Assembly (NCBI GenBank): GCA_937894085.1
Contig: CALCSG010000397.1
Span: 1-53,373, forward strand
DNA from: an uncultured Gammaproteobacteria bacterium
Lineage (GTDB): Bacteria > Pseudomonadota > Gammaproteobacteria > GCA-001735895
Direction: 5' to 3'
DNA length: 53,373 nt
The notes under the pieces: model-generated
What the model was told of the DNA's origin: nothing
What the model saw: only the letters and a program-made list of their open reading frames with translations
Databases searched by the model: none
Shown: piece by piece, positions 1 to 53,373 of the stretch
Layout: each line of letters starts with the position of its first letter
How positions within the stretch are numbered: the stretch's first letter is position 1
Made by a program: the position numbers and the translations under genes

Positions 1-1754
1 TGGATATAACCAGTGCATTTTTAAATAACATTGATACCGATGATGTTGTGCGCTTCAAAATTCGTGTTTCGGTTACAGGGGGTGGTGAAGGTTATGCTAA
101 ATTACAGATTGATTATGACTCTGATCAGGCAGTTATTCAGGACGAATGGTTGCCGCAGAATTGTATTGATGCAGCAAAAGGTATGTACGATGGGTTTGCT
201 ACAGGCACTGTGGCTTGTACCTCGATACCCGCGAATGTTGAAGGGGGTTGTACGACAATTGAGGGCATCAGGGTTTGTGAAAATAATTTAGATCCATCTC
301 CATTCCCCGGCATAACAAATATGTTCAATACGATTTCGCCTTTGTGTAATGAGGCAACGGTTGATGTGGATTATGATTATTATGATGGAACATTTTGTTG
401 GACCAATGAACATGGCGTAGAAACTTGTGCCGAGAGTGGCAATATAAGTGACACCTGTACTGCATTGGAAAGTGATCCTCAATGCGGATTTATATCATCA
501 CAATGTGTTGAAGACTCAAGAGCTGATGATGGTACCTGTTATGTCACAGAAGAGACCTGGGATTGTGGCGTTGATGTTCCTATAGATGACGTGGAGTCCA
601 CGACAACTTATGATTGTGTCGGGCCTGTGCGCTGCATGGGATCAGACTGTCTAAATCCTGCAGAGCCAGAATCAGCCTCTTTTACAGAAACGGCGGCCTT
701 GTTAAATGCCGCACAGTTCATGACACAGGATATGAATTGTACCCCTGTTACTACTAACGCAAATGTAACCTGCGAAGTATTTGGGGGCGATGATTTCTAT
801 TGCAAAAAAGCCGTAGGGGGTATTGTTGATTGTTGTGATGTGCCAACTCAGGTTTCATTGGCTAACTATGTGGCAGCTCTGATGGCCATGGGTAAGCTTG
901 ATAGCTCGTTGATGGCCATACAAAATGGCAACGCCTTAGTTGGAGCCTACCAGACCATGCATAATGCGGTCGGTAATTCTTTAACCACTGTGACAAAGCC
1001 GTTTACCAGTTATATAGAAAATATATCAGGTCATGTAACCGAGTTTTTTGAACCGGTAACTGCATTTATGGATGAGATGAAGCAGAAATTATCAGATGCA
1101 GTCTCTGAAATAATTACCGACATGGTAGGTGATTCAGCTACTACAACAGCTGGTTCAGCCGTAGCTTCAGATGGAGCAAGTGAGATCATGTCAAACATGA
1201 GTTCAGCGGCCAGCACCATGATGGCAGTTTATGCCTATTACCAGGTAGCCATGATGGTCATCCAGCTTGTATATGAATGCGAAGAAAGTGAATATGAGCT
1301 GGCGGCTAAAAGGGATCTAAAGTCATGTAACAAAATAGGTAGTTATTGTCATGATGATACAATCTTTGGATGCCTCGAAAAAAGGACAACTTATTGTTGT
1401 TATAACTCGCCACTCTCTCGTATTATCAGTGATCAGGTCAGGCCTCAAGTAAGACCCTATGGATCAGTGAAAAATCCAGATTGTGGCGGAATCGATATGA
1501 ATGAAATTGCCAGTATAGACTGGTCACAGATTGATCTCAGTGAGTGGACTGCGATATTAAAATTGACCGATGTGGCCCCAGATATAGCTACTATGAATTT
1601 GGAGACCTTGACTGGATCCGGCAGTGATTTAAATATAGATGGCACTAGACTTAACGCAGGAGATAGAGCTGTTCAAAGGTTTGATGGATTGGATATCGAT
1701 GAAATTCGTATAGATGTAAATAATAACACCGTTGTAATTCCTTCTGGGCAATAA
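1..1754 (+). CDS. traN: TraN-like mating-pair stabilization protein, truncated at the left window edge
   Basis: Frame is open from the window edge (the 48 GTG is an internal codon). Cys-rich protein with SCNKIGSYCHDDTIFGCLEKRTTYCCYNSPLSRI, typical of TraN C-termini. Confidence 0.8.
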   Translation, partial: DITSAFLNNIDTDDVVRFKIRVSVTGGGEGYAKLQIDYDSDQAVIQDEWLPQNCIDAAKGMYDGFATGTVACTSIPANVEGGCTTIEGIRVCENNLDPSPFPGITNMFNTISPLCNEATVDVDYDYYDGTFCWTNEHGVETCAESGNISDTCTALESDPQCGFISSQCVEDSRADDGTCYVTEETWDCGVDVPIDDVESTTTYDCVGPVRCMGSDCLNPAEPESASFTETAALLNAAQFMTQDMNCTPVTTNANVTCEVFGGDDFYCKKAVGGIVDCCDVPTQVSLANYVAALMAMGKLDSSLMAIQNGNALVGAYQTMHNAVGNSLTTVTKPFTSYIENISGHVTEFFEPVTAFMDEMKQKLSDAVSEIITDMVGDSATTTAGSAVASDGASEIMSNMSSAASTMMAVYAYYQVAMMVIQLVYECEESEYELAAKRDLKSCNKIGSYCHDDTIFGCLEKRTTYCCYNSPLSRIISDQVRPQVRPYGSVKNPDCGGIDMNEIASIDWSQIDLSEWTAILKLTDVAPDIATMNLETLTGSGSDLNIDGTRLNAGDRAVQRFDGLDIDEIRIDVNNNTVVIPSGQ

Positions 1755-1970
1755 TGTTTAAAGATCAGTTAGCCTAAATCAGTTAAAAAATAGAGTTACT
1801 TAAAAAAAGCCGATAAGAATGGAACAGTGTTATGGGTAGAAGCGGGATATGAAGGCCCCTTTCAATTTAATATAAGAAATTCTGACTGATAGGGGACATT
1901 AACAATTTTGCTGAGAAATTTTCTTACCAGTAAATTTCTGTAATTGAATTATTTACATCAACGGCTGGAA

Positions 1971-2432
1971 AGTGCCATTATGTAGACATGTCAATTATGT
2001 GGAGTTAACAGGAACTGCTGACCTAAAACCCTTGCTACACAATGCTTTTAGCGTTGTCTGCCTGAGTATAACTCAACATAGTTTCAACGCACTCAAGTTA
2101 TGCTGCTCCATCACATGAGATAACCATGAGCTATATTCAGAACTTTCAAATCTTAAATAAATTTGTTTATTGATTTGGCCGCGAAAATGTTTAGTCAGCC
2201 ACCGCAACGTTTAGGCAGATCTTGCAACCGGAAATGAATGAAAAAACACTATCTCGTCTGGAGTCGATTGAAACTACCCCAGGACAATTTCAGTCATCAG
2301 ACTCTCTAATAGCATTCCTACAGACGCTATATTTATGTAGACATCACATCGGGTTAAATGGTGAAAATACAGGGCCAGCGTGGTGATTTTCAAAAGAACT
2401 CCACATAATTGACATGTCTACATAAGTGCCAT
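1971..2432. mobile_element. MITE-like non-autonomous element: 28-bp perfect terminal inverted repeats with 8-bp flanking direct repeats
   Basis: TATGTAGACATGTCAATTATGTGGAGTT at 1979-2006 and its exact reverse complement at 2397-2424. AGTGCCAT flanks directly at 1971-1978 and 2425-2432. No internal ORF of note. Confidence 0.8.
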
Positions 2433-2746
2433 AAGCGGATATTCAAGCCCGTATTTCAGCGCTTTGAACCACCAAATCTAATAGGGGTAGAAGATGCAGT
2501 TTACGATACGCTCGTCCAACTTACCGTCAAAGAACTTGTTCAGTTCGCGAGCATTGGACTTGGCATTGGCCTTCGCTCGATTGCGCGGCAACAACCGATT
2601 CGCTAAGCGATGAATCGGTAATCGCTTGACTAGCCTGATTTGTTTGTCGGTCGATGCAAATATCTAATCCAATTGACGAAGCTGACAAGAACAGTTGATC
2701 GCCATTCATAGACGGATAGCCAAAAAGCGTTAAGTCCAACAGACTG

Positions 2747-5377
2747 CTAAATCAGTTCTTCCTGGGTGACTCGATCACCTTTCGCTCTCCAGCACCTCAA
2801 CTCAGGCAGAATGACACCGAGCAGGCCCTCCCCATGGTCGGAGGTTGCGGAGATCCGAAGATGCTTGGACGCCACGATCCCTGCTTTGCTTTTAAGGTTC
2901 ACGTGACTGCTAACCAGAATGCGATCCCAGTCGGGATCATTTGCCTGTGCCACCGTCTTCTTGTCCCGAATGGCATCTGGCAAGTGGAATTTCCCGGACG
3001 GCAAGGTCTTGGCTCGCAACGCTTCCCTTTGTGGACCGATAGCGCCCGTATGCAGACCCGCATGGACACAAAAGTAGGTGCCATCGTCGTAGTACCAAGG
3101 CAAGGACGCCAAGAACCGGAAATGAGCCAGTGGGAATTTGCGCTCGAAGCTCGCCAGGTCATGGGCGCCATAGGCCGCCGGTGTACTTCCGCCATAATTC
3201 CAATAGCGCGATGCCCAGCGATCGTACCAGTCCCCGTCGGCTTTATCCCCCGGCCAGCCCAGCGAACGCAGGAGGGCCAAATCGTGATTGCCCAGAATGG
3301 GGAAGAAGCGGTCCGGACGCTCCGAACGGAGTTCTATCATGCGATCGAGCACTTGAGGAATCTGGGGGCCATTGTCCACATAGTCACCCAGAACAACGAT
3401 GCGTGCCTCCGGAAAGTCCGCATCCACCCGGCTGAGTAGCTTTTCAAACAGATCCAGATGACCGTGAACATCGGCGACGGCAAACAAAGGCGATTCGCAG
3501 GGTCCAGCGGCCGTTGTCTGCTGAGCCTGTTGCACGAGTCTACCGGCCAGTGAACGAATCTCGCGGTGTTGAGGCAGCGTCTCGAGCCAGTGCGAAGGGA
3601 CGGCATCTACTCCACCCGCAGCACCCAGCAGTGCGCCGGTGAGGCAGGCCACGGAATCAGAGTCACCCTTGATCCGAGCCGCCTTCTCCACCGCCAGCTC
3701 GAAGTTCGATGACCAACGCAACGCGGCAGCCACCGCGAGTCCAAGGGCGCTGCCCGAGCGCCAGCCGCCATCACCCGGTGGAATCATCCTTTCATCCAGC
3801 CAATCCCCACCCCTTGCGGCCCATGCGACTGCAGCCCGCAGACTCTCAGCCACTGTGCCACCCTGGTTCCAAGGACCGGTGAGATGTTCAATCGCCTCCA
3901 GTACCAGTTCGGCACTCCAGTGACCAGTATCCAAAATCCGTTGCACCATCCAGGCACCGGCCATGGCAGCCTCCACGGCGTTCGGGTGGGCGTGGGTAGT
4001 ACGTGCCGAAATGCGGGCGGCTCGAAGCAGGTCTTCTCCCTCAAAAGCCAAGGCCAAGGGAACCACCCGCATCACGGCTCCACACCCGTCAGATGAATCG
4101 ACACCGCTGCTGTTCCAGTCTCGGCTGGCCTCGAAGTTGCGAACCCCAGTCAGGCAGGTGTTCCCTGGGGCGGTGCTTGGGGTGAGGGGGTCGTGGAGCC
4201 ATCTCAGGAAAGCTTCTCCCACCTCTGAGCCAAAGCGGTACGGATCGAGTTGTCCAGCGCCGTGCGCCAAGATCGCCTCGCCCAGGTACAGGGACATGTG
4301 CGTGTCATCAGTCCAGTTGCCCAATTCTACCGGCCGCGTGCGTACGCTTCTGTCGCTAACGAACTCCAATGAGGCACCGAAGCGATCGCCGCAGGCATGA
4401 CCCAGCATGGCACCCTGAGCCCGATTCTCGATCCTGTCAGCGTTGCGTTCTTTCGAATCTCGGAAATTCGTCCGGCGGAAGGCGGACAGATGAATCAGGC
4501 GTCCACGCGCCTGTAGCGCGCCCCCAGTAATTTCAGGCGATTCCAGGCGCAGATCTTCACCCTCTCCAACCGCTCGGTAGCGCGAGATGCCGGTCTGACC
4601 CACGGCCCGTAGGAAAGCCTGGATATCGGGAAGCGTGCCTTGTTCCGGCCGCGGTTCCTCATCCAGTGCGTCCAACGCATAACTATGGATCAGCTTTGGG
4701 TACAGTTTGGCCAGTGTCTGTGGATAATCGAACAGCTCCAAGCCCCGGATTTCTCCATGGATGACGAATACGGCACCAATCTGATCAGGAAGGGGCTTGA
4801 TGGCATCCACAAAGCCGTCCAATTGCGCCTGGCGATCCTCATACAAAGCTGCTACCGCCTCGGTCGCAGAGTGGCTGCCCATACGTTGGCTTTTTTGGCG
4901 AATATCGGCCCAGACCTCATCCTGGCGGGAGCGCCTATCGCCGCGCTGTCGCAGCGACTCGGTAACCTGATCCGCTTTTCTTGCTCTGCCAGCCGCATAG
5001 AAGGTTCGCGATGCGGAGTGAAACGCCGGACTAGACTCAGACCAACGGCCCGCCTCGACACAGGAGACAGGGATCGTCGTTACCTGATGAGCTGACCCCA
5101 GGATGGTCAGGTTCAATACACGGTTCTGCTTGGCCCCCACCAACTCTTCACCATCCACGAGCAGCACCGCGTGATCGCTGTTATTGTGCAACAGCAATTC
5201 CGGCACACTGCCACTGTCAGACACCTCGGTGATTCTGACCTCGACGTGCGCGAGGGCTTCATCCAAGGTCAGGTAGTCCGGTTTCCCTTGCTTGGACAGC
5301 ACCAGAGGTACCACCGACATTGATTCCCGATGAATGGCAGCGGCCGGCTGCAGCGATGATAGATGTTCTTGCAACAT
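2747..5377 (-). CDS. ARPP-1 domain + ADP-ribosylglycohydrolase + calcineurin-like PPP phosphatase fusion
   Basis: N-terminal LLVDGEELVGAKQNRVLNLTIL...IPVSCVEAGRW (ARPP-1-like). Middle QGAMLGHACGDRFGASLEF...NWTDDTHMSLYL...ARTTHAHPNAVEAA (ADP-ribosylglycohydrolase). C-terminal ADVHGHLDLFEKLL...VVLGDYVDNGPQ...ILGNHDLALLR...FCVHAG (PPP phosphatase). Confidence 0.85.
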   Translation of the reverse strand: MLQEHLSSLQPAAAIHRESMSVVPLVLSKQGKPDYLTLDEALAHVEVRITEVSDSGSVPELLLHNNSDHAVLLVDGEELVGAKQNRVLNLTILGSAHQVTTIPVSCVEAGRWSESSPAFHSASRTFYAAGRARKADQVTESLRQRGDRRSRQDEVWADIRQKSQRMGSHSATEAVAALYEDRQAQLDGFVDAIKPLPDQIGAVFVIHGEIRGLELFDYPQTLAKLYPKLIHSYALDALDEEPRPEQGTLPDIQAFLRAVGQTGISRYRAVGEGEDLRLESPEITGGALQARGRLIHLSAFRRTNFRDSKERNADRIENRAQGAMLGHACGDRFGASLEFVSDRSVRTRPVELGNWTDDTHMSLYLGEAILAHGAGQLDPYRFGSEVGEAFLRWLHDPLTPSTAPGNTCLTGVRNFEASRDWNSSGVDSSDGCGAVMRVVPLALAFEGEDLLRAARISARTTHAHPNAVEAAMAGAWMVQRILDTGHWSAELVLEAIEHLTGPWNQGGTVAESLRAAVAWAARGGDWLDERMIPPGDGGWRSGSALGLAVAAALRWSSNFELAVEKAARIKGDSDSVACLTGALLGAAGGVDAVPSHWLETLPQHREIRSLAGRLVQQAQQTTAAGPCESPLFAVADVHGHLDLFEKLLSRVDADFPEARIVVLGDYVDNGPQIPQVLDRMIELRSERPDRFFPILGNHDLALLRSLGWPGDKADGDWYDRWASRYWNYGGSTPAAYGAHDLASFERKFPLAHFRFLASLPWYYDDGTYFCVHAGLHTGAIGPQREALRAKTLPSGKFHLPDAIRDKKTVAQANDPDWDRILVSSHVNLKSKAGIVASKHLRISATSDHGEGLLGVILPELRCWRAKGDRVTQEELI

Positions 5378-5416
5378 GGATGGCTTCCTTGAGTTGTTGA
5401 GCTGTTGGTGTTCTGC

Positions 5417-6091
5417 TCAATACTGGATTGACTGGGTGCGGAAGGAGGGCTTGCCTACCTGAGCCGCCAGGGGATTCATAGCTGTCATCGTGGCCTGCGG
5501 TTTTTGAAAGTCCTGCTGGCCGGAACATGCTGGAATCAATTCCACGTGGATTGGTTGATGAAGCGCTTTTCCGATACGCTCAAGTACCAACTTCTTGCGG
5601 TCCGTGCTGCTATGGGTGCAGAGAAGCCACTGCCCGAGGCGCTTCTGGGCATACTTAGGATATGGCTTCGTGCTGACGAGCGGGATTTTGCATTCGTTGA
5701 ACCCGAGTGCGCGCACCCGCTCCACCCCCAGCATCTCAATGGTATCGACAAAGGCTGCAGCAGCCGTGGGCCTTTGAATGACGCGACCACTCGAAAGGGT
5801 AATGCGTAGATTCCGCTTCGGGCCCTTGGTATGCGAAGGCGTTGGAGATGCTGGATCCACCTTCACTCGTTCCCGTGTCTTCAGGTCGATTCCCGAGCTC
5901 CATTCATCCTTCATGGCTGCGAGTTTCTCCGAGAAAATCTTTAGCTGCATACCCGCTTCCATTATGCACTTGGCGTCTTGGTAGTGGCTTTTACGGAATG
6001 CAGCGCTCCCTTCGTGATTGAGCTGTGCCTCCACTGAGGCGATTTCCTCCAGCACCTGATCCAGAGATTTGCTTACGCTATCGTGTTTCAA
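5417..6091 (-). CDS. Hypothetical protein; C-terminal half resembles a small conserved domain (NLRITLSSGRVIQRPTAAAAFVDTIEMLG...YAQKRLGQWLLCTHSSTDRK) that I associate with defence-neighbourhood proteins
   Basis: Intact ORF between the fusion gene and the regulator, same strand. Confidence 0.6.
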   Translation of the reverse strand: MKHDSVSKSLDQVLEEIASVEAQLNHEGSAAFRKSHYQDAKCIMEAGMQLKIFSEKLAAMKDEWSSGIDLKTRERVKVDPASPTPSHTKGPKRNLRITLSSGRVIQRPTAAAAFVDTIEMLGVERVRALGFNECKIPLVSTKPYPKYAQKRLGQWLLCTHSSTDRKKLVLERIGKALHQPIHVELIPACSGQQDFQKPQATMTAMNPLAAQVGKPSFRTQSIQY

Positions 6092-6228
6092 GGATGTTCT
6101 CCTAATTTGTCTTTCGTGTCGTTGCGCCCTAACAATCTGAGAGCAGCCGGTGGTGGTTTGTTAAGTCCGGAATAAGGGCCTGTTCCCCCAGACCGAACAC
6201 AAATGTTTAGCAGTGCTCTCGTACAGGG

Positions 6229-6960
6229 TCAGATGCCCATCTTCTCCAGCCAGTCTCGTAGGTCGCCCGGGTCTTCGGTCACGTAATTGGCACCAGCTTC
6301 CACGACCAGATCGGCGACATGTGGCGATTTATCCATCGTGTAAATAACGATGGGAACATCAGACCCCCTCTTGCGAATCGTGCTCGCGAGATTCATACCC
6401 GCCCGTTTGTTCAGCACGTCTTCTTCAATACGGGCCAAGTCCGAGACCACAATATGTGGACGTGCGCGCTCCAGCAGGGCCAGTGCCTGATCGGTGGAGT
6501 AGGCACGAAGCACAGCAACGCCGCGAGAGGCCAGCCATTCGTAAAATTCCAAATCCGATTCCGGATCATCGTTAACAGCAAGCACCAGACGGCGCGTTTC
6601 AGGAAACACCTGACTGATTTGTGAGCCAATTAGTCGAGGCCCCGCGATCTGCTTGTTGTCTATGAGGTCAAGCAGGGCCTTCTCGTCTGCGTCTCTGCTC
6701 CATGCCGCAATTTTCGCCAGTGACCACCCGCTGGTCGCCAGTTCGCGGGCGACAACCAGTTCCCGCAATTGGCGAATACCGAAGATGGCCTCTTTGCCCT
6801 TCCGTTTCGGAGGGGTCAGCAACTGCTTGAGGACGTAGTAACGCACAAGCCTTGCTGTTGGGCGTTGGTCCATGTGGCCGAGCTCTTCTAGCCAGTCTGC
6901 GGCCGCATCGGCGAGTTCCACCGCCGTTCCTTCCTGCCAATTTTTGTCACGTTTGCTCAT
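6229..6960 (-). CDS. MerR-like HTH domain fused to a C-terminal response-regulator receiver-like domain
   Basis: N-terminal TARLVRYYVLKQLLTPPKRKGKEAIFGIRQLRELVVARELATSGWSLAKIA (MerR-like); C-terminal RRLVLAVNDDPESDLEFYEWLASRGVAVLRAYSTDQALALLERARPHIVVSDL...GADYV-like receiver fold. Confidence 0.7.
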   Translation of the reverse strand: MSKRDKNWQEGTAVELADAAADWLEELGHMDQRPTARLVRYYVLKQLLTPPKRKGKEAIFGIRQLRELVVARELATSGWSLAKIAAWSRDADEKALLDLIDNKQIAGPRLIGSQISQVFPETRRLVLAVNDDPESDLEFYEWLASRGVAVLRAYSTDQALALLERARPHIVVSDLARIEEDVLNKRAGMNLASTIRKRGSDVPIVIYTMDKSPHVADLVVEAGANYVTEDPGDLRDWLEKMGI

Positions 6961-6966
6961 TTCGAT

Positions 6967-7001
6967 AACACTTATACTGTTACGTTGGCAGTTAGTGTAA
7001 G
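6967..7001 (-). promoter_or_regulatory. Candidate MerR-type operator/promoter for the minus-strand operon
   Basis: Minus-strand TTACAC-18 nt-TATAAG just upstream of the start at 6960. Dyad ACACTTATACTG (6968-6979) / CAGTTAGTGT (6989-6998) spans the spacer. Confidence 0.55.
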
Positions 7002-7071
7002 CTTAAGTGGTCGAAAGTCAACCTGTATTTCTCGATCGAAGCGTACACTCTCACATGATGGCCCAATTCGT

Positions 7072-7087
7072 TGACACTATAGTGTCA
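7072..7087. promoter_or_regulatory. Perfect 16-bp palindrome TGACACTATAGTGTCA, candidate operator
   Basis: Direct reading; the sequence equals its own reverse complement. Confidence 0.6.
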
Positions 7088-7260
7088 TCATTGAGGGGCG
7101 ATTTTGTTGCCTTTTTGAAGTCACGAATACAGGGCATGCTGTGTGACTTAGGCTTTGACATTCGTCCATCGAGATTCTCGTGTTCGTCTATATTGGGTCG
7201 TTATCCAGCCAATTTAATATAGACCATTAACGATGACTGTGGACAATCCACGGGCGCAGA

Positions 7261-8043
7261 TCACACAATGACGGGGGATTTAATGAGTTCCGATTCTTTA
7301 CCCGCTTGAACCAACTCAGGATGCTGTTCTGATGTATCAACAGGAGCATGCTCATTAACTTCCTGCTCTTTTCCCTTTTTAGTGGCTGCATCGCGAGCTC
7401 TAATTTCAAGATTGATAATTTGAGCGGCAAATTTCATTAGACGGCGCTGCCATTTATAAGATTCCTGCTTCTTTTGAACATCGCTAATGCCGTTGAAAAT
7501 CCATGCGGAGTCCATCAGCAGCATAAGTTTATCCAGCTGAGATACCAGCCTTAAAAAATTATTAGCGCGTGGAGAATCAATCAGCAATTTGTATTTACGT
7601 GGATTTGAGTATTTAACATCCGTATCAATACCATCATTTTCCAGAATAACTTTGATTCGAGATTGCTCATCAATCAGATCTTGTTCAATTTCGATAAATT
7701 TTTCATCAATATAATCGTCTATTTCCTGTACGGTTTCATCGCTGTCTGTGAGGATATGCAAAACCACAGAGATTGAGTAAAAAGACCCTTTCAGCCTCAT
7801 AAAGCTTCGATCGATGACACGTTGAGCCTGGAGACTCTGGAATTCAACAGTGCGCTCTATAGTTGCTCTTGATACATCCCTGGCACTACCGGATTGTTTT
7901 TCAACGTCGTTATCCTGGATTTGCCCGTAAAAATAACGTGACTTTGGAGTTTTCTTATTGGAGGCCTGTTTACTATTATTTTGTTGCGCACCTTTACTGG
8001 TAGTAGGTTGAGTCGCAGTTTTTGATTTCTCTTTAGTTGCCAT
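7261..8043 (-). CDS. Conserved ICE protein, possibly AcaB/DUF1845 or PFL_4669-like
   Basis: Intact 260-aa ORF next to the DNA-metabolism core; overall pattern (RVIDRSFMRLKGSFYSISVVLHILTDSDETVQEIDDYIDEKF) recalls this ICE family. Confidence 0.55.
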   Translation of the reverse strand: MATKEKSKTATQPTTSKGAQQNNSKQASNKKTPKSRYFYGQIQDNDVEKQSGSARDVSRATIERTVEFQSLQAQRVIDRSFMRLKGSFYSISVVLHILTDSDETVQEIDDYIDEKFIEIEQDLIDEQSRIKVILENDGIDTDVKYSNPRKYKLLIDSPRANNFLRLVSQLDKLMLLMDSAWIFNGISDVQKKQESYKWQRRLMKFAAQIINLEIRARDAATKKGKEQEVNEHAPVDTSEQHPELVQAGKESELIKSPVIV

Positions 8044-8329
8044 AATTCATCTCCTGTATTTACCTGGCAAGAGTATCATTAATAAAGGTCTTAACAATTC
8101 GATAGAAAGCACCGAAAAGGGGTTTAAAAAACAGGGGGGCTTTAAGGCTTGCTAATAATAAGCACCTGAATTATATTCATAGTGTTCTTTGTCGCTTCGC
8201 GACATTACTTAGGCAGCTGTCCTAACTAAATAATCAGCATTACGTGGTCTTCTGACCTTTTCCCAAACGGGGGGTATTTCCTCCTTTTGGGTCGAATTTC
8301 GCCTCCTTCTTTCGTAAGTGAGGTGATTC

Positions 8330-8656
8330 ATGAATCCAATATATATAATAAACATAATTACGCTTTTAGCCGTAACTATTATTGTCGGTTTTATTCTTAT
8401 TAAGGCTCTCGAAGTTTCTCTGAAATTTTTCAGCGGATCTGTCTGGGGTTTAAACGTTATTTTCAATCGACGTAAATTAAATGAAGTAAAATCTAAACCC
8501 GCTCTTGTCCAGGCTAAGCGCAAGGATAAGAGTAAAGAATCTGTAAAATCTTCAGATTTACCCAAAACCATTCAGGTCACTAAATTTCAGCTTGATCATG
8601 ACTGGTCTGAATATGAGTCCCCTGCCTATTTAAGGAAGGGAGTTATGATTCATTAA
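8330..8656 (+). CDS. Small membrane-anchored hypothetical protein
   Basis: 108-aa ORF with N-terminal hydrophobic helix, preceded by GTGAGGTGATTC. Confidence 0.5.
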   Translation: MNPIYIINIITLLAVTIIVGFILIKALEVSLKFFSGSVWGLNVIFNRRKLNEVKSKPALVQAKRKDKSKESVKSSDLPKTIQVTKFQLDHDWSEYESPAYLRKGVMIH

Positions 8657-8740
8657 CCCTTTTGGGGCACTTGCTCCCTATAGGGTGCTGGTGCCCCTAT
8701 ATTTTAGGTTTTCCAGTTTCACTGATATTCGGCTGTCTTT

Positions 8741-8791
8741 ATGACACTTCTCTAAATCGACCTTGCGCAGGTGGCTCTAGAGAAGTGTTAT
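8741..8791. other. Long imperfect inverted repeat with inner hairpin
   Basis: ATGACACTTCTCTA (8741-8754) pairs with TAGAGAAGTGTTAT (8778-8791) at 13/14 positions; inner CCT-TGCGC-AGG. Confidence 0.6.
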
Positions 8792-8905
8792 AAAGCATCC
8801 GGGTAATACCCTACACCTCTCTTTTAAAAAAACCTTCAAAGGATGAAATTCAATTAAGCTTCATCGGCTTAACCGAATTGTGTCATTTTGATACATGCAT
8901 AGTGA

Positions 8906-9001
8906 TAGCTGGTCACTTCAAATATTCAGCAATTTTACCCTCTGGGCGTATCAAGCCTATGAGGGCTGGTATGTCCGTAACTTTTATTAATGGAGATACC
9001 T
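8906..9001 (+). promoter_or_regulatory. Leader element A upstream of the CobS-like gene
   Basis: TAGCTGGTCACTTCAAATATTCAGCA followed by ACCCTC...GAGGG; same layout as the other leader copies. Confidence 0.6.
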
Positions 9002-9994
9002 ATGAAACTTATAAACTATCCCGTCGGTTCAACATTCGGGTTGAGCGATATCCCAGATTCTGTAACCGCTGTTGGATTTGAGGTCGAAAACCATGAAAAC
9101 GTATCTGTAAAAACTGATGGTTATGTTTTTAGAAGGGAATTACTGAGAGAGATCTTAAACTATCTCAGGGCTCCTAATGGCGATGCATTTTTCCTATCTG
9201 GTCCTACCGGGTCAGGAAAAACATCCGGAGTCACAGAAACTTTGGCACGTTTGAACTGGCCTTGCCAGGAAATTACAGCCAATGGTCGTTTCGAGTTCCA
9301 GCAACTGGTCGGACAGTTCAAGCTAGTCAGTAGAAACCCAGGTGATCAGCCTCACATGGAATATGTCTATGGCATGTTACCCATTGCCATGAAGTATGGA
9401 CATGTTTTACTTATCAATGAAATTGATCTTATCGATCCAGCGGAAATTAGCGGATTGAATGACATCATTGAAGGCAGTCCACTTGTTATACCGGAAAATG
9501 CAGGTGAAGTGATTCATCCACACCCAATGTTCAGAATTATCGCAACAGGAAATTCTAATGGGGCAGGAGATAACTCTGGGTTATATCGGGGTGTTATGGC
9601 GCAAAATATTGCGTTCATGGATAGGTTTCTGATCTCAAATGTGGGTTATATAGGCCCGGAAGCTGAGGAAGAAATATTGTCAAAATCAGTGAAAAAAATG
9701 CCCAAAAAATTACGCATGAAACTGGTGGAAGTTGCCAATGCAATTCGTAAACAATTTTTGGGTGAATCGGGTACAGGTATGGACGGCCAATTGGCAGTAA
9801 CCATGTCTACCAGAACACTTGTTCGCTGGGCTATTTTAGCGATGGACTTTCGTCAGCATCCAACGCCATTGCAATATGCCATGGATCTGTCGTTAACGAA
9901 TCGGGCGGCACCAGAGGAAGCTGAAGCAATTAGACAAATTGCATCCGGCATACTCGGTGATCAGTGGTTAGGTACCCGGCCAAAAGGAGGATAA
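9002..9994 (+). CDS. CobS/MoxR-like AAA+ ATPase
   Basis: Walker A GPTGSGKTS, Walker B LLINEIDLIDP, FRIIATGNSNG, sensor-type motifs. The ATG at 9002 has GGAG upstream, so it is preferred over 8990. Confidence 0.85.
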   Translation: MKLINYPVGSTFGLSDIPDSVTAVGFEVENHENVSVKTDGYVFRRELLREILNYLRAPNGDAFFLSGPTGSGKTSGVTETLARLNWPCQEITANGRFEFQQLVGQFKLVSRNPGDQPHMEYVYGMLPIAMKYGHVLLINEIDLIDPAEISGLNDIIEGSPLVIPENAGEVIHPHPMFRIIATGNSNGAGDNSGLYRGVMAQNIAFMDRFLISNVGYIGPEAEEEILSKSVKKMPKKLRMKLVEVANAIRKQFLGESGTGMDGQLAVTMSTRTLVRWAILAMDFRQHPTPLQYAMDLSLTNRAAPEEAEAIRQIASGILGDQWLGTRPKGG

Positions 9995-9996
9995 TC

Positions 9997-10494
9997 ATGG
10001 ATTCACCTTCCTTTAATTGGCATATCAAGCCGGGGCAAAACAAACTGGAATTACTTGAACATCTGATTGAGCTATCTAATGAGTTCAACAAGCCCGGTCA
10101 TTTCAATCACTATTTACTCAAAGCTGATAATGATTATCAGTTGGAGTTGATACACGGATTTGAGGATAACCATATCAATCCGGATACCGGTGAAGGTGCA
10201 GGTGAAATATTGTCGAAACATGGATTCTTGCCGATTCTTTACTTTGTAACCATAAAACAAAGAATGAATCGACTTGATGCATCAGTACCAAAAGAACAAA
10301 GAGCTGTCATTTCTTTTTGCGATGAAGTAGGGGCTCCTCTTAGTATTAATGACTGGAGCGAATTAACCAACGAGTTAAGTCGCTTAAGCATGAGCACTGA
10401 GGATGTTCGTTCTTTGGCCGAAACTGTTGAATTTGTTGATAAGATCTATCGACTCGATGAGATCGATGATGTTTCACCTGGTTCATATTTTTAA
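9997..10494 (+). CDS. Hypothetical protein
   Basis: ATG at 9997 after AAAGGAGGATAATC, directly downstream of the AAA gene. Confidence 0.65.
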   Translation: MDSPSFNWHIKPGQNKLELLEHLIELSNEFNKPGHFNHYLLKADNDYQLELIHGFEDNHINPDTGEGAGEILSKHGFLPILYFVTIKQRMNRLDASVPKEQRAVISFCDEVGAPLSINDWSELTNELSRLSMSTEDVRSLAETVEFVDKIYRLDEIDDVSPGSYF

Positions 10495-10501
10495 ACCAGG
10501 C

Positions 10502-10526
10502 AAGCGTAGATTCTACGCTTGTTTTT
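10502..10526 (+). terminator. Rho-independent terminator
   Basis: AAGCGTAGA-TTCTACGCTT followed by GTTTTT. Confidence 0.75.
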
Positions 10527-10590
10527 ATCAATGCATCCGGGTGTCTTGATAAAAGCAAGTGAAATGAATTTCGTCCATGATGGATATTGG

Positions 10591-10719
10591 TAACTGACCA
10601 ATTCAAATAATCAGTAATTTAGAGTTATAACCGAAACATGGTTTCGCTATAACAAATCAACCCATAATGGGGGTACGCCCTGTTGTGGGGATGTATCCCT
10701 TTAATTTAGGAGATATAAA
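10591..10719 (+). promoter_or_regulatory. Leader element B upstream of ssb
   Basis: TAACTGACCAATTCAAATAATCAGTAATTT (ACTG...CAGT stem), then a CCCATAA...TTGTGGG hairpin and AGGAG. Confidence 0.6.
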
Positions 10720-11193
10720 ATGTCCAATACAAATGTAGTCGTAGTTTCAGGTAATTTAGGTGCTGATGTTGAGTCCAGTGCGACCGGCGGCGGCACTATG
10801 GTGGCCAATATCCGTATTGCGGTCAACAAGCACAGTCCTGACGGACAGGGTGGTTTCAATACGAAAACATCCTGGGTTTCAGTCAAATCTTTTGGCCCCA
10901 TTGCTGAACGTATGATTGGTAAATTGTCAAAAGGCTCTAAGGTCATTATTACCGGTGAGCTGGAAGAGGAAGTCTGGAAGGACAAACAGAGTGGTGCAAA
11001 TCGCTCAAAACTGGTTGTCATTGCAAACAGCTACGAGAGCCTGTCTGGTGCAGCTAACGCCAATCAGAACCAGGGCCAATTTGCTCAGCAAAACAGTCAA
11101 AAGCAGGGTAGACAGAATAACGGTGGCCAGAATAATGGCTATCAACAGCAACCTAAATCCCAGCAGGATCAATCTCGACCTGCCGGTTACTAG
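10720..11193 (+). CDS. ssb: Single-stranded DNA-binding protein
   Basis: MSNTNVVVVSGNLGADVES...NIRIAVNK...TSWVSVKSFGPIAERMIGKLSKGSKVIITGEL; Gln/Asn-rich tail. Confidence 0.9.
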   Translation: MSNTNVVVVSGNLGADVESSATGGGTMVANIRIAVNKHSPDGQGGFNTKTSWVSVKSFGPIAERMIGKLSKGSKVIITGELEEEVWKDKQSGANRSKLVVIANSYESLSGAANANQNQGQFAQQNSQKQGRQNNGGQNNGYQQQPKSQQDQSRPAGY

Positions 11194-11267
11194 GGCTTCG
11201 CTACATCAACCCTAAAGGGGATATCTCCCCTTTAGGGAAGGTGTCTCTTTTTTTTTGGAGGCATCTA

Positions 11268-11483
11268 ATGAATGAAAGAAAATCCTATTTGCGCTGGCTG
11301 GATACGGCCAGCATTCCAGAGCTTGAGAGAAAATTGATCAGGCTTGAATCAATTGAGTTCCGCTTAACCGATCCAGATGTTATTGCAGAATATAACTGGA
11401 TTAAAGGGAAACTGATTGAGGAGATGGATATACGCAGACAACTTGGGGATATGGAGAATTTACTCGTTAATCAAGCAGGGTAA
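11268..11483 (+). CDS. Small hypothetical protein
   Basis: ATG at 11268 downstream of a perfect CCCTAAAGGGG/CCCCTTTAGGG leader hairpin and GGAG. Confidence 0.5.
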   Translation: MNERKSYLRWLDTASIPELERKLIRLESIEFRLTDPDVIAEYNWIKGKLIEEMDIRRQLGDMENLLVNQAG

Positions 11484-11801
11484 TTATTCGACGATTCTTA
11501 ATTTTCTTTTAACCTCATCGTCCGGGTGGTCGAATAACGCAGTTCGCAATAAGTCGAATTCGCTGTTATGTAACCACCTGTTCGATCTTTCGACCAGCAT
11601 ATCCATGAACATCGGAGCTGCTTCTTTTCTTGCTTTGTAATAATCATCTAAAGTCTTGATCGTTTTTATATCAATACCGGAATTTGCGAAGTAAGACGTT
11701 AACTCATCCAAACCCTTACGGGTAAATCGTAAGTTACCGTCAGAATCAATTAGATATACATGGTTGGTCATTCCAATCGCTCTTAATGTTTTATTAAACA
11801 T
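11484..11801 (-). CDS. Hypothetical protein
   Basis: 105-aa ORF between two plus-strand genes. Confidence 0.45.
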   Translation of the reverse strand: MFNKTLRAIGMTNHVYLIDSDGNLRFTRKGLDELTSYFANSGIDIKTIKTLDDYYKARKEAAPMFMDMLVERSNRWLHNSEFDLLRTALFDHPDDEVKRKLRIVE

Positions 11802-11880
11802 AAGAATATTTTAAACCGGAGGGTTTGCAAAGCCCTTTGGCCTTGCTCCCTCCAAAATTCACTCCTGGGAGTAAATACTA

Positions 11881-12945
11881 ATGGCTAAAAATGCTATTCA
11901 ACGTGCTGATATGAGCACAACGACAAATCCAATCGTCACAAAGATAGCTGAAAAGTTCTCGGTTGACTCTGAGTCCTTACTATCGACATTAAAGGCCACA
12001 GCTTTTAAACAATCAGGTGACAATGTTATAACGAATGAGCAGATGTATGCTCTGCTGATCGTCAGTGATCAGTATAACCTGAACCCGTTTACCAAGGAGA
12101 TTTATGCTTTCCCTGATAAATTTGGTGGCATAGTCCCCGTGGTCAGTGTAGATGGATGGAATCGAATTGCCAATGAACACCCTCATTTTGATGGAGTGGA
12201 ATTTGAATATTCAATAGATGTGGTCAGGCCGGAAGGTGCTGGAGCGCATTGCCATGCATGGATTGAAACTATTTTGTACCGCAAGGACAGAAAGCATCCA
12301 ACACGTGTTCGAGAGTACCTGGATGAATGTTACAAAACACCCTACCAGGATTATGTTACAGGCCAGGTAAAAAATGGTCCCTGGCAATCACATCCCAAGC
12401 GGATGTTACGACACAAATCCGAAATCCAGTGTTATCGCGTGGGATTTGGTTTTGTTGGTATTTACGATGAAGATGAGGCGCTGCGCATTATTAATAATGA
12501 TGTTGAGCAGGCACCTCAACAGGTCTCTAAGGCATCCGTCGTAAGTATTCAATCAACCAGGCCACAAACAGAATCAGAGATGCAAGCTCATTTACCGGCT
12601 CCTGAGACTGAAGAACCTTTCGATGAGAAAGTTGTTGATGAGTTTGTAGAACGTTTATGTCAGCGAGCGGTGAAAACCAACCAATGGCAGGCTGCAAAGG
12701 ATCTTATCGATGAACGATATGTTGGAGGAGCAAGAACCCATGCGCAAAACAAGCTATCCGAACAGGAGCAACTTTCTAGTAACGGCAATGGTTCGGAACA
12801 GGCGGATGATGAGTCCACATCTCAGGGGAATGTAGCTGAATCTACCCAGCCTGAAGTGAAAACTCAAACGTCATCTCGCAAGAAATCTAATCCAGATAAG
12901 GTGCTGTCACAGCAAAATGATTCAAACGGACAGAATTTCTTTTAA
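11881..12945 (+). CDS. bet: Phage Bet/RecT-family single-strand annealing recombinase
   Basis: ALLIVSDQYNLNPFTKEIYAFPDKFGGIVPVVSVDGWNRIANEHPHFDGVEFEYS...PKRMLRHKSEIQCYRVGFGFVGIYDEDEA. Confidence 0.92.
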   Translation: MAKNAIQRADMSTTTNPIVTKIAEKFSVDSESLLSTLKATAFKQSGDNVITNEQMYALLIVSDQYNLNPFTKEIYAFPDKFGGIVPVVSVDGWNRIANEHPHFDGVEFEYSIDVVRPEGAGAHCHAWIETILYRKDRKHPTRVREYLDECYKTPYQDYVTGQVKNGPWQSHPKRMLRHKSEIQCYRVGFGFVGIYDEDEALRIINNDVEQAPQQVSKASVVSIQSTRPQTESEMQAHLPAPETEEPFDEKVVDEFVERLCQRAVKTNQWQAAKDLIDERYVGGARTHAQNKLSEQEQLSSNGNGSEQADDESTSQGNVAESTQPEVKTQTSSRKKSNPDKVLSQQNDSNGQNFF

Positions 12946-13002
12946 CCCCAGGTAGGGAGCCCCTTACCTGGGGGCTTTTGCCTCTCAATATAGGAGAGAT
13001 TT

Positions 13003-14034
13003 GTGAAGATTATCAATCTAGCACAAAGAAGTCCTGAATGGCTTAAGTGGCGCGAAGGTGGAATAACGGCTTCTGATGCCTCAACGGCATTGGGAATCAG
13101 TAAATACAAAACGCCCTGGCGATTATGGGCAGAGAAAACAGGTCGGGCACTACCAGATGATTTATCCAAAAATCCGCATGTGGCGCGAGGTGTTGAGAAT
13201 GAGGATAAAGTTCGGCTTTGTGCTGAAAAGCATTTAGGCGAAGAATTTTTACTTCCGGTTTGTATCGAAAGTGAAAAGTATCCTTTTATCAAGGCCTCTT
13301 TGGATGGCATTACAGAGGATGGAATTCCAACGGAGTTTAAATGCCCCTGTTTCTCACAATGGGAGGATATAGCGACGAATGAAGAGCATTCTGAAGCGTA
13401 TCAGCTTTACTCCCCCCAGGTTCAGCATCAAATGTTTGCTGCTGATGAAGCCGACCATGGTTGGTTATGCTTTGTGAATCCGGCAGATGATCAGGATTAC
13501 CGAATCTTTAAGATACTTAGAGATGAGGAGATGGTTAAAGATTTAATAACCGCCTGTGAAACACTGTGGACATGTATTTCAAAAAACAAGCCACCAGAGC
13601 TGGACGAAAAACGGGATTTATTTTTTCCTTCGGAACAATCGGTTATCGATAGCTGGAAATACAACGCTACCGAATACCGCTTGGCAGATCAGCAGATTAA
13701 GGATCTGGAAAATAAACTCGAAAAGATTAAATCCAAAAAGACATTCGTCCTGGATTCACTTAAATCATTGATGGGTGATTTCTATCATGCAGATTATGCG
13801 GGTGTGTCAATAACACGTTTTGAAAAACGTGGTGCTATTGATTATCCGACTTTGCTAAATGAGAACGTCCCTGAAATAACTAAGGACGATATTGAACGGT
13901 ATAGAAAATTGGGTTCTACGCAATATAGAAGCGCAGCTACTCATACTGCTTTACCGAACAACATCGTTGATATAGACATCAAAAAGACCGTCGAGGATAT
14001 CGAAGAAGGTCCTTTGGTATCTATGTACTTCTAA
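13003..14034 (+). CDS. exo: YqaJ/lambda-Exo type exonuclease
   Basis: GTG start; RSPEWLKWREGGITASDASTALGISKYKTPWRLWAEKTG...HVARGVENEDKVR...KASLDGITEDGIPTEFKCPC. Confidence 0.92.
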   Translation: MKIINLAQRSPEWLKWREGGITASDASTALGISKYKTPWRLWAEKTGRALPDDLSKNPHVARGVENEDKVRLCAEKHLGEEFLLPVCIESEKYPFIKASLDGITEDGIPTEFKCPCFSQWEDIATNEEHSEAYQLYSPQVQHQMFAADEADHGWLCFVNPADDQDYRIFKILRDEEMVKDLITACETLWTCISKNKPPELDEKRDLFFPSEQSVIDSWKYNATEYRLADQQIKDLENKLEKIKSKKTFVLDSLKSLMGDFYHADYAGVSITRFEKRGAIDYPTLLNENVPEITKDDIERYRKLGSTQYRSAATHTALPNNIVDIDIKKTVEDIEEGPLVSMYF

Positions 14035-14036
14035 TA

Positions 14037-14069
14037 ATGATCAGGGGCCTTTGGCCCCTATCATTTTTT
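14037..14069 (+). terminator. Rho-independent terminator after exo
   Basis: ATGATCAGGGGCC-TTT-GGCCCCTATCAT followed by a T run. Confidence 0.75.
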
Positions 14070-14157
14070 ATTGCTGTTTTATATGGAGACAGTGATAAAA
14101 AGTGATACTTGAATTTTTCACTTAAACCCTTTTTAACGCATCACAGAGAGTATAGAT

Positions 14158-15240
14158 ATGAAAGAAATATACAAACTATCAACCCTGGGTCTGGGGACGC
14201 TTATCACCATTGCGGTGAGTCTCGCCTGTTCCTATTGGTTTTTTCATTCCCTTATGGGGGGTGACGGATACCAGGCTATAGGTGCTGGTATTGCCGGGTG
14301 TGCCATTCAGTTATTTGGGTATGGTTTCGCGGTAACGTATCTACCTATTAACAATGTACTTAGAGTCGGCCTGTGCATTGTTCCGCTTGGACTTTCCATG
14401 CTTTCAACATATTCTGCCTTATACGGCTACCTGTCACATGAAAAAGATACTGGTGTGATCAATACTAGAAAGCAGGAGTTGATCTTTAATATTCTTGAGC
14501 AATCCGCAGAGGATAAAAAGATTGCCTCAGCGGCCGCAGATCAAGGTGTGGGTCAGTCTTATCGAAGCCAGGCAAAAAAGTTTCTGGAGCTGAATAACAA
14601 GTCACGCGATAAAGATGAACAGCTCTTGAGTAAACTTGATAATGAACAGGAAAACAAACGAGCCGCTTCACCGCTTGATGGGCTGGTCAAGGTTACAGGA
14701 GATAGTGAATTGACGACCATTATATTCTGTGTTTGGCTGGCGATAATGTTTGATATGTTACCCGTGGTTTCAATTGGAGTTTTTTCCAGAAAAAAAGAAG
14801 AGGATCGTTATGTTATTGCGCATCATGGTGAAACATTAGCTGACAAGGAAGCGTTTGAGCATAAGCCTGTTATAAAGCAACGGAAAGATAAGTCTGAGTG
14901 GACACCACAGGAGCAACCCGTTAAAAATCCACTACCTGAAAAGAAAAAGGTATCGTCCAATAAGGACAATCATGCACCGGCAACTGCCCGAAGTACTAGC
15001 GCACCTAAAGGATATGTTAAGAAACATAATAACCTGGATGATAGCCTTATAATCAATGAAATTATGAACGGTAATATCAGACCCACTTACAAAGAAATTA
15101 TGAAATTTACAGGCTGGACAAAACACAAAACAGCACCTTTTATTAATAGATGCCTGGATCAAGGAATTCTCCAGAAAAAAGGGAACAAGTTTATTTTAGT
15201 TGAGAATGTGACCTACCTTCAACCACAGATGGCAATATGA
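14158..15240 (+). CDS. Membrane protein with a C-terminal winged-helix-like segment
   Basis: Several hydrophobic helices in the N-terminal half; C-terminal PTYKEIMKFTGWTKHKTAPFINRCLDQGILQKKGNKFILV looks like an HTH. Confidence 0.6.
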   Translation: MKEIYKLSTLGLGTLITIAVSLACSYWFFHSLMGGDGYQAIGAGIAGCAIQLFGYGFAVTYLPINNVLRVGLCIVPLGLSMLSTYSALYGYLSHEKDTGVINTRKQELIFNILEQSAEDKKIASAAADQGVGQSYRSQAKKFLELNNKSRDKDEQLLSKLDNEQENKRAASPLDGLVKVTGDSELTTIIFCVWLAIMFDMLPVVSIGVFSRKKEEDRYVIAHHGETLADKEAFEHKPVIKQRKDKSEWTPQEQPVKNPLPEKKKVSSNKDNHAPATARSTSAPKGYVKKHNNLDDSLIINEIMNGNIRPTYKEIMKFTGWTKHKTAPFINRCLDQGILQKKGNKFILVENVTYLQPQMAI

Positions 15241-15305
15241 CCGAAGCAAATTCCGAATTAGCACTCCTTCGTCAACACGGTAATAATCAGTCTTGCACTC
15301 CAACA

Positions 15306-15349
15306 AAAAGCACGGTTTTGTTCCACTGGAACGAAAAGTGAAGTAGCTG
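15306..15349 (+). repeat. 44-bp perfect direct repeat, copy 1
   Basis: AAAAGCACGGTTTTGTTCCACTGGAACGAAAAGTGAAGTAGCTG, identical to 16689-16732. Confidence 0.9.
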
Positions 15350-15437
15350 GCTTCCTAAAACAATCAGCATTTCATTAACCCTGTGGGGAAAGTCCCCATT
15401 TCAGGGGCCTTTCTCCATATAAACCTGGAGTAAGAAA
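15343..15437 (+). promoter_or_regulatory. Leader element C
   Basis: TAGCTGGCTTCCTAAAACAATCAGCA, then TGGGGA-AAG-TCCCCA and CTCC...GGAG before the ATG at 15438. Confidence 0.6.
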
Positions 15438-15833
15438 ATGATAACTACTGTTGAAAAAATAGCCTATGGCATTGCTACTGCGCAATGTTTAGTCCTGCCA
15501 GATGACTATGATGAAAAATGGTATCGGGCATATACATTTCTTTCTGATGTTATTGAGAAAGAATGTGACCCTGAAGTGTATGGCTTTTTTAAATGGGAAA
15601 ACCTGGAACACTTAACCTGGCCCAAGGTGCTGGATCACATCGAAACAGAGAAGCACTTCATTGCTAAGCAGTTCAATAAGCTTTTACTGTGTGCGAAAAA
15701 GGGCATAGTTCATTCAGCTATTGAGTGTACTCTTGATAGTGATTTGAATGCACTCGATCTGGATTTTCAGATAAAGCAGGGTGCTCAAAGAAGTGGTCTG
15801 GAGGAATGGATAAATGGAGTTCATGATGATTGA
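15438..15833 (+). CDS. Hypothetical protein
   Basis: 131-aa ORF with leader and GGAG. Confidence 0.6.
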   Translation: MITTVEKIAYGIATAQCLVLPDDYDEKWYRAYTFLSDVIEKECDPEVYGFFKWENLEHLTWPKVLDHIETEKHFIAKQFNKLLLCAKKGIVHSAIECTLDSDLNALDLDFQIKQGAQRSGLEEWINGVHDD

Positions 15834-16167
15834 TATTTATCATTTTGTTGATGGCAGGTCAGATAAGATCTGGGCTATCGATATGGACTCAACTCAACCC
15901 GGTGTTTATACAGTCTGGTATGGACGTAGAACGAATACGTTAACTACAAGACAGGTAAGCACAAATGAGCTCTTACAGAAAATACAGTCCAAACTGAATA
16001 AAGGTTATCAGCGCGTGAATGGTTCAATACATAATAATCAGTACAGACCTACTGGCATGAGTAGCGCACCTTCGCCTCCGCCTCCCCAGGTGAAAATGAA
16101 GAAGCCTGCAAAGATGATAGTTGATTTATCGAAAGTTGATTCTGATGCTACCAGTTCTTTTTTTTAG
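15814..16167 (+). CDS. Hypothetical protein
   Basis: ORF overlapping the end of the previous gene. Confidence 0.55.
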   Translation: MEFMMIDIYHFVDGRSDKIWAIDMDSTQPGVYTVWYGRRTNTLTTRQVSTNELLQKIQSKLNKGYQRVNGSIHNNQYRPTGMSSAPSPPPPQVKMKKPAKMIVDLSKVDSDATSSFF

Positions 16168-16628
16168 TGATTATGTGGAGAGATACTATGACTCAACAAT
16201 ATCACGTCGCGGTGAAAGTGAGTGATAAAGAGCAGATATATTTTGTCTTCTGGAGTTAATAATACCGTATAAATTCTAAGAGGTGCTTTGCTTATAGAAG
16301 AGTTTATATCTGGTCTAATTTCGTGGTACTGACTTGTTTGCGGTTGATGTGGCACTTTGATGTACAGCATCACCGTTTATACATAAAGAAGGATGTACTA
16401 TTTTATCTAAACTAACCAGGTATCTATGGCGAAAAAAGCTGTTGATTGAAGCTTGATTTTGTTTTTTTATAGATGGTTAACATTCTGCATTTTTAACATG
16501 CCAATGAGTGATACTTCAATGGGTGTTACTTTTGATGAAAGTGCTGAGACAAGATATGGACCAATGGTTTTTCCTTATATATCGAGTGGAAAAGCATTAA
16601 GTCAATTCTGTGATTAACTCTAAAAAAT

Positions 16629-16651
16629 ACCCCTCCGGTTATCGGAGGGGT
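16629..16651 (+). terminator. Rho-independent terminator-like hairpin
   Basis: ACCCCTCCG-GTTAT-CGGAGGGGT followed by TTATC. Confidence 0.65.
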
Positions 16652-16688
16652 TTATCTGTTTTTCAATGCGTATTATCAGTATTTATTG

Positions 16689-16732
16689 AAAAGCACGGTT
16701 TTGTTCCACTGGAACGAAAAGTGAAGTAGCTG
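16689..16732 (+). repeat. 44-bp perfect direct repeat, copy 2
   Basis: Identical to 15306-15349; contains GTTCCA-C-TGGAAC. Confidence 0.9.
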
Positions 16733-16819
16733 ACTTCCAAAAATAACCAGCAATTTATTAACCTAATCGGGGAATATCTCCCCGACTGGGAGTTTCCCTG
16801 GTACAACCAGGAGTAAAAA
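16726..16819 (+). promoter_or_regulatory. Leader element D
   Basis: TAGCTGACTTCCAAAAATAACCAGCAA, then CGGGGA-ATA-TCTCCCCG-type hairpin and CCTGG-TACAA-CCAGG overlapping the SD. Confidence 0.6.
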
Positions 16820-18352
16820 ATGTTAAATACAGCTGAACTCTATTCTGGCAAAACGGATCTAGCGGCTATTACACCACTGGATACCATATTTGCAGAATAT
16901 AGAAGTAAAAAAGATTCCATTGAAAAAATAGCAGAATTTGTTTCCGGCAACAGTGCTGTTATGAGTTATTTTTTTGATGGGGCCAGAGTAAGTAGAAACA
17001 CAGGATCTTATAGTGCTTCTACTTTCTTTGAGGTTAAACATGCTATTGCATCGTTAGATGCTGAATACTGGGCAAGAGTGATGTCAATGACAGATGTGCT
17101 CGAATCCATGCCGGCCTCTAAACGTAATGAATGGAACAAGCAGATAAGGGAGCATGAAACGCCTGAATTTTTACGTGATACGGTTCATTCAACCATGAAT
17201 GATCTATTGGTAAAAAGACAGCAATTCTTTGCAGAAAGGGTTGATGGTATCTTCAGGGCTCTCAGTGCAGAGCATCTGACTAATCGACCAGAAGGTTTTA
17301 TGAAGCGCATGATCATTAATAGGATGATGACCTATTATCAAACAGTAGATCATGACACAGCCAATTATGTTCATGATTTAAGGTCTGTGATTGGTACCTT
17401 TATGGGTCGTGAAATACCACATAGCCGTTCAACTGATTATGCAATCAGTCATATTTACGACAGTGGGGATACTGGTCAGTGGCATAGCTTCGATGGTGGT
17501 GCCTGGAAAATAAAGCTGTTTAAAAAGGGGACTGCGCATATTGATATCCACAGTTCCATGGCTTATCGACTTAACCAGGTGCTGGCCAGCATGTACCCAA
17601 CGGCTATTCCGGCTAAGTTTAAAACGCAGCCAAAACGATTCAAAGAGCATGATATTAAAATGGATTTATTGCCCTTTGCTGTGTTGGATGAGATAGGTCA
17701 CTTCCGAGAAAATGGCGACGATAGCATTACCTTTTACAGTTCTACAATTTCTAAGCAAACTGAAAGAGTATTGCGATATATTGGTGGTGAAAATACCTGG
17801 GGATCTAACTGGACTTTTGGATACCCGGTTAAGGATATTCTCCAAGATATAATCCGTACCGGGTCGTTACCGGAAAAGAAAACGCATCAGTTTTTTCAAA
17901 CCCCGGAAACACTCGCAGATCGGGTTGTTGGTATAGCTGAAATTGGAGAGAATCATTCAGTATTGGAGCCCTCTGCCGGGCACGGTGCGATTTGTAAGTT
18001 TCTACCCAAAGAGCGTTTAACCTGCATTGAGCTTGCACATTTTAATTGCCGTGTATTGCAAAAAAAGGGTTACAGTCCTATACAGGCAGATTTTCTGCAG
18101 TGGGAAAGTGATCTCAAATTCGATAGGGTGATATTAAACCCTCCCTACTCAAAAAATAGAGCTCTGGATCACCTGAAGAAAGCCCACCAGTATTTAGCAA
18201 ATGACGGGAGGCTTGTGGCTATTCTGCCGGCCTCAATGAAAGAAAAAGAGTTCTTTCCTGACTTAACGCATGAGTGGTCGGAAGTTTTGTCGAATGAGTT
18301 CAGGGAAAGCGGAACCGGAGTCAATGTAGTCATACTGACTTTGTATCGCTAG
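16820..18352 (+). CDS. DUF4942-like protein with N6-adenine methyltransferase-type domain
   Basis: VLEPSAGHGAICKFL (SAM motif I), RVILNPPYSKNRALDHLKKAHQYL (NPPY motif). Confidence 0.8.
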   Translation: MLNTAELYSGKTDLAAITPLDTIFAEYRSKKDSIEKIAEFVSGNSAVMSYFFDGARVSRNTGSYSASTFFEVKHAIASLDAEYWARVMSMTDVLESMPASKRNEWNKQIREHETPEFLRDTVHSTMNDLLVKRQQFFAERVDGIFRALSAEHLTNRPEGFMKRMIINRMMTYYQTVDHDTANYVHDLRSVIGTFMGREIPHSRSTDYAISHIYDSGDTGQWHSFDGGAWKIKLFKKGTAHIDIHSSMAYRLNQVLASMYPTAIPAKFKTQPKRFKEHDIKMDLLPFAVLDEIGHFRENGDDSITFYSSTISKQTERVLRYIGGENTWGSNWTFGYPVKDILQDIIRTGSLPEKKTHQFFQTPETLADRVVGIAEIGENHSVLEPSAGHGAICKFLPKERLTCIELAHFNCRVLQKKGYSPIQADFLQWESDLKFDRVILNPPYSKNRALDHLKKAHQYLANDGRLVAILPASMKEKEFFPDLTHEWSEVLSNEFRESGTGVNVVILTLYR

Positions 18353-18440
18353 AACATAAGCAGGCAAGTAAGGTATGCCATTACCGTATTTCAAAAGATG
18401 AACTGGGTAACAGGAATATTTTGATTGGCGTAGAAACAGA

Positions 18441-18470
18441 AAACCCCGGTGTAAAAGCACCGGGGTTTTT
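18441..18470 (+). terminator. Rho-independent terminator
   Basis: AAACCCCGGTG-TAAAAG-CACCGGGGTTTTT. Confidence 0.85.
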
Positions 18471-18544
18471 GTCTGTAAATCGGTTGGTATTCCCTGATTT
18501 ATTGTCTTAATAACCAGTCAAAGTTGATCAGCAGATGGGTTTAT

Positions 18545-19051
18545 CTAGGTTGGTGATGAATCTTCGCCGCATAGAGCAAGAATTTCCTGACACAATTGAG
18601 GTGATATTCGATAACCATTACTTCGAAGAATTTCCAGTACTGGAGCAACTGAATTAATAACTCCTTTCTGCTTCATCTTTATGAAAATTGCACCTGTGCC
18701 TCTGGGTGTAATACCTCTGCTTTTAGCAACGCGACGCCCCTTTTTCCCATTAATAATGATGTCGACTCCTAATTCTCCTGCTAATGCCAGTGCTTCAGCC
18801 TCTCCTGGGCCGAGCAATTTTGTAAGCGCCTTTAGTGCTTGCTTGTCATTCGTTTTCTTGCGTTTGATGAAGCCAGTCAAAAGTGCTTCTTTAATTTCAG
18901 GTGCTCCTGGCCTCGAAAGATCGCACAACACTTCATGCTCGACTGCGGGAGGGATATAGATAAACCGAAATAGAGTTTCTAGTTGAGGCAGTAAACCGGA
19001 CGTCCCCAACGCAATGAGCGGCCCGGCATCACTGACAACGATATCATTCAC
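18545..19051 (-). CDS. DUF3368/PIN-like toxin
   Basis: VVSDAGPLIALGTSGLLPQLETLF...GPGEAEALALAGEL...INGKKGRRVAKSRGI; overlaps the upstream antitoxin gene. Confidence 0.75.
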   Translation of the reverse strand: MNDIVVSDAGPLIALGTSGLLPQLETLFRFIYIPPAVEHEVLCDLSRPGAPEIKEALLTGFIKRKKTNDKQALKALTKLLGPGEAEALALAGELGVDIIINGKKGRRVAKSRGITPRGTGAIFIKMKQKGVINSVAPVLEILRSNGYRISPQLCQEILALCGEDSSPT

Positions 19052-19370
19052 CTAGACCCTCCAGGTCCTCTAACAGTTCCTCTTTAGATTGATCTACCAC
19101 AACCACATCCAGGGCGGCCAGTTTTTCCATAAATGCAGCCATTGACATCTTAGCCACCCTTGACGCTTTGGATAGAGTCAGCACGCCGTCCTCAAACAAT
19201 TTGACTGCGATATCCACATGCACACCTTCTTCTAAAAGATAATCATCAAATGGAACAGATAGCGACATTGGCTCACTTCTGTTTGTTAGAAGAACGACTT
19301 CTCCTGATTGTGCAGATTTATTGAGTACGCCAGGATTTTCTCTCAAAGCTCTCACACCGACCGTTTTCAT
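19044..19370 (-). CDS. Antitoxin: Phd/YefM-like N-terminus with UPF0175-like C-terminus
   Basis: MKTVGVRALRENPGVLNKSAQSGEVVLLTNRSEPMSLSVPFDDYL followed by AVKLFEDGVLTLSKASRVAKMSMAAFMEKLAALDV. Confidence 0.7.
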   Translation of the reverse strand: MKTVGVRALRENPGVLNKSAQSGEVVLLTNRSEPMSLSVPFDDYLLEEGVHVDIAVKLFEDGVLTLSKASRVAKMSMAAFMEKLAALDVVVVDQSKEELLEDLEGLGE

Positions 19371-20196
19371 AATGGAAATCTCGATTTAATGTACCCCTAA
19401 ATGATAGCGCAATAAAGTCGGCATTAAAGCTGCAATCCTCAGATTACAGTTATTTATTAAATAACGAACTGCACTATGGTAATGATGGGTATCGAAGGAA
19501 GCTGTTATTCCGTTCTATATTTTCTAGACTAAATATACGATTACATTGAACCTGGATATTCTATTTAAAGTCAGTTTTCATTCAGTAAATGGCGATATAA
19601 ATTTTTTGTAGGGGAGATCTTACAAAATAAATCAGATATAACTGATGTTTTTAAACCAGTTACTAATAAGAATGGCATGGTTTAGTTGAAATTTATCAGT
19701 TTAGTCTCAGGTTTGTTTCGGATCAAAGCTGATTGGAGTTATTAATATTGATTGGAAATGAAGCATGGGTAGGGAAGCTATGAGCTAAATAGCAGTCATT
19801 CGTAGGGTGATACCCGAACTTCCGAAGTATGGACTTAGTTGCCATAGCTGGTTATTCATTCATATTAAAAACATGCATTATTCCTGCAATTGATCACAGC
19901 TTTAACCAAAGAAAGTGGTCTCATTGAAAGCGGACGTTAAATCGATTTAAAAGGGTAATCTTTATTTTAAAAATGGTAATCATGTCTATACTTAAAAGCA
20001 CAGTGATCAATGATATGGCAATTTTCTGAGCAAGGCTGTATCGTCAGTCAACCCTTTTTGAAGCTCTCAACTGGTGAGATCGAAATGTATAGGCCATAGG
20101 CCGACTGTTTGCAGTTGAGTGCCCTGAGTACTCGGCATGATCAACAGTCAAATCTTCAAAAGTTGAACATAAAATTGAAATAAGAACTTATAAACA

Positions 20197-23100
20197 ATGG
20201 ATTACAACCCTTTAACACAAGAATTTAATCGTCTCTCCGGAATTCTGAATAGAAAAAAAGAAGAAAAAAGAAAACTTTATGATGGACTCAAGTGGTTTGA
20301 TTCTAATGATATAGGAAGTCTATTTTCATCGCTAGAAAGTAAGGAGAATTCTAAAAGAAAGTTACTGTCACTAATAGAAGAAATTAAAATAGAAGTAGAC
20401 ATATTAAATAAAAAGATTCAGGAGACAAAGGTCCATACTAAATCTCAATTAAATCCTTTCAATTGGTTTGATGATGAGCAAAATTCCTTCCGTAAAAAAC
20501 TTAAGGAATTGAATAATGAACTAAATACGAAACAAGATTATTTGGCAATGCGAAGAAAAGCGTTATCAGGATCAAAAGATCTTATTAGTAAAGTTAGTGC
20601 AGATATTGATAAGTATAAGACTTTTGAAAGACAAAGGGTAGTTGATGAAATAGATGGGTTATCCCGAGAATTAGCATTAATTGGAGAGGAGTTTAAAGAA
20701 GTATCTAAATTAAAAAACAATGTAGATGCTGAGTTGGCACCGATCTTGAAGCAGATAAAAAATTACAAATCTATGCTTTCTTCAGCAAAAAAGAAAATAA
20801 GTGATGCAGAGTCATTTGAATTGGACTTGGATCTTGCTGCCAATTCCTATGAGAAGGCAATGATTCACCAGGAATGTGAAGATGACTTAGGTGAAGGCAA
20901 ACCAAAAAATATTATAAGAAAACATGAAAGGATTGCCATAAAAATTGAGAAGGATATTGGGCAAGCGGAAAAAAGAGTTATCCAAATTGGAAAAAAAGCC
21001 GAGCAATTTCTAATGAGGCGCCTTAATTCAAAAAAGACCAATGACACCTCTCCCAAAAATGAATATAGCAATAAAAATAATGAACCAATATCAGAGCCAT
21101 TTAATAAATCCCAGCAAAAAGAAAAGGATAATACAGTGAATATCTATCTTGATTTCGAAAAAAACGAGGATGATAACGAGGATAAACATGGCAGGGTTTA
21201 TCCCGGATTGCGTTCACAGTTAGAGAATCTTCGTCGAAGTCATGGCAATACACTTTTCCCGGATTCACCACCAGGAGAAGACATACTATCCACATTTGTG
21301 GATACATTTTTTCCGGAAGGAGTTACCCAGTCATATTTTATTTGCAATATTAGCCTGAAAGCTGATGAGCCTTTACTTTCAATCAGGCCGCAGATTATTG
21401 GCCCCAGGCTTGAACGGTTACTACCCAGAGGTAGATCGTTAGCGGTATTTGGAAAGCTTATCGATAACCAGCGGGACAACGATAACCCGGTGTTTATGGT
21501 GCGACGAATCGTCGATTTGTCACATTCTGAAGCAAGGCCTTTTGAGCATTCGATTTCTGGTTTAGTTTTTAGCCAGTCCCAGAACGTTTATCCAGGTTTC
21601 AAACGTGAGGAAAACGCTTTATCGAGTGAGTTTATCTTTCAGCTTCCATCTATTTCAATTGAAACAAAAAAACGTCTGAAGGATTGGCGGGCATATCTAG
21701 ACTGGAGGGAGCGACTTGTGCGAGCGCGCCTCGTCGGGCTGAGATACCTTAAAGTTGAAATGCTGGAAGATGGTCGTGTTCGTTTTCTAACGGCCTGTGA
21801 GTCTAAATCAAGCTTTGACCAGGTCCGCAAGACGCTGCGCAGTGACGGACTGAATGCTTATGACCTCAACTATTCACTGGACCCCTGGCAGTTTGATTAC
21901 AACGGCAGGCATCGTGGGCGTGGTACAGAGTTGGGTGATTTTGTCAGTCAGAAAGATGTGCGTAAACCGAGCGATATCGATACCACTGGAATGCCATGGG
22001 ATGAGCCCTATTTTATGTACATTCACTTCCGGCTTCCGGAGGATGCCCAGAATGAGTTTGATGGCATTCTGAATGGCGGTGGAGCCTTTGATGATGCTGC
22101 CAGGCAGTATATTAAAGGTGTTCATCAAACTGGTTTTTTAACCTTATCTGTCGTAGGTGATATATCACTCATTGATCGTCAGCGTAAGGAACTGGTTTTA
22201 CTGCAAAATGAATCTGGTTATGCACCATTTCTTTCGTCATATCTATTCAACATTAAGGCGGCAAATGAACCATCGGAACTCAAACAGATAGGCGATAATC
22301 AATGGCTTCAGTCCAGTCTCAATGATGACCAGCGGCTTGCTGTAAGAAAAATGATCAGCACTCCTGACCTTGCAATGGTGCAGGGCCCGCCTGGAACGGG
22401 TAAGACCACGATGATTGCCGAAGCCTGCTGGCAGTTTGTCCAGGAGGGCAAGAAAGTGCTAATCGTCTCTCAGGCCAGTCTGGCTGTCAATAACGCGTTA
22501 GAGCGGCTGGCAAAAATACCAGCAATACGTGCTATCCGGTTGAGTCGACGTGAAAGGAAGAATGAACGAGAACATCCCTACAGCCAGGAGCACGCACTGG
22601 AAACCTATTATGGAAGTATTGCTATCGCTTGCGAGAGTCGCACACTGGATGTCTGGACCAGTGCTGACGAGCGTTTAAATGGCTTGAACGATTGGATTTC
22701 ATCAGTAGATCTGGTTTCTAGTGATGTAAATTCTTTACGTTTAAAAACTAACGAAATGACGCAGCAACGTACAGCCTTGAAAGCAGAATTGAAACGCCTT
22801 CATGAGTCTGATGAGTATGCCAGGAACATCGAACAAATGCGGCAGGAGGTGGCGGGATTTCGGGCATTTATCGAAGGCGCCGATTCTTTTAGCGGAACAA
22901 TTCCTGATCAGTTGCTGAGAATTGTTTATGACCGAATAATCCTTGCGCTGAATCGATTAACCGAAGTCGGTATCCGGGCGAATAAATTGTGGATACAATT
23001 TGAATACGGCTCCGCATTAGAACGTACACATTTTACAGTCGATGCTTTGCTGAACTGGCGGAAGGTAATTGCTTTCAAGGCACAGATTAATGGCGACCGA

Positions 23101-25077
23101 GAGAGATTGAAAACTACAGAAGGCGATACTGTCCTCTCACCGGAATCTGCTATACGTTTAGCGGAATTGCAACGCAATCTTGAAGCTACTGAAAAGGCTA
23201 TGATAGAAGATGCCAGTAAGGTATCTGAGTGGCGAGCTCTTCAAAAAGAGATTCGTGAAGTTAAACGCCAGGGCGCAGGGCTAGACAGGGGCACCTACGC
23301 TCGCCTGTTCAATGTATCCGAGAATAAATCGCTTCCGGTTTTGACCGATCCGGGAAGCACCCGCGCCCGAGTCATTGATGTGCTGGATCAAACCTATGCC
23401 TTAATTTCGGAAATTGAAAGCATGATCGAACATGGCCTGGATGACCTCCATAAAGAGCTGGATAGTTTTGTTGGGAACCTGCCAGGTGTAGAAGTCGATA
23501 TAGATGAATTGCGGCGAATCGAGGGAGAGCTACGTCACCTGATGGAACGCCAGAAGGAAGCTTCATTTGAACTCTCTGATAAGGAAAAGCGCTTAAAGGA
23601 CATCCTCCAAAAACAACCTGGAAAAAAACCATCGGTCATCCTGGAGCTCGCAGATCTCCCTGAACTGCGAAAAACTGCTGAGAGCGAACGCAGTTCATTA
23701 TCAGCCACTCTCGATCAGAGCAGGGCCTTCCGCGAAACGTGGGGAGATCTGATTCAACAGTGGGCATCAGACCTTAGAAATTCTGAAACCATAAAGTGTG
23801 ATCAGGACAACTTTTTTTCGAATTACATCAATGCGTGTAATGTAGTTGGTGTGACCTGTACCGAAAATAGACGTACCCTCGAAGATGCAGGGCACACCTG
23901 GTTTGATGCGGTAATCGTGGATGAGGTAAGCAAAGCAACTCCAACAGAAATCATCATGCCTTTGATGATGGGTAGGACGGCGATCCTGGTTGGAGACCAT
24001 CGGCAATTGCCACCTCTTTTTAAGGAGCAGGAAGGATCCTGGGAAGAGGCCATTGCCGACCAAGAGGAATCGTCCGATGAAGACCAGAATACGGATAGCG
24101 AACTGAACGCTGAAAACTTCGAGCGTTTTAAAAAAATGGTCACTTCGTCACTCTTCAAAGAGCACTTTGAAAATGGCCCTGATAGCCTTAAGTCATTCCT
24201 GTTTACACAGTACCGGATGCATCCACAGATTATGCGGGTGGTGAACCAGTTTTATGAAAACAGGCTTCAATGCGGATTGTCAGATCCCGACGGCCAGGTG
24301 CCGGGTTCTGATCCAGGCGGACACCGTATTCATGGTTTAACCCTGAATGGCGAGAAATCTCAACAATATGTTGTTCCCGAACGGCATGTGGCCTGGCTTG
24401 ATTCAACCCTGGACCCTCACCACAAGCCTCACCACGAACGCCGTGATTTGGGTACCAGCAAGGTCAATGAACTCGAGTGCATCTTGATCGCAAGGGCTTT
24501 ATGCGATATCGAAATGTCATGCAGAGAACAGGGGTTTGGATCAAAGGGTAAGCCACGAAAGCAAGTGGGTGTTATTACCTTCTATGGACGCCAGGTGCGA
24601 GCGATACGTGAAGCAATAAATCGTATTCAGTCGACGCGTAAAATTCACTTTAATGCCATCGAATACGACATCAACACGGTAGATAGATATCAAGGACAGG
24701 AGCGACCGATTATTATAGTTAGCATGGTAAGAAACCCAACATTCAAGCTTTCTCAAAGGGCTAATACGGCCCAGTTTGAGAGAATCAACGTTGCATTTTC
24801 AAGGGCTCAAGAACTTTTAATAGTAGCAGGAGCAAAGGATGTTTTCTGCCAATATCCAGTTTTCCTTCCTCACCTTGACCGGCCTGGAAAGCGTAAAGTT
24901 GAAGTGTATCGGCATATCATCGATGAGATTCAACGCAACGGCGGTCTGTGGTCATCCGACTATATCGTATCTGCACATGAGTACGACGGACTTCTTCCCA
25001 AAGGATTTCCCAGGCAGTCATCAAATCATCGTTTCAATCAGAAAAACAATCATCGCAAAGGAAAAAGTAGATTATGA
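20197..25077 (+). CDS. Large SF1 (UPF1/DNA2-like) helicase with N-terminal coiled coil
   Basis: GPPGTGKTTMIAEA, VIVDEVSKATPTEI, GDHRQLPP, TQYRMHPQIM, TVDRYQGQERPIIIVS, ERINVAFSRAQELLIVAG; charged coiled-coil N-terminus of about 300 aa. Confidence 0.92.
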   Translation: MDYNPLTQEFNRLSGILNRKKEEKRKLYDGLKWFDSNDIGSLFSSLESKENSKRKLLSLIEEIKIEVDILNKKIQETKVHTKSQLNPFNWFDDEQNSFRKKLKELNNELNTKQDYLAMRRKALSGSKDLISKVSADIDKYKTFERQRVVDEIDGLSRELALIGEEFKEVSKLKNNVDAELAPILKQIKNYKSMLSSAKKKISDAESFELDLDLAANSYEKAMIHQECEDDLGEGKPKNIIRKHERIAIKIEKDIGQAEKRVIQIGKKAEQFLMRRLNSKKTNDTSPKNEYSNKNNEPISEPFNKSQQKEKDNTVNIYLDFEKNEDDNEDKHGRVYPGLRSQLENLRRSHGNTLFPDSPPGEDILSTFVDTFFPEGVTQSYFICNISLKADEPLLSIRPQIIGPRLERLLPRGRSLAVFGKLIDNQRDNDNPVFMVRRIVDLSHSEARPFEHSISGLVFSQSQNVYPGFKREENALSSEFIFQLPSISIETKKRLKDWRAYLDWRERLVRARLVGLRYLKVEMLEDGRVRFLTACESKSSFDQVRKTLRSDGLNAYDLNYSLDPWQFDYNGRHRGRGTELGDFVSQKDVRKPSDIDTTGMPWDEPYFMYIHFRLPEDAQNEFDGILNGGGAFDDAARQYIKGVHQTGFLTLSVVGDISLIDRQRKELVLLQNESGYAPFLSSYLFNIKAANEPSELKQIGDNQWLQSSLNDDQRLAVRKMISTPDLAMVQGPPGTGKTTMIAEACWQFVQEGKKVLIVSQASLAVNNALERLAKIPAIRAIRLSRRERKNEREHPYSQEHALETYYGSIAIACESRTLDVWTSADERLNGLNDWISSVDLVSSDVNSLRLKTNEMTQQRTALKAELKRLHESDEYARNIEQMRQEVAGFRAFIEGADSFSGTIPDQLLRIVYDRIILALNRLTEVGIRANKLWIQFEYGSALERTHFTVDALLNWRKVIAFKAQINGDRERLKTTEGDTVLSPESAIRLAELQRNLEATEKAMIEDASKVSEWRALQKEIREVKRQGAGLDRGTYARLFNVSENKSLPVLTDPGSTRARVIDVLDQTYALISEIESMIEHGLDDLHKELDSFVGNLPGVEVDIDELRRIEGELRHLMERQKEASFELSDKEKRLKDILQKQPGKKPSVILELADLPELRKTAESERSSLSATLDQSRAFRETWGDLIQQWASDLRNSETIKCDQDNFFSNYINACNVVGVTCTENRRTLEDAGHTWFDAVIVDEVSKATPTEIIMPLMMGRTAILVGDHRQLPPLFKEQEGSWEEAIADQEESSDEDQNTDSELNAENFERFKKMVTSSLFKEHFENGPDSLKSFLFTQYRMHPQIMRVVNQFYENRLQCGLSDPDGQVPGSDPGGHRIHGLTLNGEKSQQYVVPERHVAWLDSTLDPHHKPHHERRDLGTSKVNELECILIARALCDIEMSCREQGFGSKGKPRKQVGVITFYGRQVRAIREAINRIQSTRKIHFNAIEYDINTVDRYQGQERPIIIVSMVRNPTFKLSQRANTAQFERINVAFSRAQELLIVAGAKDVFCQYPVFLPHLDRPGKRKVEVYRHIIDEIQRNGGLWSSDYIVSAHEYDGLLPKGFPRQSSNHRFNQKNNHRKGKSRL

Positions 25078-27533
25078 AATTGATTGATATCCGTATTGGA
25101 TCACCACTTCTTAAGATTGAAACGCGTATCTTTCATGCCACACCTCGAAAACCGACCGCCTTTGAACGAGTCATACTTTCAATGACTGACAGGTTGGGGA
25201 ATAACATAACCTTTAACAGTATTCCGCTAGCCAATCTTTTTATTGATGTCCTATGTGTGGTTGATCCAGGCCCACTGATCACACCCACATTATCAGAACT
25301 TATATCCTTGGATGTAATCCGATGTATGGGGGATATTGAATCTCCGGAGACTTTAATGCTTCGAGATATTGAGATGACTGAGCGTGGCAAGAGTATGTTT
25401 GCGGAAGATATGCTGCCAGCCAAATCAATGCAAAACGATGAGACGTTTTACTATGATCCAATTCAGCAACGGCTACTTTCTGAGTCTCAATCCAAAGCAT
25501 ATCGTCCTACTGCTCCTAAGTTATCTATCGATGCTACGGTATTCGAAGATATATTCCCGGAGGAACATATTCGTTCTCGCATTCACGGTCCGGGTTATCG
25601 TTGGAAAAGTGCAGCTACCATTATCGAAAGGCTCGAATCGCAATCTGTTACAGTTCTATGGAAAGATACGCCAAGCTCCATTGAGCTCCGGTCAGGAAAG
25701 CTGAGTATTGATTCAGTCGACGATAATCTCAGCTCCTATATCAGTTTACTTGACAGTGAAGAGTCCTATAATCGTTTTATCGGGGCTGTATTCGATACTG
25801 ACGATTTTGAGTTAGAAGACGAAATACCGATTATTGATATCGAAAGTATGAGCTCTACCACCTTTGAAATTCTTCCGGTATCGCAAGCTCTATCAGAATG
25901 GCCTGAAGATGCAAAGTTCATTATGCCTGGGTTTAAGCATGATGATAATGCTGTGACCATGCAAGCACCGCCACATCAGGCAATTATTTTATACGCCAAA
26001 AACGAAGATAGTGATGAGATTTTCTTTAAATGGAATGAGGAACGGAATGGTTGCAAGATCAAAGTCAATGGTAATTATCCTTTACCAGCAAGCCTGCGAG
26101 TTACAAACCAGGAGGATCTTCGTTGCTACAGAGTTCAGGCAAAAGATGGAAAGGCTTCTCGACAATTACTTGTGGCGTGTCGTGTAAAAATAAGCCCGAA
26201 AGATGATTTTTTAAGAAAGCATCTCGATAATCTCTCAGCTCTTGTTTACAAAAAAGCGAGGGAAGATGATTTAAAAGCAGCAGTACTTTGGGAAGGTGAA
26301 TCACAGTACCGTACGAACTTTCTAAACCGGTTAATGGCATTAAATTTACCTTTAGACGAAGTCGTCAGCAGCTTTTATTCCGCACTTGCCGATGTGGAAC
26401 ACATATATGGAAGTCTTAATCGTAATGCCTGGGCTGAATCCTTGTGGTCGATTCTGGATCAAAGCATCTCCGGTTATGATACAAATGAAATTGAGGCCTG
26501 CAGAAAACTGTTTCAGCTCATAGCAAAACATGGGCCTCATGCCGAAAAATTTATCTCTAAACTACTTCAGTCTATCGTTCAACGTACACAACCGCCTAAA
26601 ACTCTAAATGCGTTGAATGAAATCAGGTCTTTATTCCATATTCTTAACCCGAAATGGTCATCAGACTTTCCATCCCGTCTTTACACCGCCCAGTTGATAA
26701 GGTCTATCCTGGAAAGCTTTCCGGATGATCTTGATACCAATTTAATCATCGATGAAAACGACTTTTTCCGTCCGCTTGCATCACTTTCTAAACTCTACGC
26801 GAACATATCAGTTAGTGTTGGAGATAGGAGGATAGAAGAACTCAATGATGATGATTATGTTAGCCTAGTGAATTCCAAATCTGTTTCCAAATTGGCAGAC
26901 CTGTCTCATGCGTGGACAACGGAAATGAATGCCTTGCTAGAGGTGCTTGAAGACAACGCTGTTCTTGAAGGAACTCAACTTGCTTTGATCGATACCAAGA
27001 TTGCAGAGATTGCCAGGCGGACGGCAAAATTAATCGGAACTCTTGATTCTGTAATACAATCAGTATATGTCTTTGATACGTCGGCGCTCATTGCACAACC
27101 ACAAATCGTCTCGAGCATTCGACCTAATGAAATGTTTGTAGTAACAAAACGTGTAATCGATGAGCTTGACGACAAGAAGTTAGATGAATCACTGCGTCCA
27201 AGTGTGTCCGAAGCTGTACGCAATCTGCGGAGGATCAGGAAAGATCAGATCCAGTTCTGCGATGGCGATATGTCGCTCCTTCCATCAGATTATAGACTTA
27301 AAGGTGATAATTTAATTCTTTCGGTTGCTGTGCGTTATCGAAAGTTCAAGCCAGTCCTGATTACAAACGATAACAATTTGTCTCTAAAGGCTCAGGCTGA
27401 AGGTATAGCATCAATGACATCAGATGAGTTTGCAAAACATGTCAGTGAAAAAAAAGGTGCGAAAAGACCAGACTTAAACCAGCAAAAAAAGAATCATAAT
27501 TACAATAAATCTTCAAAAAGGAGGAGTAAATAA
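25074..27533 (+). CDS. Large protein with C-terminal PIN nuclease domain
   Basis: C-terminal VYVFDTSALI...VVTKRVIDELDDKKL...KGDNLILSVAVRYRK...VLITNDNNLSLKAQAEGI carries a full acidic PIN set; ATGA overlap with the helicase gene. Confidence 0.85.
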   Translation: MKLIDIRIGSPLLKIETRIFHATPRKPTAFERVILSMTDRLGNNITFNSIPLANLFIDVLCVVDPGPLITPTLSELISLDVIRCMGDIESPETLMLRDIEMTERGKSMFAEDMLPAKSMQNDETFYYDPIQQRLLSESQSKAYRPTAPKLSIDATVFEDIFPEEHIRSRIHGPGYRWKSAATIIERLESQSVTVLWKDTPSSIELRSGKLSIDSVDDNLSSYISLLDSEESYNRFIGAVFDTDDFELEDEIPIIDIESMSSTTFEILPVSQALSEWPEDAKFIMPGFKHDDNAVTMQAPPHQAIILYAKNEDSDEIFFKWNEERNGCKIKVNGNYPLPASLRVTNQEDLRCYRVQAKDGKASRQLLVACRVKISPKDDFLRKHLDNLSALVYKKAREDDLKAAVLWEGESQYRTNFLNRLMALNLPLDEVVSSFYSALADVEHIYGSLNRNAWAESLWSILDQSISGYDTNEIEACRKLFQLIAKHGPHAEKFISKLLQSIVQRTQPPKTLNALNEIRSLFHILNPKWSSDFPSRLYTAQLIRSILESFPDDLDTNLIIDENDFFRPLASLSKLYANISVSVGDRRIEELNDDDYVSLVNSKSVSKLADLSHAWTTEMNALLEVLEDNAVLEGTQLALIDTKIAEIARRTAKLIGTLDSVIQSVYVFDTSALIAQPQIVSSIRPNEMFVVTKRVIDELDDKKLDESLRPSVSEAVRNLRRIRKDQIQFCDGDMSLLPSDYRLKGDNLILSVAVRYRKFKPVLITNDNNLSLKAQAEGIASMTSDEFAKHVSEKKGAKRPDLNQQKKNHNYNKSSKRRSK

Positions 27534-28678
27534 TGAGCTTTCACGTTGAATCAGAGTGGAAAATTCAGAAGGAAAAAAGACGACAAGCATATTTGGATCG
27601 TATTCACGAAAATGTGACACAGTTTCGTGATCGCTATTATGAGCGATTCGAAGGCCTCGTAAATCAAGGTTTCGAACAATACATGGCAAATGAATTTGCA
27701 GATCTTAGGGCTGAATTGAAACGTCTTGATCGATTAATTTCTTCTGATCCGGAACGGGCTCGTGACCTGAGTTTTGAAGTAGGCCGGCAACTTAGTCAAC
27801 TATCAGGACTGGCGAGGGCTGCAAGACACGAATTCAAAGCTCGTGATCGTCAGCAGCGTAAGGAACTTGCAGAAATGCGGCATCAGGCTACTACATCTCT
27901 CGCTCAATTTATTCATGAAATGATCTCCCAAATCAAGGATCCTGTTGAGTTAGACTTTGCATATGATGAAGTGAAGTCCATCCAACAAGCGTTTCAGGGG
28001 CGTACTATTGAAGCGGAGGAATTGTCAAATTTAAAAAACACGCTCAACTCCCAATTTTCGGAGCTTCGAAAATCTGCTCAAGCCAGAGCGCTAGCTTGGA
28101 AACAGGAGAAAACAAGAGCAACCTCCATGGAGGCAACGGAAACACTTTTAGACATGTTTAAAGAGCAAGCAACTGCTGATGCCAGTCAAAGTCCTAAAGC
28201 ACTCGAAGAGATGATGGCGAACCTCGAGTCAGTAAGGGATCAAATCAGCTCATCAAGTTCTCACGAAGAAATTGGTAATAAAATTTTTGAGTTGGCGAAA
28301 ACTGCGGATAACTCAGTTACTGATGAAAAATGTCGCCGTATGGCAGTTCGTTCAATTATGGACTCGTTGGAAAAATCCGGTTTCGTAGTTTCAAAACCCA
28401 GGCGTGGCAGCAGTGAAATAGATGAAGTTGTCATACTCGCCCGCAAGCCTGCCGGAGCTGAAGCCACATTCAGGATAACAGCAGACGGTAGCATGATATA
28501 CAAGTTTGATCACTATGAAGGTATGCAGTGCAAAGATGACATTGATAAGGTTCTTCCAATGCTGCAAGAAATCTACGGAATAAATCTGTCAAATGAACGG
28601 GTATTGTGGAAAAACCCTGAGAGAATATCCAGGTCTGCTAAACCACTGGATGATAATAAAGGGCATAAGAATGGCTAA
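27533..28678 (+). CDS. Coiled-coil protein with a compact C-terminal domain
   Basis: Long charged helical stretch, then RMAVRSIMDSLEKSGFVVSKPRR...VVILARKPAGAEATFRITADGSMIYKFDHYEGMQC; TAATG overlap with the previous gene. Confidence 0.75.
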   Translation: MSFHVESEWKIQKEKRRQAYLDRIHENVTQFRDRYYERFEGLVNQGFEQYMANEFADLRAELKRLDRLISSDPERARDLSFEVGRQLSQLSGLARAARHEFKARDRQQRKELAEMRHQATTSLAQFIHEMISQIKDPVELDFAYDEVKSIQQAFQGRTIEAEELSNLKNTLNSQFSELRKSAQARALAWKQEKTRATSMEATETLLDMFKEQATADASQSPKALEEMMANLESVRDQISSSSSHEEIGNKIFELAKTADNSVTDEKCRRMAVRSIMDSLEKSGFVVSKPRRGSSEIDEVVILARKPAGAEATFRITADGSMIYKFDHYEGMQCKDDIDKVLPMLQEIYGINLSNERVLWKNPERISRSAKPLDDNKGHKNG

Positions 28679-30539
28679 AGACAATGAGAATGCCTGGCTG
28701 GATAACCTGAAGCGTCAGGTCGGCATAAGACGTGGAATAATTCTACATGGTGATGTACTGGATGTGTGTTATGACGTTGGCAGCACAACCTATCAGCCAA
28801 TTTTAGATGTTGTTTTACGTACCCTGAAAGAGCGCGGCTTTCAGCATGTTGTAGTATGGGATCGCTTTTCTGGCGTTGAAAATATCTCAAGTGATAAATG
28901 GGCATCATTGGTCAAGGAGGCAACTTTTGGTTCTTCCCCGCAAGATGTTGAATCAGGTGACGATTATGATGTTGGACCGCGTGATACTCAGGCAGACACC
29001 AGTCAGGGTGTAGTACTGCCCAATGCAGATGATTTCCTTGCCGTCGTATACCACCATATGCTCAACATGAAGAAGGAGCGTGTGGCATTTATCCTTGATT
29101 GGTCGAATTATCTTTTTGGGAATGCAAACGCCTTGTCGGAACAAGAGCGGCAATGGCTATTAATTATATCCAAAGCGATCCGCAATGCACCGGTGCCTCT
29201 CGATGACGCAGAAGGTCTTTCAAAGCCAACGAACATTGTCGTACTTCTTTGTAAAAGACTTGGTTCGATCCCACCCTCGCTCTACCAGGCGAATCCTTCT
29301 ATTCAAGAAATTATTGTATCCTCTCCAGGTCGTGTGGAACGGGAACATTTCCTCAAAAGAAACATCGACAAATGGTTGCTTCGTTCTACGCCAAAGCCTG
29401 GCGAAATGGCATTTAATGATTTCGTTGATGCACTCGAAGGCATGTCGCTAAGAGATTTACAGCAGCTTATTCGACTTTCTCGACAGGTTCCCGGTGACCC
29501 ACTCACTTCTGAGCGCCTAATCAACCTGTACCGTTATGGTGAGCAAAAAAGCCCGTGGGAAGATCTTAGCAGATCGAAACTGGCTACAATTCGCGATACC
29601 CTTAAGAAACGAGTAAAAGGGCAGGAGGATGCCGTCGACAAAGTGTCCGGGGTCATTATTCGAGCGTTTACCGGGCTATCAGGGCTTCAGCATTCTAAAA
29701 AACAGAGGATGCCAAAGGGTACTCTCTTTTTTGTCGGGCCGACCGGTGTTGGCAAGACGGAATTGGCTAAAGCTCTTGCTCAGTTTTTATTTGGAGACGA
29801 GGATGCCTGCATTCGCTTTGATATGTCCGAATTTAATCACGAACACAGCGATCAGCGACTTGTTGGAGCTCCTCCTGGCTATGTTGGATACGAGGAAGGA
29901 GGGCAACTCACTAATGCTGTCAAAAAGAAGCCTTTCTCTGTTCTTCTTTTTGATGAGATTGAAAAGGCTCATGTGCGTATCCTTGATAAGTTTCTCCAGA
30001 TTCTTGAAGATGGAAGATTAACTGACGGGAAAGGAGAGACTGTTAATTTTTCTGAAACCGTTATTATCTTTACTTCGAATATTGGTGCTTCAGAAGTCGA
30101 ACTCCAGGATGATAAAGATTCTGTTCGGCAACAATTTATGGAAAAGGTTCGCGAACACTTTGTATCTGTTGCGAAACGTCCTGAACTATTGAACCGCATC
30201 GGTGACAATATCGTACCGTTCAACTTCATCACAGACGACGATTTTCTCGTCTCAATAGCTCGCGCCAAACTACAGCCCCTGCGTGAACGGCTCAAAGAAA
30301 AATACCGCATAACGGACCTGTCATTTGATGATGAAGAAAAAGCGCTGCTCGCACTTTCCAGGGGGGTGGATCGTCAAATGGGAGGGCGTGGCGTCCTTAA
30401 TGAGATTGTTAAACAAATCATCGATCCGTTGGCCGATTTCTTGTTCGAGGAAGAGGAAGATCCAGCTCATTACTCAGGGCGATTTATCGCAGTGCACCAG
30501 GCCGGAAACGAAGCAACTTTTGCATTCGAGGTGAAATAG
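28671..30539 (+). CDS. ClpA/B-like AAA+ protein with a degenerate N-terminal ATPase-like module
   Basis: ATG at 28671 overlaps the upstream stop. GQEDAVDKVSGVIIRA...FVGPTGVGKTELAKALA...RFDMSEFNHEHSDQRLVGAPPGYVGYEEGGQLTNAVKKKPFSVLLFDEIEKAH (ClpB second-module motifs). Confidence 0.9.
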   Translation: MAKDNENAWLDNLKRQVGIRRGIILHGDVLDVCYDVGSTTYQPILDVVLRTLKERGFQHVVVWDRFSGVENISSDKWASLVKEATFGSSPQDVESGDDYDVGPRDTQADTSQGVVLPNADDFLAVVYHHMLNMKKERVAFILDWSNYLFGNANALSEQERQWLLIISKAIRNAPVPLDDAEGLSKPTNIVVLLCKRLGSIPPSLYQANPSIQEIIVSSPGRVEREHFLKRNIDKWLLRSTPKPGEMAFNDFVDALEGMSLRDLQQLIRLSRQVPGDPLTSERLINLYRYGEQKSPWEDLSRSKLATIRDTLKKRVKGQEDAVDKVSGVIIRAFTGLSGLQHSKKQRMPKGTLFFVGPTGVGKTELAKALAQFLFGDEDACIRFDMSEFNHEHSDQRLVGAPPGYVGYEEGGQLTNAVKKKPFSVLLFDEIEKAHVRILDKFLQILEDGRLTDGKGETVNFSETVIIFTSNIGASEVELQDDKDSVRQQFMEKVREHFVSVAKRPELLNRIGDNIVPFNFITDDDFLVSIARAKLQPLRERLKEKYRITDLSFDDEEKALLALSRGVDRQMGGRGVLNEIVKQIIDPLADFLFEEEEDPAHYSGRFIAVHQAGNEATFAFEVK

Positions 30540-30541
30540 GC

Positions 30542-31126
30542 ATGGCTAAACTAAATCTAGCGAACTGGATCGACAGCACCGAAGTAGAAGGCCCTGGAAA
30601 ACGCTTTGCGCTTTGGGTACAAGGATGTTTGCTAAAATGCCCTGAGTGCTGTAACCCCCACATGTTCGATATTGCTCCACGTACTATAGTTGAAACCAGG
30701 GAAGTTCTGACGTGGATTGCTAATTCAAAATATGAACACTCAATTAAAGGTGTTACTTTTCTAGGTGGTGAGCCAATGCTACAGGCCAGAGGCCTTTCTG
30801 AAATTGCGCAAGGTTGTAAAGAAATGGGTTTGTCAGTTGTTGTCTTTTCAGGCTATACGCTCGAATACCTAAGAAAGAATCCTTTGCTAGGAGTATCAGA
30901 GTTACTCGAATTCACAGATATTTTAGTCGACGGACCTTTTATTTCGGAAAAGCCTGAGCACAATAGAAATTGGGTTGGGTCTACAAATCAACATCTTCAC
31001 TTCTTGTCAAACTATTACGAAAAAGGAATTGAATTCGATAAAAAATATTCAAATGGGATTGAGTTACGTATATTTGAGAATGGGATTATGTCTACAAATG
31101 GTTGGCCATCAAGTATTGATCTTTAA
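30542..31126 (+). CDS. Radical SAM protein, NrdG (anaerobic RNR activase)-like
   Basis: FALWVQGCLLKCPECCNPHMFD (CxxxCxxC), GVTFLGGEPMLQARGL (GGEP), SGYTLEYL, DILVDGPF. Confidence 0.88.
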   Translation: MAKLNLANWIDSTEVEGPGKRFALWVQGCLLKCPECCNPHMFDIAPRTIVETREVLTWIANSKYEHSIKGVTFLGGEPMLQARGLSEIAQGCKEMGLSVVVFSGYTLEYLRKNPLLGVSELLEFTDILVDGPFISEKPEHNRNWVGSTNQHLHFLSNYYEKGIEFDKKYSNGIELRIFENGIMSTNGWPSSIDL

Positions 31127-32124
31127 GTAATGACTCCAGAAAAAGCTCATGTCAGTTTGTTATCAATAGGTGCTATAAACCTCTATTACATTTAATGATG
31201 TTTAGATTTTACTAAAATAAGTGAAAAATAATTTACACAATGTAATCAAAAAATCGAATGCCTGCTTTATCTTCACATACCAAAAATAAATTGTATTTTT
31301 GATGATGAAAATGACATCATGACCTGAAATATAAGGAGAATGCTAATGGCTCCTATCGCCACGAACCCGACGCACCCTACAGCCTGTAAGGAATGACCGC
31401 TATGAGTAGATAGCAGTTATAAGTAATCAAAGAAATTAATTTAAAAAGTAAATTATAGATATTTTTAATATTTATTTTTTCATCGAGATTTTATGTAGTA
31501 CTTGTCACCTGATCCCATTCTGGAGCCATTGCGCCAATGATAAACGCGATAACTTCGACGCTAGACAGATATTTCAATAGTACCGTCATAGCCATAGGAA
31601 TCATCGTCAGCAATTTTATCTGGTTCATCATTCCAGGCTGATGTGGATGGGTTTGTTAATCTGGTGAAGAGATTTTCCATGAACCGCAATCACTTCCTGT
31701 AGTATCGTGGAGTGAATCAAGTTGTCACTTTCCTGTCGCACGGATTTTAATTCTTTTTTGAGATCAAATACGGAGACGTTCCACGGTATCCATCCGGCAC
31801 CAAGTAGTGGAATGGCTCTCAATTCAAGGGTCAGATCATTCCCAGATTCCAGATCTGATTGCTCTCAAAGGTCATCTGTCTGGGCAAGCCGCAACGCTTG
31901 TCCCGAACTCTAACCGGCAGTGTTTTGATGACAGTTTTAACCAGAGCTTTATTTTACCACAATAGAGAATATATCGAGAAGACCAAGACTTCTATACTGC
32001 GCTATCCATCCTCGACCTGAAGTGACTATGCTTTTCGCAATTTTTTGGTAAATTGATTACTATCCAGAAAATAGAGTTAAAAAGTTCCGTGTTATAGATA
32101 TTAGTATGGTAGGATTAATCATGG

Positions 32125-32150
32125 TAGCTGGCCATATAAACAGCATATTC
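32125..32150 (+). promoter_or_regulatory. Orphan leader stem-loop (no gene directly downstream)
   Basis: TAGCTGGCCATATAAACAGCATATT; no plausible CDS before the next leader at 32299. Confidence 0.5.
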
Positions 32151-32298
32151 AATGAGTTGCCAACCCAAAGGCATCGCCTACGCTCGACTTCAGGATGTTT
32201 AACGTCCTAAATATCCCTTAAATACCAATATGCAGATACTTGCGCCTGGAAATCAGGCCTGGATAGAATTTTCGTCGAATTATTCGACAAAAATAAGG

Positions 32299-32394
32299 TA
32301 GCTGGCCTTTTAAAATTAACCAGCATTCACCCCATGGGGCATATTAGCCCCGTAGGACTGGTGTGCTCCTTTTTTAACTTAGAAGGAGAAAATA
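32299..32394 (+). promoter_or_regulatory. Leader element E
   Basis: TAGCTGGCCTTTTAAAATTAACCAGCA, then ATGGGGC-ATATTA-GCCCCGT, then CTCCTT...AAGGAG before the ATG at 32395. Confidence 0.65.
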
Positions 32395-33429
32395 ATGACT
32401 ACATCAGTCAATCATCTTGAAAAGTTGGCCATTGTTCAGACAGATTTTGATATCTGGGGAGGCAAGGTCAAACTCGACGACCCGGATATCAAGTTAGGTA
32501 TAGGCGGTACATTACCCCCTAAGTCCCTGGCTGAACTGGGTAATAAAAAAATCATCGATCCCAAGCATCTAAGACCTTTTAATAGGTTGAAGACGAAGGC
32601 TAGACGTTTATGCCTGGCTAAAGGGATGTCCTTTATGAATGGCTTTGCGGTTCCTTTGGATGAAATTGATCGGATCAGTAGTGAACTTGATGAAATACGT
32701 CGTGAGATGAATAACCTCAAGACTGACTTCATGGCTAACTACGATAAGCATATTTCCGAATGGCGATCAGAAAATACAGAATACAGTGAGGCAATCACCA
32801 AAGGTGTGCTTCCAGCTCAAGTTATTGAAAAAAAATTTGGGTTTGAATTCACTGTTTTCCAGGTTGATCCTGTTAATCAATCTGAAAGCCAGAAGCTTCA
32901 GAATATGGCCTCCGGTCTGTCTGGAGAGTTAATGGCTGAGATCGTGAAAGAGTCCGATGATTTTTTTCATAAAAATCTAAAGGGAAAAGACTTGTGTCAG
33001 GTTAATACTCAAAAAACTTTGATTCGTATACGAGACAAGGTTGAAGGATTAAGTTTCCTGGACAATCGATTCCTGTCCATTGTAAAGCTGCTCGATATTA
33101 CTATTAAGGGCTACCCTGATTCAGGGAAAGTCGTTACCGGTGAGCCGTTTTACAGAATCTTATCTGCCATCTTGATCCTGTCATCCACTGACAAGATTAA
33201 CGATTACGCGACAGGTTCAGTTGACCTTGATGACATGACCAGTCGGTATATGTTCGCAGAAAATGTCAACACTGATGAATCTAAAGATGACAATGTGTCC
33301 GCTATAAACGTCGAAGAATTTCCAAAACAGAACTTGAATGAGGAATCATTTGAAGATGATATGGATGACGATGATATCGATGCATTTTTCCAGCAACATC
33401 AAGCAACAGCAGATGGCTCATTCTTTTAA
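32395..33429 (+). CDS. DUF3150-like protein
   Basis: Position next to the CobT-like gene and overall pattern recall the SXT/IncA-C DUF3150 protein. Confidence 0.6.
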   Translation: MTTSVNHLEKLAIVQTDFDIWGGKVKLDDPDIKLGIGGTLPPKSLAELGNKKIIDPKHLRPFNRLKTKARRLCLAKGMSFMNGFAVPLDEIDRISSELDEIRREMNNLKTDFMANYDKHISEWRSENTEYSEAITKGVLPAQVIEKKFGFEFTVFQVDPVNQSESQKLQNMASGLSGELMAEIVKESDDFFHKNLKGKDLCQVNTQKTLIRIRDKVEGLSFLDNRFLSIVKLLDITIKGYPDSGKVVTGEPFYRILSAILILSSTDKINDYATGSVDLDDMTSRYMFAENVNTDESKDDNVSAINVEEFPKQNLNEESFEDDMDDDDIDAFFQQHQATADGSFF

Positions 33430-33476
33430 GTGATCCCCGCCCGTTAGGGCGGAATTGCTTCTTACAGGAGAAAAAT

Positions 33477-35252
33477 ATGAAAAACAGAAATACTGTTTTC
33501 AATGCATTGCCGATTGTGGCAGCACATTACGGTGATAAGTTTGGCGTTAAGGTCGTAGTTGGTGGATCTGATGCAAGAACGAATGGGGACGTTATCCTGC
33601 TACCAAATATAGCGGAGAACTATCCACAAAAGAAAGTGATTTGGGGCTATTTGGCTCATGAAGCTGGGCATGTACGAATGTCAGATTTTGAGCTACTACC
33701 TGAGGTTATTAAATCTGGTATTCCTTTTCGGAAATCTATTTTAAATGCAATTGAAGATTACCGTATCGAAAGAGGGATGATTGAGCTTTATCCAGGCGTT
33801 ACTCATGACCTTAACCAAATGGTTGTTTATCTTAAAGACTGCGGATTGTTTCAGGCAGCCAATAAGGACAGCCATCCATCACAAATACTTCAATCCAAAA
33901 TCCTATATTGGTTGCGATCTAAATTGCTTAATCAACCAGTGGATGATCTTGAACAATCAGCTGAGATGGCGATGAGTGAAGTTTTTAATGAGGGAGTTAA
34001 TACTCGCTTGGCGGTACTACTCAGAAAAGCCTCGACGCTTGAAACAACCCGAGATTGTCTGAATCTGACGGACAGCATTCTTAAAATGCTGGAAGAGGAA
34101 GAAGGGAAGGAGAGGGAGCAAAATCATAATGACTCAGAAAATTCGTCAGGAGATGATGTAGACCCATCCAACGATTCAGCTCAGAATCAATCTTCAAGTG
34201 ATTCAACGGATCCGTCCAACGATGATTCAGAGCGTGAAAATAGTTCTGCAGACTCTGATGACAATTCAGACGGAACATCCTCAAAGGGTGATGATTCCGA
34301 TCAATCAGAAGCTGAAAGTAATAGTTCTGACGGTACATTACCTCCTGATACATCTAAAGGTGATGGAATTGGCTCAGATCAGGCAATTCGACAGGCTCTG
34401 GAGGCCTCGGATGATGATTTACCTCAAGATGCTATCGAGGCATTAAAAGAGGAGTTTTTAAACGAAGCTGATCTGCATGGTGATGGTGATTACTGCACGA
34501 TACCGACAGCACCTGATTTACCAGGTAATGAAAGTGCGGGCGCGTCCATGTTGCAACAAGTGGGTTCAACGACATCCAAACTAAGAGCACAACTAATGGG
34601 TTTGGTTCAGTCGTCGAAACAGAATCGGGATCGATCAGGCTACACCGGGCGAAGACTGAATTCTAGCCAGTTGCACCGGGTTCTGAAGGGAGATACAAAA
34701 ATTTTCAGAAAACGGGATCATCGGATACAACCTAATACAGCCGTGCATATATTGACGGATTTATCAGGATCAATGGATGGTTACGAAGAAGTGGTTGCAA
34801 GAGAATCCTCAATGGCAATTGCGATGGCACTGGAAAGTATTCCCGGTGTTAATCCCGCAGTTACTTATTTTGGCGGTTATTCTGATGACCCGGTTCGTGC
34901 AGTTGTACGACATGGGCAATCCGTGTATCAGCAGGCAAAGAAGTTTCCGCATGGAACATGGGGATGCACGCCGCTTGCTGAAGCTATTTGGTATGCCGCT
35001 TTTGAGCTATCCAAGACCCTGGAGGAGCGCCATTTATTGATGGTGGTTACGGATGGGCAACCGGATGATAGCCTGGCCACCGAAAAAGTCTTAAAACTGT
35101 GTGAGAACGCAGGCATTGAGACGATTGGTATAGGCATTGGGCATGAGGTTGAAGACTATTTTGATCGATCTGTTGTGATTCATTCAGTGGATGAATTAAG
35201 GCAGACATTATTTCGTTTAATGCGGGATAAATTAATCGTTCAAGCCGCTTAA
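33477..35252 (+). CDS. CobT-like VWA-domain protein
   Basis: Zinc-protease-like GYLAHEAGHVRMSDFELL, acidic Ser/Asp-rich linker, VHILTDLSGSMDGYEEVVARESSMAIAMAL (MIDAS), VVTDGQPDDS. Confidence 0.85.
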   Translation: MKNRNTVFNALPIVAAHYGDKFGVKVVVGGSDARTNGDVILLPNIAENYPQKKVIWGYLAHEAGHVRMSDFELLPEVIKSGIPFRKSILNAIEDYRIERGMIELYPGVTHDLNQMVVYLKDCGLFQAANKDSHPSQILQSKILYWLRSKLLNQPVDDLEQSAEMAMSEVFNEGVNTRLAVLLRKASTLETTRDCLNLTDSILKMLEEEEGKEREQNHNDSENSSGDDVDPSNDSAQNQSSSDSTDPSNDDSERENSSADSDDNSDGTSSKGDDSDQSEAESNSSDGTLPPDTSKGDGIGSDQAIRQALEASDDDLPQDAIEALKEEFLNEADLHGDGDYCTIPTAPDLPGNESAGASMLQQVGSTTSKLRAQLMGLVQSSKQNRDRSGYTGRRLNSSQLHRVLKGDTKIFRKRDHRIQPNTAVHILTDLSGSMDGYEEVVARESSMAIAMALESIPGVNPAVTYFGGYSDDPVRAVVRHGQSVYQQAKKFPHGTWGCTPLAEAIWYAAFELSKTLEERHLLMVVTDGQPDDSLATEKVLKLCENAGIETIGIGIGHEVEDYFDRSVVIHSVDELRQTLFRLMRDKLIVQAA

Positions 35253-35341
35253 AAACCTGACCATACCTGCCCAGACCAGGAGATATTTGTTTTGCATTCT
35301 CCTGTCTGGGGGAGGGTGCGCCTTTTAATAGGAGATCCTTT

Positions 35342-35788
35342 ATGTGGAATCTTGGCGTTTTTGTTGATGCCGATAATGTATCAGCAGAAAAAACAGAAAA
35401 AGCCATCACCATGCTCCAGCAGCACGGTGATATCAAGTTTATAAAAGCTTATGGCAATTGGAGCAGTCGCAATGCTCTTTGGAAGAAGGTTCTTAACCAA
35501 TATGGCGTTGAAGCTAGTCATCGCTACAACATAACCCAAAGGAAAAATGCGACTGATATATCTTTGGCTGCCGATGCTACTGCGAGCCTTTACTCATTAG
35601 AGTTTGATACTCTAGCAATTGTGTCTTCAGACTCTGATTATTTACCGTTAGTACAACATGCACGATCTTGTGGTAAACGAACCATTGGTGTCGGGTTTAG
35701 ACAAACACCGGGCGCATACTCGCGTCAATGTGACTCTTTCCAGTATATCGATGAGCCTGAAATCATAGGCATGGTTGCTGCTAATTAA
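35342..35788 (+). CDS. NYN-domain (LabA/DUF88-like) putative RNase
   Basis: LGVFVDADNVSAEKTEKA...KNATDISLAADATASLYSLEFDTLAIVSSDSDYLPLVQHARSCGKRTIGVG. Confidence 0.85.
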   Translation: MWNLGVFVDADNVSAEKTEKAITMLQQHGDIKFIKAYGNWSSRNALWKKVLNQYGVEASHRYNITQRKNATDISLAADATASLYSLEFDTLAIVSSDSDYLPLVQHARSCGKRTIGVGFRQTPGAYSRQCDSFQYIDEPEIIGMVAAN

Positions 35789-36152
35789 CCCTGAAGGGGT
35801 ATTACTCCTTTGTCGGGGTGATGCCTCTTCTATATTAATTTGAGGTTTAATCATGAAACAACAATACGATTGTTTCATATTATTGATCCTCTACTGGATG
35901 TTCAACCAAAGTAGAGTGATCAAGATGAATCAATGGAGTTAAGAAAATCGACAGCCATGGAAATATATCGATGGTTTTGGTCGCATCTGGATATACATGA
36001 AAGCTTGTCTTTAAAACCAGGTTTCGTGGGAATGGGGCATGGTGTAATCAGTTTTTTGATCACTATTCTTGGTCTATTTGCATGAATTGTGATTATAGCT
36101 TCTGGTATCCCGGTTACGGGGAATCAGGGGCATTTTGGAAGTTAGAGGAATT

Positions 36153-36590
36153 ATGAATAAAACCGTTGTGGCATTGATACTGTTTTGTGTCGCTTTTACA
36201 TTCTGGTGGTCCTGGAAGTTGGACTCATCTTTTTTTATATACCGGCATGAAGTCCCAGAGGCACTGAATATAAAAATTAACGAAACCTTTTTCCCTTACC
36301 TCAAAGGTCGTGATATTACCGGTATCCGATTCGGAAGCAAAAGTGCCCATCAAAGTGAAAAAGTCCCTATTGAAATCGTGGCAGAAGAAACAGAAGAATG
36401 GATGACTAGCAACAGTCGTACGGGACCGATAAAATTAGATATAGATCTGGATAATGAGAAAACGAAAATTTACTGGGATATACCGCAGGATACGCCGATG
36501 GAAGATGCTAATGCCTTATTAGCTCAATCTTTATGGGATGCCCTGATTCAATATGATGACATTATTAAGATAAAAAATAGTTACGAGTAA
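36153..36590 (+). CDS. Hypothetical protein with N-terminal transmembrane/signal segment
   Basis: MNKTVVALILFCVAFTFWWSW N-terminus; AGAGG before the ATG at 36153. Confidence 0.5.
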   Translation: MNKTVVALILFCVAFTFWWSWKLDSSFFIYRHEVPEALNIKINETFFPYLKGRDITGIRFGSKSAHQSEKVPIEIVAEETEEWMTSNSRTGPIKLDIDLDNEKTKIYWDIPQDTPMEDANALLAQSLWDALIQYDDIIKIKNSYE

Positions 36591-36626
36591 CGCAGACTAA
36601 TTCGGGCCTTGAATCCCTGAATGTTA

Positions 36627-36757
36627 ATCGATAGAATCAAGCTGTTATCGTTCTATCGATACATTGATAGCTGGTCAATTCAAATAACCAGCATTTTCCC
36701 CACCTGGGTACATTCACCCAGACGGGTGTGGTGTACCCATAAAATATGGAGTTCACC
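36627..36757 (+). promoter_or_regulatory. Leader element F with a perfect 10-bp inverted repeat
   Basis: ATCGATAGAA (36627-36636)/TTCTATCGAT (36651-36660); TAGCTGGTCAATTCAAATAACCAGCA at 36668; GGGTAC...CACCC-AGAC-GGGTG...GTACCC. Confidence 0.65.
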
Positions 36758-37312
36758 ATGTCTATACAAAAAGCTTTTTCAGCCATGCAACTTGCCGCTG
36801 AAAAAAATAACCTTCCGGTTGTGTTCAAAAATGATCTTGAACAGGATTATCGTATCCTGCAGAATCACAATACGGATTTTATCTGGTTATTGCGTACAGG
36901 AGGTACTGTACTGACCCCAATCGGGGTTGGTGTGGAGCCTGTATACATCACCTACTGGAAGTATCAAAACCACGGCCAAAGAGTTATTCCTTTTCTTGTC
37001 AATAAAAGTGCGGGATATATCGAAAAGATTGCTATGGAACGAGCCGAAAAATTGATACTGCAACTACCGAGTCAACTCAATACTTTTATGTCATCCGATG
37101 CAATTGTGCAAAAGGTGCAATCTGTTTTAGAAGAAGGTAAAAAGAAGAAAATCTGGGGTACTTTTGTATCACCGGATATTGAAATCAGTGATTGGTCTGA
37201 ATGGCTTAATTTTTTCATCTTATCAGACAATGAATTGATGAAGGTTTATCTTCAGCGAGCAATGCATTTACTCAAAAACAGTAAGTCTGAGTTGCAATCT
37301 AACGCGGCTTAA
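36758..37312 (+). CDS. Hypothetical protein
   Basis: ATG at 36758 after ATGGAGTTCACC. Confidence 0.6.
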   Translation: MSIQKAFSAMQLAAEKNNLPVVFKNDLEQDYRILQNHNTDFIWLLRTGGTVLTPIGVGVEPVYITYWKYQNHGQRVIPFLVNKSAGYIEKIAMERAEKLILQLPSQLNTFMSSDAIVQKVQSVLEEGKKKKIWGTFVSPDIEISDWSEWLNFFILSDNELMKVYLQRAMHLLKNSKSELQSNAA

Positions 37313-37332
37313 AAGTCGTATCACTTTTACCC

Positions 37333-37391
37333 ATCAGGGGCATTTGACCCTTGCGGGTTTAATGCCTCTGATACTACCCGGAGGTAATAAA
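37333..37391 (+). promoter_or_regulatory. Leader hairpin H upstream of 37392
   Basis: ATCAGGGGCAT (37333-37343) pairs with ATGCCTCTGAT (37362-37372), enclosing ACCC-TTGC-GGGT; CCTC...GAGG overlaps the SD. Confidence 0.65.
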
Positions 37392-38207
37392 ATGCTATCA
37401 AGATATTTTAAATTGAAGCTTGAAAAACTCGGCTTTAGTGAAGTTTCAGAAGTCTTGTATTCACTAAGCTACTGTCAGGGTGATGGATGTTCTTTTGAAG
37501 CCAAAATTGGTGAGAATGAAGTTATACCCATCATTAACCGAATGCATGAAGACCGGCCACACCTTGCTACTGAAAGACATAAAGACCTACTTCTGCAATA
37601 TGAGCAATCTCAGCTTGTCAGGCAATATCCAGTTTATTTCAGCATTACTCAAAGAGACAGTCATTATGTTCATGACAATACAATGAGTATTGACTGGGAG
37701 CACAAAGAAGATTTTGAAGAAACTTTAGAGTATCTCTTAGATCCGACTGAATCTTTATCTGAACATATTCTTGAGTATGCTAAGCAATGTGCTCGAAAGC
37801 TTGAGCCTGATGGATACGGACTTATCGATGCGTTTCGCTGTGAGCCTGAAACCGTATGGCAATACAAAACTCGTGAATTTTTGATTCAACTCAGAAAAGA
37901 GTCTGAAGATATAGAATACTTTGATCATGATTTTTATCTTGATGATGAAGAGTATTACAGTATTTGTCAGGAATATATCCAGGGCAGGCAGCAGATGGCA
38001 ACTTTAATAGCCGAAGTGTTTGTACTGAATGAAATCGACATGGATTCTATCGATGAGTATGAACCGGTAGAGCAGTCATTATTAAGTGGGGTCAGTTTCA
38101 AGTCTGGTGATCCTACATTTGGTGGTGTTAAATCGGAATTAATCGGCGAGGTGATACAGTCACTTCGGTCGTTACTAGAACAGCTACCCCAACAACAGCA
38201 AGCGTAA
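37392..38207 (+). CDS. Hypothetical protein
   Basis: ATG at 37392 after CCGGAGGTAATAAA. Confidence 0.65.
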   Translation: MLSRYFKLKLEKLGFSEVSEVLYSLSYCQGDGCSFEAKIGENEVIPIINRMHEDRPHLATERHKDLLLQYEQSQLVRQYPVYFSITQRDSHYVHDNTMSIDWEHKEDFEETLEYLLDPTESLSEHILEYAKQCARKLEPDGYGLIDAFRCEPETVWQYKTREFLIQLRKESEDIEYFDHDFYLDDEEYYSICQEYIQGRQQMATLIAEVFVLNEIDMDSIDEYEPVEQSLLSGVSFKSGDPTFGGVKSELIGEVIQSLRSLLEQLPQQQQA

Positions 38208-38232
38208 AGATTTCGTCATAAGACGGATATTG

Positions 38233-38355
38233 ATAGCTGGTCAATTAAAAAATTAGCAACAGTCGTCGTGTTGTAGCGTTTGTTACAGCATGACAATAAA
38301 CCCATTAAGGGAAGATCCCCTGATGGGAGCTTCCCTTTTAACTTAGGAGTAAATA
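38233..38355 (+). promoter_or_regulatory. Leader element G upstream of the primase/Toprim gene
   Basis: TAGCTGGTCAATTAAAAAATTAGCA, then CCCATTAAGGG-AAGAT-CCCCTGATGGG and AGGAG. Confidence 0.55.
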
Positions 38356-39561
38356 ATGACAGCAGTACAAAAAAAAGCTTATTACGATGCTTCCAAGGTC
38401 AGAAGGGAGGCCAGGGGGCGTTGGCTTGAGATTCTGGTCTATATGGTTGGTGACAGGCTTCAGCCTGCTCTGAGTAAGCGACCTGGTAAGCATGTGACCT
38501 GTCCAGTTCATGGGACATCCAATAAAAATGGAATCGGTGACGGTTTCCGCTTTTTCAAAGATGTTGATGATACCGGTGGAGGACTTTGTAATACCTGTGG
38601 AACATTCCATGATGGTTTTGACCTGATTCACTGGCTGACTGGTCAGGAATTCAGGGAAACACTCAATCAAATTGCTGAATACTTGCGAGTTGAGCCGGAG
38701 ACTCCCGGTGATTCTAATCAACAGAAAGTTGTGCCAATAGCACGGCCAACTCCTGCAAGAGTTGCTGAAATTAAAGCCCTGCAAGAAAAGGTAAAAGCTG
38801 ATTTACGGGCAGACTCCCAAAAAGCCAATGACAATATTCAACGCGTATGGCGTGAATCAGTGTCGTTGATTGATGGGCTGCCAAATCCGCTATTTTGTTA
38901 TTTCAAGTACAGAGGTGTTTTATTACGTAAAGAACAGATGGTTACAGGTGATCATATAAGATACCACTCTGAACTACCTTATTACGATGAGGATGAAGAG
39001 GGTAACCTGGAAATGATTGGTAAGTACCCGGCGATCATCGCTGCTATCCGCGATTTAAACGGTGACATCATCACTTTGCATCGAACTTACCTGGAACCTT
39101 CGGGTTGCAAAGCAGAGGTTCGTTCAGCTCGAAAGATGATGGCAATACCTGCTAATAAAAAAGTTACCGGTGCGGCGATCCAGCTAGGCGGATTTCCTGC
39201 AGATGGTGTATTGGGTGTATCAGAAGGTCTTGAAACCGCCATGTCTATCATGAAGGTATATCAGATTCCTACCTGGTCACTCGTAAATACAACCTTGTTA
39301 GAAAACTTTATTCCACCAGAGGGCTTAAAAACCCTGTTAATCTGGGCAGATAAAGACAAAAAACAAGGTGGCCAGTCGGCTGCACAGGCTTTACATGAAG
39401 CTCTGCAACCAACTGGTATAGATGTCCATATATTACTTCCACAACGGCCTGTCATTGGCAAGTCTGTAGATTGGAATGATATCCTGGTCAAAGAAGGTAT
39501 TTTTGGATTTCCAGCTCACAACTACATGAGTCGAATTACCCAGGGTACCTTGAGTACGTAG
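38356..39561 (+). CDS. Primase-like protein with zinc-finger and Toprim domains
   Basis: CPVHGTSNKNGIGDGFRFFKDVDDTGGGLCNTCGTF zinc-ribbon-like; GVSEGLETAMSIMKVY...LLIWADKDKKQGGQSAAQAL Toprim. Confidence 0.85.
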   Translation: MTAVQKKAYYDASKVRREARGRWLEILVYMVGDRLQPALSKRPGKHVTCPVHGTSNKNGIGDGFRFFKDVDDTGGGLCNTCGTFHDGFDLIHWLTGQEFRETLNQIAEYLRVEPETPGDSNQQKVVPIARPTPARVAEIKALQEKVKADLRADSQKANDNIQRVWRESVSLIDGLPNPLFCYFKYRGVLLRKEQMVTGDHIRYHSELPYYDEDEEGNLEMIGKYPAIIAAIRDLNGDIITLHRTYLEPSGCKAEVRSARKMMAIPANKKVTGAAIQLGGFPADGVLGVSEGLETAMSIMKVYQIPTWSLVNTTLLENFIPPEGLKTLLIWADKDKKQGGQSAAQALHEALQPTGIDVHILLPQRPVIGKSVDWNDILVKEGIFGFPAHNYMSRITQGTLST

Positions 39562-39711
39562 GTAACTAAGCTTCGATAGGTGTTGTTGATTCAAAAATAA
39601 AAACAGTCATACTATTTCTTTTGACAGCATTACTCCTGATGTTTGGGGTAGTCCATGCTGGGAATAAAGGGGCTCAAAATCTAAAAGTCATTAACTTGAT
39701 AACTCGTATAT

Positions 39712-39736
39712 AAAGACCAGCTTTAGCTGGTCTTTT
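39712..39736 (+). terminator. Rho-independent terminator
   Basis: AAAGACCAGC-TTTA-GCTGGTCTTTT followed by ATTTT. Confidence 0.85.
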
Positions 39737-39846
39737 ATTTTCGAAGGCCGCTCGATAAAAAGTACCGAAAAGGGTATTCAGAAAAAATATAAAACGGAAA
39801 TTAGTCATTAAAATAGTGCATATCAATAAAACACATAAACTGTTTA

Positions 39847-40851
39847 ATGAATCTATTCTCATTTAAGACATCTATAGCTCAGTTCGCAGTATCAATATCT
39901 CTTATATTATTGATATTTATTTTGCTTAACACAGCTCAAGCCAGAGTAGGGAAAAATGAGTGCCCGGAAAACAGGTATTTATTACCCAACCTACAGGATT
40001 ATGATCACTTGAAATATGCGCCTGCAGAGCGTGAGCGTTTATACAATGGAGGCACCTTTATCTCATCTGTTGATAGTATTGACGATGATAATGGGGATGG
40101 TAAAGAAGAATACCTAGTGCAACCAAACTGGGTGGCTTACCACTTAAAATCCTTCAATTCAAACAGAGGTAGTAATTATGCGCCTTCATACCGTCGTCCT
40201 AAAAATTGGTATCGTCTAAAGTTGTTCAACGAAGAAAGAGAGCACTATAAGACGAACCAAAATGTAGGAAATTCATATCTGGGTATGGGTCATGTATGGA
40301 ACCGTGGACATCTTTCACAAAGAGCAGACTCAAACCGAATTACTCCTGAATTTGGGTGTAATACCCATGTATTTTCTAATGCGGTTCCCCAGTCGCCAAA
40401 GTTTAATCGTGGAATTTGGCAGGGCATGGAAAATTATGTTTCTTCATTATCAAATGAACGTGGTGAGTTATGGGTTGTCACCGGACCTGTTTATGAGAAA
40501 GAGAAGGTTATTCAATTTATTGGTGAAAGAGAAAAAAAAGAAATCCCGGTGGCGGTGCCAGATAAATTATTCAAAGTTATTTTCATGGAATCGGAGCGTG
40601 GCGTTGAGGTTATCTCGCTCATTTATCCCAACAAGTTCGACAAGCTGCCCACGTATTATAAGGAGGGGAATTGTCAGCAAGATAAACAGTATGATCACAC
40701 TCCGTATATTGTCTCGCTAAAAGACGTTGAAGATGCCACAGGCCTGACATTCTTCTCCGGTATTGAAATGGATCTCAGTGAATTTAAAAAAATCAAGGCC
40801 ACTATCTTACCAACTGTGGGTGATGAACACAGAGTCGGTTATTGCCTGTGA
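39847..40851 (+). CDS. Exported DNA/RNA non-specific endonuclease (NUC/EndA family)
   Basis: N-terminal hydrophobic signal; GHVWNRGHLSQRADSNRI (RGH motif), FSNAVPQSPKFNRGIWQGMENYV, ELWVVTGPVY. Confidence 0.85.
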   Translation: MNLFSFKTSIAQFAVSISLILLIFILLNTAQARVGKNECPENRYLLPNLQDYDHLKYAPAERERLYNGGTFISSVDSIDDDNGDGKEEYLVQPNWVAYHLKSFNSNRGSNYAPSYRRPKNWYRLKLFNEEREHYKTNQNVGNSYLGMGHVWNRGHLSQRADSNRITPEFGCNTHVFSNAVPQSPKFNRGIWQGMENYVSSLSNERGELWVVTGPVYEKEKVIQFIGEREKKEIPVAVPDKLFKVIFMESERGVEVISLIYPNKFDKLPTYYKEGNCQQDKQYDHTPYIVSLKDVEDATGLTFFSGIEMDLSEFKKIKATILPTVGDEHRVGYCL

Positions 40852-40969
40852 ACTACTCTTTCTAAATAATTATAGAGTGAGCTTCTTGCGACTCATGCCG
40901 AAAATTCTTTCAGAAAATAAGCTGTTTATCTGTATCAATCTAACCAGTCGTTGCTCAATACGCAGGCAC

Positions 40970-42284
40970 TACCCGGAGCGAACTAAAGAGTAAACCCGGG
41001 CTGGTTGACGATCCAGATGTTATCTACAACATGCGGGCCTATGAGCTGAAAAAGCTAAAGCCTTTACAGCTGAGCGAGAAGCAGCTCATCGCTGGTTACC
41101 AAAGTGCCCTGGATTACGGTTTGAAGGAACTTGCCTTCGATATGCTTATTGAGTGCGAAAAGCGACTCGACGAAGATGAGTTCGACCACGGGCACTTCGA
41201 AGGTTTCCTCGAACGGGTTCTGCAGACGGGTGATCTTGATCTGGCGCGAAAGATCAGGGACCATTGCGGAGAACAAGCGTGGTTTCGGCCTCGTGCTATC
41301 GAGTTCCGCTTCGATTCGAACCGCTGGAGCGGGATTGTCGAAAATCAGTGTCGGGGATTCAGGGCGAAGAGACCGAGGTAGATGAGCCACTGACTCGTCT
41401 TGTTTTCGACTGCGCTACGCACTATCCCGCGTTGGCCATTGTTTTCGCAAGAGCTGCGATTGCCAGCAAGCGGGGCATCCGCTGGACAACATGATGCTGC
41501 TGGATGTCATCCGTGATGCCCGTATCGATCTGGATCTGGAACCCTCGAATGATCCGGCAGAGTCGCTGTTCGACTGGATCGAGGATCAGACGCTGCTGAA
41601 GGAAAAGACGAAGACGGAAAACGAAGAGATAAAGCAGTTATCCAGTAAACTGAAGCAGCCCGTGCCGACCTCACCGATAAGAAGCAAACATTGCAAGCGA
41701 TGGAACAAACAGTCAAAGAACTCGGAAGGAAGTCAGAGTCAGCCCGTGTGCCGACTCTGCAAGATGATGTCAGGTTGGATGACCTGGATACTGCTGCTCA
41801 TGAGGAAAGGGAGAATACCCTGATAAGGTTGCGTACCCAGGTGACCAACCTGAAAGCTGAAATTGGCGAACAGCAGCAACAGCGCAGCCAACTACGAAAA
41901 ATGCTGGAGGAAGAATACAAAAAGCGCCAGGCAATAACGGCTCTAAGCGTGCCAGCGGAACAAGTTGATATTGATGAGGAATCTATCATAACACCCTCTG
42001 GAAAACACACCCTGCCGGAATATACGTATGCTTTCCGGAAGACCTGCGAGTCCCTTCCATCAGCCCTTACCGCCAAGGCGATCCTCGCAGTCGGACGTTT
42101 CGCTGCTCATGAGGATTCGATCTGGAGGCAAACAAAATCTATAAAACGCATGGCGGAACACTATCGCATTCGCATTAATATCGATTACCGCATGTTCGTG
42201 CACTGGCAGCCGGGCAAGTTACTACGCATACTCGACGTCATTCCGCGCCAGGATTTGGAATCCTGGATCAAACGACATGGCTAA
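40970..42284 (+). pseudogene. Frameshifted gene; coiled-coil middle and RelE-like C-terminus
   Basis: Apparently continuous protein spread over ORFs 41031-41381, 41264-41494, 41491-41823 and 41691-42284 in changing frames; C-terminus AVGRFAAHEDSIWRQTKSIKRMAEHYRIRINIDYRMFVHWQPGKLLRILDVIPRQDLE. Confidence 0.55.
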
Positions 42285-42530
42285 GAGATAGCAGGTGAGT
42301 GGTATCTTTGCAGTTTTCGATTGTGGACTGCCGTTGGTGGATCAACGAGAGTGTAGTGATATCGTTTCCTTATGTTGGAATGAAATACCAGGTAGTGATC
42401 CATTAAATGCTCAAGAAAAGGCCATAACTTTTCCCTGGATTCCATAGACGATTAATTCCGTTTAAAACAACAACGTCAGCTTTATTCGTTTATAAACTTA
42501 TCATCATTACCAGGAATTACCAGACTAAAA

Positions 42531-43154
42531 ATGAAAACATTAGCAGTTGTCTCCCACAAAGGAGGTACAGGTAAATCAACTTTGTCTATTCATCTTGCCG
42601 TTAAAGCACAGTCAGAAGGCCAGGATACATTATTGGTGGATTTGGATAGCCAGTCATCAACGGTAGCAGAGTGGGCCAGTATTCGAACTGATAAACATCC
42701 ACTTGCTGTCACGGCTCAAGTATCTGACATTACAGAATTACAACAGCAGGCTACGGATGAAGGGTTTGATCTATTAATACTGGATTGCCCACCATACCTT
42801 AATGATGATACTGATCAGATAACAAGATTAGCAGATTATACGATACTTCCGACATCCCCTCGATTTGCTGATATATGCACTTTGCCCAAGGGGATAGAAA
42901 AAATTCATCAGCCATATTCAGTGGTACTGAATTCCTGCACTCCAGACCTTGAGGGTAAAATTTCGTTTAAAACTGCACAGGTTTATCAGATGCTCAATGA
43001 CTCTGACATTCCTGTATCACCTGTTCATATAATACGTCTGGAGGCATTTACTGAAGCGCTTAACTACGGTCAGGGTGTTACTGAATACCAGTCAAATGGT
43101 AAGGCGTCAGAGCATATTAAGACTCTGCTTGACTGGATATACATGGTGGCCTGA
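42531..43154 (+). CDS. parA: ParA-family ATPase
   Basis: MKTLAVVSHKGGTGKSTLSIHLAVKA...LLVDLDSQSSTVAEWA...LLILDCPPYLNDDT. Confidence 0.9.
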   Translation: MKTLAVVSHKGGTGKSTLSIHLAVKAQSEGQDTLLVDLDSQSSTVAEWASIRTDKHPLAVTAQVSDITELQQQATDEGFDLLILDCPPYLNDDTDQITRLADYTILPTSPRFADICTLPKGIEKIHQPYSVVLNSCTPDLEGKISFKTAQVYQMLNDSDIPVSPVHIIRLEAFTEALNYGQGVTEYQSNGKASEHIKTLLDWIYMVA

Positions 43155-43351
43155 GTTTATGAACAGAAAACAAACCTTGATCAAACTAGGCGCAGAGACT
43201 GGCAGAACATCGCGGTAGTACGTTTTGTGATTGGCCTTCTGTTGAAGGGTATGCCTATCAGCTATCATAGTTGCTTTCTTACCCGGTTACTTCCGTATTG
43301 ACACAGGTTTTTAACCTTGCAAAATTGAATGACTGGTGCAAGAATGCAAGG

Positions 43352-44557
43352 ATGATTAAACGTGAAATTTTTGATATTGTTCTACGCCGCCTGGCTCAGT
43401 TTGATAGCGTTGCTCTTGTCGGGCCTAGGCAAGTGGGCAAGACCACATTGGCTCGAGAGATTGCGGCCGAGGTTGGTCAAAAAGCGCGATACCTCGATTT
43501 AGAAAGCCCATCAGACAGACAATTGCTTGATGATCCTGATAGCTATTTTTCTTTATACTCGGATCACCTTATCATACTGGACGAAGTGCAGCGCACACCT
43601 GAAATATTTCAGGTGCTGCGTGGACAAATTGATCAAAGGCGGCGCATGAAAGAGGGAGGGAAGTTTCTTATTCTCGGTTCGGCTTCGATGGATTTGCTGC
43701 GCCAATCATCTGAAAGCCTGGCAGGACGAATTAGTTATGTAGAAATGAGACCGTTGACCTTTCGCGAGATTACAAGTGACGACCAGAATAGGGCCAGCAA
43801 TGAACAAAACCTGATTGATGGTCTCTGGTTGAAAGGTGGGTTTCCTGAGAGTTACATGCGCCTGGATGAAGAAGCATCGCTTCAATGGCGTCTGGATTTC
43901 ATCCAGACATATTTGGAGCGTGATATTCCACAATTTGGTTTGCAAGTCACAACAGATCAGCTTGCTCGGTTCTGGCGAATGCTGGCTAACGATCAGGGTG
44001 AATTATTCAATGCTCAGCGATTTGCGCGGTCATTGGGTGTTAGCGGGCACACTATATCGCGTTATCTGGATATTCTTGAAAAACTTCTACTGGTTCGATC
44101 ATTGCAGCCCTGGTCGGTTAACACCGGAAAGCGTCTTGTTAAATCTCCACGGCCTTTCGTGCGAGATAGTGGAATCCTACACGCATTGCTTCACTTGCAA
44201 ACAAGTGATGCGTTACGAAGCCATGCTGTTTCAGGGAAAAGTTGGGAGGGCTATGTCATTGAAAATTTGATTAGTGCATCCAGCAGCAAAGCACGTCCCT
44301 ATTTCTATCGCACAGGAGCTGGTGCAGAGGCTGACCTTGTATTGGAGTTTGCACCTGGCCAGTGTTGGGCCATTGAGGTCAAACTCAGCAGTGCACCGAC
44401 CGTAGATCGTGGTTTTCACAATGCGGCAGATGACATAGCCGCAGTGCGCCGCATTCTTGTTTATAAAGGTAAGGAACGTTTTCCGATGCGAGGGGGTATT
44501 GAAGCGATGCCGCTGCTCGATGCGATGAACGAAGTCAGCGATGCGGTAAGAGCGTGA
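43352..44557 (+). CDS. AAA_14/DUF4143-type ATPase
   Basis: LVGPRQVGKTTLAREIAAEVG...YLDLESPSDRQLLDDP...IILDEVQRTPEIFQVLRGQID...LGSASMDLLRQSSESLAGR; C-terminal YFYRTGAGAEADLVLEF...AIEVK. Confidence 0.92.
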   Translation: MIKREIFDIVLRRLAQFDSVALVGPRQVGKTTLAREIAAEVGQKARYLDLESPSDRQLLDDPDSYFSLYSDHLIILDEVQRTPEIFQVLRGQIDQRRRMKEGGKFLILGSASMDLLRQSSESLAGRISYVEMRPLTFREITSDDQNRASNEQNLIDGLWLKGGFPESYMRLDEEASLQWRLDFIQTYLERDIPQFGLQVTTDQLARFWRMLANDQGELFNAQRFARSLGVSGHTISRYLDILEKLLLVRSLQPWSVNTGKRLVKSPRPFVRDSGILHALLHLQTSDALRSHAVSGKSWEGYVIENLISASSSKARPYFYRTGAGAEADLVLEFAPGQCWAIEVKLSSAPTVDRGFHNAADDIAAVRRILVYKGKERFPMRGGIEAMPLLDAMNEVSDAVRA

Positions 44558-44760
44558 CGGATCGAAATGACTATATTGCTAGAAAACTCACCTGGATTGA
44601 TGAACAGCAGAAGCTGCAAGTTATTGCAGATATTCAGGTTGTAAACAAGTTTAATCAGCCTCTAGTTATCCTTGGTGATTCTGGAATGGGAAAGACTCGT
44701 TTTATGGAGCAACTAGGGGCACTACCAAACTTGAGAGTACAGCCCGGTATCTTGGAATAG
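44554..44760 (+). pseudogene. Truncated P-loop ATPase fragment
   Basis: Only 68 aa, with Walker A LGDSGMGKTRFMEQL and then a stop. Confidence 0.5.
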
Positions 44761-44770
44761 AAGTAGATGA

Positions 44771-44960
44771 TGCTCTGGAAATATCTGAGTTAACTGATCG
44801 TTGATGAAATTAACCTGGAAGTGTCTAATCAGGCACTTTCTGGTTCTCCAGACCGGTCATAGGAGGCAGTAGAGAATTCGGTGTACAGTTTAACCTCCGA
44901 AATAGCCAACAACAACTATCAGGCTTAATGATGGACAAACCAGTCGTTCGCTTATCGATC
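44771..44960 (+). repeat. Degenerate long direct repeat, copy 1
   Basis: CTCTGGAAATATCTGAGTTA...TTTCTGGTTCTCCAGACCGGTCATAGGAGGCAGTAGAG...AATGATGGACAA. Confidence 0.65.
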
Positions 44961-45237
44961 CATTGCATTGTATATATTTGCCAGTATTGTGTTCTACCCC
45001 AAATTCTCAATCAACTTACAGATGATAATCCAGCCAGATAGCCTAAAATTTTTATGTCTCAGACAACAACCTCTTACCATGTATTCCCTTTCAAGTTTAT
45101 AATCCTGATTCTGTTTATTTATTACCTTTTTGATTTGAGTCAATCTCTAATCAATCTCAATTAAATAACCCTAATTATATAGGGTATTATCGAAAGCTAT
45201 AAAAACAAGTTCCCATCATTTCATAAGGAGTAAGAAA

Positions 45238-48200
45238 ATGATCAGCTACTTTCCTCGTCTAAAAACTAATAATTCATTAATTTTAGTGTTGATCCTTTTA
45301 GCAGGGATAACCAGTTGTGGTGGAGGTAATGATCCTGATGATCCTCCAACGAATTCAGCTCCAGTTACGACCGATAGCAGTGTGGCCACCAACGAAGATA
45401 CAGTTATTGCAGTGTTATTAAATGTAACCGACGATGAAGATGCAACAGACTCATTGGTATTTACAATTAGTGCCCCATCGAATGGTGTACTTTCAGGTAC
45501 TGCACCAAATTTGACCTATACACCGAACGCAAACTTTAGCGGTAGTGACAGCTTTGACTTCTCTGCGACCGATAGTGGCGGGGAAATATCTAATGTTTCC
45601 ACCGTCAGTATCACTGTTAATCCTGTCAATGATGCACCGGTTATTACCCAGACCGGACCACTGATGGTTGCTATGGATGAAGACAGTACGCCCACCGATT
45701 TTGTTGCACCTACCATCACAGCAAGTGATATAGATAGTGGTACCCTGGCCTGGAGCGGATCGATTGCATCAAACGGTACCGCAACGGTATCTGGCACAGG
45801 CGCTAGTCCAACCATAACCTATGTACCTGATGCAAACTTCAATGGAAGCGACAGCTTTGACGTTACGGTAAGCGATGGTAGTGGTGGAAGTGATGTGATT
45901 ACGGTTAACGTATCCATCCTTGCACAGAATGACGCTCCGGCGATTACACAGACCGGACCACTGATGGTTGCTATGGATGAAGACAGTACGCCCACCGATT
46001 TTGTTGCACCTACCATCACAGCAAGTGATATAGATAGTGGTACCCTGGCCTGGAGCGGATCGATTGCATCAAATGGTACCGCAACGGTATCTGGCACTGG
46101 CGCTAGTCCAACCATAACCTATGTACCTGATGTAAACTTCAATGGAAGCGACAGCTTTAACGTTACGGTAAGTGATGGCAGTGGTGGAAGTGATGTGATT
46201 ACGGTGGATGTAACTGTCGAAGCGCAAAATGATTTACCCACCATAAGCGGCTCTCCTTCAACTACAGCAAATGATGGTGTGTGGTATACCTTTACCCCGA
46301 ATGCTAACGATATTGACGGTGATTCACTCAGTTTCAACATTCAAAACATGCCGGCCTGGGCTATGTTTGATACTGTCGATGGAACTTTGTCGGGTACTCC
46401 GGAACTCAGTGACGTTGGCGTTGACTTCAGTAATATCATTATCAGCGTAACAGCGGGTGGAGACACGGTTGACATGGCAGCATTTTCGATATCGGTGAGT
46501 GCTTTCGATATTACTCAACAGTGGGAACAGGTAGTTTTTAATGGTTTTGGCGATGTTAATAATGGGAAGCTTTTTCCAAATATCGTATTCGGCGAATATC
46601 TATATGCTGGAGTTGAAAATGAAACTACCGGAGTAGAGTTATGGCGAAGTATTGATGGCATCGACTGGAATCAGGCTGTTACAGGCATTTTTCTTGTGGG
46701 TGCTATTTTCGATGGTTATATGTATTCCGGAGTTGGGAAAGAGCTCTGGCGAAGTTCTGATGGTATTAACTGGGATCAGGTCAATACTGACGGGTTTGGA
46801 GATAGTAATAATGAACATAGCTTTCACGCAGTTGTATTCGACGGATACCTTTATGTCGGAACTCAGAATGCAATAACAGGAGGAGAAATCTGGCGAAGTA
46901 TTGATGGAACCACCTGGTCTCAGGTCAATACTGATGGGTTTGGAGATAGTAACAATGAGAGTACCTCTCCCACAGTTGTATTCAATGGCTACCTGTATGC
47001 TGGTACTGTTAATGAAATAACTGGAGGAGAAATATGGCGGAGCTCGAATGGGACGACCTGGACTCAGGTCAATACTGATGGATTTGGAAACGTTAATAAC
47101 TTTGAAGTATCCCCGGCAGTTGTTTTCGATAATTATTTATATTCTGATATCACAAATAGAGCGACAGGAGGTGAAATATGGCGGAGTTCGGATGGCACTA
47201 CCTGGGAACAGGCAGTAGCTAATGGTCTTGGTGATATTGAAAATGGGGATATTACATTTGGAGTTGTATTAGATGGTTACCTTTATGCTGGAACAGAGAA
47301 TGAAGTAACCGGTGGAGAAATCTGGCGAAGCTCTGATGGCACCACCTGGAACCAAGTCAATACAGATGGCTTTGGAGACAGCAATAGTGAGGGAATTTCC
47401 GGCATGGCATTTTTTGACGATTATCTTTATGTTGGAACCGAAAATGTAGTTACAGGCGGTGAGATATGGAGAGCCAAAAAAGAAGCTATCGCAGATACCT
47501 GTGACTTTTCAGGCTGGGAAAAGGACTTACATAATCCGATATTTGAATCCAGTGGCCCTGGGGAATGGGATGATCCTTATTGGGGACTTGGAGTGGTGTT
47601 AAAAGACTTGGATGAGCCGGTGAATAAGTATAAACGCTGGTATATAGGAGGAGTGACCGCGGGTGGTGATGATGGAAAGAGTATCGGGTATGCTACCTCA
47701 TCAGATGGGATTAACTGGGTTCCCTATTCAAATAATCCGGTTATGACTCATGGAAACACTTGGGACATTGATGGTTTTCGTGGTCTAAGTGTCATCAAAG
47801 ATGGTTCGACATATCAAATGTGGTATGGAGGTAATGATATTTATGATACCGATCGAATAGGGTATGCAACATCTTCAGACGGCATCAATTGGATTCTCTA
47901 TCAAAATAATCCTGTCTTTTCGCCGGGTGCCAACGGTTCCTGGGATGATGAAGATATTGCTCATCCATGGGTTATAAAAGAAGATTTAATCTATAAAATG
48001 TGGTACAGGGGTGATGATGATATGACTAATACCGCTCAGATAGGTCTTGCTACTTCGACAGATGGAATAAACTGGCAACGTTCAACAAGTAATCCGATAT
48101 TGTCTCCAGATCCAGCAATTTCGTGGGTAGATGGCGGAGTAGACGGACCATCAGTAGTCAAATATGGATCAGGTTATACAATGGTATTTGGTGGAACTGA

Positions 48201-48426
48201 CCAGTCAGGTACTAACAGAATAGGATACGCAACATCCAGTGATGGTGTGACATGGAATAAAGACGATAATAATCCAATATTGGATATAGGTACTGGAAGT
48301 GACTGGGATAGTACCGCTGTTTTTCCCGAAGCATTAATAGATGACTCTTCATCCTTAAAGCTCTGGTATGTTGGTGCGGATAGCTCATTCACTATAAAAA
48401 GTGGCTTAGCAGTAATGTGTAAGTAA
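45238..48426 (+). CDS. Large lipoprotein with cadherin/Ig-like repeats and C-terminal propeller-like repeats
   Basis: Lipobox LAGITSCGGG; DEDSTPTDFVAPTITASDIDSG and NFNGSDSFDVTVSDGSGGSD repeats; GGEIWRSSDGTTWxQVNTDGFGDSNN repeats; IGYATSSDGINW repeats. Confidence 0.8.
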   Translation: MISYFPRLKTNNSLILVLILLAGITSCGGGNDPDDPPTNSAPVTTDSSVATNEDTVIAVLLNVTDDEDATDSLVFTISAPSNGVLSGTAPNLTYTPNANFSGSDSFDFSATDSGGEISNVSTVSITVNPVNDAPVITQTGPLMVAMDEDSTPTDFVAPTITASDIDSGTLAWSGSIASNGTATVSGTGASPTITYVPDANFNGSDSFDVTVSDGSGGSDVITVNVSILAQNDAPAITQTGPLMVAMDEDSTPTDFVAPTITASDIDSGTLAWSGSIASNGTATVSGTGASPTITYVPDVNFNGSDSFNVTVSDGSGGSDVITVDVTVEAQNDLPTISGSPSTTANDGVWYTFTPNANDIDGDSLSFNIQNMPAWAMFDTVDGTLSGTPELSDVGVDFSNIIISVTAGGDTVDMAAFSISVSAFDITQQWEQVVFNGFGDVNNGKLFPNIVFGEYLYAGVENETTGVELWRSIDGIDWNQAVTGIFLVGAIFDGYMYSGVGKELWRSSDGINWDQVNTDGFGDSNNEHSFHAVVFDGYLYVGTQNAITGGEIWRSIDGTTWSQVNTDGFGDSNNESTSPTVVFNGYLYAGTVNEITGGEIWRSSNGTTWTQVNTDGFGNVNNFEVSPAVVFDNYLYSDITNRATGGEIWRSSDGTTWEQAVANGLGDIENGDITFGVVLDGYLYAGTENEVTGGEIWRSSDGTTWNQVNTDGFGDSNSEGISGMAFFDDYLYVGTENVVTGGEIWRAKKEAIADTCDFSGWEKDLHNPIFESSGPGEWDDPYWGLGVVLKDLDEPVNKYKRWYIGGVTAGGDDGKSIGYATSSDGINWVPYSNNPVMTHGNTWDIDGFRGLSVIKDGSTYQMWYGGNDIYDTDRIGYATSSDGINWILYQNNPVFSPGANGSWDDEDIAHPWVIKEDLIYKMWYRGDDDMTNTAQIGLATSTDGINWQRSTSNPILSPDPAISWVDGGVDGPSVVKYGSGYTMVFGGTDQSGTNRIGYATSSDGVTWNKDDNNPILDIGTGSDWDSTAVFPEALIDDSSSLKLWYVGADSSFTIKSGLAVMCK
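45630..46229 (+). repeat. Two near-identical 300-bp tandem coding repeats
   Basis: GACCGGACCACTGATGGTTGCTATGGATGAAGACAGTACGCCCACC begins at 45651 and again at 45951, with few differences along the unit. Confidence 0.85.
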
Positions 48427-48782
48427 TCATGTATTTGTTTACCGGTAACTTTTTAAAAGGCTTTCCGTTCAGGCTTTGCATTTGATATCACAAGAAATAA
48501 TTTTCAGAGTCATTATGACACTTGTCTTCTATTATCCTCTGGATATCTATTAAGATTTAACCAGGATCGCAGTAAATTAAAGGAACTATAGAGTCAAAAG
48601 GAACTATATGGTCAAGTCTTTGATTTATGATATCAAGTGAATTGAATGACTTTAAGTCTAAGTTCGCTTACGCCACACTGAAGCAGGTCATCACATTTCC
48701 AGAAAACTGGTCTTGCCGCCACTTGAGATGAAATAAAATGATTTGTATGACTCCTAACAGAAAGCGGGAGACTATCTCGATA

Positions 48783-48970
48783 CTCTGGAAAATCTGAGTT
48801 ATTAGATACTAGGATAAAATACTTAACCAGGTAATTTCAATTCAGAATTTTCTGGTTTCTCTATACCGGTCATAGGAGGAAGTAGAGCCTTCGATTTTCA
48901 AGTAAAATAGCAAAATCGCAAATTTTCAACTCAGTCTTAAAGATGGACATTGCAGCCGTTCAGGTTTGAC
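48783..48970 (+). repeat. Degenerate long direct repeat, copy 2
   Basis: CTCTGGAAAATCTGAGTTAT...TTTCTGGTTTCTCTATACCGGTCATAGGAGGAAGTAGAG...AAGATGGACATT. Confidence 0.65.
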
Positions 48971-49212
48971 CTCTTTAATCTCTGGAAATGATCTAAACCA
49001 AGCAATCACCTCAAGATCATCAAGGAGTCATTTTGTAGGAGTGAGTACAGTTAGCACTCTCCGTGTAAAATTCAATAGAATCTTTACATGACGAATGAAA
49101 CAGCTAAATAAATATCAGCTTTAGATGAAAGCTGTTACTTCACTCCACAAATTGACTATACCAACAAACACCCTTGACATACATAGTACCAAGGACGTAA
49201 TCTCCATGTTCC

Positions 49213-49260
49213 ACACTATATGTGGTATATTCTAAAAATAATAGACACTAGATATAGATA
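49213..49260 (+). promoter_or_regulatory. Tandem NrdR-box-like sites upstream of nrdJa
   Basis: ACACTATATGTGGTAT (49213-49228) and ACACTAGATATAGATA (49245-49260), 32 bp start to start; about 13/16 and 12/16 to the recalled consensus ACACWATATATWGTGT. Confidence 0.65.
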
Positions 49261-49348
49261 AATATAATTACAGGCAGGCAGTTATCCAGCATAGATTTAC
49301 CTCTATGGGCTGCATAGTCTTAACTACAACAGAAAGGTCACACGTAAT

Positions 49349-51502
49349 ATGAAAACAGCTCATCTCACAGCCGTTAAGAGCACCATTGTCGACATCCCCC
49401 TGCAGAATGCATCTCAAGATATCTGGCACACAAAATATCAACTGAAAACCAAAGATGGAGTAGCGGTCGACCAGAATATTGATGACACCTACCAACGGGT
49501 GGCCAAAGCGCTGGCAGAGATCGAAACAGGTAACAAGGCTCAAGGTAAGTGGCAGGAAAAGTTCCTCTGGGCGCTACGCAATGGTGCAATACCTGCGGGC
49601 CGTATCATCTCCAATGCGGGTGCACTTAAGTACAAACCCGCCACTTCCACCATCAACTGTACTGTCTCCGGCACAATCAAGGACTCTATGAATGATATTC
49701 TGGGCAAGGTCCATGAAGCGGGCCTCACCCTCAAGGCCGGTTGTGGTATCGGCTACGAGTACTCAACCCTGCGTCCACAGGGTGCCTACGTAAGCGGTGC
49801 CGGTGCCTACACCTCCGGCCCCCTTTCGTTTATGGATATCTACGATAAGATGTGTTTTACGGTCTCTTCTGCCGGTGGCCGCCGCGGTGCCCAGATGGCC
49901 ACCTTTGATGTGGGCCATCCAGATGTGATGGAGTTTATCGGTGCCAAACGTGAAGATGGGAGACTGCGCCAGTTCAACCTCTCACTTCTTATTACCGATG
50001 AGTTCATGGAAGGGGTAAAGAACAATGGCGATTGGCAGCTTGCCTTCCCCATCACCGAACATGAGGTTGAGACCGACAAACCCGACCTCACCGACAGCAG
50101 CAAATTTGTCTGGCGTGAGTGGCCGCAGACCGAAGGTTATATCACTAGCGAATCCGGACTGGTAGCCTGTCGCATCTACAATACCATTCGCGCCCGCCGC
50201 CTGTGGGATGTGATCATGTCATCCACCTACGACTACGCCGAACCCGGCTTCATTCTTATCGACAAGGTAAATGAGATGAACAACAACTGGTTCTGTGAAA
50301 ATGTTCGCGCCACCAACCCCTGTGGAGAGCAGCCGCTCCCCCCATACGGCGCCTGCCTGCTGGGTTCCATCAACCTTACCCGCTTTGTAGAGCAGCCCTT
50401 CACCAAACATGCAACCTTCAAATGGGACAAGTTCAAAAAGGTGGCCGCCATCTTCACCCGTATGCTGGATAACGTGGTGGAGATCAATGGGTTACCGCTG
50501 GCTAAGCAACGTCAGGAGATAGAGCATAAGCGCCGCCATGGCATGGGCTACCTGGGACTGGGCTCTACCATGACTATGCTCGGCATGAAGTATGGGGATG
50601 ATACCTCCCTGGAGTTCACCGAGCGCGTTACCCGTGAGCTGGCGATTGCTGGATGGCGTACCGGCCTGGAACTGGCGAGGGAAAAGGGGGCTGCTCCTAT
50701 CATGAACGAAGAGTTCAAAGTGACCGAGGCTATGCTGGCCGCTCGCCCTGAAATGAGCAAAGACAACTGGAAGCTGGGTGACAAGATAAAGGGCAAAATC
50801 CTCCACGCCCGCTATAGTCGCTATATGCAGCAGCTAGCCACCATAGAGCCAGAGCTGGTTGAGGAGCTAAGCCAAATCGGTTGCCGCTTCACTCACCACA
50901 GCTCCATCGCTCCCACCGGTACCATCTCTCTCTCCCTGGCCAATAATGCCAGTAATGGGATCGAGCCCAGCTTTGCTCACCACTATTCCCGCAATATCAT
51001 TAAACAGGGCAAGAAGAGCAAGGAGAAGGTGGATGTCTTCAGTTTCGAACTTTTGTCATACCGTGATCAGATCAACGCCAAAGCAATGCCATTCTCGGGG
51101 GAGCCTGAAAATAGCCTGCCAGATTACTTTATTACAACTGACGACATTACACCAAAGCAACATGTTGATGTGCAGGCAGCAGCCCAGAAGTGGATCGACT
51201 CATCCATTTCTAAAACTGCCAACGTGCCCGCCGACTATCCTTATGAGGAGTTCAAGGATATCTACCTCTACGCCTACGAGCAGGGACTGAAGGGATGCAC
51301 CACCTTCCGCTTTAACCCTGAGGCATTCCAGGGTGTGCTGGTAAAGGAGGAGGATCTGGAGAACACCACCTACAAATTTACACTGGAGGGAGGTGAAATC
51401 GTAGAGGTTAAGGGTAATGAGGAGATTGAGTATGATGGGGAGACCCACACCGCAGCCAATCTGTTTGATGCCTTGAAAGAGGGGTATTACGGGAAACTGT
51501 GA
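49349..51502 (+). CDS. nrdJ: Class II (B12-dependent) ribonucleotide reductase, catalytic part
   Basis: GAIPAGRIISNAGALKYKPATSTINCTVSGTIKDSMNDIL, ATNPCGEQPLPPYGACLLGSINL, APTGTISLSLANNASNGIEPSFAHHY. Confidence 0.9.
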   Translation: MKTAHLTAVKSTIVDIPLQNASQDIWHTKYQLKTKDGVAVDQNIDDTYQRVAKALAEIETGNKAQGKWQEKFLWALRNGAIPAGRIISNAGALKYKPATSTINCTVSGTIKDSMNDILGKVHEAGLTLKAGCGIGYEYSTLRPQGAYVSGAGAYTSGPLSFMDIYDKMCFTVSSAGGRRGAQMATFDVGHPDVMEFIGAKREDGRLRQFNLSLLITDEFMEGVKNNGDWQLAFPITEHEVETDKPDLTDSSKFVWREWPQTEGYITSESGLVACRIYNTIRARRLWDVIMSSTYDYAEPGFILIDKVNEMNNNWFCENVRATNPCGEQPLPPYGACLLGSINLTRFVEQPFTKHATFKWDKFKKVAAIFTRMLDNVVEINGLPLAKQRQEIEHKRRHGMGYLGLGSTMTMLGMKYGDDTSLEFTERVTRELAIAGWRTGLELAREKGAAPIMNEEFKVTEAMLAARPEMSKDNWKLGDKIKGKILHARYSRYMQQLATIEPELVEELSQIGCRFTHHSSIAPTGTISLSLANNASNGIEPSFAHHYSRNIIKQGKKSKEKVDVFSFELLSYRDQINAKAMPFSGEPENSLPDYFITTDDITPKQHVDVQAAAQKWIDSSISKTANVPADYPYEEFKDIYLYAYEQGLKGCTTFRFNPEAFQGVLVKEEDLENTTYKFTLEGGEIVEVKGNEEIEYDGETHTAANLFDALKEGYYGKL

Positions 51503-51562
51503 TGGTACCCGGTACTTGAGAGTTCGATAGTTCCATAGAAAAATTACAAAGAGATAGAAAAA

Positions 51563-52246
51563 ATGACCATTAAACTAGAGCAAAAAATCACAGGCTACGA
51601 AGTAGTCAGCAAGAATGAACCTGTAGCAGTAGAAGAGAAGGAAGAAAATAACATCATCCAGATGCATGAGAAGGTGGCCCGCCCCGAGATGCTGTTTGGT
51701 TCCACCTACAAGATCAAAACCCCTCAGTCTGATTATGCCCTCTATGTCACTATAAATGACATGATCCTTAATAAAGATACAGCCCACGAGATACGGCGTC
51801 CTTTTGAGGTCTTTATCAACTCAAAAAATATGGATCACTATCAGTGGATTGTGGCCCTCACACTGATCATCTCCGCCGTGTTCAGAAAGGGGGGGGATGT
51901 CACCTTCCTGGTGGAAGAGCTCCGTTCCGTCTTCGATCCCAGTGGTGGCTACTTTAAGCGCGGTGGCAAGTTTATGCCCTCTCTGGTGGCGGAGATTGGT
52001 GACGTCATTTGTGACCACATGGTAATGATCGGCATGATCAAGGAGCAGAAGCTTGATGAGAATGTCCAGAATATTCTTGATGCCAAGCGGGAAGAGTTTG
52101 AGCGCAACATGGGTCTGAAGGATAGCCGCCACACAAGTGAATTTCCCGTTGGGGCTCAGCTGTGCAAAAAATGCCATACCAAAGCAGCAATCATGATGGA
52201 TGGGTGTCTCACCTGTCTCAACTGCGGCGAATCAAAATGTGGCTAA
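51563..52246 (+). CDS. Second RNR polypeptide (NrdJb/TSCPD-like) with C-terminal cysteines
   Basis: LYVTINDMILNKDTAHEIRRPFEVFINSKNMDHYQWIVALTLIISAVFRKGGDVTFLVEEL; C-terminal CKKCHTKAAIMMDGCLTCLNCGESKCG. Confidence 0.85.
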   Translation: MTIKLEQKITGYEVVSKNEPVAVEEKEENNIIQMHEKVARPEMLFGSTYKIKTPQSDYALYVTINDMILNKDTAHEIRRPFEVFINSKNMDHYQWIVALTLIISAVFRKGGDVTFLVEELRSVFDPSGGYFKRGGKFMPSLVAEIGDVICDHMVMIGMIKEQKLDENVQNILDAKREEFERNMGLKDSRHTSEFPVGAQLCKKCHTKAAIMMDGCLTCLNCGESKCG

Positions 52247-52348
52247 TGTCACTATTTTAGTGAGCATATTGATATTTATCATTTTGCAAACCATATTATT
52301 TTGTAACTGTATATCTCATTATTATCTTTTGATCAGTTATATATCGCT

Positions 52349-53233
52349 ATGAAAAAATCTCCGTTTAATCTTGATGATGACTCCACTTACCAGAAATGGC
52401 GTGACTGGAAACTGGAAAATTGTGCCCGGGATGTAAGTGACTTTATTGTGGAGATCGATGATCCCCGCAAATTGACTCAGGTCCAGCATGACGCCATTCT
52501 GGATCGCTGTAAAAAATACAACATGGCTGTCTATATCAGTAAACTGGGTGATGTTGAGGGAACCGATATTCCCCGTGGTATTGGCAGTGCATTTGGTCTG
52601 GAGAACCTGGATCATAACCGGGGGGCTGAATCTGACGCAGTCACTGCCCTTACGGTTCAGGATGATGCGTATCACGGCGCATACATCCCATACTCCAACA
52701 AAGAGATTCACTGGCACACAGATGGTTACTACAACCGTCTCGATCTACAGAATCATTCCCTGCTGCTCCACTGCGTAAGACCAGCCATGAGCGGCGGTGA
52801 AAATGCAGTTATAGACAATGAGCTGGTCTACATTCTTATGCGTGATGAGAATCCGGAGTATATCCGCGCCCTAATGGCAGAGGATGCCGTTCTCTACCCA
52901 GAGAACGTTGTGGACGGAGTTGAACTTCGCCCCAACCGTATCGGTCCAGTCTGGATGGTTACCGCTGATGGTCACCTCCACATGCGCTACACCATGCGTA
53001 AGAGAAATGTGGCGTGGAAAGATGATCCGATCGTAAAGGACTCGGTATCCTGGTTAGAAAATCTACTCAATGGGGATTCTGAGCATATTTTTCGCGCAAC
53101 CCTTCAATCTGGCTGGGGGCTGGTGAGCAACAACGTTCTTCACGATAGAAGTGGCTTTAAGGATGATGAGGACCCAGCCAAAAAACGCCTGCTCTACCGT
53201 GCTCGCTACTACGACCGTATTCAGGGAATTTAA
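52349..53233 (+). CDS. TauD/TfdA-like Fe(II)/2-oxoglutarate dioxygenase
   Basis: IHWHTDGYYN (HxD), GGENAVIDNELVY, WGLVSNNVLHDRSGF (distal His), RLLYRARYYD. Confidence 0.75.
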   Translation: MKKSPFNLDDDSTYQKWRDWKLENCARDVSDFIVEIDDPRKLTQVQHDAILDRCKKYNMAVYISKLGDVEGTDIPRGIGSAFGLENLDHNRGAESDAVTALTVQDDAYHGAYIPYSNKEIHWHTDGYYNRLDLQNHSLLLHCVRPAMSGGENAVIDNELVYILMRDENPEYIRALMAEDAVLYPENVVDGVELRPNRIGPVWMVTADGHLHMRYTMRKRNVAWKDDPIVKDSVSWLENLLNGDSEHIFRATLQSGWGLVSNNVLHDRSGFKDDEDPAKKRLLYRARYYDRIQGI

Positions 53234-53373
53234 CTCTTTGCATTCCAGATAGGGAGGTCCGGGAGCATCTATCCCGACTATTTCAAAAACATGGATATCC
53301 AAATTGTTTTACCTCTTTTTATAATTAGTGCCTGAACGGAAAAGCACCAATTTCAAAAATTCTTTCCATTTCA

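Follow-up and report, generated by a model that had tools for sequence, protein, structure and literature searches.

The window, which is the whole stretch of 53,373 nucleotides analysed here from an uncultured gammaproteobacterium, carries five genes (A to E) that we read, with a probability of about 0.5, as one mobile conflict system. This system would most likely act against phages or plasmids, with an RNA-cutting A-B part under the control of C, D, and E. The conflict reading draws on six divergent cassettes with the same gene order, unrelated flanks and invariant catalytic residues, and on relatives of A-B that lie in or beside BREX, type I restriction-modification, and Qat genes.

An initial annotation had described five overlapping plus-strand genes at 20197-31126, and all five open reading frames were found at those coordinates (Table 1), with gene junctions of -4, -1, -8, and +2 nt. 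Its domain calls hold against Pfam, namely an SF1 helicase, a PIN domain, a coiled-coil protein without a family, a ClpB-like AAA+ protein, and a radical SAM protein. We placed the start of gene D at 28671, as that annotation had implied, and not at the longest-ORF start of 28593, because an AAAGGG ribosome-binding site lies upstream of 28671 only and the homologues begin there.

Table 1. Positions of the operon, its relatives, and further features of the window
Feature	Position	Strand	Remarks
Cargo region	14035..32394		contains the operon; flanked by the genes for the lambda-type exonuclease and DUF3150 in an IncA/C-like conjugative backbone
DUF3368 and UPF0175 pair	18545-19370	-	toxin-antitoxin-like; just upstream of the operon, opposite strand
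Gene A	20197..25077	+	1626 aa; UPF1/DNA2-like SF1 helicase
Gene B	25074..27533	+	819 aa; C-terminal PIN nuclease
Gene C	27533..28678	+	381 aa; coiled-coil protein
Gene D	28671..30539	+	ClpB/ClpC-like double-AAA+ protein
Gene E	30542..31126	+	194 aa; NrdG-like radical SAM protein
Other cassette loci			plasmids: Polaromonas (L002), Acinetobacter (L003), Moellerella (L004), Photobacterium (L005), Leisingera (L090)
Two-gene pair L105			adjoins hsdR and toxin-antitoxin genes; partner with PLD effector
Two-gene pair L106			partner with PLD effector
Two-gene pair L107	7137-13885		inside a BREX operon; partner with DarT effector
Two-gene pair L108			beside qatC; no effector recognised
Two-gene pair L109			no effector recognised
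MSGP(K) protein, L007	20736-22094
MSGP(K) protein, L013	12689-14041
MSGP(K) protein, L017	18707-20023
MSGP(K) protein, L015	494-1717
MSGP(K) protein, L011	8114-9427
ARPP-1 fusion gene	2747-5377	-	window
MerR-receiver fusion gene	6229-6960	-	window
AAA_14/DUF4143 gene	43271-44557	+	window
Cadherin/Ig repeat gene	45238-48426	+	window; 1062 aa
Ribonucleotide reductase region	49349-53233	+	window

A tblastn search with D found complete A-B-C-D-E cassettes on five unrelated plasmids, which answers a check proposed with the initial annotation, whether the five genes occur together in other genomes. Gene order and strand are identical in all six cassette loci (the window and the five plasmids), and the genes overlap or nearly abut in most of them. 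Pairwise protein identities among the cassettes are 25-45% for A, 16-28% for B, which diverges fast, 27-42% for C, 43-64% for D, and 41-60% for E; the catalytic residues of A, B, D, and E are invariant in the six. The flanks are unrelated, with three weak matches in common across the loci, indicating that the A-E block travels as a unit. The five genes could also be neighbours by chance or form two operons, with A-B as a complete helicase-effector system and C-D-E as an unrelated stress module, and the two halves do occur apart, as A-B-like pairs alone and as D-E with other partners. However, the full order and strand are kept in six loci whose replicons are unrelated, and most of the genes there overlap or nearly abut (random order and strand would give this arrangement with a chance of about 4e-17 in a crude calculation). 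In searches of plasmids and genomes, neither B nor C was seen outside the complete cassette. We regard both of these alternatives as very unlikely.

The cassette is rare and plasmid-associated. C occurs on ten plasmid records, all within the five cassette lineages. When the C profile was run on 369 genomes of the same class and 398 of the same phylum, the window's own C stood alone among the matches listed; the two samples overlap, make up about 770 Pseudomonadota genome searches, and could let distant C proteins escape. No C was found in phages by tblastn, and viral contigs searched with C and E gave no relatives. The A-B-C-D-E set was not seen in Escherichia coli, where the D matches were of the ClpB type and B had none, in a blastn search that is insensitive at such divergence.

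The operon lies within an IncA/C-like conjugative backbone. The order of traN, a CbbQ-like AAA gene, bet, the exonuclease gene, the DUF3150 gene, and a VWA gene is common to the IncA plasmid pRA1 and the window, but the gap between the exonuclease and DUF3150 genes is 199 bp in pRA1 and 18,360 bp in the window. Because these 18,360 bp separate genes that are adjacent in pRA1, the operon is cargo in a mobile-element core, and the comparison confirms what the initial annotation had claimed. The 18.4-kb cargo region contains the operon, a DUF4942/methyltransferase gene, and the toxin-antitoxin-like DUF3368/UPF0175 pair, in agreement with the toxin-antitoxin neighbour that had been proposed.

Gene A matches the Pfam SF1 helicase families AAA_11 and AAA_12 (1e-33 and 1e-36), and its motifs QGPPGTGKT, DEVSKATP, GDHRQLPP, and NVAxSRA are invariant in the six cassettes. 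Its N-terminus is an SMC-like coiled-coil extension. About 500 mostly helical residues separate its Walker A motif from the DExx box, and this spacing is 395-519 aa over the cassettes, with poorly conserved, helix-like sequence. In CnuH and its relatives, which are UPF1-like helicases, a large helical insertion follows Walker A, and the next gene downstream encodes a protein in which an elongated wHTH is joined to a nuclease effector that varies (PMC11090510). The effectors named in the text of that paper are HEPN, Vsr, and PLD; PIN is not among them (PMC11090510).

B consists of an N-terminal domain (about 1-135), a fast-evolving middle part, and a PIN domain at 665-782, which belongs to PIN_4 (8e-16, Pfam) and has the residues D668, E697, D745, and D766 invariant in the six cassettes. 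From its sequence pattern and the literature, the N-terminal domain is a putative winged helix; a structure model of it built from one sequence had a pLDDT of 31 and was discarded. The nearest plasmid relatives of A outside the cassettes are the helicases of the two-gene pairs L105-L109, with A profile scores of 195-485 bits. The N-terminal 135 residues of B align to the partner proteins of L105-L107 with an hhalign probability of 93.5% (2e-7; controls 0.1%), and the block 'LT..GK.F....lP......yDP' is common to both, suggesting remote homology. The pairs resemble A-B in the helicase and, for L105-L107, in this N-terminal relationship, but they have no C, D, or E, and their effectors differ. 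In the pair inside the BREX operon, from Nostoc sp. C052, the helicase and DarT genes are followed by an ADP-ribosylglycohydrolase gene, whose product could reverse the DarT modification. We call A-B cnuHE-like, by comparison with the published account of CnuH and CnuE, as a description of architecture that homology supports but does not prove.

The RNA-cutting reading relies on the cnuHE architecture, which is predicted to act on RNA (PMC11090510), and on SMG6/EST1A as the closest solved structure to the B PIN_4 domain. We rejected descent from SMG6, i.e. an 'SMG6-like' B, because proteins of PhoH2 size (about 470 aa), which are common in genomes, score higher with the B PIN domain than SMG6 does; SMG6 is therefore just the closest solved structure. 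The UPF1/DNA2-like family also includes DNA enzymes, so RNA is no more than the probable target of A-B. DNA can also be the substrate of PLD and DarT relatives. In a restriction-like system directed at DNA, A would be a DNA2-like motor on single-stranded DNA and B a structure-specific PIN nuclease of DNA, with C-D-E as control. This would agree with the PDB profile matches of A, among which DNA2 and SMUBP2 rank best and above UPF1, with the restriction-type MTES_1575 nuclease carried by other helicases linked to D-E, and with the use of DarT, of a DNA ADP-ribosyltransferase family, by a relative of A-B. It is rather unlikely, however, as the PIN_4 clade (SMG6 and the PhoH2-size proteins) is associated with RNA and the cassette has no methyltransferase to mark self DNA.

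C is a coiled-coil protein that matched no Pfam or PDB family. It has 43 invariant columns over the six cassettes, the majority of them in a conserved domain at its C-terminus (about 258-362).

D matches Pfam AAA_2 and ClpB D2-small (1e-53 and 1e-7), confirming the ClpB-like assignment, and its AlphaFold model (pLDDT 74) is aligned by Foldseek with both AAA rings of ClpC and ClpB. In AAA domain 1 (about 1-290), which matches VCP-like AAA (4e-9), Walker A is lost and a strand like 'LHGNVxDL' stands in its place, indicating a dead or degenerate first ATPase domain. Domain 2 (about 310-620) is of the ClpB type and, judging from the conserved GPTGVGKTE, LLFDEIEKAH, and pore loop GYVG, is predicted to be active. 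The ClpB disaggregase has two active AAA domains and the N- and M-domains, whereas D has only one with an intact motif set and lacks both the N-domain and the M-domain; it scores 299.5 bits on the NCBIfam ClpB model against a cut-off of 1232.

These features bear on a role in quality control instead of defence, in which an RNA surveillance like nonsense-mediated decay (NMD) and an unfoldase acting on proteins that have stalled or aggregated would serve plasmid fitness or stress tolerance. UPF1 and SMG6 are core effectors of eukaryotic NMD, which the helicase-PIN pair resembles; ClpB-type motors handle aggregates, and stress responses commonly involve AAA+ motors and radical SAM enzymes. Nevertheless, the rare, plasmid-borne distribution, the fast divergence of B (16-28% identity), and the relatives in or beside defence genes fit conflict better, and D is unlike disaggregases in its missing N- and M-domains and its dead first ATPase domain. 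We consider a quality-control role unlikely and return to the conflict reading below.

The radical SAM call of the initial annotation was confirmed for E and narrowed to an NrdG-like protein (Fer4_12, 2e-32 in Pfam). Its score on NrdG TIGR02491, 94.5 bits, is under the equivalog cut-off of 126.1. NrdG, the class III RNR activase, functions with NrdD; E is not adjacent to NrdD, and the host NrdD lies on another contig (C348). The CxxxCxxC motif is invariant in 14/14 relatives of E, GGEP and GSxNQ are conserved, and in the six cassettes an extra Cys follows the cluster motif, CxxxCxxC(C). The motif and the matching fold family place E in the radical SAM superfamily. A glycyl-radical motif in A-D was considered as the substrate of E and rejected; none is conserved in A-C, and the RL[VI]GA of D is the ClpB pore region.

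Full-length D with an adjacent E was also found with other partners in Rhizobium, Bradyrhizobium, Burkholderia, Sphingomonas, Gallionella, Aristaeella, and Gaiellasilicea loci. As a genome-wide probe D is swamped by ordinary ClpB, and the full-length D family was carried by L006-L017 only. The Rhizobium, Bradyrhizobium, Burkholderia, Sphingomonas, and Aristaeella loci resemble the cassette in having a full-length D (about 32-37% identity), an adjacent NrdG-like E, and an SF1 helicase with a nuclease. They differ in that the helicase is distant from A, with A profile scores of 41-56 bits against 195-485 in the two-gene pairs, and in the 'MSGPK' coiled-coil protein at the place of C. In the first four of these genera, kinase-DUF4011-helicase-REase proteins are present; in Rhizobium the third gene encodes a kinase, DUF4011, an SF1 helicase, and an MTES_1575 nuclease in one protein. 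Aristaeella has ProA/Hhe-like DUF4011 helicases. The 'MSGPK' proteins were rejected as homologues of C (hhalign probability 0.7%). They belong to a coiled-coil family starting with MSGP(K), without a Pfam family, that accompanies D in distant loci (Table 1). At the chromosomal loci L099, L100, and L102, D has no adjacent E, and E-like proteins are encoded elsewhere in those genomes; the pairing of D and E is thus frequent but not obligatory. In Pseudomonas aeruginosa, the flanks of cDHS1 contain DUF4011 and radical SAM genes (PMC10250203), and we suspect that they are linked to the D-E core.

D-E is shown by these loci to be a separable core that is re-used with other helicases. That it is joined to two distantly related helicase-nuclease modules is our main reason for interpreting D-E as the control part and A-B as the effector. 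More tentatively, D and E may form a control core, not named before, that has recruited two or more such modules of distant kinship; the RNA-cutting effector would then be licensed by the unfoldase ring together with a post-translational modification by the radical SAM protein, or with a ligand made by radical chemistry.

In the mechanism that we propose for the conflict system, A would track along single-stranded nucleic acid, probably RNA, and carry B, whose N-terminal domain would dock on the helical insertion of A and whose PIN domain, as the effector, would cut RNA. D may assemble into a hexamer whose first ring is inactive and whose second ring, of the ClpB type, is active, and C and D would hold or remodel the A-B complex as a sensor or licensing switch. 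By means of a 5'-deoxyadenosyl radical, E would either modify one of the components or make a ligand for the complex, thereby setting the threshold of the complex. The nuclease would be set free upon infection or abnormal translation.

As the initial annotation had supposed, the five-gene set has no name or description in PADLOC, NCBIfam, or the open-access literature (subscription papers and preprint servers lay outside the scope). Its view of A-E as novel stands to this extent, but A-B is no isolated novelty, as it resembles the helicase-effector module described as cnuHE for CoCoNuTs, here with a PIN domain. Type II and III CoCoNuTs are like the cassette in having an SF1 helicase of the UPF1-like type in which, as in A, Walker A is followed by a large helical insertion, and in a coiled-coil partner with an AAA+ ring protein. 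B, with its C-terminal PIN nuclease and its kinship to the L105-L107 partners, may correspond to the downstream CoCoNuT protein, which has a wHTH-like N-terminus and a C-terminal nuclease. The McrB-type GTPase (CnuB) of the CoCoNuTs, however, is absent from the cassette, whose sole AAA+ protein is ClpB-like and scores 16.8 bits on the NCBIfam McrB model against a cut-off of 637; none of A-E has a McrBC Pfam match that would point to McrC/CnuC. There is no TerY-P triad either, and the cassette has a PIN effector, a ClpB-like AAA+ protein, and an NrdG-like radical SAM protein instead. PADLOC gave a partial match of the A helicase to Mokosh MkoA (338 bits), which covers the SF1 motor, and AAA matches to D. 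The Mokosh matches (MkoA/MkoC) are confined to helicase motors, no PLD domain was detected, and the partners are different. As the PADLOC matches are just partial, no catalogued defence system fits. The vWA-MoxR/VMAP ternary conflict systems differ in that A-E has no vWA domain, and the MoxR domain scores 12.5 bits on D against a cut-off of 27. The pairing of a UPF1-family helicase with a nuclease of the PIN_4 family (SMG6) is like that in eukaryotic NMD, but this is an analogy only, from a separate evolutionary context and with no counterparts of UPF2/UPF3, SMG1, or SMG5/7 recognised.

We regard the cassette as a variant of the helicase-effector conflict systems, whose control core may be new in kind. 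If the inference holds, plasmid defence would pair a UPF1-like helicase with a PIN_4 nuclease as eukaryotic NMD does, and a PIN effector and a ClpB-like/NrdG-like control module would join the helicase-effector systems. E would also be a first testable glycyl-radical-activase-like enzyme that works without an evident glycyl-radical enzyme. The control-core reading of D-E, if true, would mean control of bacterial immunity by radical chemistry, and the presence of this core in several phyla could help to annotate many unexplained loci.

Other genes of the window deserve a brief description. The gap from traN to the CbbQ-like AAA gene has an inserted GC-rich patch (0.53-0.59) with a gene for a three-domain fusion of ARPP-1, an ADP-ribosylglycohydrolase, and a calcineurin phosphoesterase; the gene beside it encodes a protein that joins a MerR-type HTH with the receiver domain of a response regulator. 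The AAA_14/DUF4143 protein matches the PADLOC candidate PDC-S01 with 316 bits. The protein with cadherin/Ig repeats has a glycoside hydrolase 130/32-like end and is unusual cargo for a conjugative element. In the last region, the gene for a ribonucleotide reductase large chain precedes those for a TSCPD-domain protein and a dioxygenase of the TauD family.
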